Made by a program: the position numbers and the translations under genes. The notes beneath the pieces were generated by a model. The model ran no database searches. It worked only from the letters and a program-made list of their open reading frames with translations, and was not told the DNA's origin. From a virus, in IMG/VR virus record IMGVR_UViG_3300000367_000002, positions 1-47,240 of that record: a stretch of DNA of 47,240 nt; one strand, given 5' to 3'. This document shows, piece by piece, positions 1-47,240 of this stretch (positions within the stretch are counted from its first letter, which is position 1; each line of letters begins with the position of its first letter).

Positions 1-792
1 CCTTTTGCCTTCATCCCAGCCACAGCCGCCGATAACCCATTCATCCCGGACGCTGTCAAGGAGTCATGGAAAAACCTGCCCGAGGAGGAGTACAAGCGCT
101 TCATTGAGGGAGAGTGGGATTTCATTGATGACCCGGACCAGCTGATAAAGGCCGAGTGGGTGTGGGCCGCGAGGGAGGTTGAGCCTATCCAGGGACGGCC
201 ACCACGCTTGGGAGTGGATGTGGCTCGGTTTGGGGATGACGACAGCAAGATTGCGCGTATGGATGGGAATGCGCTGCTTCGGATTACCACCCATCGTCAC
301 ATCAGCACCGACCGCCTCGCGGATTTCGTAGCCATTGAGGCCAATGATCCTACCCAACCTGTCGAGGATCACAACATACGAGTGGACGTAGTTGGGCTAG
401 GTGCGGGCACAGTGGACAGCCTGAAACGGAATGGGTTCAATGTGACCGAGGTAAAGAGCGGAGACAAGCCCGTCCCCAGAAAGGACAGCTTCTTCACCTT
501 CAAAAATCTCCGGTCACAGATGTGGTGGGAACTGCGCGAAAAATTCCGTACTCGCCAAATCTCCCTGCCCGAGGACATACCCGAAGGACTCATCACAGAT
601 CTCACCAACATTCGCTACAGCATCTCCTCCGACAAGGTTATCAAGGTGGAGGCAAAAGATGAAATCAAGAAGCGCATCGGTCGCTCCACGGATGATGGGG
701 ACTCGCTGGTGTATGCTGATTTTGACTTCCCTCCCCCGCCGAGAAAGCCACGTTTCCCCGGAACCTTTGTGAACAGGTTTTACAATGGATAA
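1..792 (+). CDS. terL: Terminase large subunit, C-terminal part (5' truncated)
   Basis: The reading frame is open from base 1 and its start lies outside the window. What remains is the C-terminal nuclease half of a phage packaging motor, which cuts concatemeric DNA and feeds it through the portal. The diagnostic stretch is GVDVARFGDDDS, the first acidic strand of the RuvC/RNase H-like terminase nuclease fold. It is followed by a DVVGLGAG segment and a late acidic cluster (STDDGDSLVYADFD) that would supply the last metal ligand. The ATPase domain with Walker motifs must lie upstream. The protein ends with a basic, proline-rich tail. Its position immediately before portal and head genes is the usual tailed-phage order. 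The family call is firm; the packaging strategy (cos or pac) cannot be told. Confidence 0.92.
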   Translation, partial: PFAFIPATAADNPFIPDAVKESWKNLPEEEYKRFIEGEWDFIDDPDQLIKAEWVWAAREVEPIQGRPPRLGVDVARFGDDDSKIARMDGNALLRITTHRHISTDRLADFVAIEANDPTQPVEDHNIRVDVVGLGAGTVDSLKRNGFNVTEVKSGDKPVPRKDSFFTFKNLRSQMWWELREKFRTRQISLPEDIPEGLITDLTNIRYSISSDKVIKVEAKDEIKKRIGRSTDDGDSLVYADFDFPPPPRKPRFPGTFVNRFYNG

Positions 793-831
793 GAGCAGAA
801 TCATCCATGCTGGCGATCCGGGGTGAGTCCA

Positions 832-1263
832 ATGAAACAGGACGAGCGCTTCAGCTTCAAGAACTGTGATGTCATCCTGTACCCGGACTGGCAGGTGGTG
901 GAAACCTGGTTCCGGGATGGGACGATGGCTCGGGGCACCCGAGAGGGGAACATGGACAATCTGGTATATGCCCAACACCTTGGCTATAGCGATTGTTGGA
1001 GGTGCCTGGTAGAGCACGAACTTCTTCACACATACCTGTCCGAAGCCCTCGGGTATCGCTGGAGCCCCACGCTTTGGGCTGTAGCCCATGATTTCCAACA
1101 GCCCTGTGCCTGGTACGAGGAACAGTTGTACGAGGAGGCAATGGTGTTGGCCTTCCAGTATCGTCTCCACACCGGAAAGAATCTCCCAGCACTTTTTGGG
1201 TTGCCCCAGAACATTCGCTCCCTGATAGTAGATTTTCGCAATCTCACTGACCACCTCTGGTAA
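832..1263 (+). CDS. Small zincin-like protein with HExxH motif
   Basis: A 143-residue protein of unknown function between terminase and portal. I start it at ATG 832 because GGGGTGAG lies just upstream; a GTG at 823 in the same frame would add three residues but has no ribosome site. A central HELLH motif (about residues 62-66) sits in a hydrophobic helix followed by a second acidic helix (YEEQLYEEAM). That is the layout of minimal zinc metallopeptidases, where a downstream Glu gives the third ligand. There is no signal peptide or membrane segment. Cysteines and tryptophans are frequent. It could be a prohead-associated or host-acting protease, or a structural protein that keeps only the fold. 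The motif is seen; the activity is inferred. Confidence 0.6.
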   Translation: MKQDERFSFKNCDVILYPDWQVVETWFRDGTMARGTREGNMDNLVYAQHLGYSDCWRCLVEHELLHTYLSEALGYRWSPTLWAVAHDFQQPCAWYEEQLYEEAMVLAFQYRLHTGKNLPALFGLPQNIRSLIVDFRNLTDHLW

Positions 1264-1272
1264 GGATAAAGC

Positions 1273-2973
1273 ATGCCCACACCATTCGACAATCTTGGTC
1301 TCAAAAAGGCCAATGAGATTGTGAACCGGGGGATCACCCCATTGGTCAAGCGGAATCGCATGTTCATGGAAGGAGACCACTTCCAAGGGGGCGACGGATG
1401 GATGGGGCCGACACCTCACCCAGGCGAACCAGGTGGCGCTCGCGCAATGATGCTGATTGAGCGCGGGTTTGTGTCGAAGAATGTGATTGCTGAGATCACC
1501 GAACGGCACAGCAGCGGCGTCGTGGGCCGGGAGCCGGCATGGGGGATGGCATGGAAGAAGCCGCTACCTCCGCTTGCCTTGAACGCTGCTGAAGAGGAGA
1601 GGGAAGCTTGGGAAGCTTTGGATAAGGAGCGTTCTGATGTGGAGGAGTGGTTGACCGAGTGGGTAGACAGCCGGGGCGCTCATGAGCTTATCCAGCAGGT
1701 TGTGACCGATCTGTTATGGTCTGGGCGAAGTGCCCTCCGGTTATATATACCGAGCGGGTATTTGAAGGAGAAGGATGGTGAAACTTTCGCAGAAGCGCCA
1801 GACATCCCAAGCGCCCTGGAGATGATTTGGCCAGACCACCCCCAGATTGAGAATGCGCGCATTTTTGAAGACCCTGACACCAAGCGCCGCGTATCCATCT
1901 TTATCTATACCAAGTATGATGACCCCGTGTCCCAGAAAGGTGGTCGCACCTATGCTGAATTGACCTACTTGGACGAGGACAGGGAATTCACCATTGTGCG
2001 AACCATCTCAAACAACACCGACACCAGCTATCCGATCCCGATGGGCGGGAGGTTGTTGATGCATGAGATGGAGCGCCCATTGCTGGTCTCAACCCAGATC
2101 CAGCAAGCCCAGCGAGCGCTCAACCTTGCGCTGTCGAATATTCCGAGGACTGTGGTGACGGCTGGGTATCTGAGGGAAACTCTCCTGAATGCCCAAATGC
2201 CCGGAGATTGGGTAGATGAGCAAGGGAACCCAACCAATCCAGATGAAAACCCAGCCGCCACCTTCCGTCCAGCACCCTACGTCACCGGACCCAACCACTC
2301 CAACTTCGTACAGGGCATCACCTACACTGATGAGGAGGGCAAGACCCACATCACCACCCCCTCCATCCATGAGGGCACCCCGGTCCCAGCAACCTCATCC
2401 ATCGACGCCAAGAACAACCACTACTCGGACATCTTGGATGAGGCTGACCAGCTGCACGTCCTGATGGGCGACAAGGCCACGGCTTCCGGGAAATCCCGGT
2501 TGGACGCGAGGATTGATTTTCTGGCCTCCCTTATGATCACCCAGCCTCGCGTAGAGGCACTGGGACGATGGTTGATCGAGAGTGTGTTAGCGTTGGCGGA
2601 AGCTGTGTCGGGCCAGCCCGGCAAATATAGCGACCGGATGAGGGGTGTGTATCGGTGCCGGTTGAACTCCGGAGCGCTGGCCGCAGAGGAACAGATCCAG
2701 CTCGTGGAGCGGGTGGAGAAGGGGCTGTTGCCGAAGGAGTGGGCAATGGAGATGATGGGAGTGGACGATGTTGACGCTGCGCTGGAGCTGATTGAGGGGG
2801 AGATTATCGCACAATTGGGCCGCTCCGAGAAACAGGCACTCGTCTTCAATCACTGGGTCACCGCTGGGTTGGATCACCAGTCTGCTGGGAAGCTGGCCAG
2901 GCTTACCCCAGAACAGATGGAAATCATCACAGGGAGCCGAGGAAATGCCGAAGACACCGCAATTGAGCAGTAA
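1273..2973 (+). CDS. Portal protein
   Basis: A 566-residue protein with the size, acidic/aromatic pattern and position of a phage portal. It would form the dodecameric ring at one capsid vertex through which DNA enters and leaves, and would contact the terminase. The N-terminus contains a segment describing failure to escape a conserved helix (FVSKNVIAEITERHSSGVVG), typical of portal N-terminal wings. The C-terminal region (about 430-560) is helical, with a repeated EEQIQLVERVEKGLLPKEWA style seen in portal crowns. It follows the zincin-like gene by 9 bases and overlaps the next small gene by 29 bases, so the packaging genes are translated together. Assignment is by pattern and synteny, as portals have no catalytic motif. 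Confidence 0.85.
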   Translation: MPTPFDNLGLKKANEIVNRGITPLVKRNRMFMEGDHFQGGDGWMGPTPHPGEPGGARAMMLIERGFVSKNVIAEITERHSSGVVGREPAWGMAWKKPLPPLALNAAEEEREAWEALDKERSDVEEWLTEWVDSRGAHELIQQVVTDLLWSGRSALRLYIPSGYLKEKDGETFAEAPDIPSALEMIWPDHPQIENARIFEDPDTKRRVSIFIYTKYDDPVSQKGGRTYAELTYLDEDREFTIVRTISNNTDTSYPIPMGGRLLMHEMERPLLVSTQIQQAQRALNLALSNIPRTVVTAGYLRETLLNAQMPGDWVDEQGNPTNPDENPAATFRPAPYVTGPNHSNFVQGITYTDEEGKTHITTPSIHEGTPVPATSSIDAKNNHYSDILDEADQLHVLMGDKATASGKSRLDARIDFLASLMITQPRVEALGRWLIESVLALAEAVSGQPGKYSDRMRGVYRCRLNSGALAAEEQIQLVERVEKGLLPKEWAMEMMGVDDVDAALELIEGEIIAQLGRSEKQALVFNHWVTAGLDHQSAGKLARLTPEQMEIITGSRGNAEDTAIEQ

Positions 2974-3112
2974 GGAGGAGAAGGAGATTGAAGAGGCATC
3001 CACAATCTCTTTCCAGGACATTGAGATCGCTCGGGGAGCCTTTCACCGCAACGCTCCCCGAGAGTTTCGCTATCTCCTGGATGCCCAGCCAATGCCGAGG
3101 AAGAACAAGTGA
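2945..3112 (+). CDS. Small charged protein of unknown function
   Basis: A 55-residue protein starting at ATG 2945 inside the portal gene's end and stopping at 3112. Its TGA overlaps the GTG start of the next gene (GTGA). It is rich in Glu and Lys at the N-terminus (SSKEEKEIEEAS) and ends in a basic tail (PMPRKNK); no domain is recognisable. The double overlap with portal and head-morphogenesis genes argues that it is translated. It could be a small virion or assembly factor, but nothing in the sequence says which. Confidence 0.55.
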   Translation: MPKTPQLSSKEEKEIEEASTISFQDIEIARGAFHRNAPREFRYLLDAQPMPRKNK

Positions 3113-6027
3113 TCGACCCCAGGCGCTACAACTGGGACTCCAAGATCCTCCGCTATCGTGACAGTGGGACGGGGCGGCTGATCTCCCGCAAGGGAATCCG
3201 GGATGCGATGGACACGGCCATTTCAAATTCTGGGATGGAAGTCAATCATCTGTCTCGGGGGCTTCAGGCTGGTAAGATCAGCCTCGCGGAGTGGGAGTTG
3301 GGGATGCGGCGCCAGATCAAAAATGTCCACCTCTTCAATGCTGCGGGAGCAGCGGGTGGGTGGAACCAGCTGGACGCCACAGATTTCGCCCGCATGGGCC
3401 CAGTCGTCCGCGACCAGTACAAATACCTTCGTCGCTTTCACAATGATATAAAGAGTGGGAAAACCCCACTCGATGGGCGTTTTCTCCGGCGAGCGGACAT
3501 GTACGCCCAAGCTGGACGGCGGACCTATGTGGCCGTTGACCAACAGACCCATATCATGCTTGGGTTCAACTTCGAGCAAAACTTCCTACAATCCTCGGAT
3601 GAGTGTGAGGGGTGTCTAGCGGCCACTAAAGCCGGTAGAGTGATGATCCGGACGCTTCCCCCCATAGGTACGCGCGATTGTCTCAGTAACTGCAAGTGCC
3701 GCATCGATTTCTTCAAGGACAAGGACGAGGCATCTGTCCCGATTGGCTCAGGAGGCGGATTTGAGTATCAGCTGATGGACCCCAACAAGACCATCACTGA
3801 CGACAACTTCGATTTCCACAACGAGGCGCTCAAGGAACAGAAACAAGTTTACCAGGACATGATATCGGCACCCAAAGGGCAATATACCCAGGAGGAGATC
3901 AAAGCCCAAGCCATATGGGTGAATACAAAAGAGATAGCCATTGATGACTACATCAAGAAGAGCAGCGAGGGGTTCTTCACTGCCCCTGCCATTGGACCGG
4001 CCAAGGATGGAGTAGAGCTGAGCGACCTAACAGTGCCCAAGTTTCTGGATGGAACGCATGCCAAGGAGATGTATAAAAATAATGGTATCAAGCTATATGG
4101 CCAAAGCATACCAGATCTTCCCATGGACATATTGGAGCACGCTCTAGAGGCCATGAAGCAGGGCAAAGAAGCTGGCCTCGATATGCCGGATGTCTTTTCC
4201 ATTGTGAGGGATGTAAAGGACCCCCAAGGGTGGGTAGCCAAGGCCACGATCAGCACTGCCAAAGATGAAAAAGTCATTGTCCTCAACATTGGCAATGACG
4301 TTTGGAAAGACGGCATGTCGAGCTACCACACGTACCAGAAACAAGCCGTCGCTTCTGGGTTCTCTGCCTCGGATCACCCGTATGCCACCTTCTGGCACGA
4401 AATGGGGCATATAACTAAGAAGGGCATGGATATGACCCCAGCAGGACCGGCCCTGCACAAGTATGCTTTGGAGAGTGTTGGGGAAGTGTCCAAGTACGCG
4501 GCAGTCAGCAAGAGCGAGTACATCTCGGAGGTGATCACGCTCAAATTGGCTGGGAAGAAAATTTCCGATGATGTCCTGATGGTCTATTCTGGACTTGGTG
4601 GACCAGTCATTAACGTCAAGAAGGTGCCGACAGCCGTCGCCGCTGTCCCCAAGCCCCCAACAATGGTGCCGTCGCTCCCGGCTGGCTTCTCGGTTATGAA
4701 GGAGGAGGTGGTCTACGGCAAGAAGGCCATCATTGTGAAGATGCCCAACGGCAAGTTGGCGAAGTTGGACGAGCTTGGGAAGCCGTTCAATGCGAACAAC
4801 GCTAAGATCCTGAAGGCCCAAGGCTTCGTCGCTCCCAAGAAGGGCCTGATTCCTAACCCGTCCTCAGCCGCTGCCTATGTAGCCCCACCGCTACCCACTG
4901 CTGCCGCTAACGTAGGTGTGCCCCTGGGTACGGGTGTGGCCACAGGCGTGCCCACTGTGCCCGTTGGGTTTACGGTGACAGAAACTATCTCAATTTCTGG
5001 GCAACCGCTGTATGTCGTGAGAACACCCACCGGGAAGTTGGCAAGGGTGACTGCAGCTGGAAGGCCGTACAAAGCCTCTGATACAAAGATCCTACAGGGC
5101 GAGGGATTCTTGGCCCAGGCCCAGGTCAAGACAAAGGTTGAAAAGAGGGCATTGGACGCAATGAACAAGTTTGACCAAGCTCTCTTTGATGATTTCAAAG
5201 GCATGATGGAGGGGAATAATTCCAAGGCTGATGATGCTGTATGGGACAATTTCTTCCGAGAGAAGGAAGATTATATGTACCGACGCTTGGAGGAGATGGG
5301 GCTGAGCAAGGATGAGATTGCCGAGCGCTTGGAAATGTATCAACAGGTCATGATTGATTGGATCGACTCCTCTGATAACGATGGGGCACTCCTTATGAAA
5401 TTTGCCTCTAGACAGCTGAATGGGTCTGAGATCATATTTCACGAGGACTATTTGGATCACGACAAAGACCTTCACAAGCGCCTACAGAGCCGTCTTGAAG
5501 ATGTTCTCAGTGATGGGTACTATTTCACGAAGGTTGAAGATCTGGCCGAGATGATGCAGATGGAGATTGACTGGAATACGGCAGCATGGACCAAGGCGTT
5601 CGGCTCCCCGGATGCCACAGTCAAGGTTTTCCGAGGCATGAAGGATGGAGGTGTCTTGGCACAGGGACTGGGGATAAAGAGGCATGGGGAAATTGGATTC
5701 ATGAATGCTCCTGGCAACGCTGCATCCTCTTGGACAACGGCCCAGGGCACAGCCAGCAGCTTTGGGAGAAATGTTTTTGTCCAGGAGATTTCCCCAAAGG
5801 ACATTCTATTCAGCCACGCTTCTGAGATGGGATTGAGATATAGCTATGAAAAGGAACAGATCCTAAACGGCTTGCCCAGGAGAACGGCATATTTCAATAT
5901 ATCAGATTTTGAACATGATTTGAGCGCCGGGGACGTAAACCGTTGGAGAGATGTGGCAAGATTGGCCGGGGGCCAGTTTTACTTGAAATGGGCTGAGGCA
6001 ATGGCCCTGAGAGGATTCAGGATATGA
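3109..6027 (+). CDS. Polyvalent head-morphogenesis protein with zinc-protease motif and ADP-ribosyltransferase-like C-terminus
   Basis: A 972-residue multidomain protein, far longer than ordinary MuF/SPP1 gp7-type minor head proteins (roughly 250-500 residues). Residues 1-205 look like the MuF-type head domain and end in the typical Cys cluster (C166, C169, C191, C195, C197). Residues about 290-500 contain HEMGH (H430, E431, H434), followed by a YISEV segment whose Glu (470 or 474) could be the third zinc ligand. Two copies of a ~49-residue module (about 525-573 and 619-667, with PNGKLAKLDELGKPF and PTGKLARVTAAGRPY) follow, separated by Ala/Pro/Val-rich linkers. The last ~140 residues show the order of an R-S-E ADP-ribosyltransferase: FRGM (R842), ASSWTT (S873/S874), EKE (E914, E916). 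It starts with GTG at 3109. A likely role is a minor capsid protein injected with the DNA. The domain functions are inferred from motifs. Confidence 0.8.
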   Translation: MIDPRRYNWDSKILRYRDSGTGRLISRKGIRDAMDTAISNSGMEVNHLSRGLQAGKISLAEWELGMRRQIKNVHLFNAAGAAGGWNQLDATDFARMGPVVRDQYKYLRRFHNDIKSGKTPLDGRFLRRADMYAQAGRRTYVAVDQQTHIMLGFNFEQNFLQSSDECEGCLAATKAGRVMIRTLPPIGTRDCLSNCKCRIDFFKDKDEASVPIGSGGGFEYQLMDPNKTITDDNFDFHNEALKEQKQVYQDMISAPKGQYTQEEIKAQAIWVNTKEIAIDDYIKKSSEGFFTAPAIGPAKDGVELSDLTVPKFLDGTHAKEMYKNNGIKLYGQSIPDLPMDILEHALEAMKQGKEAGLDMPDVFSIVRDVKDPQGWVAKATISTAKDEKVIVLNIGNDVWKDGMSSYHTYQKQAVASGFSASDHPYATFWHEMGHITKKGMDMTPAGPALHKYALESVGEVSKYAAVSKSEYISEVITLKLAGKKISDDVLMVYSGLGGPVINVKKVPTAVAAVPKPPTMVPSLPAGFSVMKEEVVYGKKAIIVKMPNGKLAKLDELGKPFNANNAKILKAQGFVAPKKGLIPNPSSAAAYVAPPLPTAAANVGVPLGTGVATGVPTVPVGFTVTETISISGQPLYVVRTPTGKLARVTAAGRPYKASDTKILQGEGFLAQAQVKTKVEKRALDAMNKFDQALFDDFKGMMEGNNSKADDAVWDNFFREKEDYMYRRLEEMGLSKDEIAERLEMYQQVMIDWIDSSDNDGALLMKFASRQLNGSEIIFHEDYLDHDKDLHKRLQSRLEDVLSDGYYFTKVEDLAEMMQMEIDWNTAAWTKAFGSPDATVKVFRGMKDGGVLAQGLGIKRHGEIGFMNAPGNAASSWTTAQGTASSFGRNVFVQEISPKDILFSHASEMGLRYSYEKEQILNGLPRRTAYFNISDFEHDLSAGDVNRWRDVARLAGGQFYLKWAEAMALRGFRI

Positions 6028-6173
6028 ACAGGAAAGATCGAAAGCTATACAAGCGGCACCTTCGCGACCTACAGAAGGAAGATCCAGAAATCAAGTTTAT
6101 TTTCGACATCACCAAGGAGGATGCGAATTGGATCAAGCGCGCACAACCCGAGGAGGAGGACGAGGATGCCTAG
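6024..6173 (+). CDS. Small charged protein of unknown function
   Basis: A 49-residue protein starting at ATG 6024, which overlaps the TGA of the head-morphogenesis gene, and ending at TAG 6171-6173 inside the next gene. It has a basic N-terminal half (MNRKDRKLYKRHLRDLQ) and a strongly acidic C-terminus (PEEEDEDA). No domain is recognised. Tight overlaps on both sides are the main evidence that it is real. The charge split would suit a small adaptor or assembly peptide, which is speculation. Confidence 0.55.
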   Translation: MNRKDRKLYKRHLRDLQKEDPEIKFIFDITKEDANWIKRAQPEEEDEDA

Positions 6174-6369
6174 CTTCTTTCCCCAATGCGCCAATTGTAA
6201 GCATTTCCATAATCTGAATAAGGAGGCAGACACCTGTGATGCGTTCCCCTCCGGGATTCCCCGGTTGATTCTGTCCAATCGCGCAGACCACCGTAAACAA
6301 TTCAAAGGAGACAATGATATAAAATACTCGCCGGTACACCTGGAAATAAAGCATCCCTTGTATAGCTGA
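6166..6369 (+). CDS. Small Cys-rich protein (CxxCKHF ... CDAFPSGIP)
   Basis: A 67-residue protein starting at ATG 6166. It has the pattern CANCKHF, then about 16 residues, then CDAFPSGIPRLI. This C-x2-C ... C-x-A-F-P-x-G-I-P arrangement recurs in short phage and prophage proteins and looks like a small metal-binding knuckle; its role is not known to me. It overlaps the preceding gene by 8 bases. Its stop codon lies inside the left arm of the 14-bp hairpin at 6368-6403, and it is the last gene before the scaffold/capsid block. Confidence 0.65.
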   Translation: MPSFFPQCANCKHFHNLNKEADTCDAFPSGIPRLILSNRADHRKQFKGDNDIKYSPVHLEIKHPLYS

Positions 6370-6386
6370 ACAACAACCATTATAGT
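6358..6386 (+). promoter_or_regulatory. Candidate sigma70-type promoter before scaffold and capsid genes
   Basis: TTGTAT (6358-6363), a 17-base spacer and TATAGT (6381-6386) match the -35/-10 layout of sigma70 promoters with four of six consensus bases at -35 and five of six at -10. It lies at the end of the Cys-rich gene, about 50 bases before the scaffold start at 6435, where a strong late promoter for capsid proteins would be useful. The -10 box overlaps a perfect inverted repeat. Not tested; inferred from sequence alone. Confidence 0.45.
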
Positions 6387-6403
6387 AAGAATGGTTGTTG
6401 TTC
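6368..6403 (+). terminator. Perfect 14-bp hairpin (terminator, operator or mRNA-stability element)
   Basis: Arms 6368-6381 (GAACAACAACCATT) and 6390-6403 (AATGGTTGTTGTTC) pair perfectly around an 8-base loop. There is no run of T after the stem, so it is not a standard intrinsic terminator. It separates the packaging genes from the scaffold/capsid genes and overlaps the candidate promoter at 6358-6386. It may be a dyad operator or a structure that protects the capsid mRNA. Confidence 0.5.
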
Positions 6404-6434
6404 GACTAACCCGAAAACCTCCCAGGGGGAGAGC

Positions 6435-7205
6435 ATGAAGAGACACGGAATTTTGTTCCGGACAGAGCCAGAGGGGGAAGGCGAGACCAAGACACCTTCC
6501 AACCCGCCCAGCAGACCCAAGGGCAGTCCCAATGTCCAGGGGTTTATTGCTGGAAAGGCTGGAGGTGACCCAATCATGGCCGTCTCTATTCTACTTGGAG
6601 AACGATTCCAGCAGCGTCAGCGCATCCGATCCTTGGAGGCTGATTTGGCCACTGCTGGGAAAATTGCCCCCAAGGAGGGGCAGCGCGTTCTTTCCAAGGA
6701 GGAGGCCGAGGAGTTGGAGGCTTACAGAGCACTCGGCAAGCCAGGGGAAGTCAAAACCAAAGTTGATGAGCTTCAAGGCAAGCTCAGCAAAATCGAACAG
6801 GATCAGCAGGTTGGAGCAGCCATGGAAGCAGTTGGCTACAAGAACCCAACGATTCTGAACGATCTGGTTGTGGCCAGGGGCCTCAAGTTGGAGTTGAGGG
6901 AGGAGACCAAGGATGGTAAGCAGGTGAAAATTCCCTACGTCAAGGCCGGAGACAAAGACTCTGTGCCGTTGACCCAGTACGTGGAATCCGAGGCCAAGGA
7001 TTATCTCGTGCCGCTGAAGGGGACGACAACCAGCGAGAACTCCGATGCCCGTGGGGGGATCAGGTTTCCTGCATCGACTGGTGGAAGCTCTGGTGGAGAG
7101 GGTGGTTCCGGCGACAAGGTTGCTGAGAGGATCGCCGCGCGCCAGAAGGCAAGAGAGGAAGGCTTGAAGGTGAGCCCTCTGCACAAGATTTCAACCATTC
7201 AGTAA
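6435..7205 (+). CDS. Head scaffolding protein
   Basis: A 256-residue charged protein with a long helical/coiled-coil centre (about residues 55-140, with EEAEELEAYRALGKPGEVKT and QGKLSKIEQDQQ) and a Gly/Ser-rich segment near 215-230 before a basic C-terminus (AERIAARQKAREEGLKVSP). This is the usual make-up of a phage scaffold: it co-assembles with the capsid protein through its basic C-terminal helix and leaves or is degraded on maturation. A ribosome site CCAGGGGG precedes ATG 6435. It is placed directly before decoration-like and major capsid genes. No protease domain is visible in it. Function is inferred from composition and synteny. Confidence 0.75.
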   Translation: MKRHGILFRTEPEGEGETKTPSNPPSRPKGSPNVQGFIAGKAGGDPIMAVSILLGERFQQRQRIRSLEADLATAGKIAPKEGQRVLSKEEAEELEAYRALGKPGEVKTKVDELQGKLSKIEQDQQVGAAMEAVGYKNPTILNDLVVARGLKLELREETKDGKQVKIPYVKAGDKDSVPLTQYVESEAKDYLVPLKGTTTSENSDARGGIRFPASTGGSSGGEGGSGDKVAERIAARQKAREEGLKVSPLHKISTIQ

Positions 7206-7214
7206 GGAAGGCCC

Positions 7215-7619
7215 ATGAATCGGAACAATTATAACCTGGGCCGCCCATCGTTCATTCTCGATCAGCACTCGATGATGACGATTGACGGACGCCAGGTTGA
7301 CTGGGCGAACGTTCCGGCTGGCTACATCGGTGCCAATGGCCAAAAGCAGCTGAAGGCTGGTACGGTCATCTCCGAGATGCCAGACGGTCGCGTCGTGCCC
7401 ACCGGGGTGGCAGGAGCAGGGGCTGCAATTGGGCTCCTGGCCACGGATGCAAATCAGGGCGCTCTTTATGAGGCTCTGAGCGGATATGGCGTTTACGTTG
7501 GAGGGGTGATCTATGAGACGCTCCTCCCACAGCCTCTTGATGCCGGCCTGAGGGATGCGCTCAATGCATCCGGAACGGGTTGGCGTTTTGAGGCGTATGC
7601 TGACACTCGTGGAGCCTAA
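7215..7619 (+). CDS. Head decoration-like protein
   Basis: A 134-residue protein between scaffold and major capsid protein, where lambda-like phages encode the decoration protein that trimerises on and stabilises the expanded capsid. The middle part (VPAGYIGANGQKQLKAGTVI, then a Gly/Ala-rich stretch) is β-rich, as in the gpD fold with its 'constant, rising to lattice' sheet. It has no signal peptide or catalytic motif. AAGGAAGG precedes the ATG. I am fairly sure it is a virion protein; the decoration role rests on gene order and size. Confidence 0.6.
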   Translation: MNRNNYNLGRPSFILDQHSMMTIDGRQVDWANVPAGYIGANGQKQLKAGTVISEMPDGRVVPTGVAGAGAAIGLLATDANQGALYEALSGYGVYVGGVIYETLLPQPLDAGLRDALNASGTGWRFEAYADTRGA

Positions 7620-7634
7620 AGGGGGAGTAGCGAT

Positions 7635-8777
7635 ATGATTCTCAACTTTGTCGCTGCGCTTATGACCCTTGGGGCTAACGCAGCTTTCCGTATCATCAAT
7701 GGGGCACGCCCCCCATCCGATTATCTCCTGGAGCAGTTTCTTCCAGAGGAGAATCGGCCCACTTACCATGCCCAGGGCGGCAACATGGTCATCCGAGCCA
7801 CAATGGCTGGGCTGGTCGGCATGGATTCTTCCTATCCTCCGGGTGGAGCGGCTGAGGCGAGCGACTGGAACGCTCAGACGGCCAAGGTTGCCAATGAGGT
7901 TCCTCTCTCGGAGCATCAGCTTCGGACGCTTCAGGATCTTCTGATGCGGGCTGGGATTCTCGGTGATCAGCTCGCCACCAACGAGAGGCTTGCAGACGAG
8001 GCGCTCAACTTCTTTGAGCTCGTCATCATGCAGCCCCACTTCGACACTGCAGAATGGCTTCGTGGCCAGGCTCTGCAGAATGGTGTGATCGACTGGACCT
8101 TCAACAAGAAGCGTCTGTTCATCGACTACCAGCTTCCCGCAGCCAACTTCCTTCCCGAGCGCACTGTTGCGGGCGGTGAAGCGTATCATCTTCCTGGCTC
8201 GGTGTTCTGGAACGACATTCGCCAGCTTCGTCGGACGCTGCGCGGACAGGTTCGCGCCATTATCGCCCATCCCGACACCATCGATGCTATCCGCTACAAC
8301 CCGGCCAATCAGCTGGCCACGGTTGGTGAGTCGGGCAGCTCAGTGGTGTTCCGTCGCTTTGCCCGCAACTCAGCGGGTGAGGATTTCCCTGGGCAGTTCA
8401 GCGCAGACGCTGCGGATGTGGTGACGTTGGTCGGATATGACCGTGAGGGTGAGGTCATCAATCCGGCCAACCCGGACACCACGCTGATTCTTCCCTTCAT
8501 CAATCGTGGCCATCTCGTGGCCATCGGGAACAACAACGTCCAGGGGTATGTTCCGGGGCGTGGTTCTCAGGGTGAAGATCCTGATGATGCCAACCGTCTC
8601 GGCTACACCCACATCGGCCCCACGGTCGAAGGTGGTGGTCAGATGGGTCGTTGGGGCGACATGTACGTTCCCCAGGAGCGCCCATACCAGCTTCGGGGTC
8701 GTGCCGTCACCAATATCGCTCCGGTTATTGAGGCTCCCCAGAAAATCGCGCGAGCGACCACGGAGCTTCCGGCGTAA
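7635..8777 (+). CDS. Major capsid protein (HK97 fold, lambda gpE-like)
   Basis: A 380-residue protein with the size and order of a lambda gpE-type major capsid protein, following scaffold and decoration-like genes. It begins with a helical N-terminal region (LEQFLPEENRPTYHAQGGNM), then an EVPLSEHQLRTLQDLLMRAG segment and the typical GQVRAIIAHPDTIDAIRYN portion of the A-domain. The C-terminal part (PVIEAPQKIARATTELPA) closes with no cleavable tail. A ribosome site GGGGGAG lies 7-13 bases before ATG 7635. It is followed by a hairpin at 8785-8812. The fold assignment is by recognition of the pattern, not by alignment. Confidence 0.88.
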   Translation: MILNFVAALMTLGANAAFRIINGARPPSDYLLEQFLPEENRPTYHAQGGNMVIRATMAGLVGMDSSYPPGGAAEASDWNAQTAKVANEVPLSEHQLRTLQDLLMRAGILGDQLATNERLADEALNFFELVIMQPHFDTAEWLRGQALQNGVIDWTFNKKRLFIDYQLPAANFLPERTVAGGEAYHLPGSVFWNDIRQLRRTLRGQVRAIIAHPDTIDAIRYNPANQLATVGESGSSVVFRRFARNSAGEDFPGQFSADAADVVTLVGYDREGEVINPANPDTTLILPFINRGHLVAIGNNNVQGYVPGRGSQGEDPDDANRLGYTHIGPTVEGGGQMGRWGDMYVPQERPYQLRGRAVTNIAPVIEAPQKIARATTELPA

Positions 8778-8784
8778 GCAGCGA

Positions 8785-8812
8785 GGGGACACAGCCGTTT
8801 GGGTGTCTCCCC
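8785..8812 (+). terminator. Hairpin after the capsid gene
   Basis: GGGGACAC (8785-8792) pairs with GTGTCTCCCC (8803-8812) with a two-base bulge and a ten-base loop. It lies 7 bases after the capsid stop and 30 bases before the next start. There is no T-run, so it more likely protects or attenuates the abundant capsid transcript than fully ends it. Confidence 0.4.
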
Positions 8813-8841
8813 ACTGATCACCCCTTGATGTGAGGAAGGAT

Positions 8842-9171
8842 ATGGCAGAGGAAATGGTAACTGTGCCCGAGCTCAAAAACAGCGTTGGCCTTCGGGGTGG
8901 CCGGCTGTATGGGCCTGGCCAGGACGTGGAGGTCCCCAAGGCGCTGGCTGAGGCGCTTGGGCTGGCCTATCAGATCAATGTGGAGGACCAGGAGGATCGT
9001 TCTGATAACCTGGAGCCAGCCACCGCAGGTGATTTCGATGGAAGAACGGCTGATCAGCTTGAGGCCGAGTTCAGCGCTGATGAGCTTCGCGAGGAAGCCG
9101 AAAGGCGCGGCCTTGAGGTGAAGAAGGGTGCGAAGAAGGCTGATTACGCGAAGGCACTGGCTTCTTCGTGA
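8842..9171 (+). CDS. Head-tail region protein with C-terminal HeH/SAP-like helix pair
   Basis: A 109-residue protein starting at ATG 8842, chosen over GTG 8830 because GAGGAAGG lies at the right distance. Residues 1-50 are a small β-rich segment (LRGGRLYGPGQDVEVPKALAEAL). The last ~35 residues (ADELREEAERRGLEV, then KKGAKKADYAKALA) resemble the helix-extended-helix (HeH/LEM/SAP-like) motif often found at the C-terminus of small phage proteins after the capsid gene. It may bind DNA or other head-completion proteins. Its stop overlaps the next GTG start. Confidence 0.6.
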   Translation: MAEEMVTVPELKNSVGLRGGRLYGPGQDVEVPKALAEALGLAYQINVEDQEDRSDNLEPATAGDFDGRTADQLEAEFSADELREEAERRGLEVKKGAKKADYAKALASS

Positions 9172-9575
9172 TCACGCCAGCTGATCTCCTTTCACCAGTG
9201 GGGCCGTTGGAGCCTGGCTTTTTGCCCGATACTCCAACGGACCCACTGGTGGATAGGCTTCAAATCTATATCACGGAGGGGGAGCTCAAGGTGCTTTCCT
9301 ATCCTATTGTAGTGGAGGAGCCGGATTCAGCTGTGAAGGCTTGGGCGCTGTATCGGGCGTTTGATGCTGCGTATTTGTTGAAATCCAACCGTCCTGCATC
9401 CTCCTCGATGCAAGACCTGGGTAGTCAGTCCTTCACCGAGGGTCAGATCAAAGCCTTCCAGGACAAGGCGCTGGACTATCTCCAAGCCTTCCACCTTATT
9501 ATCCCAGAAACCGCTTCCGTACAATCTGATCGCTTTACGGGGACCATAGCGGTGCCTAAAACAAGGCACTGGTAA
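9168..9575 (+). CDS. Head-tail connector (adaptor-like) protein
   Basis: A 135-residue mostly helical protein with GTG start at 9168 overlapping the previous stop (GTGA). Segments DRLQIYITEGELKVLSYP and SAVKAWALYRAFDAAYLLKS resemble the helical bundle of gp6/gp15-type adaptors that extend the portal ring. It is followed by stopper-, gp10-like and terminator-like genes in the canonical connector order. The call is mainly from synteny, size and helix content. Confidence 0.6.
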   Translation: MITPADLLSPVGPLEPGFLPDTPTDPLVDRLQIYITEGELKVLSYPIVVEEPDSAVKAWALYRAFDAAYLLKSNRPASSSMQDLGSQSFTEGQIKAFQDKALDYLQAFHLIIPETASVQSDRFTGTIAVPKTRHW

Positions 9576-9578
9576 GAG

Positions 9579-9989
9579 ATGTCTGGAGAATCCTTCGTTA
9601 CCCCAGAGATGCTGCAAACCTTCACAGACATGTCTGTGGGGGCAATGCCCGATACTGCAGCACTCCATATTCCAGGGGAATGGGTTGACGAGGGTGGAGG
9701 TTCAGGTTATCGGGGAGAAGGCACAACGGTGACCTTCTCTTGCAGGATCGTCGCCATGTCCACCAAAGAGGATCTCAGGGAGTTTTACTCTGCGGGCAAG
9801 ATGGATGTGTCGAATATCGTCTCAATGTACTGTCCTCTCCCGAATGACCAAATCACCCCAGACTCGATTATCACAGTAGTCTCCGGGAGGCACAATGTCT
9901 CGACAACCTATGAGGTTGCCGGCCTCCCGCCTCTCAGCAGTTACGCTGTTCATCGACAGGTTCTGCTAAGGAGGATTGTAAGTGGCTAG
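9579..9989 (+). CDS. Head-tail stopper-like protein
   Basis: A 136-residue β-rich protein. The central part (GEGTTVTFSCRIVAMSTKED, then ITVVSGRHNVSTTYEV) fits the small β-barrel of head-completion stopper proteins, which close the portal channel after packaging. It lies between the adaptor-like and the HK97 gp10-like genes, which is the expected position. It overlaps the next gene by 8 bases. No catalytic motif is present. Confidence 0.55.
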   Translation: MSGESFVTPEMLQTFTDMSVGAMPDTAALHIPGEWVDEGGGSGYRGEGTTVTFSCRIVAMSTKEDLREFYSAGKMDVSNIVSMYCPLPNDQITPDSIITVVSGRHNVSTTYEVAGLPPLSSYAVHRQVLLRRIVSG

Positions 9990-10407
9990 AAAACATGGAA
10001 GGATGAGGCAGAAGCACAATGTGAGATTGTCCATAGAAGGGCAATCCGCAATTGTGGCCAACTTCTACCGAATGAACGAGCGAATCGTGGAGGAGATGCG
10101 CGTGGCCACCCGTAGGTCGGGACAACAGACACGCGACCTGGCTGTACAACTTGCGCCCAAGGAGACTGGGTACATGGCCAGGAATATCAAAGTTTCCTAC
10201 ACCAAGGATGAAGTTGGGTTCGATGTGTATTGTGATCCCAATGACTATCTCCCCCACAATTTGCCCTTTTACCCATTTTACCAAGAGTTGGGCACATCAA
10301 GGATGGAAGCCCAACCGTTTCTTCGCCCTGCATTTGAAGCCATGTCTCCCCACTACAGGGCTGATATTAGCGTGGCGATCAAGAAAGCCCTGAGGAAGGG
10401 GATATGA
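9982..10407 (+). CDS. HK97 gp10-like head-tail / tail-completion protein
   Basis: A 141-residue protein with the HK97 gp10 family signature: LAPKETGYMARNIKV in the centre and FYQELGTSRMEAQPFLRPAF near the C-terminus. Members of this family join heads to tails in long-tailed phages. The GTG start at 9982 is supported by AAGGAGG seven bases upstream, inside the previous gene. The last bases overlap the next start (ATGA). Confidence 0.85.
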   Translation: MARKHGRMRQKHNVRLSIEGQSAIVANFYRMNERIVEEMRVATRRSGQQTRDLAVQLAPKETGYMARNIKVSYTKDEVGFDVYCDPNDYLPHNLPFYPFYQELGTSRMEAQPFLRPAFEAMSPHYRADISVAIKKALRKGI

Positions 10408-10817
10408 GCGCCTGGTATGTGAAGAAAGTCATTATGGATTTTCTCAATGCAGACAGCGTTCTCCCGCCAATTTATGATCGAGTTGATGCTAATGCCCCGA
10501 AACCATATGGCACTTTCGGCCCTCCGGTTGAGAGCGCGAGGGGGCGCTTGGGGAAGCCTCCAGCATCAACTCATAGCATTGAGATAAATTGGTGGGGCCT
10601 GGATACCGAGGTGGTTTCTGGGATTGAGAGGAGACGTGGTGATTCTCAGGTCGGGAACATGGCCGCTCGGGCAAGGGACATCCTTCACGGGAATTTGATT
10701 GAAATTCCTGGGGCCACTGAGATGATACTTCTTCGCTGGGAGCAGGACACCTATATCCCAGAGATTGAAAGGAATCTACGCAGGGTCAGACAACTTTACC
10801 GAGTGAACACAAGATGA
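10404..10817 (+). CDS. Tail terminator-like protein
   Basis: A 137-residue protein of the size of siphophage tail terminators (lambda gpU, SPP1 gp17 and DUF3168 types), which cap the tail tube and receive the head. The β/α pattern (PKPYGTFGPPVES, then STHSIEINWWGLDTEVVSG and a long helix) and the ILLRWEQDTYIPE strand near the end fit this fold. It directly follows the gp10-like gene and precedes the tail tube gene. Inferred from order and pattern. Confidence 0.65.
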   Translation: MSAWYVKKVIMDFLNADSVLPPIYDRVDANAPKPYGTFGPPVESARGRLGKPPASTHSIEINWWGLDTEVVSGIERRRGDSQVGNMAARARDILHGNLIEIPGATEMILLRWEQDTYIPEIERNLRRVRQLYRVNTR

Positions 10818-11068
10818 AATTGGACCCTGCCTCAATTGCAAGCAAGCTGTTGGCCGTTCGTTCCCAGGCATTGGCCACAATGTCTCTGGTTGATGATTTG
10901 CTCAGGGAGCTTCAACCGGCTGTGGAGGAGGGGACTAGCAGGAAAACATTTGGAGGGAAAAGTGGAAAAAAAGATAGACATTCCTCCTTCGCTCCGTCGG
11001 AGGATGGAAGCCCGCCAAGCAGCGTCCGGCCAGATGTCGATGTCGGACCTTCAAAAGGTGGTCAGTGA
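10814..11068 (+). CDS. Small helical protein, C-terminus overlapping the next gene
   Basis: An 84-residue protein starting at ATG 10814, overlapping the previous stop by 4 bases. Residues 1-40 are a clear helix (ASKLLAVRSQALATMSLVDD). From about residue 48 on the sequence is low-complexity, rich in Ser, Pro, Gly and Lys, and is read in a frame overlapping the next gene by 107 bases. Short helical proteins of this kind often lie before the tail tube gene. The odd C-terminus may mean that the true product continues in the other frame (see the findings). Confidence 0.5.
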   Translation: MKLDPASIASKLLAVRSQALATMSLVDDLLRELQPAVEEGTSRKTFGGKSGKKDRHSSFAPSEDGSPPSSVRPDVDVGPSKGGQ

Positions 11069-11165
11069 GGCAGAGGTAAAGCCCAAGGGGCGCACCAAGA
11101 AGGATCTTCAAGAGGCTGTTTACGATGCAGCTGTGCCGGACGTCACCAATACCAAAAAGGAGTGA
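10962..11165 (+). CDS. Small basic protein before the tail tube gene
   Basis: A 67-residue protein. I place the start at GTG 10962, with TGGAGGG four bases upstream. It is charged and helical (PPSLRRRMEARQAASGQMSM, then SDLQKVVSEAEVKPKGRTKK). It ends three bases before the tail tube start. The strong amphipathic character and natural composition over its whole length make this the genuine frame here, and the overlapping frame of the previous gene less so. The function is unknown. Confidence 0.55.
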   Translation: MEKKIDIPPSLRRRMEARQAASGQMSMSDLQKVVSEAEVKPKGRTKKDLQEAVYDAAVPDVTNTKKE

Positions 11166-11168
11166 GAA

Positions 11169-11597
11169 ATGCCACTCGACGTTGAGAATGTCTTGGTACA
11201 GGTGGGCGAGGACCAGGCAGGTCCATTCGCCACCATCGAAGACATTGAGAGCTATGATGCGACCCATGGGACCGAGGCTCCCGCTCGGCGTCGTGTCTTT
11301 GGCAGGCCCAACCCATACTTCCGCGCAGGACCGGATACGGACACGTATGACCTGAGTGGGCTGCTGAACCTGGAAGATACGGCTGGGCAGAATCCTCTCC
11401 GCAACAGTCGCGATGCGCGCGTGACTGTTTGGCTCCGGGTTCTCCCCATGGGGATGGATACTGGAGCGCTGGGATACCTCCAGGAGTGCAATGTGACCGA
11501 GTACACCGACAATGCGGATGCGGATGCCGAGTATGTCGAGTGTTCCTTTTCCCTGGAAGGGGTTGGCCCGAAGATCGACATCACAATGCCCGCATAA
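11169..11597 (+). CDS. Major tail (tube) protein
   Basis: A 142-residue protein in the position of the siphophage major tail protein. It has Asp/Glu-rich β segments (ENVLVQVGEDQAGPFATIED), a disordered region around 45-70 and a final β part (LQECNVTEYTDNADADAEYV). It lacks the large extra domains of some tail tube proteins. AAGGAG is followed by ATG 11169. It is the last gene before a promoter/hairpin pair and the tail chaperones, consistent with high expression. Confidence 0.75.
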   Translation: MPLDVENVLVQVGEDQAGPFATIEDIESYDATHGTEAPARRRVFGRPNPYFRAGPDTDTYDLSGLLNLEDTAGQNPLRNSRDARVTVWLRVLPMGMDTGALGYLQECNVTEYTDNADADAEYVECSFSLEGVGPKIDITMPA

Positions 11598-11607
11598 GGG
11601 GCAGACC

Positions 11608-11636
11608 TTGTTTATTGTGCATTCGACTACTATAAT
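11608..11636 (+). promoter_or_regulatory. Candidate sigma70-type promoter before the tail chaperone genes
   Basis: TTGTTT (11608-11613), 17 bases, then a perfect TATAAT (11631-11636). Transcription would begin near 11643, inside the hairpin at 11638-11669. It is in the gap after the tail tube gene and reads toward the tail chaperones and tape measure. This is the best sigma70 match I found in the window. Confidence 0.55.
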
Positions 11637-11637
11637 T

Positions 11638-11669
11638 GGGCAGGTATAGACAAGGCTCTATACCTGCCC
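11638..11669 (+). terminator. Perfect 12-bp hairpin after the tail tube gene
   Basis: GGGCAGGTATAG (11638-11649) and CTATACCTGCCC (11658-11669) form a perfect stem with an 8-base loop. No T-run follows. It begins two bases after the TATAAT box. It may be the 5' stem of the downstream mRNA or the 3' stem protecting the tail tube mRNA, rather than a classical terminator. Confidence 0.5.
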
Positions 11670-11695
11670 ATCACCAAGCTCAAGGAGCTACAGCA

Positions 11696-12163
11696 ATGCC
11701 CGAGGACTACAGCCAGTTTCTCTCCCTGGACGAAATCGTTGATATTGATGATTATGTCTACGATATTGTCGAAATCCCCGAATGGCCCAAGAACGGCAAG
11801 CCGGGCAAGCTCATGGTGAGGAACGCAACCTCGCTGGAGAGGGACAAGTGGGAGCGAACGGTTCAGGGCCTGGACAGCGACAACAAGCGCAAGGGCAATA
11901 ACAAGAGCAACGCGGCTGTTGTAAAACAGACCAAGGAGGCCAGTCGAGCGCTCCTGATCTCAATGTGCACAGTCAATCCCATCACCAAAGAGCGTATCTT
12001 CCGGGATACGACAGCGGTGCTTCAACTGGCTCGCAAGAACAGTGGGCCGATTGGGCGGCTGTTCAATCGTATCATTGAGCTTTCGGATGTCTCCGAGGAG
12101 GATCTCAAGGAGATGGAGCTTGAGTTTGAGGAAAACCCTACCGAGCTTTCTGCTATCGACTAG
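11696..12163 (+). CDS. Tail assembly chaperone (G-type)
   Basis: A 155-residue protein starting at ATG 11696 with CAAGGAG 8-14 bases upstream. Tail assembly chaperones bind the tape measure protein and guide tube polymerisation. The sequence is typical: an acidic start (FLSLDEIVDIDDYVYDIVEI), a helix near TSLERDKWERTVQG, and a C-terminal RIIELSDVSEEDLKEMELEF. Like lambda G it lies immediately before the tape measure gene, with a second frame (-1) continuing past its stop to 12321. The combination of position and an overlapping T-like frame makes this assignment strong. Confidence 0.85.
   Translation: MPEDYSQFLSLDEIVDIDDYVYDIVEIPEWPKNGKPGKLMVRNATSLERDKWERTVQGLDSDNKRKGNNKSNAAVVKQTKEASRALLISMCTVNPITKERIFRDTTAVLQLARKNSGPIGRLFNRIIELSDVSEEDLKEMELEFEENPTELSAID
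12130..12136 (+). other. Candidate -1 ribosomal slippery heptamer GGAAAAC
   Basis: In the chaperone frame the codons read G-GAA-AAC. A -1 slip places AAC onto AAA and GAA onto GGA. The -1 frame has stop codons at 12121-12123 and 12127-12129, so any productive shift must occur between 12130 and the chaperone stop at 12161. This heptamer is the only X-XXY-YYZ-like sequence I see there. The A-site match is good and the P-site match imperfect, so another slip site (for example around GAGCTTTCT) is possible. Confidence 0.5.
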
Positions 12164-12321
12164 CCAAGGAGTTTGGTCGCGTTGATGCAGAAAGGATGAT
12201 GTCGGAGGTTTCCATAAGACAGGTTATGAGATGGGTAGCGTTTGAGACGTACTGTGAAAATCATAAAACCAAGGATGAGCAAAAGCTCAAATTTGGTAAA
12301 ATGAAACGAAAGAGAAGATGA
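12130..12321 (+). CDS. T-type extension of the tail assembly chaperone, made by -1 frameshift
   Basis: From about 12133 the -1 frame reads PYRAFCYRLAKEFGRVDAER and then MMSEVSIRQVMRWVAFETYC, ending in a basic tail at TGA 12319-12321, which overlaps the tape measure ATG. The YRLAKEFGR ... VMRWVAFE pattern is the familiar C-terminal domain of G-T fusion chaperones, which binds the tail tube protein. The fusion product would be about 208 residues. There is no good independent start with a ribosome site in this frame, which supports synthesis by frameshift as in lambda and most long-tailed phages. Confidence 0.75.
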   Translation, partial: GKPYRAFCYRLAKEFGRVDAERMMSEVSIRQVMRWVAFETYCENHKTKDEQKLKFGKMKRKRR

Positions 12322-14819
12322 CTCTAGGTCGGCTTCTAATCAAAATTGGGGCAGATTCTTCCGAGCTTGAAAGGGCTTTGGATAAGTCACTGGAGAAGTT
12401 TGATAACTTCTCCAGTGCCATCAATCGTGTCGGAACGCGACTGACCCTGGGGCTGACGTTGCCCTTGGCCGGCCTGGCCACGGTAGGTATCCGGAGCGCC
12501 CAGCAGCTGGAAACCTTTGCATCCTCCCTACGGGTGCTTATTGGTGATGTTGAGCGAGCCAACGCTGTATTCGATGAGCTATACCAATTCTCAGCAGGAT
12601 CACCATTCGATTGGAAATCCCTGTCCAATGCTACTCGGCTGTTGGCTGCGTTTGGCACCGAGGCCGAGGAAATTGTGCCTACGCTGAGAAGGGTTGGGGA
12701 TATTGCTGCCGGCGTGGACATGAATATTGCGGACTTGGCCGAATCCTACGGTAAGGCCAAGGTGCAGGGGCGCTTGATGGGACAGGACCTGAACCGCTTC
12801 ACTGGACAGGGCATCCCTCTTATCCAAGAGTTTGCAAAACAGTTTGGGATCGCTGAGTCTGAGGTCCGGGAAATGGCTGCTTCCGGGGCCATCAGCTTCG
12901 CCAATCTTGAACAAGCGTTCATCTCTCTAACCTCTGAAGGCGGCAAATTCTTCCGTCTCACTGAGGAGTTGGCCGGGACATCAGCCGGAAAGCTGAATCA
13001 GCTGAAGGATGAGTTTGAACAGGTCACCGACATTATCGGCGCTCGTCTCCTCCCGGTTTTCGACAAGCTGGTGGTTGCGGCCAAGGATGCGACGAAATGG
13101 TTTGTGGAGCTGGATGAAGAAACCCAGAATGCCATTGTGGCCTTTGGCGTGGCCTTGGCAATCATTGGGCCGCTGACCCTGGCGATTGGGGGATTGGCCA
13201 CCGCGATTGGGTTCCTGAAGATAGCCATTGGGGCCAGCCTTCTTCCTGCCTTGGTTGGTGGCGGTGCGTTACTCGCTGCCCTTCTCGTCCTGTCCCAGAG
13301 GTTCATCAAGAACCAACTCGATGCAGCCGGGGCAGCTGATAGCGTGGACAACTACACTAACAGCCTGAAGGGGCTGAATCGCGAACAGCTCATGGCCGCG
13401 ACCTTGGCCAACAGCATGCGAATTGATGCCCTTCGTCAAATGCCTCAAACCTCCTTCGTCAAGGATGCGATTGCCGGAGCCAAGGAGGAGGGGCTGAAGT
13501 TGGCGGCTGCGTACAATGCGATGATCCCGCCCTCAGAGACGGTGGCCGAGAACGCCAGCACAACCGCCAATGAGCTGGCCAAGATAATCACCCCTCTGGA
13601 GCGAGCCTACGAGGAAGCCAGTCGGCTTGGCATGGCCCTCCAGGTGTTTGAGGACTCCCCAGCCCGATTCGCAGAGGCCCAGCGGCGAGCCATGACCCTC
13701 CTTCAACAGACGGTTGACCTGGCTGATCAGCTTCCTGACTTCTCCATGGAGGGGCTTGAATTCAGGGGAATCGCCAAGAGGATGGGCGAGGCCATCTTTG
13801 CTGAGCTCCGGGACATGCCGGCCCCAGATGTAACAGTGCCGGTGAACCTGGTTACAGAAGGCATGGACCTCTCCTTGAAGGATCTGCCGGATTATGACAG
13901 GTTCACAACAGACCAGCTTCGGGCAATGTGGGCACAGACAGAAGCCTATCGCCGCACAGTCAGTGATCTTCAGTACTTTGGTAATGAGATGAGGATTCGG
14001 GCTGAACAGCTGAAGAATGAGTTTACTGATCCGGGCACAACCGCGGAAGTTGGCCTTCAAATGGCGGGACAGTCCGCGCTCCAGCTGGCCGCTGCATTGG
14101 GGCCGCTCGGGATAATCGCCCACTTCCTGTCCACGGTGATGGAGGGGTTGTGGCCGGTGGTGGATGCCCTTCTTTATCCAATCACACTGTTGGCCGAAGC
14201 GCTTCTCCCGGCACTGACCTCAGTCATGGCCATTCTTTTCCCGGTTATCAAGGGAGTGGCGATTGTGCTGACTATCTTCGGCCAGTTGATCTTCACCGTC
14301 ATGGGAGGAATCGCCAATGCTGTTGGATCGTTGATCCACGCTATTGGGACCTTCATCAAGAGAATCATTCGCACAGATCTTGGCTTGCAATCCCTTGGGA
14401 ACGCAATCAAAGATGTGGGGAATGGATATAAGGAGACGGCTGAGGCGCTGGCCGAGGCGAGGCGGGACCTGTGGAATATGGATTTCGACACCGCCATGGA
14501 GCGGACCGCCAATAACATGGAAAAGCTGAACAGCGCTGTTATCGGTGCTGTTCATGGATTCAAGACCGCTGGCCTTGCCCACCGAGCAGCCAACCCGCTC
14601 CACTCTCCCTCTCCAACTGCGAAATCAGGTGGCGAGGCACAAGATGCTAAGGTTATCATCCAGGGGGCCACATTTGCCCCAACCATCACAATCCAAGGAT
14701 CTGGCGATGGGTCTGAAACCTATGGCCAGCTTTATGAAGAGATTGAGCGCTTGACCAGGGGGAGAGGCCCCAGCGATCCCTCGCGCCTATTCTTTGAATC
14801 GCTTCCGGTGCCTGTATAA
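12318..14819 (+). CDS. Tape measure protein
   Basis: An 833-residue protein that sets tail length and is ejected with the DNA. The N-terminal ~220 residues carry the tape-measure domain pattern: LASSLRVL-like segment (QLETFASSLRVLIGDVERAN), SPFDWKSLSNATRLLAAFG and LNRFTGQGIPLIQEFAKQFG. Hydrophobic Ala/Leu/Ile stretches near 275-325 and 585-680 (ALLYPITLLAEALLPALTSV-like and GVAIVLTIFGQLIFTVMGGI) could cross a membrane during DNA entry. If about 1.5 Å of tail corresponds to one residue, as known for other siphophages, the tail would be around 120-125 nm. The start overlaps the T-frame stop. Confidence 0.93.
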   Translation: MTLGRLLIKIGADSSELERALDKSLEKFDNFSSAINRVGTRLTLGLTLPLAGLATVGIRSAQQLETFASSLRVLIGDVERANAVFDELYQFSAGSPFDWKSLSNATRLLAAFGTEAEEIVPTLRRVGDIAAGVDMNIADLAESYGKAKVQGRLMGQDLNRFTGQGIPLIQEFAKQFGIAESEVREMAASGAISFANLEQAFISLTSEGGKFFRLTEELAGTSAGKLNQLKDEFEQVTDIIGARLLPVFDKLVVAAKDATKWFVELDEETQNAIVAFGVALAIIGPLTLAIGGLATAIGFLKIAIGASLLPALVGGGALLAALLVLSQRFIKNQLDAAGAADSVDNYTNSLKGLNREQLMAATLANSMRIDALRQMPQTSFVKDAIAGAKEEGLKLAAAYNAMIPPSETVAENASTTANELAKIITPLERAYEEASRLGMALQVFEDSPARFAEAQRRAMTLLQQTVDLADQLPDFSMEGLEFRGIAKRMGEAIFAELRDMPAPDVTVPVNLVTEGMDLSLKDLPDYDRFTTDQLRAMWAQTEAYRRTVSDLQYFGNEMRIRAEQLKNEFTDPGTTAEVGLQMAGQSALQLAAALGPLGIIAHFLSTVMEGLWPVVDALLYPITLLAEALLPALTSVMAILFPVIKGVAIVLTIFGQLIFTVMGGIANAVGSLIHAIGTFIKRIIRTDLGLQSLGNAIKDVGNGYKETAEALAEARRDLWNMDFDTAMERTANNMEKLNSAVIGAVHGFKTAGLAHRAANPLHSPSPTAKSGGEAQDAKVIIQGATFAPTITIQGSGDGSETYGQLYEEIERLTRGRGPSDPSRLFFESLPVPV

Positions 14820-15160
14820 TGGATTTCATCATTGTTGATGGCAACCTGGTCTTGAACGTTGTAGGGATCATTGAGATTGATTCTGATATGATTGGGGACG
14901 AAACCCGGAGCGACAGCGGCCAACTTCGTGCCTCTATACGGGCAGAGAAACGTCGTTGGGTCATGACGCTGTTAGAAATGACTGAAGCTGAACTTGCTAC
15001 TATTAGACAGCGCTTCCAGTACGGGAACCATGTTATGGTCTCGGGGAGCGCTTTCAATGGGGCTTCCATATCTGTTCGTGGAAGGCTGAGCGATATGGGA
15101 TATGAGTGGACTGAGAATGGACACCTTCGTACTGCACGCTTGGATCTGGTACAAGTATGA
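14819..15160 (+). CDS. Minor tail protein
   Basis: A 113-residue β-rich protein sharing its first base with the tape measure stop (TAATG) and overlapping the next gene by 4 bases. It sits where distal-tail or minor tail proteins are encoded, between tape measure and hub. Segments such as RSDSGQLRASIRAEKRRWVM and VMVSGSAFNGASISVRGRLS suggest a small β-sandwich like the N-terminal half of Dit/gpM-type proteins. The specific role is not clear. Confidence 0.6.
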   Translation: MDFIIVDGNLVLNVVGIIEIDSDMIGDETRSDSGQLRASIRAEKRRWVMTLLEMTEAELATIRQRFQYGNHVMVSGSAFNGASISVRGRLSDMGYEWTENGHLRTARLDLVQV

Positions 15161-18100
15161 TAGGAACCCATCTTGATCGCGTCGGGTTGGCCAATGGGTC
15201 GCGCTACGCATCCCATTGGAGATACCGCCAACAGCATGCAGACGGATCATGGACAGATTTCCGGAGCCTCGGAGGAATTGATTGGTGCGAGGGGGCAGAA
15301 TGGGGCAAGGATGTTGATGATGCTGGGAGCAATGTAAGTATCAGCCTCCGAAGGGAGGTTGGTGATGATAGCTTGGCACCTTTGGTGACTGATAGCGTAT
15401 TCAACCAGGTTGTTGGTGGATATGCACCCCGAGTTTACTTTTCCAGGCGTTTTGAGGTGCAGGTGGCTATAACGGCTGCCGGAAACACACCTTCTGCAAA
15501 CGATTGGTTTACGCTTGTAGCGGGAGCCACAGAAGAGGTAGAGGTTGGGGGAAAAGGCAGCGTAGTGTTTATTTCCGGGCGCGACGATCTGAAATTGATG
15601 GATCGCGTGATTTTGACTGATGAAGAGGAGGAATTTGGCTCTGAATCAGGCACCCCGCTCGAAACTGTGGTTCAGCAGGTTCTCAATCACTATTTGACTA
15701 CTGCTGCCCCTGTCATCGAGTTTCCAACCCCGCTCAACTTCAGCGTCACCAGCTACAAAACACGTCCAGGCCAGACTATTCGAGAAGCAGTGGATGCACT
15801 CCTGGGCCATGTTGGCGGATACGTTGAACAGAGGTGGCATACAGGGGCACTCCGATTGGTCGCAATGCTCCCGAACAGGAATAGCAGCTCTGCTTCCCCG
15901 GTAGCTGTGTTGGGTCCGGATCAGTACCTGGACATAAAGAAGTCAAATCAGAAGGAATCCGGAATCCGGAACACAGTGAAGGTAAGGTTCTGGAACAAAA
16001 GCACAAAAAAGATTGATTCTGTAACTGCTGTTGATTCTGATAGCATTGCTGCTTTGGGCGGGTTCCCTCTCGGCGTTAGAGCGATTGAATTCACCGAGGG
16101 GGATGGAAGCGCAATAGATACGGTTGAAGAGGCATGGGATTTTGCCAATTTGATATTGGAGGATCTTAGCACTCCGCTGGTACAACAGGAAATTGAGAAC
16201 CTTTTCTGGCCATGGGTTGAGCTGGGAGACTATATCCAGTGGGAGCCGAATTTCCGCATAACTGATAATGCCTATATTTGGGCTGTTACCGGCTTCCGGC
16301 ACCGGCTCGGGAAAACTCATCGAACCACTTTTCGAACCAGCGGACAAGCTAAAGGTGGATCGAAGCGATGGAGGAGGGGGACTGGTGTTATCACACTTCC
16401 TCCCACGGATAATGACCCCTTCGGCTATTCCCAGATACGCTCCAACACCTCTGGTGAAGTCTCAGGGCTGTTTGCCGGGGATGGGCCGGCTGTAAGCTTC
16501 GGTTATCGCTTGAGCAAGTTGGCACCAATAGATGAGGAGATTGATGAACCAACTGGCCTCACTATCATTGACAAGCGCTCGGGCACCTTTGTTGTTGATC
16601 CCGCAGTATTCTCCATTGAAGGAAATGAAGTTGCTTATCTCTCTGGGTGGTTCTTTACGGGGCCCAATGGGACAGGGGAACATGGCCAGAGGATAATCAG
16701 TGAAGCTGTTATTCCGGAGGCTGGTGGTCCGGATGGGCAAGTTAGCGCGGCAGTGGATGCAGGCAAAGTCAAAGCCAGTATCACAGGAAACTTGCTGGTT
16801 CAAAGCTTTGGTTGGTTGGCCACAAAGGGAGCACCTGCCCCGGATTCAGCTTGGAATACCGCCAGCGTTATTAGCGCTCGTGCTGCTGAGCTTGTAGATG
16901 TTCTGGATCTTGCTGTAAATGAGACTGGATATGTGACCGTCTGGTTCTTTGATGGGCCGGGAGGCACCGGAGCCAGGAGCGCTCCGAAATCCGCTCTGGC
17001 AGTCCGTCCCGATGACGTTGCTGTGGTGGACCCCACCCACCCCCTTTCGGATGGGCGCTGGTTGGCGACTCTGGACGATGTTATAACACTCGCTGCCCGA
17101 GAGGTAGCGATTGCCCAGAGCTTTGTCTACGGGTTCAGCGAGCAGTCGGGCGAGGGTGGGCTGACCATCGACAGAATATTGTCGATGCCCATATATGACC
17201 CAACCGGCACAATTGAATTTTTTAATACTGCTGCCGGGACGTTGAACCACCTCGCGTTCGGCACTGATGTGGTTGACGGGTATGATCGGATGCTGCACTT
17301 TATGTTCTCGAAATCCGAGGACAACGCCAATCATATCTATTACGGGAACAATCAGACGCTCCAGCAGCTTCAACCTGCACAGGCAGGGGCCGATATCACC
17401 GCTGGGAAACCATTAGATTCACTGTCGAATCTGTTCGCACAGTTCATCGCCTATTCCGGCAGTGTATCCATTGAATCATTGAAGCCTGCCCAAGCGGGAG
17501 CGGACATAACAGCGGGCAAGCCGCTATCAACGCTGTCGAGCCTTCTGGCTGGGCACCTCGCGTATTCCAATGGCTGGAATGTGGACACTGCCAGGCCAGC
17601 CGAGATGGGCGCGGAAACGACCACGGGCAAACCGCTCTCCATTCTGTCAGATCGGTTGGCGGGGCACCTTGCCTACAACAATGGTTGGAATGTCGATACC
17701 TACCGCCCCGCCGAGGCGGGGGCACAGGTCACAACTGGGAAGCCGCTGTCTTCGCTCTCAAGTCTGTTGGCAGGGCATCTCGCTTATGGCAATGGGTGGA
17801 ACGTAGACACTTATCGGCCTGGGGAAGCCGGGGCGAATGTGACGGAGGGCAGAACTTCCAATAATGTGCTGACGGGTGGGGGGAGGGCTGTCGAGGAGGG
17901 TGGGGCAAACCGGACTCAGAACCATACGTCCAATGATGTGCTGTTCGGGATTGGTCGAGCAGTGCTTCAGGCTGGGGCTGACGTCACCGGATCGAACACC
18001 TCCAATAATGTTCTGACGGGCGGGGGAAGGGCTGTAGAGGAATCGGGCGCCAACCGCACCCAAACGAACGTGGCTGCGGATACTACGAACGTGGGAGGAA

Positions 18101-19014
18101 CCGCAGCGGGCACCGTGGCGACCGGCACGGCTCGATCAATGGCTGCGATTACTGCGGCAAACATGGTCGCTCCAATGCGGGTGGACGAGGCAGCTTTTGT
18201 AAATCTACTCTTTGCTGATGCTGCAATTGTAGACAGAGTTTTCGCCCAGAATGTCTTCAGCAATGCCATTTTCACGAAGCTCCTCGCCTCGGACGTAGTG
18301 CTCTTCACGACGGCTGTGGGCACCAACATCATTGCTAAAAACATTCACACGCACAACCTCTCCGCGTATTCAGCTGTTCTAGGAACCGTTGTAGCGGGTC
18401 GAATCCTGAACGCCCAGCCTGAGAACGCGACACGGGGTATCCAGATCAGCGCGGACGCACAATGGGCATTGCCTCCGGGTGTCATCGCTGGAATGAACCT
18501 TTCAGCCACCGAGGGTGCGCCCTTTCTCTTCAACCCAGCTTTCAATCTTCGGGCGAATGGATTCATCGAGATTGGGGAGGGTGGGGCAGGGAAAGGATTG
18601 TCTTACAATCCTGCCACGGGCATCTTCAAGGTAAAGGGACGCATTGAAGCGGATGAAGGGTATTTTGCAGGCACGGTGACGGCTTCGCAGTTCACAGCTG
18701 CGATAGTTGAGCTAGTGAATTCGGGCAGCGTTAGGCTGAGGGTTGGGGGACCCCATGGAGTCGGGGGAGTAAGTTGGTTCAATGCTGATGGAACAGTAAA
18801 TCTTTCTACTATATTTGCTGAATCAACTGACCTCCGCTTTGTTCATGGCCAAGCCTTTTCCTTCAGAGGATCTGGCTCCGGCGCTAGTTTATTTTCACTC
18901 GATGTGGCAACACCGAGAGTCGTGCGTGAAACCCCTGCCATTATTTGGGTTGAAGGGCGTGGAGCAAGACGGCTTTGGGTAGACAATAATAACTTCGTGA
19001 AGGTTGATCCATGA
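15157..19014 (+). CDS. Tail tip hub / central fibre protein with internal repeats
   Basis: A 1285-residue protein. Residues about 1-400 look like a baseplate-hub domain (gp27/Tal-like), with TIREAVDALLGHVGGYVEQR and a β-rich part ending in WVELGDYIQWEPNFRI. A middle region contains Ig/FN3-like 'WFFTGPNGTGEHG' and 'WFFDGPGGTGARS' units. Residues 738-885 carry four 37-residue repeats (AGADITAGKPLSTLSSLLAG type) and then three 24-residue repeats (TSNNVLTGGGRAVEE type). The C-terminus (about 1000-1285) contains APMRVDEAAFVNLLFADAAI and resembles the DUF1983-like stalk of tip attachment proteins. It is likely the fibre that contacts the host surface. No signal peptide or catalytic motif is seen. 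It overlaps the next gene by 4 bases. Confidence 0.82.
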   Translation: MIGTHLDRVGLANGSRYASHWRYRQQHADGSWTDFRSLGGIDWCEGAEWGKDVDDAGSNVSISLRREVGDDSLAPLVTDSVFNQVVGGYAPRVYFSRRFEVQVAITAAGNTPSANDWFTLVAGATEEVEVGGKGSVVFISGRDDLKLMDRVILTDEEEEFGSESGTPLETVVQQVLNHYLTTAAPVIEFPTPLNFSVTSYKTRPGQTIREAVDALLGHVGGYVEQRWHTGALRLVAMLPNRNSSSASPVAVLGPDQYLDIKKSNQKESGIRNTVKVRFWNKSTKKIDSVTAVDSDSIAALGGFPLGVRAIEFTEGDGSAIDTVEEAWDFANLILEDLSTPLVQQEIENLFWPWVELGDYIQWEPNFRITDNAYIWAVTGFRHRLGKTHRTTFRTSGQAKGGSKRWRRGTGVITLPPTDNDPFGYSQIRSNTSGEVSGLFAGDGPAVSFGYRLSKLAPIDEEIDEPTGLTIIDKRSGTFVVDPAVFSIEGNEVAYLSGWFFTGPNGTGEHGQRIISEAVIPEAGGPDGQVSAAVDAGKVKASITGNLLVQSFGWLATKGAPAPDSAWNTASVISARAAELVDVLDLAVNETGYVTVWFFDGPGGTGARSAPKSALAVRPDDVAVVDPTHPLSDGRWLATLDDVITLAAREVAIAQSFVYGFSEQSGEGGLTIDRILSMPIYDPTGTIEFFNTAAGTLNHLAFGTDVVDGYDRMLHFMFSKSEDNANHIYYGNNQTLQQLQPAQAGADITAGKPLDSLSNLFAQFIAYSGSVSIESLKPAQAGADITAGKPLSTLSSLLAGHLAYSNGWNVDTARPAEMGAETTTGKPLSILSDRLAGHLAYNNGWNVDTYRPAEAGAQVTTGKPLSSLSSLLAGHLAYGNGWNVDTYRPGEAGANVTEGRTSNNVLTGGGRAVEEGGANRTQNHTSNDVLFGIGRAVLQAGADVTGSNTSNNVLTGGGRAVEESGANRTQTNVAADTTNVGGTAAGTVATGTARSMAAITAANMVAPMRVDEAAFVNLLFADAAIVDRVFAQNVFSNAIFTKLLASDVVLFTTAVGTNIIAKNIHTHNLSAYSAVLGTVVAGRILNAQPENATRGIQISADAQWALPPGVIAGMNLSATEGAPFLFNPAFNLRANGFIEIGEGGAGKGLSYNPATGIFKVKGRIEADEGYFAGTVTASQFTAAIVELVNSGSVRLRVGGPHGVGGVSWFNADGTVNLSTIFAESTDLRFVHGQAFSFRGSGSGASLFSLDVATPRVVRETPAIIWVEGRGARRLWVDNNNFVKVDP
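17368..17811 (+). repeat. Four tandem 111-bp units in the tail tip gene
   Basis: Units begin at 17368, 17479, 17590 and 17701, each coding for a 37-residue repeat with the core GAxxTxGKPLSxLSxLLAGHLAY. A partial fifth begins at 17812. Periodicity is exact in length while the bases have diverged, so the repeat is old and under selection at protein level. Confidence 0.9.
17830..18045 (+). repeat. Three tandem 72-bp units in the tail tip gene
   Basis: Units begin at 17830, 17902 and 17974 and encode 24 residues each with the core TSNNVLTGGGRAV. A fourth starts at 18046 and degenerates. The first and third units are most alike. Together with the 111-bp units they form the flexible or shaft part of the tip fibre. 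Confidence 0.85.
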
Positions 19015-19328
19015 GAAAATTATTTATTGTGCTACTCTTAGCTATTTTGCCATCGTGTGAAAGGGCCGAGACAGATGTGCTCGGCGCATACTGGATAGAG
19101 CCGGGGGAAGTTGCTGGCCACATGATATTGTCCCGCGCTCAGATATTTACGATATACTTTCAAAGTGCGTCTGGAGTTATCGTTGAAAGAGGTTGGTTCC
19201 GAATTAATCTAAATGAACTCGTCCTAACTTCTGGCGATGGAGAATGGGTCAAGATCGGAATGATTCGCGGTGATCACATTAACCTTCCCTGGGACGGGAT
19301 ACACCTTTCTCTTTATCGTACACATTGA
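19011..19328 (+). CDS. Small predicted lipoprotein
   Basis: A 105-residue protein whose N-terminus is a bacterial lipoprotein signal: MRKLF, a hydrophobic stretch (IVLLLAIL) and the lipobox-like LPSC with Cys at residue 16, followed by Glu. The mature part is a small β-rich domain (GAYWIEPGEVAGHMILSRAQ and WFRINLNELVLTSGDGEW). Its ATG overlaps the stop of the tail tip gene. Base composition here is lower in G+C than its neighbours. Phage lipoproteins placed next to receptor-binding genes can block the receptor or DNA entry for other phages (T5 Llp is the known case); a similar role is an inference. Pro at -2 of the lipobox is unusual. Confidence 0.75.
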   Translation: MRKLFIVLLLAILPSCERAETDVLGAYWIEPGEVAGHMILSRAQIFTIYFQSASGVIVERGWFRINLNELVLTSGDGEWVKIGMIRGDHINLPWDGIHLSLYRTH

Positions 19329-19570
19329 TGAAAATACGCGACCTGACCGAACACGAAAAGGCTGTCGTCACCAAGCGCTACCAGCAAGTGATGGAGGCGA
19401 TCAAGCTTGTGGAGCAGCACAAAGAGACGTTCCAAGAGGTCGCGTCTCTGATCTGTGGGGGTGATCCCAAGCTGACGATTGACCTACAAGAGATGGCCGT
19501 AATCGAAGCTCCTTCTGCGGAACCGCAGGAGAACACAAAACCCAAGAGGAAGGAGAAGGTCAATGGCTAG
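19328..19570 (+). CDS. Small coiled-coil protein
   Basis: An 80-residue protein starting at ATG 19328, sharing its first base with the lipoprotein stop. Residues 5-45 form a likely amphipathic helix (EHEKAVVTKRYQQVMEAIKL), and the C-terminus is acidic then basic (EPQENTKPKRKEKVNG). It overlaps the next gene by 8 bases. No known domain. Confidence 0.6.
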   Translation: MKIRDLTEHEKAVVTKRYQQVMEAIKLVEQHKETFQEVASLICGGDPKLTIDLQEMAVIEAPSAEPQENTKPKRKEKVNG

Positions 19571-19925
19571 CATGATTCATCTTTGTGATCGATGTGGAAA
19601 GGTTTGTGAGGAGGACCCGATTGCCCCGGTAGTGGTGGGAATCACTGCCATGCGAACCGGGAATTACAACTTCCTGGACCTTTCGGATGCTCCCGGTTGG
19701 TTACGGGCCGTAATGGCTAGGCCGAATCCACGCATGGAATTGTGCGTTACGTGTGCGAAAGAGGTTGTTTACCTGGAAGCTGATTTCGTGGAGGCTGTCG
19801 TTGACCGTGAAGCTGAGCTTCTTCGTATCAACGAGGCTGCGGCCAACAAGATCAAAGAGCGTGTGCGAGAGGACCAGACCAGAACGGCGACCAGGCTCGC
19901 CAAGCACATTCCCAAGAAAGGATAA
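19563..19925 (+). CDS. Zinc-ribbon-like protein
   Basis: A 120-residue protein with two widely separated knuckles: CDRCGKVC near the N-terminus and CVTCAK near residue 60. They could together bind one zinc ion. The rest is a helical, charged C-terminus (EAELLRINEAAANKIKERVR). It lies between the tip genes and the G+C-rich fibre block. The function is unknown; nucleic-acid or protein binding are both possible. Confidence 0.65.
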   Translation: MASMIHLCDRCGKVCEEDPIAPVVVGITAMRTGNYNFLDLSDAPGWLRAVMARPNPRMELCVTCAKEVVYLEADFVEAVVDREAELLRINEAAANKIKERVREDQTRTATRLAKHIPKKG

Positions 19926-19931
19926 TCCATC

Positions 19932-20360
19932 ATGGCGAACAAGGCCAACTACCTCCGCACCGGGTTGCTGAACTACCTGTTCCGGGCTCAGGCGCTCACT
20001 CAGCCGAGTTCAGTCCGGTTCCACCTGCACACGGCAGATCCCGGTAAGGGCACGCCGACCAACGAGGTCACGGTCGGAGCGTGGTCGAACTACGCGTTCG
20101 TCGCCCTGACGGCGAACACGACCAACTTCGCCGCGCCCACCGACCAGGGTGCAGGAGTCGGGCACCGAACGCAGAATGCGGTCGAGGTGTCGTTCGGCAC
20201 GGCCACCATTCCCGGCGCGAACGTGACGGTGACGCATTACACGGCTCGCGATCAGGCGGGCAATGTTCTTTACGTTGGTGCGCTGGCTGCACCAAAGATC
20301 ATCAGCAACGGTGATCCAGTGCGCTTCCCGATTGGCGCGTTCACGGTTCTGGAGGGCTGA
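19932..20360 (+). CDS. Virion/fibre-associated protein (LHTADPG family)
   Basis: A 142-residue β-rich protein with the pattern VRFHLHTADPGKG ... NEVTVGAWSNYAFVAL ... VTHYTARDQAGNVLYVG. Proteins with this FHLHTADPG...NEV signature occur in the tail-fibre regions of many proteobacterial phages and are taken as structural. It is the first gene of a block that is clearly richer in G+C than the phage backbone. It has a weak ribosome site (AAAGGATAA). Confidence 0.7.
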   Translation: MANKANYLRTGLLNYLFRAQALTQPSSVRFHLHTADPGKGTPTNEVTVGAWSNYAFVALTANTTNFAAPTDQGAGVGHRTQNAVEVSFGTATIPGANVTVTHYTARDQAGNVLYVGALAAPKIISNGDPVRFPIGAFTVLEG

Positions 20361-20364
20361 CCTG

Positions 20365-20757
20365 ATGCCGCGCCTGAACGACGCTCTCAGGAATGACGTT
20401 ATCGCCGCGATGGTTGCTCCGTTCGCGGGCGGCACCCTGCGCGTTCGGGCAGGGGCTGTGCCCGCACCGAACGATGCGCCGACGGGGACGATCCTCGTCG
20501 CGATAACGCTCCCGAACCCCGCATACGTCCCTGGGGCAGCAGGGGTGCAGGCCCGCAACGGGACGTGGGAAGCGGCGGCGACCGCCACGGGTACGGCAGG
20601 ATACGTGGAGATCGTCAACGCCGCCGCAACGCGCCGGATGTACCTGAGCGGGGCGGAGGTGGTGATTCTGGACGAGGCTTCCAGCCCGACCACCACGATC
20701 ACGGCAGGAGGTTTGTTCACCGTCAACGTCGCCACGCTGACTCAGCCGGCGCAGTAA
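20365..20757 (+). CDS. Fibre-region structural protein of unknown function
   Basis: A 130-residue protein starting at ATG 20365, four bases after the previous stop. It has a helical N-terminus (LNDALRNDVIAAMVAPFAGG) and then β-rich Ala/Thr/Gly repeats (PAYVPGAAGVQARNGTWEAA ... TTTITAGGLFTVNVATL). It pairs with the preceding LHTADPG gene, as similar two-gene sets do in other phages. Probably a tail-fibre-associated virion protein. Confidence 0.6.
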   Translation: MPRLNDALRNDVIAAMVAPFAGGTLRVRAGAVPAPNDAPTGTILVAITLPNPAYVPGAAGVQARNGTWEAAATATGTAGYVEIVNAAATRRMYLSGAEVVILDEASSPTTTITAGGLFTVNVATLTQPAQ

Positions 20758-20758
20758 C

Positions 20759-22141
20759 ATGAGCTTTCTGAATCTTGGCCCTCGGGCACTACAGATCGGA
20801 AGCGTCGAAGTTATCGGGCTCGATATGGTCCTGCGGAATGTCACGGCGAACGCCGCGATCATCAACGCCGGCTCCTTTCACGTCGACCGAATCCCGACCC
20901 TCGATGCTGCGAAGATCGGGAGCGGCTCCTTCCCCGTCGCTCGAGGCGGCACCGGTGTAGCGAGCCTCGCGGCCGGAAACCTCCCAGTCGGAGCCGGAAC
21001 GGGAGCCATGACCGCGCTCGCGCCCGGTGCAGCGGGCGGTCTGGTCCGTAGCAACGGCTCCGCGTGGGTCCGAGCCGTTCTCGCGGCGAGTGATATTCCT
21101 GCGCACACCCACGCCTGGGCAGACCTGACCACGGGCGTTCCGACGTTTGCGACCCGATGGCCGACCTGGACCGAGGTCACGGATAAGCCAACGACCTTTG
21201 CCCCTTCGGCGCACTCACACGCGATTGCGGACCTTCCGGTTGCCACCAGCGGGACGAGCAACACGACACAGGTGGTGAGGGCCGATGACCTCCGGCTCTC
21301 CAACGCTCGAACACCGACAGCGCACACCCACCCCTGGTCCGACATCACTTCCGGGGTTCCGGCCTTTGCGACCCGCTGGCCCACTTGGGATGAGGTCACA
21401 ACGAAGCCGACGACCTTCACCCCTTCCGCTCACTCGCACGCGATTGCGGATCTTCCGGTGGCTGCGAGCGGCACCAGCAACACTACCCAGGTCGTGCGAG
21501 CAGACGATGCACGCCTTTCAAATGCTCGGACGCCGACGGCGCACGCGCACCCCTGGTCTGACATTACCTCTGGCGTCCCCGCAACGGCGACCCGCTGGCC
21601 GGACTGGACGGAAGTCACGGGGAAGCCTTCGACCTTTACGCCTTCGGCCCACACGCACAGCGCCTCCGACATCAACGCGGGGACGATGGGGACGGCTCGG
21701 CTCGGCTCGGGGACGGCGAACAGTACCACCTTCCTCCGAGGGGACTCCACCTGGCAGACGATCAGCGCGGACCCTGCGGCAGTCGGGCACGCGGCGCACC
21801 TTACGGCGGATACCTGGCTCGGAGGAGGCTGGCAAACGGTTCCCTTCAATCACACGTTCTGGCAGAACGGAGTAACGCGCTCCGGGGGTGCCTTCACGGT
21901 CCCTTCCACCGGCGTCTACAAGATTGAGTTCCTGCTCCACTGGAGCCAGTCTGCCGTGACGAACATCCGGATCTTGAGGAACGGAACGCCCGTCTTTACG
22001 GGGCGGCGGCAGTGGGGATACTCGGGGCATCCCGCCTTCGCGCTCAACGCCGGAGACGTTATCACGATGCAGGTCGAATCGCCGGACACGTTCCTTCACG
22101 AGCCCGGCAACAGCCTCACTATCACCCGTGTCGGAGCATGA
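20759..22141 (+). CDS. Tail fibre protein with His-rich repeats and jelly-roll-like tip
   Basis: A 460-residue protein. After an N-terminal part with the ARGGTGVASLAAGNLPVGAG segment typical of fibre shafts come two 73-residue repeats plus flanking partial copies, marked by HSHAIADLPV and TPTAHTHPWSDITSGVP. The His-rich HxH spacing is known from trimeric fibres that bind metal along the shaft. The C-terminal ~130 residues (VPFNHTFWQNGVTRSGGAFT, then GVYKIEFLLHWSQ) resemble C1q/TNF-type jelly-roll tips that bind receptors. It is embedded in the G+C-rich block, so it was probably exchanged as a module. Confidence 0.8.
   Translation: MSFLNLGPRALQIGSVEVIGLDMVLRNVTANAAIINAGSFHVDRIPTLDAAKIGSGSFPVARGGTGVASLAAGNLPVGAGTGAMTALAPGAAGGLVRSNGSAWVRAVLAASDIPAHTHAWADLTTGVPTFATRWPTWTEVTDKPTTFAPSAHSHAIADLPVATSGTSNTTQVVRADDLRLSNARTPTAHTHPWSDITSGVPAFATRWPTWDEVTTKPTTFTPSAHSHAIADLPVAASGTSNTTQVVRADDARLSNARTPTAHAHPWSDITSGVPATATRWPDWTEVTGKPSTFTPSAHTHSASDINAGTMGTARLGSGTANSTTFLRGDSTWQTISADPAAVGHAAHLTADTWLGGGWQTVPFNHTFWQNGVTRSGGAFTVPSTGVYKIEFLLHWSQSAVTNIRILRNGTPVFTGRRQWGYSGHPAFALNAGDVITMQVESPDTFLHEPGNSLTITRVGA
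21206..21643 (+). repeat. Two tandem 219-bp units in the tail fibre gene
   Basis: Units begin at 21206 and 21425; the third begins at 21644 but diverges soon after. Each encodes 73 residues with conserved HSHAIADLPV and SNTTQVVRADD stretches. The copies are close in sequence, so unequal crossing-over could change the number of shaft units. Confidence 0.85.
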
Positions 22142-22326
22142 GTGTAAAGATCAGTCCTGCAATGAAGATCGCCGTCGAATACATCCGCATGACGGCACGG
22201 ACGGAAATCGAGCGCCTTTTCTGTAATGAGCGCGAGCACCTGGGGCTTCCGCCTGGAGCTTATCCCGACCTCGATGCGATGACCTGGGTTCTTCCGCCGG
22301 AGGTCTCTCCGACCGAAGCAGAATAG
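22138..22326 (+). CDS. Small protein of unknown function
   Basis: A 62-residue protein starting at ATG 22138, overlapping the fibre stop (ATGAG). It has one helix (AMKIAVEYIRMTARTEIERL) and an acidic C-terminus. It ends one base before the next start. Possibly a fibre assembly factor, by position only. Confidence 0.5.
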   Translation: MSVKISPAMKIAVEYIRMTARTEIERLFCNEREHLGLPPGAYPDLDAMTWVLPPEVSPTEAE

Positions 22327-22327
22327 G

Positions 22328-22657
22328 ATGCGCCGCCCCTGGCCCCGCGCCGGCGAGTTCTGGCGGATCTACTACGCTGACGGCTCCTTCGTGCAGGGTG
22401 TCGGGCGCTCCCGCGCAACCTGGGTCCGGGCTCCGGCGGAGGGGGTCCACTCCGTCGTGCTCTACCGCGCGCCGGACCCTCGCGCCCCGTGGCGCAACCG
22501 CTTCCGTGGAGTCGAGGACGCGCGGACGATCTGGACCGGGGAGGATGAATACCGGCTGGCGAACTGGCCGATCAAGCAGGGTGAGCTACAGAGCGACGAA
22601 GACTATTTCACAATCGCGGAGCGGGTTATAACCGAGAGGCCGGATGCCGATAGTTAG
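22328..22657 (+). CDS. Small basic protein of unknown function in the fibre block
   Basis: A 109-residue Arg- and Trp-rich protein (RRPWPRAGEFWRIYYADGSF ... DPRAPWRNRFRGVEDARTIW). It overlaps the start of the next fibre-like gene by 14 bases. Very high G+C (I count 41 of 60 bases in 22321-22380). No domain is recognised. It may be a fibre chaperone, by position only. Confidence 0.5.
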   Translation: MRRPWPRAGEFWRIYYADGSFVQGVGRSRATWVRAPAEGVHSVVLYRAPDPRAPWRNRFRGVEDARTIWTGEDEYRLANWPIKQGELQSDEDYFTIAERVITERPDADS

Positions 22658-24923
22658 CCGGACCCCGAGTGCGATCCTCGGCAGTGGCGGGGCAACGTGG
22701 ACGGACCTCACGGTTGCCCGACTGACCTCTGTCGATGCTCTCCGAGCGACGACCACGACGGGCGGCTGGGCGCAGGTTCGCATGGCAGCGGGTCCGTCGG
22801 ACATGGGTATCGTCACCCGTGTGCAGGCTTCGATCAACTGGGGAATCTCCTCCAATGTCGGCTCCCGGCTCCGCTCCTTCCGGCTCACCCTTCGGCTCTC
22901 CAACGGCACGCAGGTAGGCTCCACCTTCGATACTCCTGACCAAGGAGCGGGCGGGCAGCACCTCACCCACTCCGTCGATTGGGGCGGGCTGTCGCTTACC
23001 AAAGCGGAGTTTGACGGACTGTACGTCGAGATGGAAGCCCGTGAGGGTGTGGGAATGGCGACCACGACGAACCATCTCGTGGACGCGCTCTGGTTCTCCG
23101 AGGTGGACTATGAGCTGGTTCCCTCCGCACTCACGGCCAGCCTCACCGCGACCGTCCCGATGCAGACGGCGGCGCTGCAAGCGGCAACCATCGTTCCGCG
23201 CACGGCCAGCCTCACCGCGACCGTCCCGATGCAGACGGCGGCGCTGCAAGCGGCAACCATCGTTCCGCGCACGGCCAGCCTCGCCGCGACCGTCCCGATG
23301 CAGGTCGCGGCATTGTCGGTGGAGTACATTGCACCTCCGCTTCCTGCCGGGACCGTCCTGCACGTCATTGCTTCGGGCGGCGGCTTCGCGCTCTCTCCGG
23401 ACGGACCTCCCGATCTGGTTATCGTAGCAGGAGGAGGCGGGTTCGAGTTTGCCGCCTCCGGCACGCCAGCCCTCCGGTTTGAAGCGGACGGAGCCGGGAA
23501 TGTAGTTTTGGTCGCCGCGCCTACCACCGTCCCGGTCGATATGGAAGCAGCGGCGACAGGCGCAGGTACTGGCACAGCGGCTCTGGAAGTTTCCCGCAAC
23601 CTTTCAGGAGCAGCGACGGCTTCAGGCGTCACAACCGCTGCTCTGGAGGTAGCCCGACAGCTTGGAGCTGCAGCCATGGGTGTGGGTGCGTCCACTGCCG
23701 CGCTTGAGGTTACGCGCCTCCTGGGGGCTGCTGCTGTAGGATCTGCCCATGTTGAGGCGGATCTTGAAGCGCCTGGTGCTGGACTACTCACGGTTCACGC
23801 GGAGGGTTCTGGTGTCTCGACAGCCGAGATTGAAGTTACCAGGCACCTTTCTGCGGCGGCTGTTGGTGTGGCCACGGTCACAGCCGATATTTCGGTTGAT
23901 ATTGTGGCACTGGAAGCTGCGGCCATTGGAGCGGGAATTGGTGCTGCCTCGCTTGAGGTGGTTCGTGGATTAGCAGCCACCGCAGAAGGCGCGGGCATCG
24001 TCACAGCCCAGATCGGCATTGTCCGGGAATTGACGGCTGCGGCCACGGGTTCGGGTGTAGCTACGGCTGTTCTTGAAGCGATTCGAGGTCTTGCGGCGAG
24101 CGCTGTTGGTGTGGGCGTTGTGGAGGCTGATCTTGAGCGGATTCTCACTGCTTCGGCCTTCCGATTGTACCTGGACACGGATTCGGGCAGCGTGATTCCG
24201 ACCATAGGGCCACACCCGACATTCATTCGGTCCACCGGGGCACCTTCCGTGGATATGGCAGGGCGCTCCTTCCTCTCCCTTCCACATACTCCAAGATACG
24301 TTTGGGGACGGCCACGCTCGCTGTCACCCAGGATGCCCGCGTATCGGCGTGCTGTCTTGTTGCTGGAGAAAGCAAAGACAGTAGGCCAAACAACTCAAGC
24401 CCGAGAAGAATTAATCTATCCGGGGAGCTTCTCCGGAGCGGTAGCGCTGTACGTGCGCGGCATACTGATGGAAACCGGAGCAGGGAACATTGCTTGGATT
24501 GGGAACGCCACTCCTTCAGCGCCCTACCTTGTGCTTGCGCTGTCTGTCGACCACTGGGTGCTGACGCTTCACAACGGGAGCAACATTGGACAGCGCACAG
24601 TTTTCCGTAGCACCACTGGCATCGCTATTGGGGCTGAGTTTGAGATTATGGGGTTGGTCACAGCTTCGGAGCTGACGTTGACTGTGTCGATCAATGGAAA
24701 TGGGCCGTTTGTGGCGACCGGTGGACTTCCCACGGGTGGATTGCCGGGAGCGTATAGCGGCGGATTGGTTCTGAACGGGGCATCGAACCCCTGGGATAGG
24801 CAGATCATCAATGTCAAGGAGGTTCGCCCAGGACAGCTGATCACAACGGGCGCGGACCAGTTCAATGAGGTGAGAAGGGCAGTGTTGTCTCCAGCGGGTG
24901 ATATAGTTAGCATAGGGGGATAG
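22644..24923 (+). CDS. Large repetitive tail-fibre-like protein, apparently chimeric
   Basis: A 759-residue protein. Residues 1-160 form a β-rich head with a 'LRSFRLTLRLSNGTQVGSTF' segment. Residues 163-222 are 23-residue repeats (TASLTATVPMQTAALQAATI), encoded by two identical 69-bp units. Residues about 295-510 contain some nine ~22-residue repeats rich in Ala, Gly and Val, such as GAGTGTAALEVSR and GVGASTAALEVTR. The C-terminal ~240 residues form a separate domain (AFRLYLDTDSGSVIPTIGPH, later VLALSVDHWVLTLHNGSNIG) resembling lectin-like laminin-G/concanavalin folds. The G+C content falls within the gene at about 23.8 kb, as expected if a new shaft was joined to an older C-terminal domain, or the reverse. 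Confidence 0.65.
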   Translation: MPIVSRTPSAILGSGGATWTDLTVARLTSVDALRATTTTGGWAQVRMAAGPSDMGIVTRVQASINWGISSNVGSRLRSFRLTLRLSNGTQVGSTFDTPDQGAGGQHLTHSVDWGGLSLTKAEFDGLYVEMEAREGVGMATTTNHLVDALWFSEVDYELVPSALTASLTATVPMQTAALQAATIVPRTASLTATVPMQTAALQAATIVPRTASLAATVPMQVAALSVEYIAPPLPAGTVLHVIASGGGFALSPDGPPDLVIVAGGGGFEFAASGTPALRFEADGAGNVVLVAAPTTVPVDMEAAATGAGTGTAALEVSRNLSGAATASGVTTAALEVARQLGAAAMGVGASTAALEVTRLLGAAAVGSAHVEADLEAPGAGLLTVHAEGSGVSTAEIEVTRHLSAAAVGVATVTADISVDIVALEAAAIGAGIGAASLEVVRGLAATAEGAGIVTAQIGIVRELTAAATGSGVATAVLEAIRGLAASAVGVGVVEADLERILTASAFRLYLDTDSGSVIPTIGPHPTFIRSTGAPSVDMAGRSFLSLPHTPRYVWGRPRSLSPRMPAYRRAVLLLEKAKTVGQTTQAREELIYPGSFSGAVALYVRGILMETGAGNIAWIGNATPSAPYLVLALSVDHWVLTLHNGSNIGQRTVFRSTTGIAIGAEFEIMGLVTASELTLTVSINGNGPFVATGGLPTGGLPGAYSGGLVLNGASNPWDRQIINVKEVRPGQLITTGADQFNEVRRAVLSPAGDIVSIGG
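23133..23270 (+). repeat. Perfect tandem duplication of a 69-bp unit
   Basis: Bases 23133-23201 and 23202-23270 are identical by eye, and a third diverged partial copy begins at 23271. Each unit encodes 23 residues in frame, so gain or loss keeps the fibre frame intact. Identity at every base suggests a very recent duplication. Confidence 0.92.
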
Positions 24924-24924
24924 T

Positions 24925-25299
24925 ATGCACCATCTAAGGCGAATAAACCCGGAGGAGTTGCCCGAAACGGTTGATATTCTAACAGGGGAAACGCGCCGAA
25001 TACCAGCAATCTTTTGGGTTCCCAGCATTGGGCATTATCTTTACCAGAGCAATGGCAGAATTGTTCCTGAACAAACAGGAGAGTGGATTGATAATGCTCT
25101 TCTTCAATTCGGCCTGATGCGAGTGGCCAGGGATTTGTATGATTGTGCCCACGTAGATGGTGATCCCGAGCCGCCATGGGGCGAGAGGGTAACGCACAGT
25201 CCTGATAGGTACCACCTCCCTCCCTCCATCTTCGTCAGCCGTCGCATACGGTGGACTGGCGAGCTTGCTTTGCCCCCAATTAGAAGGACCAATTTATGA
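24925..25299 (+). CDS. Protein of unknown function after the fibre genes
   Basis: A 124-residue protein beginning one base after the fibre stop, with AGGGGGA upstream. It is rich in aromatic residues, His and Pro (PAIFWVPSIGHYLYQSNGRI), with no signal peptide or membrane segment. It overlaps the next gene by 4 bases. It could be the last structural protein or the first gene of the lysis block; nothing decides this. Confidence 0.55.
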   Translation: MHHLRRINPEELPETVDILTGETRRIPAIFWVPSIGHYLYQSNGRIVPEQTGEWIDNALLQFGLMRVARDLYDCAHVDGDPEPPWGERVTHSPDRYHLPPSIFVSRRIRWTGELALPPIRRTNL

Positions 25300-25751
25300 A
25301 CGGAGGAGATAGGCCGAAAACTGACCGGGAGCGATGGGAAGCCATGCACCCCGGTCAACCTTGGATAGAGAAGCGGGAAGGACACTGGCTGTCCAATATA
25401 CCGGACACGTACAAGGCAATGGTGGTTCTGATGTTGACGTTCCTGGCGGGAGGTGGCGTGATCACTGCCTTCGCCAACCAGATCCGGCTTCCTCCCCGAG
25501 TGGCGGCTGTCGAGGCGCGGGTGGTCATTCTGGAAATGGCGGAACAGGATCGTCGTGGGATTGACGAGGCGAAGTTGACCATGCTGGTTTTCTTGGCTTG
25601 TCGCGAGGACCAGCGCATTCGACCAGACACCGTTTGCCCTCACCCGCCTAGATGGTGGGAGGTGCTCACTGCTACCGGGACAGCAGCTTCCGTTATGCCG
25701 GTACCTACACCTCGACCATCCCCAGAACGACCCTCACTGTCAAGGCCATGA
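25296..25751 (+). CDS. Single-span membrane protein, holin or spanin candidate
   Basis: A 151-residue protein with a charged N-terminus, one hydrophobic segment at about residues 41-62 (AMVVLMLTFLAGGGVITAFA), a short helical region (RVAAVEARVVILEMAEQDRR) with possible coiled-coil character, two later Cys residues and a Pro-rich C-terminus. It precedes and overlaps (ATGA) the membrane-anchored M15 peptidase. Small membrane proteins next to endolysins are usually holins or inner-membrane spanins; the topology here (one span, coiled coil after it) fits a spanin-like or class III holin-like protein. No outer-membrane partner was found. Confidence 0.6.
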   Translation: MNGGDRPKTDRERWEAMHPGQPWIEKREGHWLSNIPDTYKAMVVLMLTFLAGGGVITAFANQIRLPPRVAAVEARVVILEMAEQDRRGIDEAKLTMLVFLACREDQRIRPDTVCPHPPRWWEVLTATGTAASVMPVPTPRPSPERPSLSRP

Positions 25752-26737
25752 GCGACCAAATACCTCCCAACGTATTCCATAAGAGCCGCAATGTAGTGGC
25801 CAGGGTCATCCTGTTCATGTTCTCCTTCTTGATGGAGAAGGATGCGAATGGGAGGCTGGTCCTGTCGGGAAGCCGTGTGACGGTTATCTGGATGACCGGG
25901 ATGGTATCCTATGCCATTTACGTTTTGCCGGAAGCGATTCTGTCCTGGCCGACAGCATGGATGGTGGCTGTGATCGTGTTTGCGCTCCGGGTGCACATCG
26001 ACATGGAAGGCATGCGCCCCGGCAAGGCACTGGAACTGATGGGGAAGTTGTTCCAGAGGGCTGGCCGAGGCACTGGGGTATCGCGTGGTGGTGGGCAGCA
26101 GGCTTATGACTGGGACACGGAGCCGGAGGAATACGCTCCGTTCGACACCACGGAGCGCTACGGGGAGCGTGCCGAGGGACCCATGCCGCCCGTTATCGCC
26201 ACTGGGGAGCCCATCCCGAGGCCCAAGGAGCCGCTTCCTGACGCTCCGGCCACAGTGAACGATGCCGCAGCCGGGGACCCACCGCCGTCATTGGCCAAGG
26301 GTTCTGAGATGCGGAAGTTGGACGAGATGTTGCGGGCCAACGGTATCGTTCACTTTTCGGCTATGGAGCTGGCCAAGCCAGGAAGGCGACACACGTCGGG
26401 TGTGATAAACGTTGCTCCACCACCCGAGCTATACCGGAACATCATTCCCACTGCCCGAGTCCTAGAGTGGTTCCGTAGGCAGACCGGGAGACAGGTTCGT
26501 GTGACCAGTGGTTTCCGCTCCCCCAACTACAACAGGGCAGTGGGATCGGGGAGTAAGAGCATGCATCCCAAGTTCAATGCCACTGATATTCAGGTGGAGG
26601 GGATGACGCCCAAGCAGGTCTACGACAAGCTGTTGGAGCATCCCGACGCGGCACGGTTCGGGTTGGGTCTGTATCGGAGCTTTGTGCATATTGACACGCG
26701 TGGGGTGATCGGGTTGCCCGCTCCGGCACGCTGGTAA
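25748..26737 (+). CDS. Membrane-anchored M15 family peptidase (endolysin fused to holin-like segments)
   Basis: A 329-residue protein starting at ATG 25748; the frame is open back to 25652 but the ATGA overlap makes 25748 the better start. Residues 16-29, 43-62 and 67-82 are hydrophobic (ILFMFSFLM; TVIWMTGMVSYAIYVLPEAI; AWMVAVIVFAL), giving two or three membrane segments. A Pro/Glu-rich linker spans about 105-185. The last ~140 residues are a peptidase M15-like domain, with SGFRSPNYNRAVGSGSKSMH, the zinc ligands H273 and D280 (HPKFNATD) and H314/D316 (HID). M15 enzymes cleave peptidoglycan cross-links. The direct fusion to membrane helices is unusual for a phage endolysin. Confidence 0.82.
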   Translation: MSDQIPPNVFHKSRNVVARVILFMFSFLMEKDANGRLVLSGSRVTVIWMTGMVSYAIYVLPEAILSWPTAWMVAVIVFALRVHIDMEGMRPGKALELMGKLFQRAGRGTGVSRGGGQQAYDWDTEPEEYAPFDTTERYGERAEGPMPPVIATGEPIPRPKEPLPDAPATVNDAAAGDPPPSLAKGSEMRKLDEMLRANGIVHFSAMELAKPGRRHTSGVINVAPPPELYRNIIPTARVLEWFRRQTGRQVRVTSGFRSPNYNRAVGSGSKSMHPKFNATDIQVEGMTPKQVYDKLLEHPDAARFGLGLYRSFVHIDTRGVIGLPAPARW

Positions 26738-26756
26738 CTTCTACTCAAAGGACACA

Positions 26757-26939
26757 ATGAATCAGAGAGACATTGACCTTGCCTTGAACGTAGCTTCTCC
26801 CAAGACCGGGAGACGCGAGGCAGCAATGATCGTGTACCTTTTCCTCACCGAACTGAAGCTGAAGGCAAGCTGGTGGCAGCGCCCAATTATCACAATGATT
26901 ATTGGGCATGTGGAGAAGCACCTCAAATCAGGAGGGTGA
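26757..26939 (+). CDS. Small protein of unknown function with one hydrophobic helix
   Basis: A 60-residue protein starting at ATG 26757 after AAAGGA. It is helical with a semi-hydrophobic centre (AAMIVYLFLTELKLKASWWQ) and a C-terminal IITMIIGHVEKHL segment. This could be membrane-associated and thus a lysis helper. One base separates it from the next start. Confidence 0.5.
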   Translation: MNQRDIDLALNVASPKTGRREAAMIVYLFLTELKLKASWWQRPIITMIIGHVEKHLKSGG

Positions 26940-26940
26940 A

Positions 26941-27117
26941 ATGGATTCACTCGATGAAATCGTACAGCCGGAGGAGCATGATGAGAGGCGACTGCCTACA
27001 GCCCATGAAGCTGTTGGCTACCTCGCTGATCTGGTGAGCGCTGGTGCCCTGGAAAGCGTCACCACTGTGGTGGGCGCTCGCTCTGGCTCTGTGGAGATTA
27101 CCATTCGCCAGGCATAA
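26941..27117 (+). CDS. Small acidic protein of unknown function
   Basis: A 58-residue protein starting at ATG 26941 with GGAGG in the previous gene's end as ribosome site. It is acidic at the N-terminus (DSLDEIVQPEEHDERR) followed by a β/α part (VTTVVGARSGSVEITIRQ). No domain recognised. It lies in the tight run between the M15 peptidase and the nuclease. Confidence 0.5.
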   Translation: MDSLDEIVQPEEHDERRLPTAHEAVGYLADLVSAGALESVTTVVGARSGSVEITIRQA

Positions 27118-27120
27118 ACG

Positions 27121-27606
27121 ATGAAAAGACCACCTAACAGGCCACCACCAAGGGATCGTTGGGGGAGATTTATGGCTGAGCCTGGATTCGATGATTTCCG
27201 GCTTCATCCCATTCCGTTCCCAACAAAAGACTGGCGAGCCTTTGTGGTGGCTGTTACGGATGGTGATACCATTGAGTTGAAGATGGACCGAGGAGACGGC
27301 GATACCTCCAAGTGGCGAGTTCGCCTGGTCTGTCGTGGTGGCGGTTGGTTCGATGCCCCGGAGAGCAGGGGAGCGGAAAGGGCTGAGGGGGTGCTTTGGC
27401 AGGAGGAGCTTGCCCTTCTTATCCTTCAACAGCCGGTTACGGTTCACACAGAGAAGCACAATGCTCTAGGGGTGCCCCGGAAATCGTTTGAGCGTTACCT
27501 GGCATGGGTGACGATGGTGGACGGAAGGGACCTGGTTGATGTGCTGGTAGAAACAATGTGGCAGAAGCATTCCTTGAGACCAAAGAGGTACGATGTCCTC
27601 GGATAA
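27121..27606 (+). CDS. SNase-like (thermonuclease-family) nuclease
   Basis: A 161-residue protein with the staphylococcal-nuclease (OB-fold) signature. Visible are VVAVTDGDTIELKM (D47, D49, T50 region for Ca2+), KWRVRLVCRGGGWFDAPESR (Arg 66 or 68, and Glu 81 as general base) and ERYLAWVTMVDGRDLVDVLV (Arg 125). Known members cut DNA and RNA. A basic, Pro-rich N-terminus (KRPPNRPPPRDRWGRF) replaces a signal peptide, so it probably works inside the cell, for instance on host DNA, or is released at lysis. It overlaps the subtilisin-like gene by 14 bases. Confidence 0.85.
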   Translation: MKRPPNRPPPRDRWGRFMAEPGFDDFRLHPIPFPTKDWRAFVVAVTDGDTIELKMDRGDGDTSKWRVRLVCRGGGWFDAPESRGAERAEGVLWQEELALLILQQPVTVHTEKHNALGVPRKSFERYLAWVTMVDGRDLVDVLVETMWQKHSLRPKRYDVLG

Positions 27607-28717
27607 AAATGAACGCACAGAGAGGCGTAACATCCAGCCACGCTCGATTCCGGGCAAAGTTGAGGGCCGCTACCTTGTGCGTCTAAAGGATGGTGTCCGT
27701 GCCCAAGGATTGGTCCGAGCGCTGGGCGTCGTGACTGATGAAGTTTACGACTCTGTGCTTGATGGGTTTGCTGCCACAATGACAGAAAAGCAGGTTGAGG
27801 CGTTGCGGAGAAACCCGAATGTCACGAGCATTGAGCCTGATGGTTGGGTTCGAGCTGAGCGACTGTTTCCATGGCCAACGCTGAACACTCAAGAGTTGGA
27901 CGAGAACGGGGAGCCATGGGGGTTGGACCGGATTGACCAAATCTCCACCCGTTATACTGGAACCTACCGCTACCTGCGCACTGGAAAGGGTGTGACTGCG
28001 TATGTCTTGGATACCGGCATTGATCATGCCCATCACGAATTTCAAGGTCGTGCCCGCCCCGGTTATGACCAGTACGGTACCGGAGGCAGGGATGTTGACG
28101 GGCACGGAACGCACTGTGCCGGAACCATCGGTGGTAAAACCTTTGGCGCGGCAAAAGAGGTTGATCTTGTCTCTGTGAAGGTGTTGGACGACAATGGCTG
28201 GGGCACGTGGAGCGGTGTGATTGCTGGAATGGACTGGGTCGCGAAACAGGCAGCACGTCCAGCTATCGCCAATCTGTCACTCGGGGGTGGATTCAGTGCA
28301 ATCGTCAACTCTGCCGTGGATCGTTTGACGAAAGCTGGAGTAAGCGTGATCGTAGCGGCAGGGAACGAATCCCAGAATGCCTGCAACACCTCCCCAGCCA
28401 GCGCTCCCTCTGCAGTGACCGTGGGGGCCAGCACCCGATTCGATCATGTGGCTGGCTTCTCCAACTTCGGGCCATGCGTCACTCTTTATGCCCCCGGCAC
28501 GCTGATACTCTCAGCCCTGCCCGGAGGAGGGAAGGACCTTTGGAGCGGGACGAGCATGGCCGCTCCTCTGGTGGCCGGGATCGTGGCTCTGTTGCTGGAA
28601 AAGGAGCCACATTTCACCCCGAGGAGGGTCTGCCATTGGCTCGTTGATCATGCCCACCGTGGCCGACTCAAGGGCGTTCCGAGGGAAACCTTGCTAGTCC
28701 ATAAAGCCAGGCTCTAA
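27593..28717 (+). CDS. Subtilisin-like serine protease with propeptide (S8, proteinase K-like)
   Basis: A 374-residue protein with a full catalytic set: YVLDTGID (D140), DGHGTHCAG (H171), AAGNES (oxyanion N258) and GTSMAAP (S321). Residues about 25-85 resemble the inhibitor I9 prodomain (GRYLVRLKDGVRAQGL ... NVTSIEPDG), which acts as a folding chaperone and is cut off. The overall pattern is closest to proteinase K-type subtilases. There is no signal peptide, so it would be made in the cytoplasm and could act there or after lysis. Subtilases are rare in phages. The start ATG 27593 is preceded by AAAGAGG. It lies between the nuclease and the amidase. Confidence 0.92.
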   Translation: MSSDKNERTERRNIQPRSIPGKVEGRYLVRLKDGVRAQGLVRALGVVTDEVYDSVLDGFAATMTEKQVEALRRNPNVTSIEPDGWVRAERLFPWPTLNTQELDENGEPWGLDRIDQISTRYTGTYRYLRTGKGVTAYVLDTGIDHAHHEFQGRARPGYDQYGTGGRDVDGHGTHCAGTIGGKTFGAAKEVDLVSVKVLDDNGWGTWSGVIAGMDWVAKQAARPAIANLSLGGGFSAIVNSAVDRLTKAGVSVIVAAGNESQNACNTSPASAPSAVTVGASTRFDHVAGFSNFGPCVTLYAPGTLILSALPGGGKDLWSGTSMAAPLVAGIVALLLEKEPHFTPRRVCHWLVDHAHRGRLKGVPRETLLVHKARL

Positions 28718-28800
28718 CACCATTATCATGAGTGGGGGTGGGTCTGGCTAGCTACCCAGGTTTTCCCCAATCACCCCTTAGATCACCAAATAGGTGGGTC

Positions 28801-29457
28801 ATGAAAATCGAAACCAAGCTGGTAAGGAATCACACCAAAGGGAGGAGGGGACACAAAGTTGATGCCATCGTCACCCATATCATGGAAGGCTCGATGGCAG
28901 GAACGCTGTCCTGGTTCAATACTCCTGCCTCCAGTGCCTCCTCCCACTATGGAATCAGCAGAAAGGGGGAAATCGTCAAGTATGTTGAGGAGGAGGACAC
29001 CGCTTGGCACGCGGGAAGGGTAAATAGGCCGACCCACCCGCTGGTAGTCGCTAGAATGGGTGTTTCCCCAAATCTATACACAGTAGGAATTGAGCACGAG
29101 GGCTTCGCCAGGGAAGTACCCACCGAGGCAATGATCACAGCTTCCGTGTGGCTTATCAGTGACATTCTAAAACGCCACAAGCTCACCCCCTCCCGAACCA
29201 CCCTCATCAACCACCGCGAAATCGCAGCGGACAAGACGTGCCCAGGAATGATGGATGCTGAGCTTCTCCTCTCCCGGTTGAATGTCTCGTCCCCTAAAGT
29301 TGGCCAGCGAGTATGGAGCGATTTCTTCGGAGAGCATCTCATTGTTACCTACTTCAACGATGATGATAATTGGGGGTTCATCCGGGAAAGCCATGCCCGC
29401 AAAAATACCACCAAGGCGAGCGCTCTGTTTTCAAGAATGCCTAAGAAGCGATGGTAA
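28801..29457 (+). CDS. N-acetylmuramoyl-L-alanine amidase (Amidase_2 endolysin)
   Basis: A 218-residue protein starting at ATG 28801 (GGTGGG upstream; the frame is open to 28732 but upstream residues are not amidase-like). It has the type 2 amidase pattern: VTHIMEG (H26), HYGISRKGEIVKYVEEEDTA, GIEHEGF and NHREIAADKTCPG (H138, K145, C147). These are the zinc ligands and the Lys of the T7 lysozyme type. A C-terminal ~60-residue part may bind cell wall. There is no signal peptide or SAR helix, so it needs a holin to reach the wall. It is the second wall hydrolase of the cassette and its last gene. Confidence 0.9.
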   Translation: MKIETKLVRNHTKGRRGHKVDAIVTHIMEGSMAGTLSWFNTPASSASSHYGISRKGEIVKYVEEEDTAWHAGRVNRPTHPLVVARMGVSPNLYTVGIEHEGFAREVPTEAMITASVWLISDILKRHKLTPSRTTLINHREIAADKTCPGMMDAELLLSRLNVSSPKVGQRVWSDFFGEHLIVTYFNDDDNWGFIRESHARKNTTKASALFSRMPKKRW

Positions 29458-29550
29458 CGGATATTCTGTTGATCCTAAGATGAGCCTATTGGTCGCGCGC
29501 GGGAAACGTACGCGCGTAGCCCAATGCAATGCAATGGGCGTAAATTCGAC

Positions 29551-29580
29551 AGACCTAATAGCCACAGACCTAATAGCCAC
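29551..29580 (+). repeat. Tandem 15-bp repeat AGACCTAATAGCCAC x2
   Basis: Bases 29551-29565 and 29566-29580 are identical and adjacent. An inverted copy with one mismatch (GTGGCTATTGGGTCT) lies at 29621-29635. Further shorter copies of the CCTAATAG/CCAATAGG core occur on both sides. The arrangement is typical of binding sites for an initiator or repressor dimer. Confidence 0.88.
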
Positions 29581-29587
29581 ACTAAGT

Positions 29588-29596
29588 TGTGGATAA
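29588..29596 (-). promoter_or_regulatory. Consensus DnaA box
   Basis: TGTGGATAA on the + strand is the exact complement of TTATCCACA, the consensus DnaA box of Escherichia coli. It lies between the direct and inverted iteron copies. A nine-base match can occur by chance in a 47-kb window, but its place inside the repeat cluster makes it meaningful. Confidence 0.6.
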
Positions 29597-29726
29597 CCGG
29601 GAGGATAGACCAGTTATTGTGTGGCTATTGGGTCTTGTTGACCTAATAGGTTTCAACCGAAGAAAAGCCGCTAATTGCTTGTCCGCGATGAACGTGCGAA
29701 AAAACTTTTTCGATTTTTTGTGTCGG

Positions 29727-29742
29727 GCGCGTATATACGCGC
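29727..29742. repeat. 16-bp perfect palindrome GCGCGTATATACGCGC
   Basis: Fully self-complementary, centred at 29734/29735, and two bases upstream of the TTGACA at 29744. Its position just upstream of a promoter-like site suggests a dimeric regulator's operator or part of the origin. Confidence 0.8.
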
Positions 29743-29743
29743 G

Positions 29744-29772
29744 TTGACACCTTCCCGGAGCTGGGATAACCT
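29744..29772 (+). promoter_or_regulatory. Candidate early promoter (TTGACA-N17-TAACCT)
   Basis: A perfect -35 TTGACA at 29744-29749 is followed after 17 bases by TAACCT (29767-29772), a weak -10. It reads towards the SNF2 helicase and would drive the replication genes. Three repeat elements (29788, 29808, 29820) lie in its leader and could act as operators. Confidence 0.4.
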
Positions 29773-29890
29773 CAAGGGGCGCTGGGACCTATTGGAAGTT
29801 TCGTTGACCCAATAGGCTGCAATAGGCTCCTTCCCCTTGTGCGGCGGCTCCTTCTCGGGTATCTTCCGTCTGTGGGATAAACCTGGGAAG

Positions 29891-29907
29891 AATTGGAGAA
29901 TTTGATG
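29891..29907 (+). promoter_or_regulatory. Repeated translation-start element AATTGGAGAATTTGATG
   Basis: The ribosome site and start of the SNF2 helicase gene (GGAG, then ATG 29905). Nearly the same string occurs before three other replication-region genes (31745, 35659, 40598). It decides ATG 29905 over the in-frame TTG 29893. Confidence 0.7.
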
Positions 29908-31380
29908 GGCGAGTTTCCGTATCGACTAGCACCTTACAAAGTTCAGCGAGACTGCCTCCGGGTTTCTGCCCTCAGGCCATCTTTCGGCATCTTTCTGGAA
30001 CAGGGGCTAGGCAAGACAAAAGTCACCATCGACAATGCTGCCTATCTCTTCATGGAAGGGAAGATTGACGGGTTGTTGATCGTGGCACCGAATGGCGTTC
30101 ACACCAATTGGCTGACGGATGAGCTACCGAAGCACATGCCCGAGCCAGTAGAGTGGAGGGGCATGGAGTGGATCTCCTCCAAGGCTGAGAACAAGACGTT
30201 TGTGTCCGAGTACATGAACAACATCAACTTTGATGGCCTCTCGGTTTTTACGGTGAACGTTGAGGCACTTTCAACGCCCAAGGCAAAGAAGGCAGTCAAA
30301 AACTTCCTCCAGAAGCGGCGGTGCATGCTGGTGGTGGATGAATCAACCGATATCAAGCGCTCCAGCAGCCAGCGCTCCCGCTTCCTGTTCGGCGTGCGAG
30401 CGCTCGCGAGGTATAGAAGAATACTGACTGGGACACCGGCTGGGGATGGTTCGCCGTTTGACTATTTTGGGCAGTTCAAGTTTCTGGACCCAGGCATTCT
30501 AGGAAGCAACTTCACTGCCTTCAAAAATGAGTACGCGGAGATGGTCCCTGCCCCATGGCACAACGCTCCTCCTCATTTGAAGGTTGTGAAGAAATATCGA
30601 AATCTGGACAGGCTTCATAAAATCATTGACGCCCATTCCTTCCGTATGACGAAGGATGAGTTGAAGGCAAAAGGTGAATTGGACCTCCCGGACAAATCCT
30701 TCAGCAAATGGTATGTGGAGCTTTCCCCTCCCCAACGGAGAATGTACGAGGAGCTGAAAGAGGATTTCATCACCCAAATGGAAGCCTCGGACGAATACGT
30801 GGTGGCCGCACTCACCATCACCCGATACCTACGGCTCCAGCAGATCGTCCAGGGATACGTCCCGGTTGAGAGTGATGAAGACCCTCAGCCTGTTCAAATC
30901 ATACCTGGCCCCAATAACCGGCTCAATGCACTGGGGGAGTGGCTGGAGCAGCTGGGAAAGAATAAATTCATCATCTGGTCCCGCTTTCACATTGATCATG
31001 ACCTTATCATGGAGAGGTTTGGGAAGAAGCACAAGATGGTGAGGTATGATGGGACGGTGCCGAAGGGCAAGCGGGACGAGAACAAGCTGAGGTTCTTGGA
31101 AGATCCGGAATGTCTCGGGTTCCTCGGGAACCAGAAGGCTGGTGGGCGTGGGCTGACTTTGAACATTTCCCATAACACAGCATTTTATAGCAACTATTTT
31201 GATCTGGAATGGAGGCTTCAAGCGGAGGATCGAAACCACCGAATCGGACAGAAAAACGCAGTCTCTTACACCGATTTTGTGGCCAAGAGTACGATTGATG
31301 TGAAGGTGTTGGCAGCATTGAGGAAGAAGAAAGGTGTATCTGACACCATAACCGGGGACCCAAGAAAGGATTGGATCTGA
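29905..31380 (+). CDS. SNF2-type DEAD-like helicase
   Basis: A 491-residue superfamily 2 ATPase. RecA-like domain 1 carries FGIFLEQGLGKTKVTID (motif I), LLIVAPNGVHTNWLTDEL (Ia), MLVVDESTDIK (motif II, DES-x variant of DEAH) and RRILTGTP (III). Domain 2 has FLGNQKAGGRGLTLN (V) and LQAEDRNHRIGQ (VI, the SNF2-type arginine finger). Phages use such enzymes in replication restart, recombination or protein displacement. The start at ATG 29905 follows GGAG at six bases. It is the first gene after the candidate origin, thus likely early. Confidence 0.92.
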   Translation: MGEFPYRLAPYKVQRDCLRVSALRPSFGIFLEQGLGKTKVTIDNAAYLFMEGKIDGLLIVAPNGVHTNWLTDELPKHMPEPVEWRGMEWISSKAENKTFVSEYMNNINFDGLSVFTVNVEALSTPKAKKAVKNFLQKRRCMLVVDESTDIKRSSSQRSRFLFGVRALARYRRILTGTPAGDGSPFDYFGQFKFLDPGILGSNFTAFKNEYAEMVPAPWHNAPPHLKVVKKYRNLDRLHKIIDAHSFRMTKDELKAKGELDLPDKSFSKWYVELSPPQRRMYEELKEDFITQMEASDEYVVAALTITRYLRLQQIVQGYVPVESDEDPQPVQIIPGPNNRLNALGEWLEQLGKNKFIIWSRFHIDHDLIMERFGKKHKMVRYDGTVPKGKRDENKLRFLEDPECLGFLGNQKAGGRGLTLNISHNTAFYSNYFDLEWRLQAEDRNHRIGQKNAVSYTDFVAKSTIDVKVLAALRKKKGVSDTITGDPRKDWI

Positions 31381-31383
31381 GCC

Positions 31384-31761
31384 ATGGCGAGAGTTTTTGT
31401 ATCTCAGCAAACGCTCCGGAAATCTGAGGCCACTGGCGAAATGGTCCAATTTCCGGTTCTGCGTCCAGCCGAGCGATTCGGTGAGATTGTGTTTCTGCTA
31501 GATTGGCATGAAGCGATGGACCTGTCTGAACAAGACACAATTTGGAAGATCCGGAGAAGGCTTGCGGATTTTGGTGACGACGATTACCTTCTTCCCCTCG
31601 GCAGTCCCGTTTCGATGGTCATGAGCGCACTCTTGGCAGCGGAGGTGAATGATGGACGCGTAAAGATTCTCCAATGGGACCGGGACAACCGGACCTATGA
31701 GGTGAAAACGATTGATTCCAATGCACAGCCGGTAAACAGTAACAGAATTGGAGAATTGTGA
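31384..31761 (+). CDS. Protein of unknown function in the replication operon
   Basis: A 125-residue protein three bases after the helicase stop. β/α pattern with ERFGEIVFLLDWHEAMDLSE and GDDDYLLPLGSPVSMVMSAL. Its content resembles small phage proteins paired with helicases, but I recognise no domain. The C-terminal end overlaps the repeated GAATTGGAGAATTG ribosome element of the next gene. Confidence 0.6.
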   Translation: MARVFVSQQTLRKSEATGEMVQFPVLRPAERFGEIVFLLDWHEAMDLSEQDTIWKIRRRLADFGDDDYLLPLGSPVSMVMSALLAAEVNDGRVKILQWDRDNRTYEVKTIDSNAQPVNSNRIGEL

Positions 31762-31763
31762 TG
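31745..31763 (+). promoter_or_regulatory. Repeated translation-start element GAATTGGAGAATTGTGATG
   Basis: Located at the end of the preceding gene and ending with ATG 31761. It shares the 14-base core GAATTGGAGAATTG with the copy at 35659, although the codons it lies in differ. Confidence 0.7.
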
Positions 31764-32309
31764 GCAGCAACCTTGGAGACACTAACCAACCTGGCGAAGC
31801 GCCAACTTGAGATCGAATCTCAACTGGCCGACCTTGAGCAGCAGACAAAAGAAGCTGCCAAAGCACTTCTCCAGATCAGCGAAACGGACATCCCGGAGTT
31901 GATGGATACTCTGGAGGTTTCCGAGTTCAAAATGGCGGATGGGCGTGTGATCTCCATCAAGGAATCCGTCCACGCCAAGATTCCTGAGGAATATCGCGAG
32001 GCGGCCTTTTCCTACCTCCGCGAGAGAGGGCTGGATGGGGTGATCAAGAACAATGTGATCGTCTCCTTCGGCAAGGGAGAGGATGAGGAGGCTGAGGGCC
32101 TTTTACAGGTTCTTCGGAGCCAAGAGGGCCTTGAGGACAAGGTTTCCCAGAAGCAGGACATTCACCACTCCACGCTAAAGGCTCTGGTCAAGGAGATGCT
32201 GGATGAGGATGATGATGGGGAGTTTCCGCGCGATACCTTTGGGGTGTTTGTGCGGCGAGCTTCGGTTATCACTGCTGTGAAGCCTGGGAAAAAGAGGGTG
32301 CCGCGATGA
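31761..32309 (+). CDS. Coiled-coil protein of the replication region
   Basis: A 182-residue protein. Residues 5-45 form a coiled coil (RQLEIESQLADLEQQTKEAA). Residues 45-115 contain the compact motif SEFKMADGRVISIKESVHAK followed by AAFSYLRERGLDGVIKNNVI. This arrangement (coiled coil, 'LxEFKLADG' strand, 'I...REAAFxWLRExG') recurs in phages near recombination and primase genes; I do not know its function. The C-terminus is basic (ITAVKPGKKRVPR). It overlaps the following tiny membrane gene by 4 bases. Confidence 0.65.
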   Translation: MAATLETLTNLAKRQLEIESQLADLEQQTKEAAKALLQISETDIPELMDTLEVSEFKMADGRVISIKESVHAKIPEEYREAAFSYLRERGLDGVIKNNVIVSFGKGEDEEAEGLLQVLRSQEGLEDKVSQKQDIHHSTLKALVKEMLDEDDDGEFPRDTFGVFVRRASVITAVKPGKKRVPR

Positions 32310-32428
32310 TTCTGTTCTATCTCCTCTCTGCCTTGATTCTGGCGATGGTGCTGCTATGGGCATCTTGGGTTGTGATCATGGTGTTCCATCTCCGGAAGGG
32401 AAGGGGGAGGAAATGGCCAAATTCCTGA
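32306..32428 (+). CDS. 40-residue membrane microprotein
   Basis: ATG 32306 overlaps the previous stop (ATGA) and the TGA is at 32426-32428. Residues 1-29 are one hydrophobic span (FYLLSALILAMVLLWASWVV) followed by a basic tail (HLRKGRGRKWPNS), so the C-terminus is probably cytoplasmic. It overlaps the next membrane gene by 16 bases. Confidence 0.6.
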   Translation: MILFYLLSALILAMVLLWASWVVIMVFHLRKGRGRKWPNS

Positions 32429-32619
32429 GCGCCGTCGCTCTTGTGACCTTTTTGGTCTATGTTGGGAGCATCACCATTTTGTTGATTTCCCTCAAGGGTT
32501 TTGAATTTCTCCCCTTTATCGTGGCAGGCGTGGCATTTCAGGGGTTGATCCACTGGTCAATCCTTCTCGGGTTGGCAAAGTTGTTGGATCAGGGCTCAGT
32601 CTTGAGAGTGGCGGACTGA
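32413..32619 (+). CDS. Small two-span membrane protein
   Basis: A 68-residue protein with GGGGGAGG upstream of ATG 32413. It has two hydrophobic spans (LSAVALVTFLVYVGSITILL and FLPFIVAGVAFQGLIHWSIL). A pair of tiny membrane proteins inside the replication operon could alter the host envelope, exclude other phages or anchor replication. No family recognised. Confidence 0.6.
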   Translation: MAKFLSAVALVTFLVYVGSITILLISLKGFEFLPFIVAGVAFQGLIHWSILLGLAKLLDQGSVLRVAD

Positions 32620-32666
32620 GGATAATCAAAAACCAGTCGCTCATAACAATCCCTTTGGAGGCTGTA

Positions 32667-33515
32667 ATGGCTGAGAAGAAAGCTGGAAAAGCGGTGGCCA
32701 AGAAGGAAGAAGCACCTGTGGCCGAGTACCAGTACGACGCGGAGGATTATGGTGCAGGATTCGAGGATTTCGGCAGAGATGACCTCGCGATCCCGTTCAT
32801 CAACATCCTCCAGAAGATGAGCCCTCAGGTTGATTCCGACCACCAGGCCCATATCGAAGGGGCCAAGGCCGGCATGCTCATCAACTCGGTGACGGGTGAA
32901 CTGTTCGATGGCAAGGAGGAGGGTGTCATCGTCATTCCTGTCCACCGCACCCACAATTTCGTGGAATGGGTTCCTCGGGATGAGGGTGGTGGGTTCGTGG
33001 CCACGTATGAGGTCGATGATCCGGTGATCGTTGAGGCCAAGCGTGGTGGAGCGTTCGGGAAGCTGGAGCATCCGGAGACGGAGAACGATCTGGTGGAGAC
33101 GTTCAGCGTATACGCGCTGGTGGTGAACGAGGAGGGGGATAGCTCCCCGGTTGTGATTCCCTTCACTTCCACCCAGATCAAGAATTATCGGAAGTGGATG
33201 ACGACGTGCCGTTCCGTCATGCTTCGGGACCCCAGCGGCAGGAAGTTTCCCGCTCCGATGTACGCCCATCTCTACCGTATCACCACCCAGTTCCAGGAGA
33301 ACAACAAGGGAACGTGGCACGGGTTCAAGATCAACTTCGCTGAGGGAACGGCTGCGGATTCGCGCCTCGCGCCGGATTCCGAGTTGTTCCAGGCCGCGAA
33401 AAACTTCCGTGAGCTCATCCTGAGCGGAGCGGCCAAGGCCAATTATGCGTCCGTCGCCCAGGATGATGAGGGTGATGGAGATTCTGACGAGGGTGGAGCC
33501 GAGAAGCCCTGGTAA
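32667..33515 (+). CDS. SSB-like / recombination-associated protein with acidic tail
   Basis: A 282-residue protein starting at ATG 32667 after TTGGAGG. The core (DLAIPFINILQKMSPQVD, GMLINSVTGELFDGKEEGVI, NYRKWMTTCRSVML) matches a phage protein type often found beside helicases and primases. The C-terminus is highly acidic and ends in an aromatic residue (DDEGDGDSDEGGAEKPW), like the protein-interaction tails of SSB and T7 gp2.5. A single-strand DNA-binding role is therefore likely but unproved. It is followed by a strong hairpin. Confidence 0.65.
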   Translation: MAEKKAGKAVAKKEEAPVAEYQYDAEDYGAGFEDFGRDDLAIPFINILQKMSPQVDSDHQAHIEGAKAGMLINSVTGELFDGKEEGVIVIPVHRTHNFVEWVPRDEGGGFVATYEVDDPVIVEAKRGGAFGKLEHPETENDLVETFSVYALVVNEEGDSSPVVIPFTSTQIKNYRKWMTTCRSVMLRDPSGRKFPAPMYAHLYRITTQFQENNKGTWHGFKINFAEGTAADSRLAPDSELFQAAKNFRELILSGAAKANYASVAQDDEGDGDSDEGGAEKPW

Positions 33516-33524
33516 CCTTTTTCA

Positions 33525-33581
33525 GGGAAGGTGAATAAATTGGGGCTGGGGGATACGTTCGCTCCCAGCCCCAACCTTCCC
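33525..33581 (+). terminator. Two-tier hairpin after the SSB-like gene
   Basis: An inner stem of 11 bp (33540-33550 with 33564-33574, TTGGGGCTGGG/CCCAGCCCCAA) has a 13-base loop. An outer 7-bp stem (33525-33531 with 33575-33581, GGGAAGG/CCTTCCC) is separated on one side by an 8-base bulge. No T-run follows. It may stabilise the SSB-like mRNA or limit read-through into the primase gene, whose start has no visible ribosome site. Confidence 0.5.
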
Positions 33582-33586
33582 GGCCA

Positions 33587-35110
33587 ATGCCAATGAAATT
33601 AGCCGAGCGTTTCCACGCTCTTTTCCCCGGCTTGACCCGCGCACATGGTAAGTATATCATGACTGGGAAAACCAGCAAGAAGGGAAAAAGAGAAGGATAC
33701 GGGAACACGATACAGGGTCCGGCTACGGCAGATCTTTGGGAAAAGCATTTGGAGGGGGAATATGGGCTTGGGGTGGTGCCGATCAGGGATGATGATTCAG
33801 CCAGATGGGGTGCCATTGATATTGACAAATATGACAAAGATATTCGGCTGTTGGCCGAACAGGTTGCCGCACTTGAACTCCCTCTTGTCGTTTGCAGATC
33901 AAAATCTGGCGGAGCACACTTATTCCTTTTCATACGCGAGGATGATGTACCGGCATCTCTGGTGAGGTCCCGGTTGATGGAATGGTCCATAGTCATTGGG
34001 CACAGCGGGGTTGAGGTTTTTCCCAAGCAGGTCAGCTTAGCAGGTCCCGAGGATGTAGGGAATTGGATCAATATGCCCTATTTTGAAGGGGACAAGACTG
34101 ACCGATTCGCTGTATTCGATGGGAAGAAGCTGGACATGAAGGGATTCTTGGAAGTGGCTGGAATGATAGCTACTACCAGGGAGGCATTGGAGGAATTTGA
34201 AATTCAGGCTCCCGCTGGGGTGAAGGATCTTTTTGAGGAAGCCCCGCCATGTCTCCAGACGCTCGCCATTCAAGGATTTGAAGAAGGCGGGAGGAACAAC
34301 GCTCTATTTGATATTGGAGTGTATCTTCGGAAGCGACATGGCGAGGATTGGGAGGAAAAGTTGGACGAGTACAATACAACTTTTATGCAACCTCCCCTCG
34401 CCAGCAAGGAAGTTCAGCAGATCGTAAAACACCTCAAGAAAAAGACATATTTCTATCGCTGCAACGAGGGGCCGATCAACGCTGTTTGTAATAAGCAAAT
34501 CTGCTATACCCGAGTGCATGGGATTGGGAATCCTCCGGGTGACCCTGGGGTTATCTTCGGAACGTTGGTGAAAGTGGACACGGAGCCACCGACCTGGATT
34601 TGGGATGTGAACGGCGCTCGGATTTCGCTCATGACCCAAGAATTGAAAGATCAGGCTCGTTTTCACGCCAGGGCAATGGAATCTATCAATATGTGGCCGA
34701 TGCCAGTGAAACCGGGGGAGTGGCAGAAAATTGTGCGCGCTGCCCTTTCCGCTGTAGAGGTCATCGAGGCTCCACCCGAGGCCAGCCGAGATGGACAGAT
34801 GATGATTCATCTGGAAAACTTCATGTCCCGCCAACCGGCTCGCCACCGCGACGAGCTTCTCATGAACAAGCCCTGGCACAATGAAGGGAGGAGCTACTTC
34901 ACCGTCTCGGAGTTTCAGAAGTATTTGGGCCAGCAGCGCTTCTATACCAATGAGCGCGAAATTTGGAATTGGCTGAGAGATAGAGGAGCGGAACACCACT
35001 TCTTCAATTTGAAGGGGCGTGGGTTGAACTGTTGGTCCGTCCCCAGCTTCTCGGCCCAGAGTGAGGATTTTGAAACACCTTCCATCCTTGATGAAGAGGA
35101 GGAGTTGTGA
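33587..35110 (+). CDS. Archaeo-eukaryotic primase-type (AEP) DNA primase
   Basis: A 507-residue protein with AEP motifs in order: WGAIDIDKYD (D78, D80; motif I), VVCRSKSGGAHLFLF (S107, H111; motif II) and GVEVFPKQ (E143; motif III), followed by GNWINMPYF. A downstream Cys pattern around residues 290-315 (RCNEGPINAVCNKQICYTRV) is shared with primases of phages and TOTE-like conflict elements. The C-terminal ~150 residues form a separate helical domain with an acidic end. It would make primers for phage replication. Two starts are possible (ATG 33587 or 33593), neither with a clear ribosome site. The stop overlaps the next gene. Confidence 0.85.
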   Translation: MPMKLAERFHALFPGLTRAHGKYIMTGKTSKKGKREGYGNTIQGPATADLWEKHLEGEYGLGVVPIRDDDSARWGAIDIDKYDKDIRLLAEQVAALELPLVVCRSKSGGAHLFLFIREDDVPASLVRSRLMEWSIVIGHSGVEVFPKQVSLAGPEDVGNWINMPYFEGDKTDRFAVFDGKKLDMKGFLEVAGMIATTREALEEFEIQAPAGVKDLFEEAPPCLQTLAIQGFEEGGRNNALFDIGVYLRKRHGEDWEEKLDEYNTTFMQPPLASKEVQQIVKHLKKKTYFYRCNEGPINAVCNKQICYTRVHGIGNPPGDPGVIFGTLVKVDTEPPTWIWDVNGARISLMTQELKDQARFHARAMESINMWPMPVKPGEWQKIVRAALSAVEVIEAPPEASRDGQMMIHLENFMSRQPARHRDELLMNKPWHNEGRSYFTVSEFQKYLGQQRFYTNEREIWNWLRDRGAEHHFFNLKGRGLNCWSVPSFSAQSEDFETPSILDEEEEL

Positions 35111-35556
35111 TGGGTACTGTTCTTTGGCCGGAAATTGATCTGATTGGACCGAGAAGCATCCGACTCAGAGCGGATTTCTCGTACACCTGGAAAGTGGACG
35201 GATTTCCCGAGCAGAAGTTGGTTGTCCCCTCTGGGTTCATTTGTGATGGGGCGAGTGTGCCGAAGATCCTGCATTGGTATCTTGGTTGGGATGAAATCCT
35301 GATCGCAGCGATTCCGCATGATTGGCTCTATGCCTTCGGAGGAGCGGTGCCCGAAACAAGTCACTTCTATGTGACTGTTGAAGGTTGGGTACCGACGAAG
35401 CACGTTTGGACGAGAAGGGATTCCGACAGGCTGTTCAGCCGCATGCTCCGGTATTGTGATGTGCCGGGGCACGCTCGACGCAACTCGTTCAGGGCCGTTC
35501 GGCTGTTCGGAAGGGGTGCTTGGAGAAAACAGACCTGGAGGCCGGAAAGTGAATAA
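35110..35556 (+). CDS. DUF1353-like protein
   Basis: A 148-residue protein with the DUF1353 pattern: VPSGFICDGASVPKILHWYL, then AAIPHDWLY, and later a DRLFSRMLRY helix. Such proteins occur in many phages, usually near lysis or structural genes; the function is unknown. Conserved Asp and His residues suggest metal binding or hydrolase ancestry. It starts at ATG 35110, overlapping the primase stop. Confidence 0.75.
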   Translation: MGTVLWPEIDLIGPRSIRLRADFSYTWKVDGFPEQKLVVPSGFICDGASVPKILHWYLGWDEILIAAIPHDWLYAFGGAVPETSHFYVTVEGWVPTKHVWTRRDSDRLFSRMLRYCDVPGHARRNSFRAVRLFGRGAWRKQTWRPESE

Positions 35557-35658
35557 AACTGGCCAGCTAGAATTCCCTCTCCCCAACGATTGTGGTGGGG
35601 GGTGTACAAGGGCCTGGGGAAATAGATAGGAGAAGTGGTGGTGTGTATTCCTTTTGCA

Positions 35659-35676
35659 GAATTGGAGAATTGAATG
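35659..35676 (+). promoter_or_regulatory. Repeated translation-start element GAATTGGAGAATTGAATG
   Basis: Ends with ATG 35674 of the Dda/RecD-like helicase. It lies at the end of a 117-base gap (35557-35673) in which I see no other convincing signal beyond an imperfect C/G-rich stem near 35580-35600. Confidence 0.7.
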
Positions 35677-36903
35677 GATTGGTCCCCGCAACAGCTGGTA
35701 GCCTTGGATAAGGTGGCCAAGTGGCTGAGAAACCCGAGAGAACAGGTGTTCTACCTGGCCGGATATGCCGGCACTGGCAAGACCACCATAGCTAAGCATC
35801 TTGTGGCTGGAGTTGAAGGGTTGTGCCTTCAGGGTGCCTATACTGGGAAAGCTGCCTCGGTTCTTAGGAAGCGTGGATTTCCCAATGCAGCCACTTTGCA
35901 CTCCCTCCTTTACACCGTTTATGATCCGGACAAGACGGCGCTCAATGAGCTGACGCTCAAGCTCAAGGACATGGAAGCCTTCCCGGATGACTATACTGAG
36001 AAGGAAGTCAAAAAGGTCAAGGAGCGCATAAAGGAGGAGAAGGACAGGCTGAAAGGTCCTCACTTCACCATCAATCCCGATTCCCCTCTCCATGGGGCAA
36101 GCCTCCTCTTGGTGGACGAGGTGTCTATGGTGGGGCAGGACCTGGGCCATGACCTCCTCAGCTTCGGAAAGAAGGTGCTGGTGTTGGGTGATCCGGCACA
36201 GCTTCCTCCAGTCCGGGGCACCGGATTCTTTACCTCCAGGAAGCCTGACCATATTCTCACCGAGATTCACCGTCAGGCAGCCGACAATCCGATCATCCAG
36301 TGGTCCAAGACCATTCGCGAAGGAAAGGAGCTTCCCTTCTCGGTTTCTGAGGATGGAGCCGCTCGGAAGCTTCATAAATCCGATATAACCACCAGCACGT
36401 TAGCCGAGGCTGGGCAGGTGTTGACGGGCAAGAATGAAACCCGCCGCAATATCAACCGAGGAATCCGGAAGGTGTTGGGGAGAACGTCACGCTACCCAAT
36501 TGAGGGAGACAAGCTGGTGTGCCTCCGGAATGACAAGGAGTTGGGCGTTTTGAACGGAGTGTTGTGCTACGCTGACTCGGATGCCTTCTATGACGAAATT
36601 GATGATTATCACTCAATCACCCTCAATTATGAGGATCGTGCGGAGCCTCTTTGGGTGGGAATGGACCCAAAGCCATTCGATGCCTACAGGGATGCTGACT
36701 TGGATGACGGGTTTATGGATCGAAGCCTTCTCCAGTTAGATTTCGGGTATGCCCTGACCGTTCACAAATCCCAGGGATCACAGTGGGAGGATGTCTTGGT
36801 GGCGGATGACGGATTTGCCAAGTGGGACAAGGGGATGCGAGCAAAATGGCTCTACACCGCTGTTACCCGAGCGGAAGAAACCCTCACCATTGTGACCGGA
36901 TGA
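35674..36903 (+). CDS. SF1B helicase, Dda/RecD2-like
   Basis: A 409-residue superfamily 1 helicase. Motifs: FYLAGYAGTGKTTIAKH (I), AYTGKAASVLRKRG (Ia), LLLVDEVSMVG (II, DEVS), VLVLGDPAQLPPV (III), EIHRQAADNP (IV region), and GYALTVHKSQGSQWEDVLV (V), then KWLYTAVTRAEETLTIV (VI). This is the compact Dda/RecD pattern. Dda-like enzymes help start replication and clear bound proteins. It is set off from the DUF1353 gene by a 117-base gap. Confidence 0.93.
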   Translation: MDWSPQQLVALDKVAKWLRNPREQVFYLAGYAGTGKTTIAKHLVAGVEGLCLQGAYTGKAASVLRKRGFPNAATLHSLLYTVYDPDKTALNELTLKLKDMEAFPDDYTEKEVKKVKERIKEEKDRLKGPHFTINPDSPLHGASLLLVDEVSMVGQDLGHDLLSFGKKVLVLGDPAQLPPVRGTGFFTSRKPDHILTEIHRQAADNPIIQWSKTIREGKELPFSVSEDGAARKLHKSDITTSTLAEAGQVLTGKNETRRNINRGIRKVLGRTSRYPIEGDKLVCLRNDKELGVLNGVLCYADSDAFYDEIDDYHSITLNYEDRAEPLWVGMDPKPFDAYRDADLDDGFMDRSLLQLDFGYALTVHKSQGSQWEDVLVADDGFAKWDKGMRAKWLYTAVTRAEETLTIVTG

Positions 36904-36998
36904 GCCTGTCGTCCACGACCGGGAACCCACCGCACGTTTGCAGGGCGGGAACCGACGCAACCCATTGCATGTTCTGTGGAAAGAGGCTGGCGCCATGA
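36900..36998 (+). CDS. 32-residue Cys/His microprotein
   Basis: ATG 36900 overlaps the helicase stop (ATGA) and its own TGA (36996-36998) overlaps the next ATG (36995). It contains PHVCRAG and HCMFCGKRL, so a C/H-x...-C-x2-C metal knuckle is possible. Double overlap and a natural composition support it. Microproteins of this type occur in phages of high-G+C hosts. Confidence 0.55.
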   Translation: MSLSSTTGNPPHVCRAGTDATHCMFCGKRLAP

Positions 36999-37327
36999 GC
37001 CACGACACTGAGCGCGGGAGCGCCCGAGAGGCGCTGCGGGATCGGATCGCGGACACGCTCATGGAAGTGGCGACCGATGATGCATACTATCGCACGCAGT
37101 CACCCCGAGGCGCGGCCCTGTTCGCCGCAGACCGCATCCTCGCGCTGATCCAGCCCGCCCTCGCCGCCGCCCGCGCAGAGGGGCGCAGGGAGGGGATGGA
37201 GGGTTGGGACGAGATGCGCGACACCGTCCTGCATGAGACGGGACTGCTGGAGATCAACTACGTGCTGGGGATCATCGACTACTTCGGACCCCTCGCCACC
37301 CCCACACCGGAGACGGACGATGAGTGA
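36995..37327 (+). CDS. Small helical protein in a G+C-rich islet
   Basis: A 110-residue protein starting at ATG 36995. A long Ala/Arg/Glu-rich helix (AADRILALIQPALAAARAEG) is followed by an acidic helix and a TPTPETDDE tail. The G+C content is extreme (48 of 60 bases in 37141-37200 by hand count) compared with the helicase before it. It overlaps the next gene by 8 bases. No domain recognised. It belongs to a block of small genes that looks imported. Confidence 0.6.
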   Translation: MSHDTERGSAREALRDRIADTLMEVATDDAYYRTQSPRGAALFAADRILALIQPALAAARAEGRREGMEGWDEMRDTVLHETGLLEINYVLGIIDYFGPLATPTPETDDE

Positions 37328-37505
37328 CACCACGGGGGTCATTGGCCCCGCAGAGCCGACGCACCGATATTTCTTGGAGAACGGGCGGTTGGTGTCTGAG
37401 ATCTCAAAGGCGCGGTTCGATCTGGTTACCAAGTATCCATGCGATGAGTTGCGCGTGTGGTGGCTACCTGCCCCACGCCGCATCGACGCGGAGGGGGACC
37501 GATGA
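37320..37505 (+). CDS. Small protein of unknown function in the G+C-rich islet
   Basis: A 61-residue protein starting at ATG 37320, overlapping both neighbours by 8 and 4 bases. It has β-type segments (RYFLENGRLVSEISKARFDL) and ends in PRRIDAEGDR. The last coding bases (CGCATCGACGCGGAGG) recur near the end of the next gene, suggesting local duplication. Confidence 0.55.
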   Translation: MSDTTGVIGPAEPTHRYFLENGRLVSEISKARFDLVTKYPCDELRVWWLPAPRRIDAEGDR

Positions 37506-37726
37506 GCGAACGCGTGAAGAACTGGCTTTGGCAAGCCGAGGTGGAGAACGAACGCCTGAAGGCCGAGCGTGCCGAGTTGGTGGAGGCACTGCGGAAGATC
37601 CATTTCTCCGCTCGAATTCTCGACAGACTGCAAGATCCTGAAACTTTCCGGTATCTCATCAAGCGGGACATCGTGGAGCCTGCCCGCGCCCTGCTCGCCC
37701 GCATCGACGCGGAGGAGGAAAAATGA
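37502..37726 (+). CDS. Small coiled-coil protein in the G+C-rich islet
   Basis: A 74-residue protein starting at ATG 37502. Residues 8-35 are a coiled coil (LWQAEVENERLKAERAELVE) and the C-terminus is ALLARIDAEEEK. Such short 'NERLKAERAELVEAL' proteins are common in phages with unknown role. It overlaps the next start (ATGA). Confidence 0.6.
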   Translation: MSERVKNWLWQAEVENERLKAERAELVEALRKIHFSARILDRLQDPETFRYLIKRDIVEPARALLARIDAEEEK

Positions 37727-37929
37727 AAAGAAGAACGCTTATCAAGCATCTCGGTGGCTCCATCTGTGGTGTGTCTTGTGATGGGGAGCGGACGTTTGAA
37801 ACCGAGGCATCGAATGGGATGATCATCACCGCTGCCCCCAACGAGGAGGAGGCACGCGCTCGGCACAAGAAGATCGCTGAGATACTGGGCACCAAGCTGG
37901 TTGGGCCAACAGTGGAGTTGAAAGAGTGA
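37723..37929 (+). CDS. Small protein of unknown function
   Basis: A 68-residue protein. A β segment (HLGGSICGVSCDGERTFETE) is followed by a helix (NEEEARARHKKIAEILGTKL). Base composition returns toward the backbone here, so the islet ends at about 37.72 kb. It overlaps the next GTG start by 4 bases. Confidence 0.55.
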   Translation: MKRRTLIKHLGGSICGVSCDGERTFETEASNGMIITAAPNEEEARARHKKIAEILGTKLVGPTVELKE

Positions 37930-38657
37930 TCCCTCCCAGCCTCTCTGATCCGCTTTTCCGGTTCGATGAGGAGAAGCACCTTTATTGGTACGGCAACAGG
38001 CCGCTCCAAAGTGCCACCAATCTGCTGAAGAAGTATGCCCCGAAGTTTGATTCTGAGACAATCTCCCGGAAGAAAGCCTCTGAGCGTGGTGTGCCGGTGG
38101 AGGTGGTTCTGGAGGAGTGGAAAAAGGCCAAGGAGGATGGGGCGAGGCTGGGAACAGAGGTTCACAATGCGATTGAAACTTGGTTCCGGGGAGGAGTTGT
38201 CCAAGGGTTGTCCGTGGAGGCTGAAAAGCGCTTTTCGCTGTTCCGGAGGCTCATGGCCACGCGGCTGAATGGGTCAAAGCTTCTGGCCACCGAGCTGAAG
38301 CTGTTCTCCCTGAAGTATGGGTTGGCCGGAACGTGTGATGTGCTGCTACAGCTGAAGGATGGGAAGGTGATGATGGGCGACTGGAAAACCAACAAGCGCT
38401 TCGATACTGGTGATAAGGGCTGGGATCTGTTGAAGCCTCCCTTCGATCACCTAAAAGCCAATGAGCTAAACACCTACGGCATTCAGGTTGCCCTTTACAG
38501 GATCATGTTGGAGGAGCATGGGCTGGAGGTGTACGGCTCCTTTATCGCCCATCTCGGCCCCAACTCGCGGGAGCCAGACGTGTACTTTCCTCGGGACCTT
38601 AGAAGGCTCATGTTGACCCAATTGAAAGATGCGAAATCCCGTGGACGGCGACCTTGA
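37926..38657 (+). CDS. RecB/Cas4-like PD-(D/E)XK exonuclease
   Basis: A 243-residue protein with GTG start at 37926. The PD-(D/E)XK nuclease core is visible: ATELKLF (Glu), YGLAGTCDVLLQL (Asp), VMMGDWKTNK (D-x-K), and GIQVALYR (Gln-x3-Tyr motif of RecB-type nucleases). Helical segments at the N-terminus (LGTEVHNAIETWF) fit the same family. It may process DNA ends in recombination with the UvrD-like helicase nearby, similar to an AddB/RecB-type pair. No Fe-S Cys set is seen. Confidence 0.85.
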   Translation: MIPPSLSDPLFRFDEEKHLYWYGNRPLQSATNLLKKYAPKFDSETISRKKASERGVPVEVVLEEWKKAKEDGARLGTEVHNAIETWFRGGVVQGLSVEAEKRFSLFRRLMATRLNGSKLLATELKLFSLKYGLAGTCDVLLQLKDGKVMMGDWKTNKRFDTGDKGWDLLKPPFDHLKANELNTYGIQVALYRIMLEEHGLEVYGSFIAHLGPNSREPDVYFPRDLRRLMLTQLKDAKSRGRRP

Positions 38658-38799
38658 GAAATCCTGCAAGAGGATGATCTTGGCCATACAGGACAGTGAA
38701 AACTACGATTCCCGGAACGACATCAGGATGGAGGTTTATCGGCTCCGGGCGAAGATTGGTGAATGGCTTTCAAAGGAGTTTCCCAATGGGATTCTATAA
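38629..38799 (+). CDS. Small protein of unknown function
   Basis: A 56-residue helical protein (KSCKRMILAIQDSENYDSRN, then MEVYRLRAKIGEWLSKEF) beginning inside the nuclease gene at ATG 38629 and ending inside the next small gene at TAA 38797-38799. The evidence for it is the amphipathic helix and the double overlap. Nothing is known of its role. Confidence 0.5.
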   Translation: MRNPVDGDLEKSCKRMILAIQDSENYDSRNDIRMEVYRLRAKIGEWLSKEFPNGIL

Positions 38800-38968
38800 A
38801 GTTGAGTTGCGGACCTATTGTGAAAATTGTGGAAAGCAGCCGCGGAAGCTGTACGAGATAAAGACAAGTGGCTCCTCGCCCAGCTGGGGTCGATTTTGCG
38901 GTCCGTGTGCTGATAAGCGCATCCGACAACTTTCCGCCACTCATGGGTCGAACAACCCATATGAATAA
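38786..38968 (+). CDS. Zinc-ribbon microprotein
   Basis: A 60-residue protein with two CxxC knuckles: TYCENCGKQPRKLYEI and RFCGPCADKRIRQL. They should bind one zinc ion as in rubredoxin-like ribbons. The ATG at 38786 follows AAAGGAG. It overlaps the UvrD-like helicase gene by 8 bases. Such ribbons may bind nucleic acid or the host RNA polymerase; the target is unknown. Confidence 0.65.
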   Translation: MGFYKVELRTYCENCGKQPRKLYEIKTSGSSPSWGRFCGPCADKRIRQLSATHGSNNPYE

Positions 38969-40433
38969 CCTCCGGTTGATCCTGGGTGGGCCGGGTTGTG
39001 GAAAGACCACTCGGCTACTGGAGATTGTGGAAGCGGAGTTGCAGAGTGGGGTTCGACCCAGTGAAATTGCCTTCTGTACCTTCACCAAAGCAGCGGCCAA
39101 GGAAGCCCAGCAGCGTGCTGCGGAGAAATTTGGGCTGGACGCGGATGAGGACCTTCCATGGTTCCGGACCATTCATAGCCTGTCCTATAAAGCGCTTGGG
39201 GTGTCTCGGGATGAGGTGATGGGGTGGAGGGACTGGAAGGAGTTTGCTGGCCTTCTCGGTTGTGATATCACTGGGCACTATTCTATGGACACCTTGATCC
39301 CCTCCGGGACAAAGGGGGATCGTATGTTGAGGGTGGCTGATTATGCCGCCACCACCATGATCTCGCTGGAGGAAGCTTGGCACGAGTTGGGCGAAAATGT
39401 GGATTGGAGGGAATTGGTGTATTTCGATGAATCCTTCACCCGCTACAAATCGGAGTCATCGAAGATTGATTTCACAGACATGCTGATCCACTACCTCAAT
39501 AACGGTGAGCCGCTGAACCTAAAGGTGGGGATCGTTGACGAGGCCCAGGACCTCACCGCCTCCCAATGGGCAGCCATTCGTCGTGCCTTCGCCCACTGTG
39601 AACGGGTGTACGTGGGCGGGGACGATGATCAGGCAATCTACCGATGGGCCGGGGCAGACGTGGAACAGTTTCTCCGGTTGTCCCGAAATCCGGAGGTGCT
39701 GCCCGTATCACACCGGCTCCCGAAATCTGTCTTCAACCTGGCCAATGAGGTGTCCTCTCGGATAACTCACCGCTACACCAAGAATTTTCTGTCCACTGGG
39801 AGGAAGGGTGTGGTGGAGAGGCACATGGAGCCGGAATTTGTTGACCTCTCCTCGGGCAAGTGGTTGCTTCTGGCTCGGAACCAGTACATGCTGGATCGGC
39901 TGATAAAGATGGCTCGGGACCAAGGGGTCAATTATCAAACCCGCCAACAAGGCATTGCTGCTGATCCGAAGCATGTGGAGGCAATGCTGTTATGGGAGAA
40001 GCTACGCGCAGGGAAGAAGGAGGATATGAGCGCTGATGAGGTCCGGATCATTCTCCCAACACTCGGAAGGCGCATCCCACAGCTGAGGGAGCTTCGCCGC
40101 TACACCCCAGCGGACCTGAAGCTGAAGCTGAAGAAGGCTTGGCACGATGCCCTAGTGGGAATCTCTGCGGAGGATCGTGATTTCTACGTGAGCTGCCTTC
40201 GGAGGGGAGAGAAGCTGACTCAGCCGCCTCGCGTACGGATTGAAACGATTCATGGCGTGAAAGGGGCCGAGCAGGACAACATCCTAATAATGACGGACCT
40301 TTCCACCCGCACCTATGATGGATTTCAGATGAGCCCAGATCATGAGCATCGGGTGTTCTACGTTGGTGTGACGCGAGCCAAGAGCAGCTTGCATATCATT
40401 GCTCCTCAAAGTGATAGGTTCTATCCCATCTAG
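38961..40433 (+). CDS. UvrD/Rep-like SF1A helicase
   Basis: A 490-residue superfamily 1A helicase. Motifs: LILGGPGCGKTTRLL (I), IAFCTFTKAAAKEA (Ia), GIVDEAQDLTASQWA (II), RVYVGGDDDQAIYRWAGAD (III), VLPVSHRLPKS (IV), IETIHGVKGAEQDNIL (V), and VFYVGVTRAKSSL (VI). It is shorter than cellular UvrD (about 700) and lacks most of the 2B domain. The start is ATG 38961; ATG 38943 is possible. It may work with the RecB-like nuclease 300 bases upstream in recombination-dependent replication. Confidence 0.93.
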   Translation: MNNLRLILGGPGCGKTTRLLEIVEAELQSGVRPSEIAFCTFTKAAAKEAQQRAAEKFGLDADEDLPWFRTIHSLSYKALGVSRDEVMGWRDWKEFAGLLGCDITGHYSMDTLIPSGTKGDRMLRVADYAATTMISLEEAWHELGENVDWRELVYFDESFTRYKSESSKIDFTDMLIHYLNNGEPLNLKVGIVDEAQDLTASQWAAIRRAFAHCERVYVGGDDDQAIYRWAGADVEQFLRLSRNPEVLPVSHRLPKSVFNLANEVSSRITHRYTKNFLSTGRKGVVERHMEPEFVDLSSGKWLLLARNQYMLDRLIKMARDQGVNYQTRQQGIAADPKHVEAMLLWEKLRAGKKEDMSADEVRIILPTLGRRIPQLRELRRYTPADLKLKLKKAWHDALVGISAEDRDFYVSCLRRGEKLTQPPRVRIETIHGVKGAEQDNILIMTDLSTRTYDGFQMSPDHEHRVFYVGVTRAKSSLHIIAPQSDRFYPI

Positions 40434-40539
40434 AATCACCTCTAGCGTGTGATTGGTTCCGGATGGGTAAGTGGACACCTGTGACCCCAATCATGATAAT
40501 GGACATTTTACCACACTTTTTTGATTGTCAGTGAAGGGG

Positions 40540-40568
40540 TTGCTTCCCTCTCCGGGACCAGCTATCCT
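40540..40568 (+). promoter_or_regulatory. Candidate sigma70-type promoter (TTGCTT-N17-TATCCT)
   Basis: In the 181-base gap after the UvrD-like gene, TTGCTT (40540-40545) and TATCCT (40563-40568) are 17 bases apart. It would drive the Lys/Ala-rich protein gene starting at 40615. The gap also has a small 6-bp stem AATCAC/GTGATT near 40434-40456 and a T6 run near 40517. No gene was seen in the gap. Confidence 0.35.
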
Positions 40569-40597
40569 TCTTTCCCGAGCGGGTAGGCAACGAAGGA

Positions 40598-40617
40598 GAA
40601 ATGGAGAATTGGCGATG
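40598..40617 (+). promoter_or_regulatory. Repeated translation-start element GAAATGGAGAATTGGCGATG
   Basis: The fourth copy of the GAATTGGAGAATTG-type start signal, with two differences, ending in ATG 40615. A weaker relative (AAGGAAGAATTGAGATG) precedes the ThyX gene at 43805. Confidence 0.65.
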
Positions 40618-41457
40618 AAGAAGAATCAGAAAACTCGGCAGCAAAATTCCGCTGCCACCATCGGGCCCAATGAGGCCCTCACCACCACTGCCAAGGAGCA
40701 GAACATGTTCGTCATCACCCAGAACGGCGATGTCATCGGAGCCACTGAGGACACGGCCAAGGAGATTTCCGGGGAGCACCCGGACAGCTTCATCGTTTCC
40801 TCGGAAGCGGACCTGGAGGAGGTGCCCACGCCGGTGCTCCTCTCCGTGTACAACCAGGCTAACCCAGAGGGCAAGATCAAGAAGTTTGCTGATCGTGAGA
40901 CAGCAGTGAAGAAGGCTTTCGAGGCCATTTCCGGTGAGGGGGCCTCGGAGGAGGAGGCAGAGGTGAAGGCTGATCCGAAGCCGAAGAAGGCCAAGAAGGA
41001 GCCGAAGCCGAAGAAGGAGCGTTCCACCAACTCTCTTATCGGCAAGCGCATTATTCCCACGGCGCTGGGCCTGGAATCGCGCCGCCAGGGTGAGTCGCGC
41101 CGCACCCGGAGCTTCGGCATCATCGAGAGCAACCCTGGGCTAACGTATGAGCAGTACATTGCCAAGGGTGGTCACCCGCAGGATCTTTCGATTCTGGTGA
41201 CCCGTCGCCGTCACGCCACGCTCGTGGGGATGGACGAGAAGCTTCCTGAGGAGCCACCCCAGGTGGATGACCCCAAGGGAATCGCCCAGCGAGCGGCGGT
41301 GCGTGTGGCTGAGGCTGAGAAGCGCGCAGCTGAGAAGGCAGCTGAGAAGAAGGCCAAAGCTGTGGCGGCTGAGGCTGCTGCGAAGGCCGAGGCTGCTGTG
41401 AAGGCCGAGGCTGAGGAGGAGCCCAAGGGGAAGGGCAAGGGCAAGAAGAAGGGCTGA
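40615..41457 (+). CDS. Lys/Ala-rich protein, likely DNA-binding
   Basis: A 280-residue protein with a modular make-up. Residues 65-105 hold a small domain (EVPTPVLLSVYNQANPEGKI, then KKFADRETAVKKAFEAISGE) like a segment found in short proteobacterial proteins linked to winged-helix regulators. Then comes a Lys/Pro/Glu linker (PKPKKAKKEPKPKKERSTNS), a second small domain (ALGLESRRQGESRRTRSFGI and LTYEQYIAKGGHPQDL), and a histone-H1-like tail (EKKAKAVAAEAAAKAEAAVK ... KGKGKGKKKG). It is likely an abundant nucleoid-like or regulatory protein: it has its own candidate promoter and terminator. Confidence 0.65.
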   Translation: MKKNQKTRQQNSAATIGPNEALTTTAKEQNMFVITQNGDVIGATEDTAKEISGEHPDSFIVSSEADLEEVPTPVLLSVYNQANPEGKIKKFADRETAVKKAFEAISGEGASEEEAEVKADPKPKKAKKEPKPKKERSTNSLIGKRIIPTALGLESRRQGESRRTRSFGIIESNPGLTYEQYIAKGGHPQDLSILVTRRRHATLVGMDEKLPEEPPQVDDPKGIAQRAAVRVAEAEKRAAEKAAEKKAKAVAAEAAAKAEAAVKAEAEEEPKGKGKGKKKG

Positions 41458-41468
41458 TCCTGCGCCGT

Positions 41469-41500
41469 CCCACCACTCCTCCGGGGGTGGTGGGCTTTTC
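41469..41500 (+). terminator. Intrinsic (rho-independent) terminator
   Basis: CCCACCAC (41469-41476) and GTGGTGGG (41487-41494) form a strong 8-bp stem with a 10-base loop, followed by CTTTTC. It lies 12 bases after the Lys/Ala-rich gene. This is the best classical terminator in the window and marks the end of that transcription unit. Confidence 0.8.
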
Positions 41501-41525
41501 TCCCTGCTTCAAGGAAGGGTCCAGA

Positions 41526-41753
41526 ATGAAAAGAGTTTCCGGAGTGACTTGTCCCTGCTGCAAACTACCCACTGTTTCAGGGATCTTGGGCCCTGGAGAG
41601 AGGGCATCCCTTAGCTCCCCTGAGTATGGTGGCGGAGTGGACAGCTTCGATACCGTTTGTGCCTGCATCGAGTATCTTGAGCAGGTGCCCCGCCTCTTGG
41701 ATAAATACACGGAAGTCTTGAAAGAAAATATTATGGTGGAGCCGCCATGTTGA
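41526..41753 (+). CDS. Small Cys-containing protein of unknown function
   Basis: A 75-residue protein starting at ATG 41526 after AAGGAAGGG. The N-terminus has a TCPCCKLPT knuckle and there is a later VCACIEYLEQVPRLLDKYTE helix, so a zinc site is possible. It overlaps the FAD oxidoreductase gene by 7 bases and may belong to that operon. Confidence 0.6.
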   Translation: MKRVSGVTCPCCKLPTVSGILGPGERASLSSPEYGGGVDSFDTVCACIEYLEQVPRLLDKYTEVLKENIMVEPPC

Positions 41754-42679
41754 GAATCTATGGGGCGGGCATGGCAGGCCTGTTAGCGGCCAATATGCTG
41801 AGAAGGTTCAATCCGGTGATCTACGAAGCCCAGCCGTCGCTTCCCGACAATCACGGCGCACTTCTCCGGTTCCGGAGTGAAGCGGTGTCTCAGGCCACTG
41901 GCCAGCCGTTCAAGAAGGTGCGGGTGGCGAAAGCTGTGATGGTGGGCGGTGAACTCCGAGCCCATTCCACTCTCAAACTCAACAATTCCTACTCTCGGAA
42001 GGTTACAGGAGAGGTCATGGATCGGAGCGTTCTAAACCTCGCTCCGGTGGACCGTTATGTGGCCCCGGATAATTTCCTCAGCACGATGGCCAACGGGTTG
42101 GACATACGGTATGGGGAGCCGCTGATCGCTGGGGAGATCAAGGATTTGCAGGAGCATGTAATCTCTACTATCCCAATGCCGTCACTTATGGATATGGTGG
42201 GCTGGAAGGATATGCCCGAGTTCAAGTGGCGCTCCATCCGCACCAACAAAGCGGACATAACCGATCCTCCCACCAACGTAAACCAGACCATCTACTATCC
42301 TGAGAGCTTCTGGTCCCAGTATCGTGCTTCCATAACGGGAAATCACTTGATGGTGGAATCCTCGGTTGATGCAGAAGCGCTAGATTCCCTTGACCTGAAC
42401 AATATCCTGCACTACCACTTTGGGATAATGGATGGGAAGTTGTCCGAGCACACCCGGAAGATCCAGAAGCATGGGAAGCTGGTGCCGATTGACGAGAGGC
42501 TGAGGAGGAGATTTATCATCGAGATGTCCAACCGATATGGGATTTTCTCGGTGGGACGGTTCGCCACCTGGAGGCAAATCCTCCTCGATGATCTTGTCCA
42601 GGATATCAACCTTATCTCCGGTTGGCTCAGTGACGTCTATGGGTATGATCGGAATCTTCACTATGGGAGGGAAGGATGA
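41747..42679 (+). CDS. FAD-dependent oxidoreductase (amine-oxidase/UGM-like fold)
   Basis: A 310-residue flavoprotein. The N-terminus is a Rossmann FAD-binding site: IYGAGMAGLLAANML (G6-x-G8-x2-G11) with acidic E27 at the end of strand 2 (VIYEA). Near the C-terminus IFSVGRFATWRQILLDDLVQ resembles the FAD-contact strand-helix of UDP-galactopyranose mutase and amine-oxidase type enzymes. The sequence is shorter than those families (about 370-450). The substrate is unknown. It opens a tightly linked group with a glycosidase-like protein, ThyX, HAD phosphatase, SDR and a DUF1599-VOC fusion. Both neighbours overlap it by 4-7 bases. Confidence 0.78.
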   Translation: MLRIYGAGMAGLLAANMLRRFNPVIYEAQPSLPDNHGALLRFRSEAVSQATGQPFKKVRVAKAVMVGGELRAHSTLKLNNSYSRKVTGEVMDRSVLNLAPVDRYVAPDNFLSTMANGLDIRYGEPLIAGEIKDLQEHVISTIPMPSLMDMVGWKDMPEFKWRSIRTNKADITDPPTNVNQTIYYPESFWSQYRASITGNHLMVESSVDAEALDSLDLNNILHYHFGIMDGKLSEHTRKIQKHGKLVPIDERLRRRFIIEMSNRYGIFSVGRFATWRQILLDDLVQDINLISGWLSDVYGYDRNLHYGREG

Positions 42680-43803
42680 CTGAGAAGGAAGCCATTGCGA
42701 GGGAGCTTGAATCCCTGGCCAAGCGAGTCAGAGCGCTCCCCGGTGGAGTGGAGGTGACTCCTCCTCCCTCCTCCCTCCTCCCGGATGGGCTGTATCGGAG
42801 GGCTGATGGGGTGGAGCATTACCTTGTGGTGGGAGGGAAGCGCTACCACATCAAGGACATGGCCGATTTCCACCGTCTTGACTTGAGGTGGGAAGATGTG
42901 AAGGTGGTGTCTTGGGAACAGCTGGGCCCACTCCCGGTGCTTGATGAGTATGATCCCCCTGTTGAAGAGCGCCACAAAACCATCATCGGCATCAATGTCC
43001 AAACCTCCTCCGGCCGCCAAGCGCTCCCCTATGTGCGGGACCTGGGGATAAAGGATGTGAGAACGTCCGTCCACTACCTCAATACTCGGGAGGATCTGGA
43101 TTGGATTCACAAGTATCGTGAAGAGGGAATCAACATCCTTCCCATCATAGCTCCTCACCCAGAAAACGGGGATTTCCGGGAGCGGCTGAATTGGCTCTTT
43201 CAAAATTTCGGCTTCTTCTCGGAGGTTCAGCTGGGCAACGAGCACGACAACGAGCACACCGCTCATCCTGAAGGAGGAAGGGTGTGGGGGACGTTGACGA
43301 GGCGTGGGGCTGAAGTGGCTCGGGACCACGGATCGAAGGTAGTTGCCCATGGCCTCGGCTGGACCCAGGTGGGCGTTCACGACTATCTCCGAGCCTTTAT
43401 AGAGACAGTGGGCGATAGCGTGGATGCTATGGCTCTTCACTCCTATGGAAGCAACCCTACATGGGAGCCGATGGGGCGTGCCCGATTCTTCCAGGAGTAT
43501 GGGTGGAATGGGCCGGTTCAGGCCACAGAGGTGGGGCTGAGAGGGCCGGACAGCCGGGCATTCCTGACCGGCCATTATGGCCGGCTTCCAACTGAGGAGG
43601 AAAGCTTTCGCTATCAAGCGGAAACCTTCCACGACATTCTTACCACTCCGGACCTGGACCTTTATAGCGTTGCCTACCTGTTCCAGCTCACCCCTGACCA
43701 GAAGGAGGCACGTCTCCACGGGACCCATCATTACTGTTCAATCTTGAACGAAGATTGGACGCCTCGGCCAGCCTACAAGGTTGTGAAAGAAAGGAAGAAT
43801 TGA
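42676..43803 (+). CDS. TIM-barrel glycoside hydrolase-like protein (clan GH-A type)
   Basis: A 375-residue protein. Residues 35-90 form a small domain (DGVEHYLVVGGKRYHIKDMA). From about residue 100 it has the order of a (β/α)8 clan GH-A enzyme: KTIIGINVQTSSGRQALPYV (β1), VQLGNEHDNE with the N-E acid/base pair (β4), AMALHSYG (β6), QATEVGLRG with the likely nucleophile Glu (β7), and YSVAYLFQL (β8). GH-A enzymes hydrolyse β-linked sugars. There is no signal peptide and it is embedded among nucleotide-metabolism genes, which is odd for a cell-surface depolymerase. The exact family and substrate are unknown. Confidence 0.75.
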   Translation: MTEKEAIARELESLAKRVRALPGGVEVTPPPSSLLPDGLYRRADGVEHYLVVGGKRYHIKDMADFHRLDLRWEDVKVVSWEQLGPLPVLDEYDPPVEERHKTIIGINVQTSSGRQALPYVRDLGIKDVRTSVHYLNTREDLDWIHKYREEGINILPIIAPHPENGDFRERLNWLFQNFGFFSEVQLGNEHDNEHTAHPEGGRVWGTLTRRGAEVARDHGSKVVAHGLGWTQVGVHDYLRAFIETVGDSVDAMALHSYGSNPTWEPMGRARFFQEYGWNGPVQATEVGLRGPDSRAFLTGHYGRLPTEEESFRYQAETFHDILTTPDLDLYSVAYLFQLTPDQKEARLHGTHHYCSILNEDWTPRPAYKVVKERKN

Positions 43804-43804
43804 G

Positions 43805-44683
43805 ATGAAAGTCACACTACTCAACTACACGCCGGAAGCGCTTGAGCTTCTCCTCTTCACGAAGCAGACGCGCCTGTCCATGAGCCCAGGATTGATGGAT
43901 GAAATCCGGGATTGGCCAGCGGAGCGGAAGCAGAAGGAGCTTGACTACATGCGCGGAACGATCCAGTCGAGTTGGGAGTTTGTGGATTATACGTTCCTGA
44001 TCGATGGTGTGAGCCGAGCTTTCACCCACCAGCTGGTCCGCTCCCGAGCGAATAGCTACGCCCAGCAGTCTCAGCGCACCGTTGACATGTCCGGATTCGA
44101 GTATGTGGTGCCCCGCACGCTCCGGGTAAATCCGGGGGAGATTGTGGAGCGGACCAATGATGAAGGCAGAACATTTGATCCTGGCGCTCCGGGTTCTTAT
44201 GGGGAGGCAATGGACACTATTGATGATTATTATCAGGAGTTGGTCCAACTGGGCGTTCCTCCCCAGGATGCACGCGGAATCCTCCCCACCAACGTCGCCA
44301 CCAACATTGTCGTCAAAGCTTCGCTCCGGTCCATGGCTGATATGGGGAAGCTTCGCCTCTGCACCCGTACCCAAGGTGAGTACCAGGATGTGTTCCGGTT
44401 GATGAGGGACAGGGTTCTGGAAGTTCACCCATGGGCTGAGCCTTTTATCCGGGTGTACTGTGCCGCGACCGGAGTTTGCTGTTTCCCCAACTATATGGAA
44501 TGCCCCATCAAGGGACCACTCTTCAACCCAGACACTGGGCACCGTTGGGACGAGGCCCAGGAATATGCCTACAGCGGGGATGTGGCCGAAACTCCTCTCC
44601 CTCCCCGCACCCGAGAGGAGCAGCAGAAGGCTTGGGAGGAGATGAAGCCTTTTGAGGCTCGGCCCCAGGAGGCAAAGAAATGA
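43805..44683 (+). CDS. thyX: Flavin-dependent thymidylate synthase, divergent
   Basis: A 292-residue ThyX-type protein, which makes dTMP from dUMP with FAD, NADPH and methylene-tetrahydrofolate. The signature region reads RSRANSYAQQSQR (79-91), against the canonical RHRxxSxNExSxR: both Arg (79, 81), the Ser (84, 89) and the last Arg (91) are kept, but His is Ser80 and Asn is Ala86, and Glu is Gln87 (as in many Q-type ThyX). Preceding FTHQLV and following LRLCTRTQGEYQDVFRLM segments fit the fold. The C-terminus carries extra Cys (GVCCFPNYMECPI). It is longer than typical ThyX (about 220-250). The start ATG 43805 follows GGAAG. It may be a normal synthase or act on another one-carbon reaction on dUMP. 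Confidence 0.88.
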   Translation: MKVTLLNYTPEALELLLFTKQTRLSMSPGLMDEIRDWPAERKQKELDYMRGTIQSSWEFVDYTFLIDGVSRAFTHQLVRSRANSYAQQSQRTVDMSGFEYVVPRTLRVNPGEIVERTNDEGRTFDPGAPGSYGEAMDTIDDYYQELVQLGVPPQDARGILPTNVATNIVVKASLRSMADMGKLRLCTRTQGEYQDVFRLMRDRVLEVHPWAEPFIRVYCAATGVCCFPNYMECPIKGPLFNPDTGHRWDEAQEYAYSGDVAETPLPPRTREEQQKAWEEMKPFEARPQEAKK

Positions 44684-45120
44684 CGAAGTGGGCAATCTTC
44701 GACCTGGACTCAACACTCTGTGATGATCTTCACCGGCGTCCATTCGCATTGGAGAAGAAGTGGGATGAGTACCATGCCTTTCTAGGATTGGACAAGGCTC
44801 GCAGAGCGGAACAGGCCGTGGCACAGGCTTGGTATGGATCAAGCTATAACAATATGATCGCGATTGTGACTGGGCGACCGGGGAAGTACATGGATGAAAC
44901 GGTAGAATGGCTTCGGCACCACCAGATTCCTTTTGATGAGCTTTACATGCGAGCGGAAAAGGATTTTCGGCCCAACTGGGAGCATAAGAAAGAGGTGTAT
45001 GAAAACCATTTCTGGGACCGGGATGTGGTGTTCGTGATGGAGGATGATGATGAGGTTGTGGGAATGTGGCGAGAGTTGGGTTTGACTTGTTTCCAGGTTC
45101 AACCGGGAGTAAAGAAATGA
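44680..45120 (+). CDS. HAD-family phosphatase (polynucleotide 3'-phosphatase-like)
   Basis: A 146-residue HAD hydrolase. Motif I is IFDLDSTLCD (nucleophile and general acid Asp), motif II AIVTGRP (Thr), and motif III/IV region VFVMEDDDEVVGMW with Lys from HKKEVY nearby. This short form, with VTGRPGKYMDETVEWLRHHQ and FDELYMRAEKDFRPNWEHKK, resembles the 3'-phosphatase domain of T4 Pnkp and related nucleotide phosphatases. It may dephosphorylate DNA 3' ends or a nucleotide intermediate of the neighbouring enzymes. Its ATG overlaps the ThyX stop. Confidence 0.85.
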   Translation: MTKWAIFDLDSTLCDDLHRRPFALEKKWDEYHAFLGLDKARRAEQAVAQAWYGSSYNNMIAIVTGRPGKYMDETVEWLRHHQIPFDELYMRAEKDFRPNWEHKKEVYENHFWDRDVVFVMEDDDEVVGMWRELGLTCFQVQPGVKK

Positions 45121-45881
45121 TGAGAAGTATTGCGGCGGTGACCGGGGGATCGAACGGCCTGGGAAGGGCAATTTTGGCCAGGCTGTTGGGGAATTATGAC
45201 TTTGTGGTGAACTTCGATTTGAATGCCCCCGAGCAGCTGTTTGAGGGTGAGCTTTGGATTTCCTCGGATGTGGGCAGCCATTCGGATTGCCGGCTGGCCG
45301 TTGAAGAGGCTGTTGAGAAGTTGGAGAGAGAAATTGTTGATGATGAGTTTCAGTTTGAGGTGCTGGTGAATAACGCTGGGGTCAATGATATCAACTTCTT
45401 TGAGGATATTGAGCCATTCCTTTGGGACAATGTGATGGGCGTGAACGCAATGGGGATTTTCAATATGTCCCAGGCGTTGTTCCTCCTCCTCAAGGACAGC
45501 CAGGGCACGATCCTCAACATCACCAGTAATGCGGCTTGGGTGCCGATGACCTCTTCGCTGGTCTATAATGCGAGCAAAGCGGCAGCCCATATGATGACGA
45601 TTCAAATGGCCCACGAGTTTCACCGTCGCTCCATCCCGATCACAGTTTTCGGGATCGCTCCGGGAAAGATTGAGGGCACCCCAATGAGCCGCTATATTGA
45701 GGGGAGGGTGGTGGAAACGAGGGGCTGGACCCCGGAGTTTGCGAAGGAATACCAATTGAACAGCCTCAAGTCAGGGAATGAGACGAGTCCAGAACAGCTG
45801 GCCAATTTCATTGGATTTCTCCTCTCTGGACCTGAGCATCACCGGCAACTGGCCGGCTGCATTCTTCCCTACGGGGCCTGA
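45117..45881 (+). CDS. Short-chain dehydrogenase/reductase (SDR)
   Basis: A 254-residue classical SDR. It has AAVTGGSNGLGRAIL (TGxxxGxG cofactor site), VLVNNAGVND (NNAG), a Ser in ILNITSNAAW, and YNASKAAAH (catalytic Y-x3-K), then FGIAPGKIEGTPM (substrate loop). The acidic residue after strand 2 (NFDLNAP) suggests NAD(H). The length matches the family. Substrate unknown. It overlaps the HAD gene by 4 bases and could oxidise or reduce an intermediate made by its neighbours. SDRs are uncommon in phages. Confidence 0.9.
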   Translation: MMRSIAAVTGGSNGLGRAILARLLGNYDFVVNFDLNAPEQLFEGELWISSDVGSHSDCRLAVEEAVEKLEREIVDDEFQFEVLVNNAGVNDINFFEDIEPFLWDNVMGVNAMGIFNMSQALFLLLKDSQGTILNITSNAAWVPMTSSLVYNASKAAAHMMTIQMAHEFHRRSIPITVFGIAPGKIEGTPMSRYIEGRVVETRGWTPEFAKEYQLNSLKSGNETSPEQLANFIGFLLSGPEHHRQLAGCILPYGA

Positions 45882-45928
45882 GTAAGGACCCAGGGGCACA
45901 CCCAATCACAGCGGAGACACGAAGCTAG

Positions 45929-46741
45929 ATGGACAGAAATTCCAGAATTGTGACCGGAGCCCATGGACAGGAAGCTTTTGAGGGCCTTTTGGAGGAAATG
46001 GCCAATACGCGAGCTGAGAAGGTTCTTCAGTATGGCGCGGACCTTCAGCTGATCGACAACTGGCCGGAAGCGAGCCTGATGGGGTATGCGAACATTGGGC
46101 GAAAGTGGAGACGGCTGAAGAGGCTGATGTGGGGCGTGGTGTTTGAGGAAAAGCGCGAGCTGAACTTGGAGGAGAAGAAGGGCTTGAGGGAAGCGCTTCT
46201 GGACATGGCGAGTTATTGCCTGTATGCTGTGCAGATGATGGACAAGCTGAGCCCTGTCCCAGCCACCAAGCCGGGGGCAAGATTCCCAGTGGATCAGGTC
46301 GCTATCTATGCCCCCCATCCCGAGAAGCTTATCAGCCTTCTGCGGGACCTCGGTTGTGATGAGTGGTTTCATGACCGGGTCAGTGCCCATGGGGAAGTTT
46401 TCGAGAGGAAATCTGGGAATGTGGCTGACCTTGCTTTCAACTACCAGCTGATCCCTGGGGTGGAGTTTGAGGTTCTGAGCTACCGGGAGGGGGGAAATTG
46501 GATTGAAGCGATTGGGGCTGAACGCACCAATGGGCTTTCCCATCTCGGAGTGCACGTGGAGGACCTTGATGGAGCGGTTCGGTTCATGGAGGCACAGGGC
46601 TACAAGATCGCCCAACAGGTCACCACCCAGAGCCATACCAATCCGCATATCGCCAACAGCAGAAGGTATGAATATGTCATTTTCGATTCCCGAGATCAAA
46701 TCGGGTTCGATCTCAAGCTCATCAAACGTTTGCCCCTATGA
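45929..46741 (+). CDS. DUF1599 (nucleotide-modification-associated)-like domain fused to a VOC/glyoxalase domain
   Basis: A 270-residue two-domain protein. Residues about 15-105 are helical with EGLLEEMANTRAEKVLQYG, then IGRKWRRLKRL and LLDMASYCLYAV. This pattern is that of DUF1599, also called nucleotide modification associated domain 1, which is found in phages and related to MazG-like helical folds. Residues about 118-268 are a vicinal-oxygen-chelate/glyoxalase-like domain: VDQVAIYAPHPEKLISLLRD, then LSHLGVHVEDLDGAVRFMEA (H205) and YVIFDSRDQIGFDLKLI. VOC domains bind metal and catalyse isomerisation, lyase or dioxygenase reactions. The fusion suggests both act on the same nucleotide. The ribosome site is weak (GCGGAG 11 bases upstream). 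Domain names are from pattern recognition. Confidence 0.7.
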   Translation: MDRNSRIVTGAHGQEAFEGLLEEMANTRAEKVLQYGADLQLIDNWPEASLMGYANIGRKWRRLKRLMWGVVFEEKRELNLEEKKGLREALLDMASYCLYAVQMMDKLSPVPATKPGARFPVDQVAIYAPHPEKLISLLRDLGCDEWFHDRVSAHGEVFERKSGNVADLAFNYQLIPGVEFEVLSYREGGNWIEAIGAERTNGLSHLGVHVEDLDGAVRFMEAQGYKIAQQVTTQSHTNPHIANSRRYEYVIFDSRDQIGFDLKLIKRLPL

Positions 46742-47240
46742 TAGTGTTCGACCTGGAAACGACAGGCCTATTGAAACCGGATGTGGTGCCCCTGGCTCAG
46801 CAGCCTCGGATCATTGAGATTTGTGTGGTGAAGCTGGACGATGAGACACTGGAGTTTGTGGACAGTGACGAGTTTCTGATAAATCCAGGGATCAAGCTGG
46901 ATCCAAAGATTGTCGAGATCACTGGGATAACGGACAAGATGCTGGAAAAGGAGCCGCCTTTTGTCGCTCGCTACCGCACATTGGCCAACTTCTTCCTCGG
47001 GGAAAAGAAGCTGCTGGCCCACAATTGCCCCTTCGATGCTGGTGTGCTGTCGTGTGACCTGAGGAGGATTGAAAAACAATTCCACTTCCCTTGGCCACCG
47101 GATAGGCTTTGCTCGGTTGAGCTGACCCAGCACATCACTGGGAAGTATATGAAGCTGGACGCGCTGTACAAGCATGCCTTCGGGAAGGCTCCTTCCCCCA
47201 CTCGCCATAGGGCTGGTGGGGATGTTGAAATTCTTGTGGA
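46738..47240 (+). CDS. DEDDh 3'-5' exonuclease (DnaQ-like), 3' truncated
   Basis: Begins with ATG 46738, overlapping the previous stop (ATGA), and remains open to the end of the window (167 codons visible). The three exonuclease motifs are present: MIVFDLETTGL (D5, E7; ExoI), LLAHNCPFDAGVL (H-N-x2-F-D; ExoII), and RHRAGGDVEILV (H-x4-D; ExoIIIε). It may be the separate proofreading subunit for a phage polymerase encoded downstream, or a nuclease in recombination. The first base after the window will show whether more domains follow. Confidence 0.9.
   Translation, partial: MIVFDLETTGLLKPDVVPLAQQPRIIEICVVKLDDETLEFVDSDEFLINPGIKLDPKIVEITGITDKMLEKEPPFVARYRTLANFFLGEKKLLAHNCPFDAGVLSCDLRRIEKQFHFPWPPDRLCSVELTQHITGKYMKLDALYKHAFGKAPSPTRHRAGGDVEILV

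What the first reader, a model, noticed from the sequence alone, without database searches (positions are those of the whole stretch)
3109..6027. 972-residue head protein combining MuF-like domain, HExxH zincin and ADP-ribosyltransferase-like C-terminus
The order MuF-type Cys domain, HEMGH (430-434), two ~49-residue modules and an R-S-E set (R842, S873/S874, E914-x-E916) fits the idea of polyvalent proteins that carry effector domains into the cell with the phage DNA. Two different catalytic activities on one minor head protein would be a notable injected weapon against host proteins. Motif spacing supports the transferase call but is not proof.
Basis: partly seen in the sequence, partly recalled or inferred. 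Interest (0 to 1): 0.78.

Follow-up and report, generated by a model that had tools for sequence, protein, structure and literature searches.

The report
Phage head protein with two enzymes
An uncultured phage's portal-neighbour head protein carries a zinc-protease-like domain and an ADP-ribosyltransferase-like domain, and so looks like a known kind of virion-carried weapon (MuF toxins, polyvalent proteins) in a combination not found in the relatives or papers read here.

Summary
Window 3109-6027 is one uninterrupted 972-aa gene, identical in a second IMG/VR assembly. The N-terminal 207 residues belong to PHROG 24776, an unannotated family. It is fused to the portal in two relatives and distantly matches Pfam Phage_Mu_F, so it is a MuF-like, portal-proximal head protein. 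Residues 426-490 match the zincin attached to MuF-type head proteins in other phages (WHExGH...E[YF]xxE). The C-terminus is an R-S-ExE ADP-ribosyltransferase (ART). A gapped motif scan of IMG/VR returned 41 distinct in-frame proteins; 36 carry the expected RG upstream, which was not in the pattern, and at least five of them are Phage_Mu_F proteins by Pfam. An AlphaFold model (moderate confidence) retrieves mainly ART folds. Caveat: most of the profile score rests on the motif residues themselves. The gene therefore belongs to a known class: MuF toxins and polyvalent proteins, with Bxa and T4 Alt as functional precedents. The less usual points are the zincin plus R-S-E ART on one head polypeptide, an unannotated carrier family, and a contig where I found no integrase. 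Injection, enzyme activity and self-processing are inferred, not shown.

The parts
3109..6027 (+). 972-aa fusion gene: MuF-like head domain, zincin, two repeat modules, ADP-ribosyltransferase
   Evidence: ORF and motif positions; identical second assembly
3109..3735 (+). N-terminal domain (aa 1-209), PHROG 24776, portal-proximal MuF-like domain with C166/C169...C191/C195/C197
   Evidence: phrog_24776 E=1.5e-38; 47 IMG/VR loci; fused to portal in L034 and L045; hhalign against a Phage_Mu_F profile 87%, E=3.8e-6
3976..4608 (+). zincin-like metallopeptidase domain (aa about 290-500): W429, H430, E431, H434, E470/E474
   Evidence: motif scan returned MuF-type head proteins; alignment A3; profile match 426-490, E=1e-5
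4660..4833 (+). repeat module 1 (aa 518-575)
   Evidence: 23/58 identical to module 2
4942..5115 (+). repeat module 2 (aa 612-669), set in Pro/Ala-rich linkers
5311..6024 (+). R-S-E ADP-ribosyltransferase domain (aa about 735-972): R842-G843, S874-W875-T876, A882, F885, E914-K-E916; upstream W751..S754-S755
   Evidence: AF2 and Foldseek; Pfam DRAT E=0.0026, below cut-off
1273..2973 (+). 566-aa upstream gene, probably the portal protein (inferred from position, size and synteny; no family hit)
   Evidence: 34% identical homologue also upstream of the PHROG 24776 gene in L007; no Pfam or PHROG hit
6024..6173 (+). 49-aa ORF whose ATG overlaps the stop of the fusion gene; candidate immunity or accessory gene (unproven)
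   Evidence: no Pfam hit
6166..6369 (+). 67-aa small Cys protein (CANCKHF...CDAFPSGIP); candidate immunity or accessory gene (unproven)

Best explanation
The gene encodes a minor head protein that sits at the portal through its N-terminal MuF-like domain and carries two enzyme domains. I infer that one or a few copies are built into the head and leave with the DNA at infection. I also infer that the zincin cuts within the Pro/Ala-rich linker and repeat region (about residues 500-735), either in the maturing head or in the host, and so frees the C-terminal transferase. The transferase, an R-S-E enzyme with an ExE motif (which predicts arginine as acceptor), would then ADP-ribosylate host proteins early in infection, in the manner of T4 Alt or Bxa. 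Shown here: the ORF, the three domain identities by sequence (ART also by fold search), and the portal association of the carrier family. Inferred: packaging, injection, self-cleavage, activity and targets. The confidence is for a head-carried, injected ART with an accompanying zincin; the self-cleavage step alone I put at about 0.35.
For: Carrier domain: phrog_24776, E=1.5e-38. It stands close to the terminase and portal genes in Cylindrospermopsis phage Cr-LKS4, is fused to a portal (phrog_3753) in L034 and L045, and matches a Phage_Mu_F profile (hhalign 87%, E=3.8e-6, against under 1% for two control profiles). Zincin: a motif scan independent of the N-domain returned 10 other contigs. Seven carry one family of zincin; the three of these scanned in Pfam are head proteins, Phage_Mu_F (L056, L061) and Phage_min_cap2 (L063). 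Residues outside the pattern are also shared (S461, A464, G482). ART: the W-T..A..F..E[KR]E scan gave 41 distinct in-frame proteins, of which 36 carry [YFWLV]R[GA] upstream against about 20% background. L154, L173, L176, L157 and L119 are Phage_Mu_F proteins above the Pfam cut-off. A profile of 7 such ART domains without the query hits residues 745-931 at E=3e-9 with R, SW and ExE in register; none of 2,000 shuffles appears among the hits listed. In the Foldseek PDB search about 45 of the top 50 matches are ART superfamily members. Precedent: MuF-ART toxin Bxa (PMC11699363); zincin processing in polyvalent proteins (PMC5512222).
Against: When the 8 residues used to select the ART set are masked in the query, the profile score falls from 35.6 to 6.2 bits; masking the zincin pattern residues removes that match entirely. 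Similarity outside the motifs is therefore weak. No single Foldseek PDB hit is significant (best E=0.09; model pLDDT 64.5, pTM 0.55). No virion, cleavage or activity data exist. None of the relatives examined shows the same fusion.
Confidence: 0.6

Rival explanations
1. Both enzymes are effectors: the zincin cuts host proteins and the transferase modifies host proteins after injection, with no self-processing.
For: About 20% of MuF toxins carry a metallopeptidase domain as the presumed toxin (PMC5576092). The zincin is the only added domain recognised in the MuF-zincin relatives.
Against: In this protein the zincin lies between the carrier and the ART and is followed by long Pro/Ala-rich linkers, a layout that suits release of the C-terminus. 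There is no direct evidence either way.
Confidence: 0.35
2. It is a MuF polymorphic toxin of a temperate phage, used in competition between bacteria, with the small downstream ORF(s) as immunity genes.
For: [quoted passage not shown] Here a 49-aa ORF overlaps the stop codon and a 67-aa Cys protein follows. Bxa has such immunity genes (PMC11699363).
Against: I found no integrase or repressor among the Pfam-scanned ORFs; the contig has its own primase, helicases, Thy1 and exonuclease. No ADP-ribosyl hydrolase or macro domain was found. The contig is linear and may be incomplete, and not every small ORF was scanned.
Confidence: 0.25
3. The C-terminal domains are degenerate or structural: a large decorated head protein without enzyme activity.
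For: The domains are very divergent from named families (no Pfam hit above cut-off). Inactive versions exist in this class, such as the PBECR domain of Mu gp30 (PMC5512222).
Against: All expected catalytic residues are present and in register (R842, S874, E914, E916; H430, E431, H434, E470/E474).
Confidence: 0.1

Closest known systems
MuF polymorphic toxins of temperate phages, including Bxa (MuF + ART, Bacteroides stercoris prophage) and Apk2
   Same: Head-morphogenesis position, N-terminal MuF-like domain, C-terminal ART, small ORF directly downstream; Bxa is of similar size (869 aa, ART at 621-869).
   Different: The carrier is PHROG 24776, related to Phage_Mu_F only at profile level; an additional zincin and two repeat modules are present; no integrase or ADP-ribosyl hydrolase was seen.
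Polyvalent proteins (Iyer et al. 2017, PMC5512222)
   Same: Several unrelated enzymatic domains, zincin MPTase plus ART, on one polypeptide encoded in the virion module.
   Different: The typical polyvalent ART is of H-Y-D type; the R-S-E (Alt/VIP2) type was said in that paper not to occur in genuine polyvalent proteins. Here an R-S-E ART shares the polypeptide with the zincin.
T4 Alt (packaged, injected R-S-E ART acting on RNA polymerase)
   Same: R-S-E ART predicted to travel with the DNA.
   Different: To my knowledge Alt is not fused to a MuF-like domain or a zincin; homology was not tested beyond motif class.
MuF-zincin and MuF-ART head proteins from IMG/VR (L056, L061, L063; L154, L173, L176, L157, L119)
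   Same: Each shares one of the two enzyme domains on a MuF-type head protein.
   Different: None of them was found to carry both enzymes, and their carrier is classical MuF, not PHROG 24776.

Membership tests
MuF superfamily (PF04233/PF06152 and MuF3/4 of PMC5576092) | Significant match to a MuF Pfam profile | tested here: not met
   No PF04233 hit for the window protein; 2 of 19 family members hit it, best E=0.048
MuF superfamily (PF04233/PF06152 and MuF3/4 of PMC5576092) | HMM-HMM similarity to MuF1 | tested here: met
   hhalign 87%, E=3.8e-6 over 74 columns including CxxC...CxC; controls below 1%; 53% with a smaller profile
MuF superfamily (PF04233/PF06152 and MuF3/4 of PMC5576092) | Gene next to or fused with the portal gene | tested here: met
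   Fused to portal in L034 and L045; near portal in Cr-LKS4. In the window the neighbour is a portal only by position and size
Zincin-like metallopeptidase | HExxH plus downstream Glu ligand | tested here: met
   HEMGH 430-434, EYISE 470-474; alignment A3
Zincin-like metallopeptidase | Match to a curated metallopeptidase profile or fold | tested here: inconclusive
   Reprolysin_4 E=0.11-0.13, below cut-off; relative L061 hits Pfam ATLF at E=0.026, below cut-off; fold not modelled with an alignment
ADP-ribosyltransferase, R-S-E class | R (strand 1), S (SxS/SSW), ExE in order with usual spacing | tested here: met
   R842, S874, E914/E916, invariant in A7/A8
ADP-ribosyltransferase, R-S-E class | ART fold | tested here: inconclusive
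   AF2 pLDDT 64.5; most top PDB matches are ARTs but the best E is 0.09; BFVD hits at E=5e-4 and 1e-3 are uncharacterised proteins
ADP-ribosyltransferase, R-S-E class | Curated family match above cut-off | tested here: not met
   DRAT E=0.0026, 17.4 bits against a cut-off of 25; ART-signature relatives L173 and L104 show the same weak hit
MuF polymorphic toxin | Small immunity ORF downstream | tested here: inconclusive
   Two small ORFs present; function unknown
MuF polymorphic toxin | Encoded by a temperate phage | tested here: inconclusive
   No integrase found in scanned ORFs; contig linear and possibly incomplete
Polyvalent / injected protein | Present in the virion and delivered into the host | not testable with these tools
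   Needs virion proteomics

The most novel reading that the evidence does not exclude
A MuF-like head protein that works as a self-opening package: the zincin cleaves its own polypeptide to release an R-S-E ADP-ribosyltransferase into the host. This would be a combination of carrier family, protease and transferase class not documented before, in a phage that may be virulent rather than temperate.
Probability: 0.25. Interest if true: 0.6.

Novelty: new variant of a known kind. Interest (0 to 1): 0.42.

Why it matters
It identifies a previously unannotated phage family (PHROG 24776) as a portal-associated MuF-like head domain that can carry effectors. It also adds a case where a protease and a transferase share one head polypeptide, so the proposed role of zincins in releasing injected effectors becomes testable on a single protein. 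The class itself is known, so the gain is moderate.

Tried and rejected
AlphaFold on the full-length single sequence gave an unusable model (pLDDT 36). tblastn of the ART and zincin parts against phages, and of the ART part against plasmids, found nothing. Single-sequence scans of IMG/VR found only the identical twin. A first ART pattern scan had a spacing error (17 N instead of 16, out of frame with the query) and is not used (corrected). A joint zincin + ART alignment misaligned the zincins and was dropped. Masking the pattern residues removed most of the profile score, so I do not treat E=3e-9 as fully independent evidence. Weak hits to syntaxin, ribosomal L37, PdaB, HetR_C and a herpesvirus tegument family were judged chance. 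One MuF row (L176) came from the wrong strand; it is noise in an otherwise sound profile.

Full report
Observation. The window is a 47,240-base IMG/VR virus record, linear and possibly a fragment. It begins inside a terminase large subunit gene and ends inside an exonuclease gene. A second contig is identical from position 2224 to 12024, while its portal-candidate gene differs upstream. The two repeat modules are 58 residues long with 23 identities, not 49.

N-terminal domain. Residues 6-207 match phrog_24776, 'unknown function', at E=1.5e-38. A profile scan found 47 IMG/VR loci and two bacterial genome loci. In most it is a stand-alone protein of about 200-240 aa. It lies two genes after the portal in Cylindrospermopsis phage Cr-LKS4 and is fused to a recognisable portal in L034 and L045. 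Direct Pfam MuF hits are below threshold, but profile-profile comparison with Phage_Mu_F gives 87%, E=3.8e-6, with two control profiles under 1%. I conclude that it is a MuF-like, portal-proximal head domain; strict membership of PF04233 is not met. The window gene just upstream (1273-2973) is a portal by position and size only, and its place before the PHROG 24776 gene is conserved in L007.

Zincin. A DNA pattern for WHE[LMIF]GH followed at 30-40 residues by E[YF]x[SA]E returned 11 IMG/VR contigs, one of them the twin. Seven of the other ten carry one related zincin (L056, L057, L060-L064). The three of these scanned in Pfam are head proteins: Phage_Mu_F for L056 and L061, Phage_min_cap2 for L063. 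The other three contigs carry a different family of about 280-325 aa. In the alignment, positions outside the pattern are also invariant. The profile of these zincins hits the window protein at 426-490 with E=1e-5. When the pattern residues are masked the match disappears, so the evidence is motif, spacing, context and a few extra residues, not extended similarity.

ADP-ribosyltransferase. Among the 80 listed loci, 41 distinct in-frame cores were found, and 36 have an aromatic or aliphatic residue followed by R-[GA] within 60 residues upstream, against about 20% of background windows. The signature therefore marks ARTs. L154, L173, L176, L157 and L119 are Phage_Mu_F proteins above the Pfam cut-off. 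Several share an upstream W..[ST]S segment with the query (W751-I-D-S-S). A profile of seven such domains, without the query, hits residues 745-931 at E=3e-9 with R842, S874-W875 and E914/E916 in register. Masking the eight selected residues lowers the score from 35.6 to 6.2 bits. Pfam DRAT is hit weakly by the query and by L173 and L104 alike. AlphaFold with 21 sequences gave pLDDT 64.5. In the PDB search about 45 of the top 50 matches are ART-superfamily members, none individually significant; the viral library gave uncharacterised proteins first and several named ARTs below.

Combination. None of the 52 ART-signature ORFs examined also contains HExxH, and no PHROG 24776 relative examined carries either enzyme. 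The fusion is rare in this sample; this is not proof that it is unique.

Function. MuF toxins with ART or metallopeptidase domains are described (PMC5576092). Bxa, a MuF-ART fusion, is antibacterial and has two immunity proteins (PMC11699363). Polyvalent proteins combine zincin and ART, and the zincin is proposed to process the polypeptide (PMC5512222). Alt/VIP2 ARTs fused to MuF are described in PMC9503650. By these precedents I favour a packaged and injected transferase, possibly released by its own zincin. The ExE motif suggests arginine as acceptor (general knowledge of ARTs). Whether it serves host takeover in a virulent phage or competition in a temperate one is open: I found no integrase or repressor in the scanned ORFs, but two small ORFs follow the gene.

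Host. PHROG 24776 occurs in cyanophages and in the Trichocoleus genome and a few others searched as its phylum, and the window encodes proteins like those of cyanophage Pam3, but it also occurs in genomes around another, unnamed bacterium. The host is undecided.

Verdict. A new variant of a known kind, of moderate interest.

Noticed in passing
window 823-1263 (+): A 146-aa ORF between terminase and the portal candidate contains EHELLHTYLSEALG, a second HExxH-type motif, with no Pfam or PHROG hit.
   Followed up: no
window 6024-6369 (+): Two small ORFs directly after the fusion gene: 49 aa overlapping its stop, then a Cys protein with CANCKHF...CDAFPSGIP; the C.AFP.GIP motif was found in no other of the 223 sequences held except copies of this locus and its twin.
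   Followed up: partly
window about 2223 compared with L001: Sharp boundary: identical DNA from 2224 to 12024, but all 125 differences in the aligned stretch lie before 2224, suggesting recent recombination inside the portal-candidate gene.
   Followed up: partly
window 31384-33515 (+): Three neighbouring genes match Pam3 cyanophage gp32, gp33 and gp34 families.
   Followed up: no
window 27593-28717 (+): Subtilase with an I9 inhibitor domain, close to an amidase and an M15 peptidase gene.
   Followed up: no
window 43805-46741 (+): Thy1, a PNKP-like phosphatase, a short-chain dehydrogenase and a glyoxalase-like gene in a row.
   Followed up: no
L109 2-5485 (+): A 1,828-aa polypeptide combines portal, an ART-signature region and a primase-like region.
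   Followed up: no
L157 831-3413 (+) and L104 1870-4773 (+): Single proteins with two ART domains each; L157 also has Phage_Mu_F.
   Followed up: partly
L034 1111-3465 and L045 4231-6666 (+): PHROG 24776 fused to the portal protein.
   Followed up: yes

What the first reader, a model, noticed from the sequence alone, without database searches (positions are those of the whole stretch)
41526..47240. Metabolic cluster that may be an undescribed nucleotide or DNA-base modification pathway
Within 5.7 kb and with overlapping stops and starts lie a FAD oxidoreductase, a GH-A-like TIM barrel, a divergent ThyX, a HAD phosphatase, an SDR, and a DUF1599-VOC fusion. DUF1599 is named after its association with nucleotide modification in phages. 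ThyX-type chemistry on dUMP, followed by redox, isomerase/lyase and phosphatase steps, would be a reasonable toolkit for making a modified pyrimidine nucleotide. I see no kinase, glycosyltransferase or DNA-acting transferase here, so a modification after DNA synthesis is not directly supported. Ordinary dTMP supply plus unrelated genes is the main alternative.
Basis: partly seen in the sequence, partly recalled or inferred. Interest (0 to 1): 0.78.

Follow-up and report, generated by a model that had tools for sequence, protein, structure and literature searches.

The report
Putative phage DNA-letter modification cassette
A set of phage enzymes that travel together next to the phage's DNA polymerase, including an altered thymidylate-synthase-like enzyme and a flavin enzyme of unknown function, looks like a pathway for making an unusual DNA building block, and it is carried by phages whose DNA has been reported to resist restriction enzymes without an established cause.

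Summary
The gene cluster is real; five of its six metabolic genes belong to a conserved phage cassette. Order in relatives: FAD enzyme (UDP-galactopyranose-mutase-like fold), ThyX-like protein, HAD phosphatase, small helical DUF6378-like domain, optional SDR and VOC, then DnaQ and DNA polymerase. Of 165 distinct loci with the FAD enzyme, 163 have the ThyX-like gene; for the other two the sequence held ends just after the FAD enzyme. Reciprocally, 61 of 63 such ThyX loci have the FAD enzyme. VOC never occurs without SDR (51 of 51 loci). In 25 of the 165 loci a carbamoyl-, sulfo- or methyltransferase, an oxygenase or a putative glycosyltransferase is added, as in known base-modification pathways. 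The ThyX-like protein keeps dUMP-binding residues but changes its cofactor side. Pbunavirus and Wifcevirus carry the cassette and are reported to resist restriction without an established cause. I favour synthesis of a modified deoxyuridine nucleotide that is built into phage DNA; no product has been shown. Against it: the protein passes NCBI's thyX cut-off, resistance is partial and not specific to cassette phages, and a site-avoidance test was uninformative. The TIM-barrel candidate occurs only in this window; the DUF1599 label is not confirmed.

The parts
41747..42679 (+). FAD enzyme (PHROG 4828), UDP-galactopyranose-mutase/amine-oxidase-like fold; core of cassette
   Evidence: PHROG 4828 E 2e-65; AlphaFold2 model pLDDT 90; VIA Z 22 to UGM; G6, G8, G11 and E27 invariant in an alignment of 38 sequences, window included
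42676..43803 (+). 375-aa protein, TIM-barrel candidate; insertion found only in this window, not part of the conserved cassette
   Evidence: no family match; no relative; 1 of 165 loci
43805..44683 (+). ThyX-like protein (RSR in place of RHR); core of cassette
   Evidence: PF02511 E 1.7e-37; TIGR02170 94.6 bits, cut-off 87.9; residue table
44680..45120 (+). HAD phosphatase, PNKP-phosphatase-like, no kinase domain matched; core of cassette
   Evidence: PF25109 E 1.6e-24
45120..45881 (+). short-chain dehydrogenase (PHROG 3142), S136, Y149 and K153 invariant in an alignment of 5 sequences; accessory, paired with VOC
   Evidence: PF00106 E 2.2e-33; PHROG 3142 E 4.4e-40; alignment
45929..46741 (+). 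fusion: N-terminal helical segment (about 1-115, possibly the DUF6378-like domain) plus VOC domain (about 118-270) with methylmalonyl-CoA-epimerase-like fold
   Evidence: PF13669 E 9.3e-10; VIA Z 16.6 to 3gm5 over 137 residues; helical segment modelled with pLDDT mostly under 70
46738..47240 (+). DnaQ-like exonuclease, cut by the window end; in relatives followed by DnaE-type polymerase
   Evidence: PF00929 E 2.4e-24; PHROG 192 E 1.6e-33; synteny

Best explanation
This is one member of a widespread phage cassette that most likely makes a C5-modified deoxyuridine nucleotide, which the adjacent DnaQ/DnaE replicase builds into phage DNA and which blunts restriction. Proposed steps: (1) the ThyX-like protein binds dUMP and flavin and forms a C5 adduct that is not, or not only, dTMP, for example 5-hydroxymethyl-dUMP (dUMP-binding residues conserved: shown; changed product: inferred). 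(2) The UGM-like flavoenzyme, its nearly invariant partner, works on the same uridine nucleotide (partnership shown; chemistry inferred). (3) The HAD phosphatase and DUF6378-like helical domain trim or dephosphorylate competing nucleotides or intermediates (inferred). (4) SDR plus VOC, or in other phages carbamoyl-, sulfo- or methyltransferases or a putative glycosyltransferase, elaborate the group (co-location shown; substrate inferred). (5) Incorporation by the neighbouring polymerase (inferred from position).
For: Linkage: 163 of 165 distinct FAD-enzyme loci carry the ThyX-like gene; in the two others (L067, L175) the sequence held ends 374 and 145 bases after the FAD enzyme. Reciprocal: 61 of 63 distinct ThyX loci with over 1.5 kb upstream have the FAD enzyme. 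Of 118 loci holding DnaQ and DnaE, 104 have both HAD and helical domain. VOC is in 51 of 165 loci, always with SDR. Domain shuffling keeps the set: HAD and helical domain are one protein in 20 cases and separate genes in the rest of the 130 loci that have both. Named phages: FAD enzyme in 359 of 50,697 records; the FAD-enzyme and ThyX searches list the same 291 Pseudomonas, 27 Escherichia and 9 Serratia counts, while the ThyX search adds groups (62 Gordonia, 31 Halorubrum, 26 Mycobacterium) that cannot be in the FAD list. Tailoring families in or beside cassettes of 25 of 165 loci: methyltransferase-like 15 (one of them, L251, after DnaQ), carbamoyltransferase 5 (4 of 5 confirmed by Pfam, counting L083 and L116 as one contig), putative glycosyltransferase 4, sulfotransferase 2, 2OG oxygenase 1. 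A carbamoyltransferase beside a thymidylate-synthase homologue is known to decorate 5-hydroxymethylcytosine (PMC8670742, passages). ThyX-like: Q75, R78, R80, R90, R147 and R174 (T. maritima numbering) kept in 68 of 68; H53 is Ile in 68 of 68; H79 is kept in 4 of 68. [quoted passage not shown] Bas99, one of them, carries the full cassette. Pbunavirus JG024 carries FAD enzyme, ThyX-like, HAD-helical fusion, DnaQ and DnaE; its DNA was not cut by ScaI, NdeI or BsaI (PMC10913387 passages), although I count 2, 10 and 5 sites.
Against: The window protein passes NCBI's thyX equivalog cut-off (94.6 against 87.9 bits), so plain dTMP synthesis is possible. H53 is also absent in 4 of 9 other ThyX proteins with a residue there, and H79 in 4 of 10, so these losses are not special to the cassette. 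Resistance is partial: JG024 is cut by XbaI and SacII; the PB1-like P1-14pyo is cut by Sau3A and AluI and incompletely by EcoRI and HindIII; the Pbunaviruses AA20 and AC20 resist 10 and 7 of 16 enzymes but are cut by HindIII, and U17 of another genus was itself sensitive to only 11 of the 16, so AC20 is hardly above it. Resistance to restriction without a known protection gene is also reported for the N4-like Bas96, so it is not specific to cassette phages. Wifcevirus isolates stay very sensitive to EcoP1_I. JG024 authors suggest methylation; they amplified the whole genome by PCR and assembled it from sequencing, with no trouble told in the passages I saw. No known hmdU DNA kinase (PF18723) in 14 cassette records, while M6 rings. 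The published carbamoyltransferase did not act on 5hmdUTP. The loci share a replication module, so common descent explains part of the linkage. 140 of 165 loci have none of the five tailoring families, and JG024 has no SDR or VOC in the half-genome scanned.
Confidence: 0.55

Rival explanations
1. Ordinary dTMP supply: the ThyX-like protein makes dTMP for replication, the FAD enzyme serves it (for instance as a reductant or chaperone-like partner), and HAD, helical domain, SDR and VOC are nucleotide-pool or host-metabolism genes kept by common descent of the replication module.
For: Passes the thyX equivalog cut-off; dUMP-binding residues kept, and position 88 is Ser in 53, Thr in 11 and Ala in 4 of 68; genes sit in a shared replication module.
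Against: In a spread of 45 of 592 ThyX records, the rows fall into 40.2-46.4% identity (cassette phages) and 26.7-34.9% (others), so this is a separate branch. Pairing with a separate flavoenzyme, SDR-VOC coupling and tailoring transferases are not expected for dTMP supply. The published restriction resistance is left unexplained.
Confidence: 0.27
2. The cassette makes a free modified nucleotide or nucleotide-sugar that acts as a small-molecule counter-defence or host-takeover metabolite and is not incorporated into DNA.
For: UGM-like fold suggests a nucleotide-diphosphate substrate; HAD, SDR, VOC and transferases also fit small-molecule biosynthesis.
Against: Position directly upstream of DnaQ-DnaE in the loci long enough to show it and reported restriction resistance of cassette phages point to DNA.
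Confidence: 0.1
3. Restriction resistance of cassette phages is due to DNA methylation or anti-restriction proteins, and the cassette is irrelevant to it (overlaps the other rivals).
For: JG024 authors suggest methylation (PMC10913387 passages); the resistance pattern is partial; the N4-like Bas96, of another group, also resists without a known mechanism.
Against: BASEL authors report no known genome protection mechanism in Wifcevirus; both genera share the cassette.
Confidence: 0.25

Closest known systems
Thymidine hypermodification pathways (Pseudomonas phage M6/YuA, Salmonella ViI, Delftia phiW-14)
   Same: Thymidylate-synthase-type enzyme near the phage DNA polymerase with dedicated partner and tailoring enzymes; restriction resistance.
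   Different: M6 has a 5-hmdU DNA kinase domain (PF18723 rings in M6; 0 of 14 cassette records) and no ThyX. Here a ThyX-like protein plus a UGM-like flavoenzyme. Further details of those pathways are recalled.
Bacillus phage SP-15 (two Thy1-family proteins, hypermodified thymine)
   Same: A PF02511 protein is proposed by its authors to be the hydroxymethyluridylate synthase (PMC5977210 passages); I find PF02511 matches in two regions of the record.
   Different: The second region, at 115.8 kb, which I take for gp130, is a far weaker match (E 6e-7). No cassette gene profile matched in the 12 kb of SP-15 around gp9; the rest was not searched for the FAD enzyme.
5-hydroxymethylcytosine carbamoyltransferase systems (MetaGPA)
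   Same: Carbamoyltransferase co-located with a thymidylate-synthase-type enzyme in contigs; 5 of my 165 loci have a carbamoyltransferase in the cassette.
   Different: That system uses ThyA-type enzymes and the carbamoyltransferase tested was specific for 5hmdCTP over 5hmdUTP (PMC8670742 passages).
UDP-galactopyranose mutase / flavin amine oxidase superfamily
   Same: Fold over nearly the whole chain (Z 22, 298 residues, 3.6 A, 19% identity to 4dsg); GxGxxG and Glu of the FAD site invariant.
   Different: No sequence match in PDB at E up to 5 and only a sub-threshold Pfam match; function cannot be transferred.

Membership tests
Flavin-dependent thymidylate synthase (ThyX) | Match to PF02511 / TIGR02170 | tested here: met
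   E 1.7e-37; 94.6 bits over cut-off 87.9
Flavin-dependent thymidylate synthase (ThyX) | RHR(X7)S signature (recalled) | tested here: not met
   RSR(X7)S in the window; the His is kept in 4 of 68 distinct cassette proteins and in 6 of 10 other ThyX sequences; hence 'ThyX-like'
Flavin-dependent thymidylate synthase (ThyX) | Converts dUMP to dTMP | not testable with these tools
   no assay; dUMP-contact residues (recalled assignments) kept
Known thymidine hypermodification pathway (M6 type) | 5-hmdU DNA kinase helical domain PF18723 | tested here: not met
   0 of 14 cassette records; positive control M6 rings. The window itself was not in this search; no kinase family was matched among the ten proteins of its right end scanned
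Known thymidine hypermodification pathway (M6 type) | Modified thymidine in virion DNA | not testable with these tools
   needs LC-MS
UDP-galactopyranose mutase | Overall fold | tested here: met
   Foldseek E 3.2e-12, Z 22
UDP-galactopyranose mutase | Conserved UDP-Gal binding residues and mutase activity | not tested
   no coordinates compared residue by residue
DUF1599 / nucleotide modification associated domain 1 | Match to the Pfam model by the N-terminal part of 45929-46741 | tested here: not met
   no match at E up to 1
DUF6378 (helical domain of relatives) | Match to PF19905 | tested here: inconclusive
   14 of 24 relatives match, the best at 24.9 bits against cut-off 27.1; window segment no match
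VOC superfamily | Fold and Pfam match | tested here: met
   PF13669 E 9.3e-10, 39.2 bits over cut-off 27; Z 16.6 to 3gm5
Clan GH-A glycoside hydrolase (42676-43803) | Profile match or TIM-barrel structure | tested here: inconclusive
   no profile or sequence match; structure not predicted

The most novel reading that the evidence does not exclude
A new class of phage pyrimidine modification in which a ThyX-family protein and a UDP-galactopyranose-mutase-like flavoenzyme together make a non-canonical deoxyuridine nucleotide, with interchangeable tailoring modules (SDR+VOC, carbamoyl, sulfo, methyl, putative glycosyl); it is present in hundreds of phages, including the Pbunaviruses, and accounts for their restriction resistance.
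Probability: 0.42. Interest if true: 0.87.

Novelty: new variant of a known kind. Interest (0 to 1): 0.7.

Why it matters
If true, the DNA of Pbunaviruses (described in PMC11990801 as among the P. aeruginosa phages most used for personalised therapy) and of Wifceviruses carries an unrecognised modified base, which would explain reported restriction resistance and affect phage engineering, CRISPR use and sequencing. It would give a function to PHROG 4828, a flavoenzyme family found here in hundreds of phages and without an assigned role, and show that ThyX-family proteins, not only ThyA ones, were recruited for DNA modification. The question can be answered with one LC-MS run on existing phage stocks.

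Tried and rejected
Restriction-site avoidance as a footprint of T modification: JG024 avoids several GC-rich sites (SacII 3 against 32.6 expected) and not EcoRI or NdeI, which looked like protection of T-containing sites. But the T-modified controls M6 and YuA (parts of the genomes) did not show the predicted pattern, and KPP10, unmodified by assumption, looked like JG024, so the test is uninformative and I do not use it.

Known hmdU-kinase pathway: not supported. Kinase reading of 'polynucleotide kinase' annotations: rejected for the three proteins so annotated in Pluto, Bas99 and DL68, which show a HAD domain and no kinase family in Pfam; two of the three have a weak DUF6378 match in the tail. 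Single-sequence searches for the FAD enzyme and the TIM-barrel candidate in contig collections found nothing; an alignment query was needed for the FAD enzyme. Profile comparison of the helical domain with the window fusion gave probability 0.3%. No PDB sequence relatives for the FAD enzyme at E up to 5 and no convincing ones for the helical domain, the VOC profile or the putative glycosyltransferase; 'glycosyltransferase' for that group rests on a conserved DDN motif read by eye, without a family match. An early hand count in my note placed R147 wrongly; the aligned table corrects it: R147 is conserved. Searches for papers on Pbunavirus, Wifcevirus or Lindbergviridae with DNA modification or restriction digests, on ThyX in hypermodification and on DUF1599/DUF6378 gave capped listings in which no title or abstract start describes this cassette; the library lacks most subscription journals. 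[quoted passage not shown] the passages I saw name such genes (deazaguanine) only for AA17. Seen as passages without changing the conclusion: PMC12390725, PMC7824862, PMC7504290, PMC9599517, PMC8481504. [quoted passage not shown]

Rows dropped before counts: one search used 275 loci (window, L002-L089 and L116-L301; L001 and L090-L115 left out) and kept 165 by identical last 250 residues of the FAD enzyme, 87 ThyX to 68 distinct, 80 loci to 69 distinct ThyX, then 63 with more than 1.5 kb upstream. The related-loci runs keep at most 80 of 430-509 relatives each. Family calls in loci used E 1e-4 with profiles built from one to nine sequences, so absences (HAD and helical domain both missing in 12 of 118) may be divergence: Ss1 and VA-RY-3, counted as lacking them, have a weakly matching HAD with a DUF3310 tail.
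Full report
What is there. The window is a 47,240-base IMG/VR virus record with a terminase end, head and tape-measure genes on the left and replication genes on the right. Between about 41.7 and 47.2 kb lie tightly packed + strand genes whose stops and starts overlap or nearly touch: a FAD enzyme, a 375-residue protein without detected relatives, a ThyX-like protein, a HAD phosphatase, an SDR, a fusion of a helical segment with a VOC domain, and a DnaQ exonuclease cut by the record end.

A conserved cassette. In named phages the same genes occur in the same order just upstream of DnaQ and the DnaE-type polymerase: Luteibacter phage Pluto, Xanthomonas XcP1, Pantoea Kyle and Escherichia Bas99 have FAD enzyme, ThyX-like protein, HAD with helical tail, SDR and VOC; Pseudomonas DL68 (Pbunavirus), Cronobacter Ss1 and Vibrio VA-RY-3 have shorter versions. 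Rhizobium phage Y65 (L006) also has FAD enzyme, ThyX-like protein and helical domain. SDR and VOC of the window are 44-51% identical to those of Pluto, XcP1, Kyle and Bas99. The FAD enzyme is found in 359 of 50,697 phage records, 354 of them over at least 80% of the query.

Metagenomic survey. An alignment query found 470 relatives of the FAD enzyme in viral contigs; further queries found 509, 430 and 476, overlapping; at most 80 loci per query were kept. Together with the window and eight named phages these make 275 loci, 165 after removing repeats. The ThyX-like gene is in 163; in the two without, L067 and L175, the sequence held ends 374 and 145 bases after the FAD enzyme. Among 118 loci with both DnaQ and DnaE, HAD and the helical domain are both present in 104, SDR in 43 and VOC in 38; over all 165 loci VOC is in 51, never without SDR. 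HAD and helical domain occur together in 130 loci, fused in 20 cases. The reciprocal search started from ThyX: 61 of 63 distinct loci with more than 1.5 kb upstream contain the FAD enzyme; L336 and L337 do not, though both have HAD and helical domain, and L336 has little sequence upstream. In a scan of genome contigs of 84,980 bacterial and archaeal species only one relative was found, in a metagenome-assembled genome, and it too lies in FAD enzyme-ThyX-HAD-helical domain-DnaQ, so as far as this scan reaches the family is essentially viral. The TIM-barrel candidate and the 88-residue ORF before the FAD enzyme were found in none of the other 88 loci.

Tailoring genes. In 25 of the 165 loci one of five extra families is present: a methyltransferase-like family in 15 (all between FAD enzyme and DnaQ except L251), carbamoyltransferases in 5 (L116, L118, L150, L194, L246), a family with a DDN motif that I take for glycosyltransferases in 4, without profile support, sulfotransferases in 2 (L005, L222) and a 2OG-Fe(II) oxygenase in 1; Pfam support is. 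A radical SAM protein family occurs in 4 loci. Pyrimidine-dimer-glycosylase-like proteins (PF03013) are frequent: 51 loci for one family and 11 for a cluster whose example matches the same Pfam family. A carbamoyltransferase beside a thymidylate synthase homologue is the arrangement that led to 5-carbamoyloxymethylcytosine (PMC8670742, passages); the enzyme there was specific for 5hmdCTP over 5hmdUTP.

The enzymes. In 68 distinct cassette ThyX-like proteins, residues that bind dUMP in T. maritima ThyX (assignments recalled: Q75, R90, R147, R174) and R78 and R80 are invariant, position 88 is Ser in 53, Thr in 11 and Ala in 4, H53 (recalled as stacking on the folate) is always Ile, H79 is Thr in 58 and kept in 4, and H178 is Arg or Lys in all. 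In ten other ThyX sequences H53 is present in 5 of 9 with a residue there and H79 in 6 of 10. So uridylate binding looks kept and the cofactor side changed, but not uniquely, and the window protein still scores above the thyX equivalog cut-off. The FAD enzyme model (pLDDT 90) has its best matches in UDP-galactopyranose mutases, Z 22, followed by protoporphyrinogen oxidases near 20 and monoamine oxidases near 18; a nucleotide-binding flavoenzyme fold suits a uridine nucleotide substrate, but fold does not give function. The VOC domain is closest to methylmalonyl-CoA epimerases (Z 16.6 to 3gm5). The three HAD proteins annotated as polynucleotide kinases that I scanned show no kinase family.

Phenotype of cassette carriers. 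PMC11990801 (section 16 read) says that four Wifcevirus isolates are insensitive to all tested defence systems including restriction, except EcoP1_I, despite lacking any known genome protection mechanism; Bas99 is one of them and has the cassette. The same paper says the like of the N4-like Bas96 (passage), so such resistance is not proof of a modified base. PMC10913387 (passages) says that JG024 DNA was not cut by ScaI, NdeI or BsaI and was cut by XbaI; its genome has FAD enzyme, ThyX-like protein and the HAD-helical fusion and 2, 10, 5 and 6 sites for these enzymes. PMC3634792 (passages) reports incomplete EcoRI and HindIII digestion of a PB1-like phage. PMC11945000 (passages) reports two Pbunaviruses resisting 10 and 7 of 16 enzymes, though both were cut by HindIII, a Bruynoghevirus in the same panel was sensitive to only 11, and some enzymes may lack sites (JG024 has no SmaI or XhoI site). 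These data fit partial replacement of a base but do not identify it or prove it.

Interpretation. Strict partnership, position at the replicase, domain shuffling that keeps the set, and interchangeable transferases are what one expects of a nucleotide-modification pathway more than of plain dTMP supply. I put 0.55 on a modified deoxyuridine nucleotide incorporated in DNA, 0.27 on dTMP supply with unrelated genes, and 0.1 on a free metabolite. That the restriction resistance has another cause is an overlapping rival at 0.25. The step that would settle it is nucleoside mass spectrometry on existing phages. It is a new variant of a known kind (phage pyrimidine modification), with a ThyX/UGM-like core that I did not find described in the papers listed by my searches.

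Noticed in passing
L002:8723-10084, L008:8807-9679, L009:11249-12268: Proteins annotated 'polynucleotide kinase' in Pluto, Bas99 and DL68 show a HAD phosphatase domain and no kinase family in Pfam: likely misannotation.
   Followed up: yes
window:42676-43803: A 375-residue protein with no relative detected in three collections sits inside an otherwise conserved cassette; its first part looks coiled-coil-like by eye.
   Followed up: partly
L064:6039-6566, L202:7851-8219: Pyrimidine-dimer-glycosylase-like proteins (PF03013) occur in or next to the cassette in many loci (51 of 165 for one family); possibly linked to the modified base.
   Followed up: partly
L004:9235-9681: Cronobacter phage Ss1 carries an HNH homing endonuclease (PF13392) between its HAD protein and DnaQ, in the cassette.
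   Followed up: no
window:20001-24000: GC content rises to about 0.65 in a tail-fibre region with repeated tail-protein matches, against 0.52-0.58 elsewhere.
   Followed up: no
Stenotrophomonas phage AXL3 (PMC7504290, passages): Carries both a thymidylate synthase and a thymidylate-synthase-complementing (ThyX-type) gene and has DNA resistant to 35 of 37 restriction enzymes; not checked for the FAD enzyme.
   Followed up: no
L243:13096-14148: A radical SAM/SPASM protein (PF04055, PF13186) sits in the cassette region of 4 loci.
   Followed up: partly
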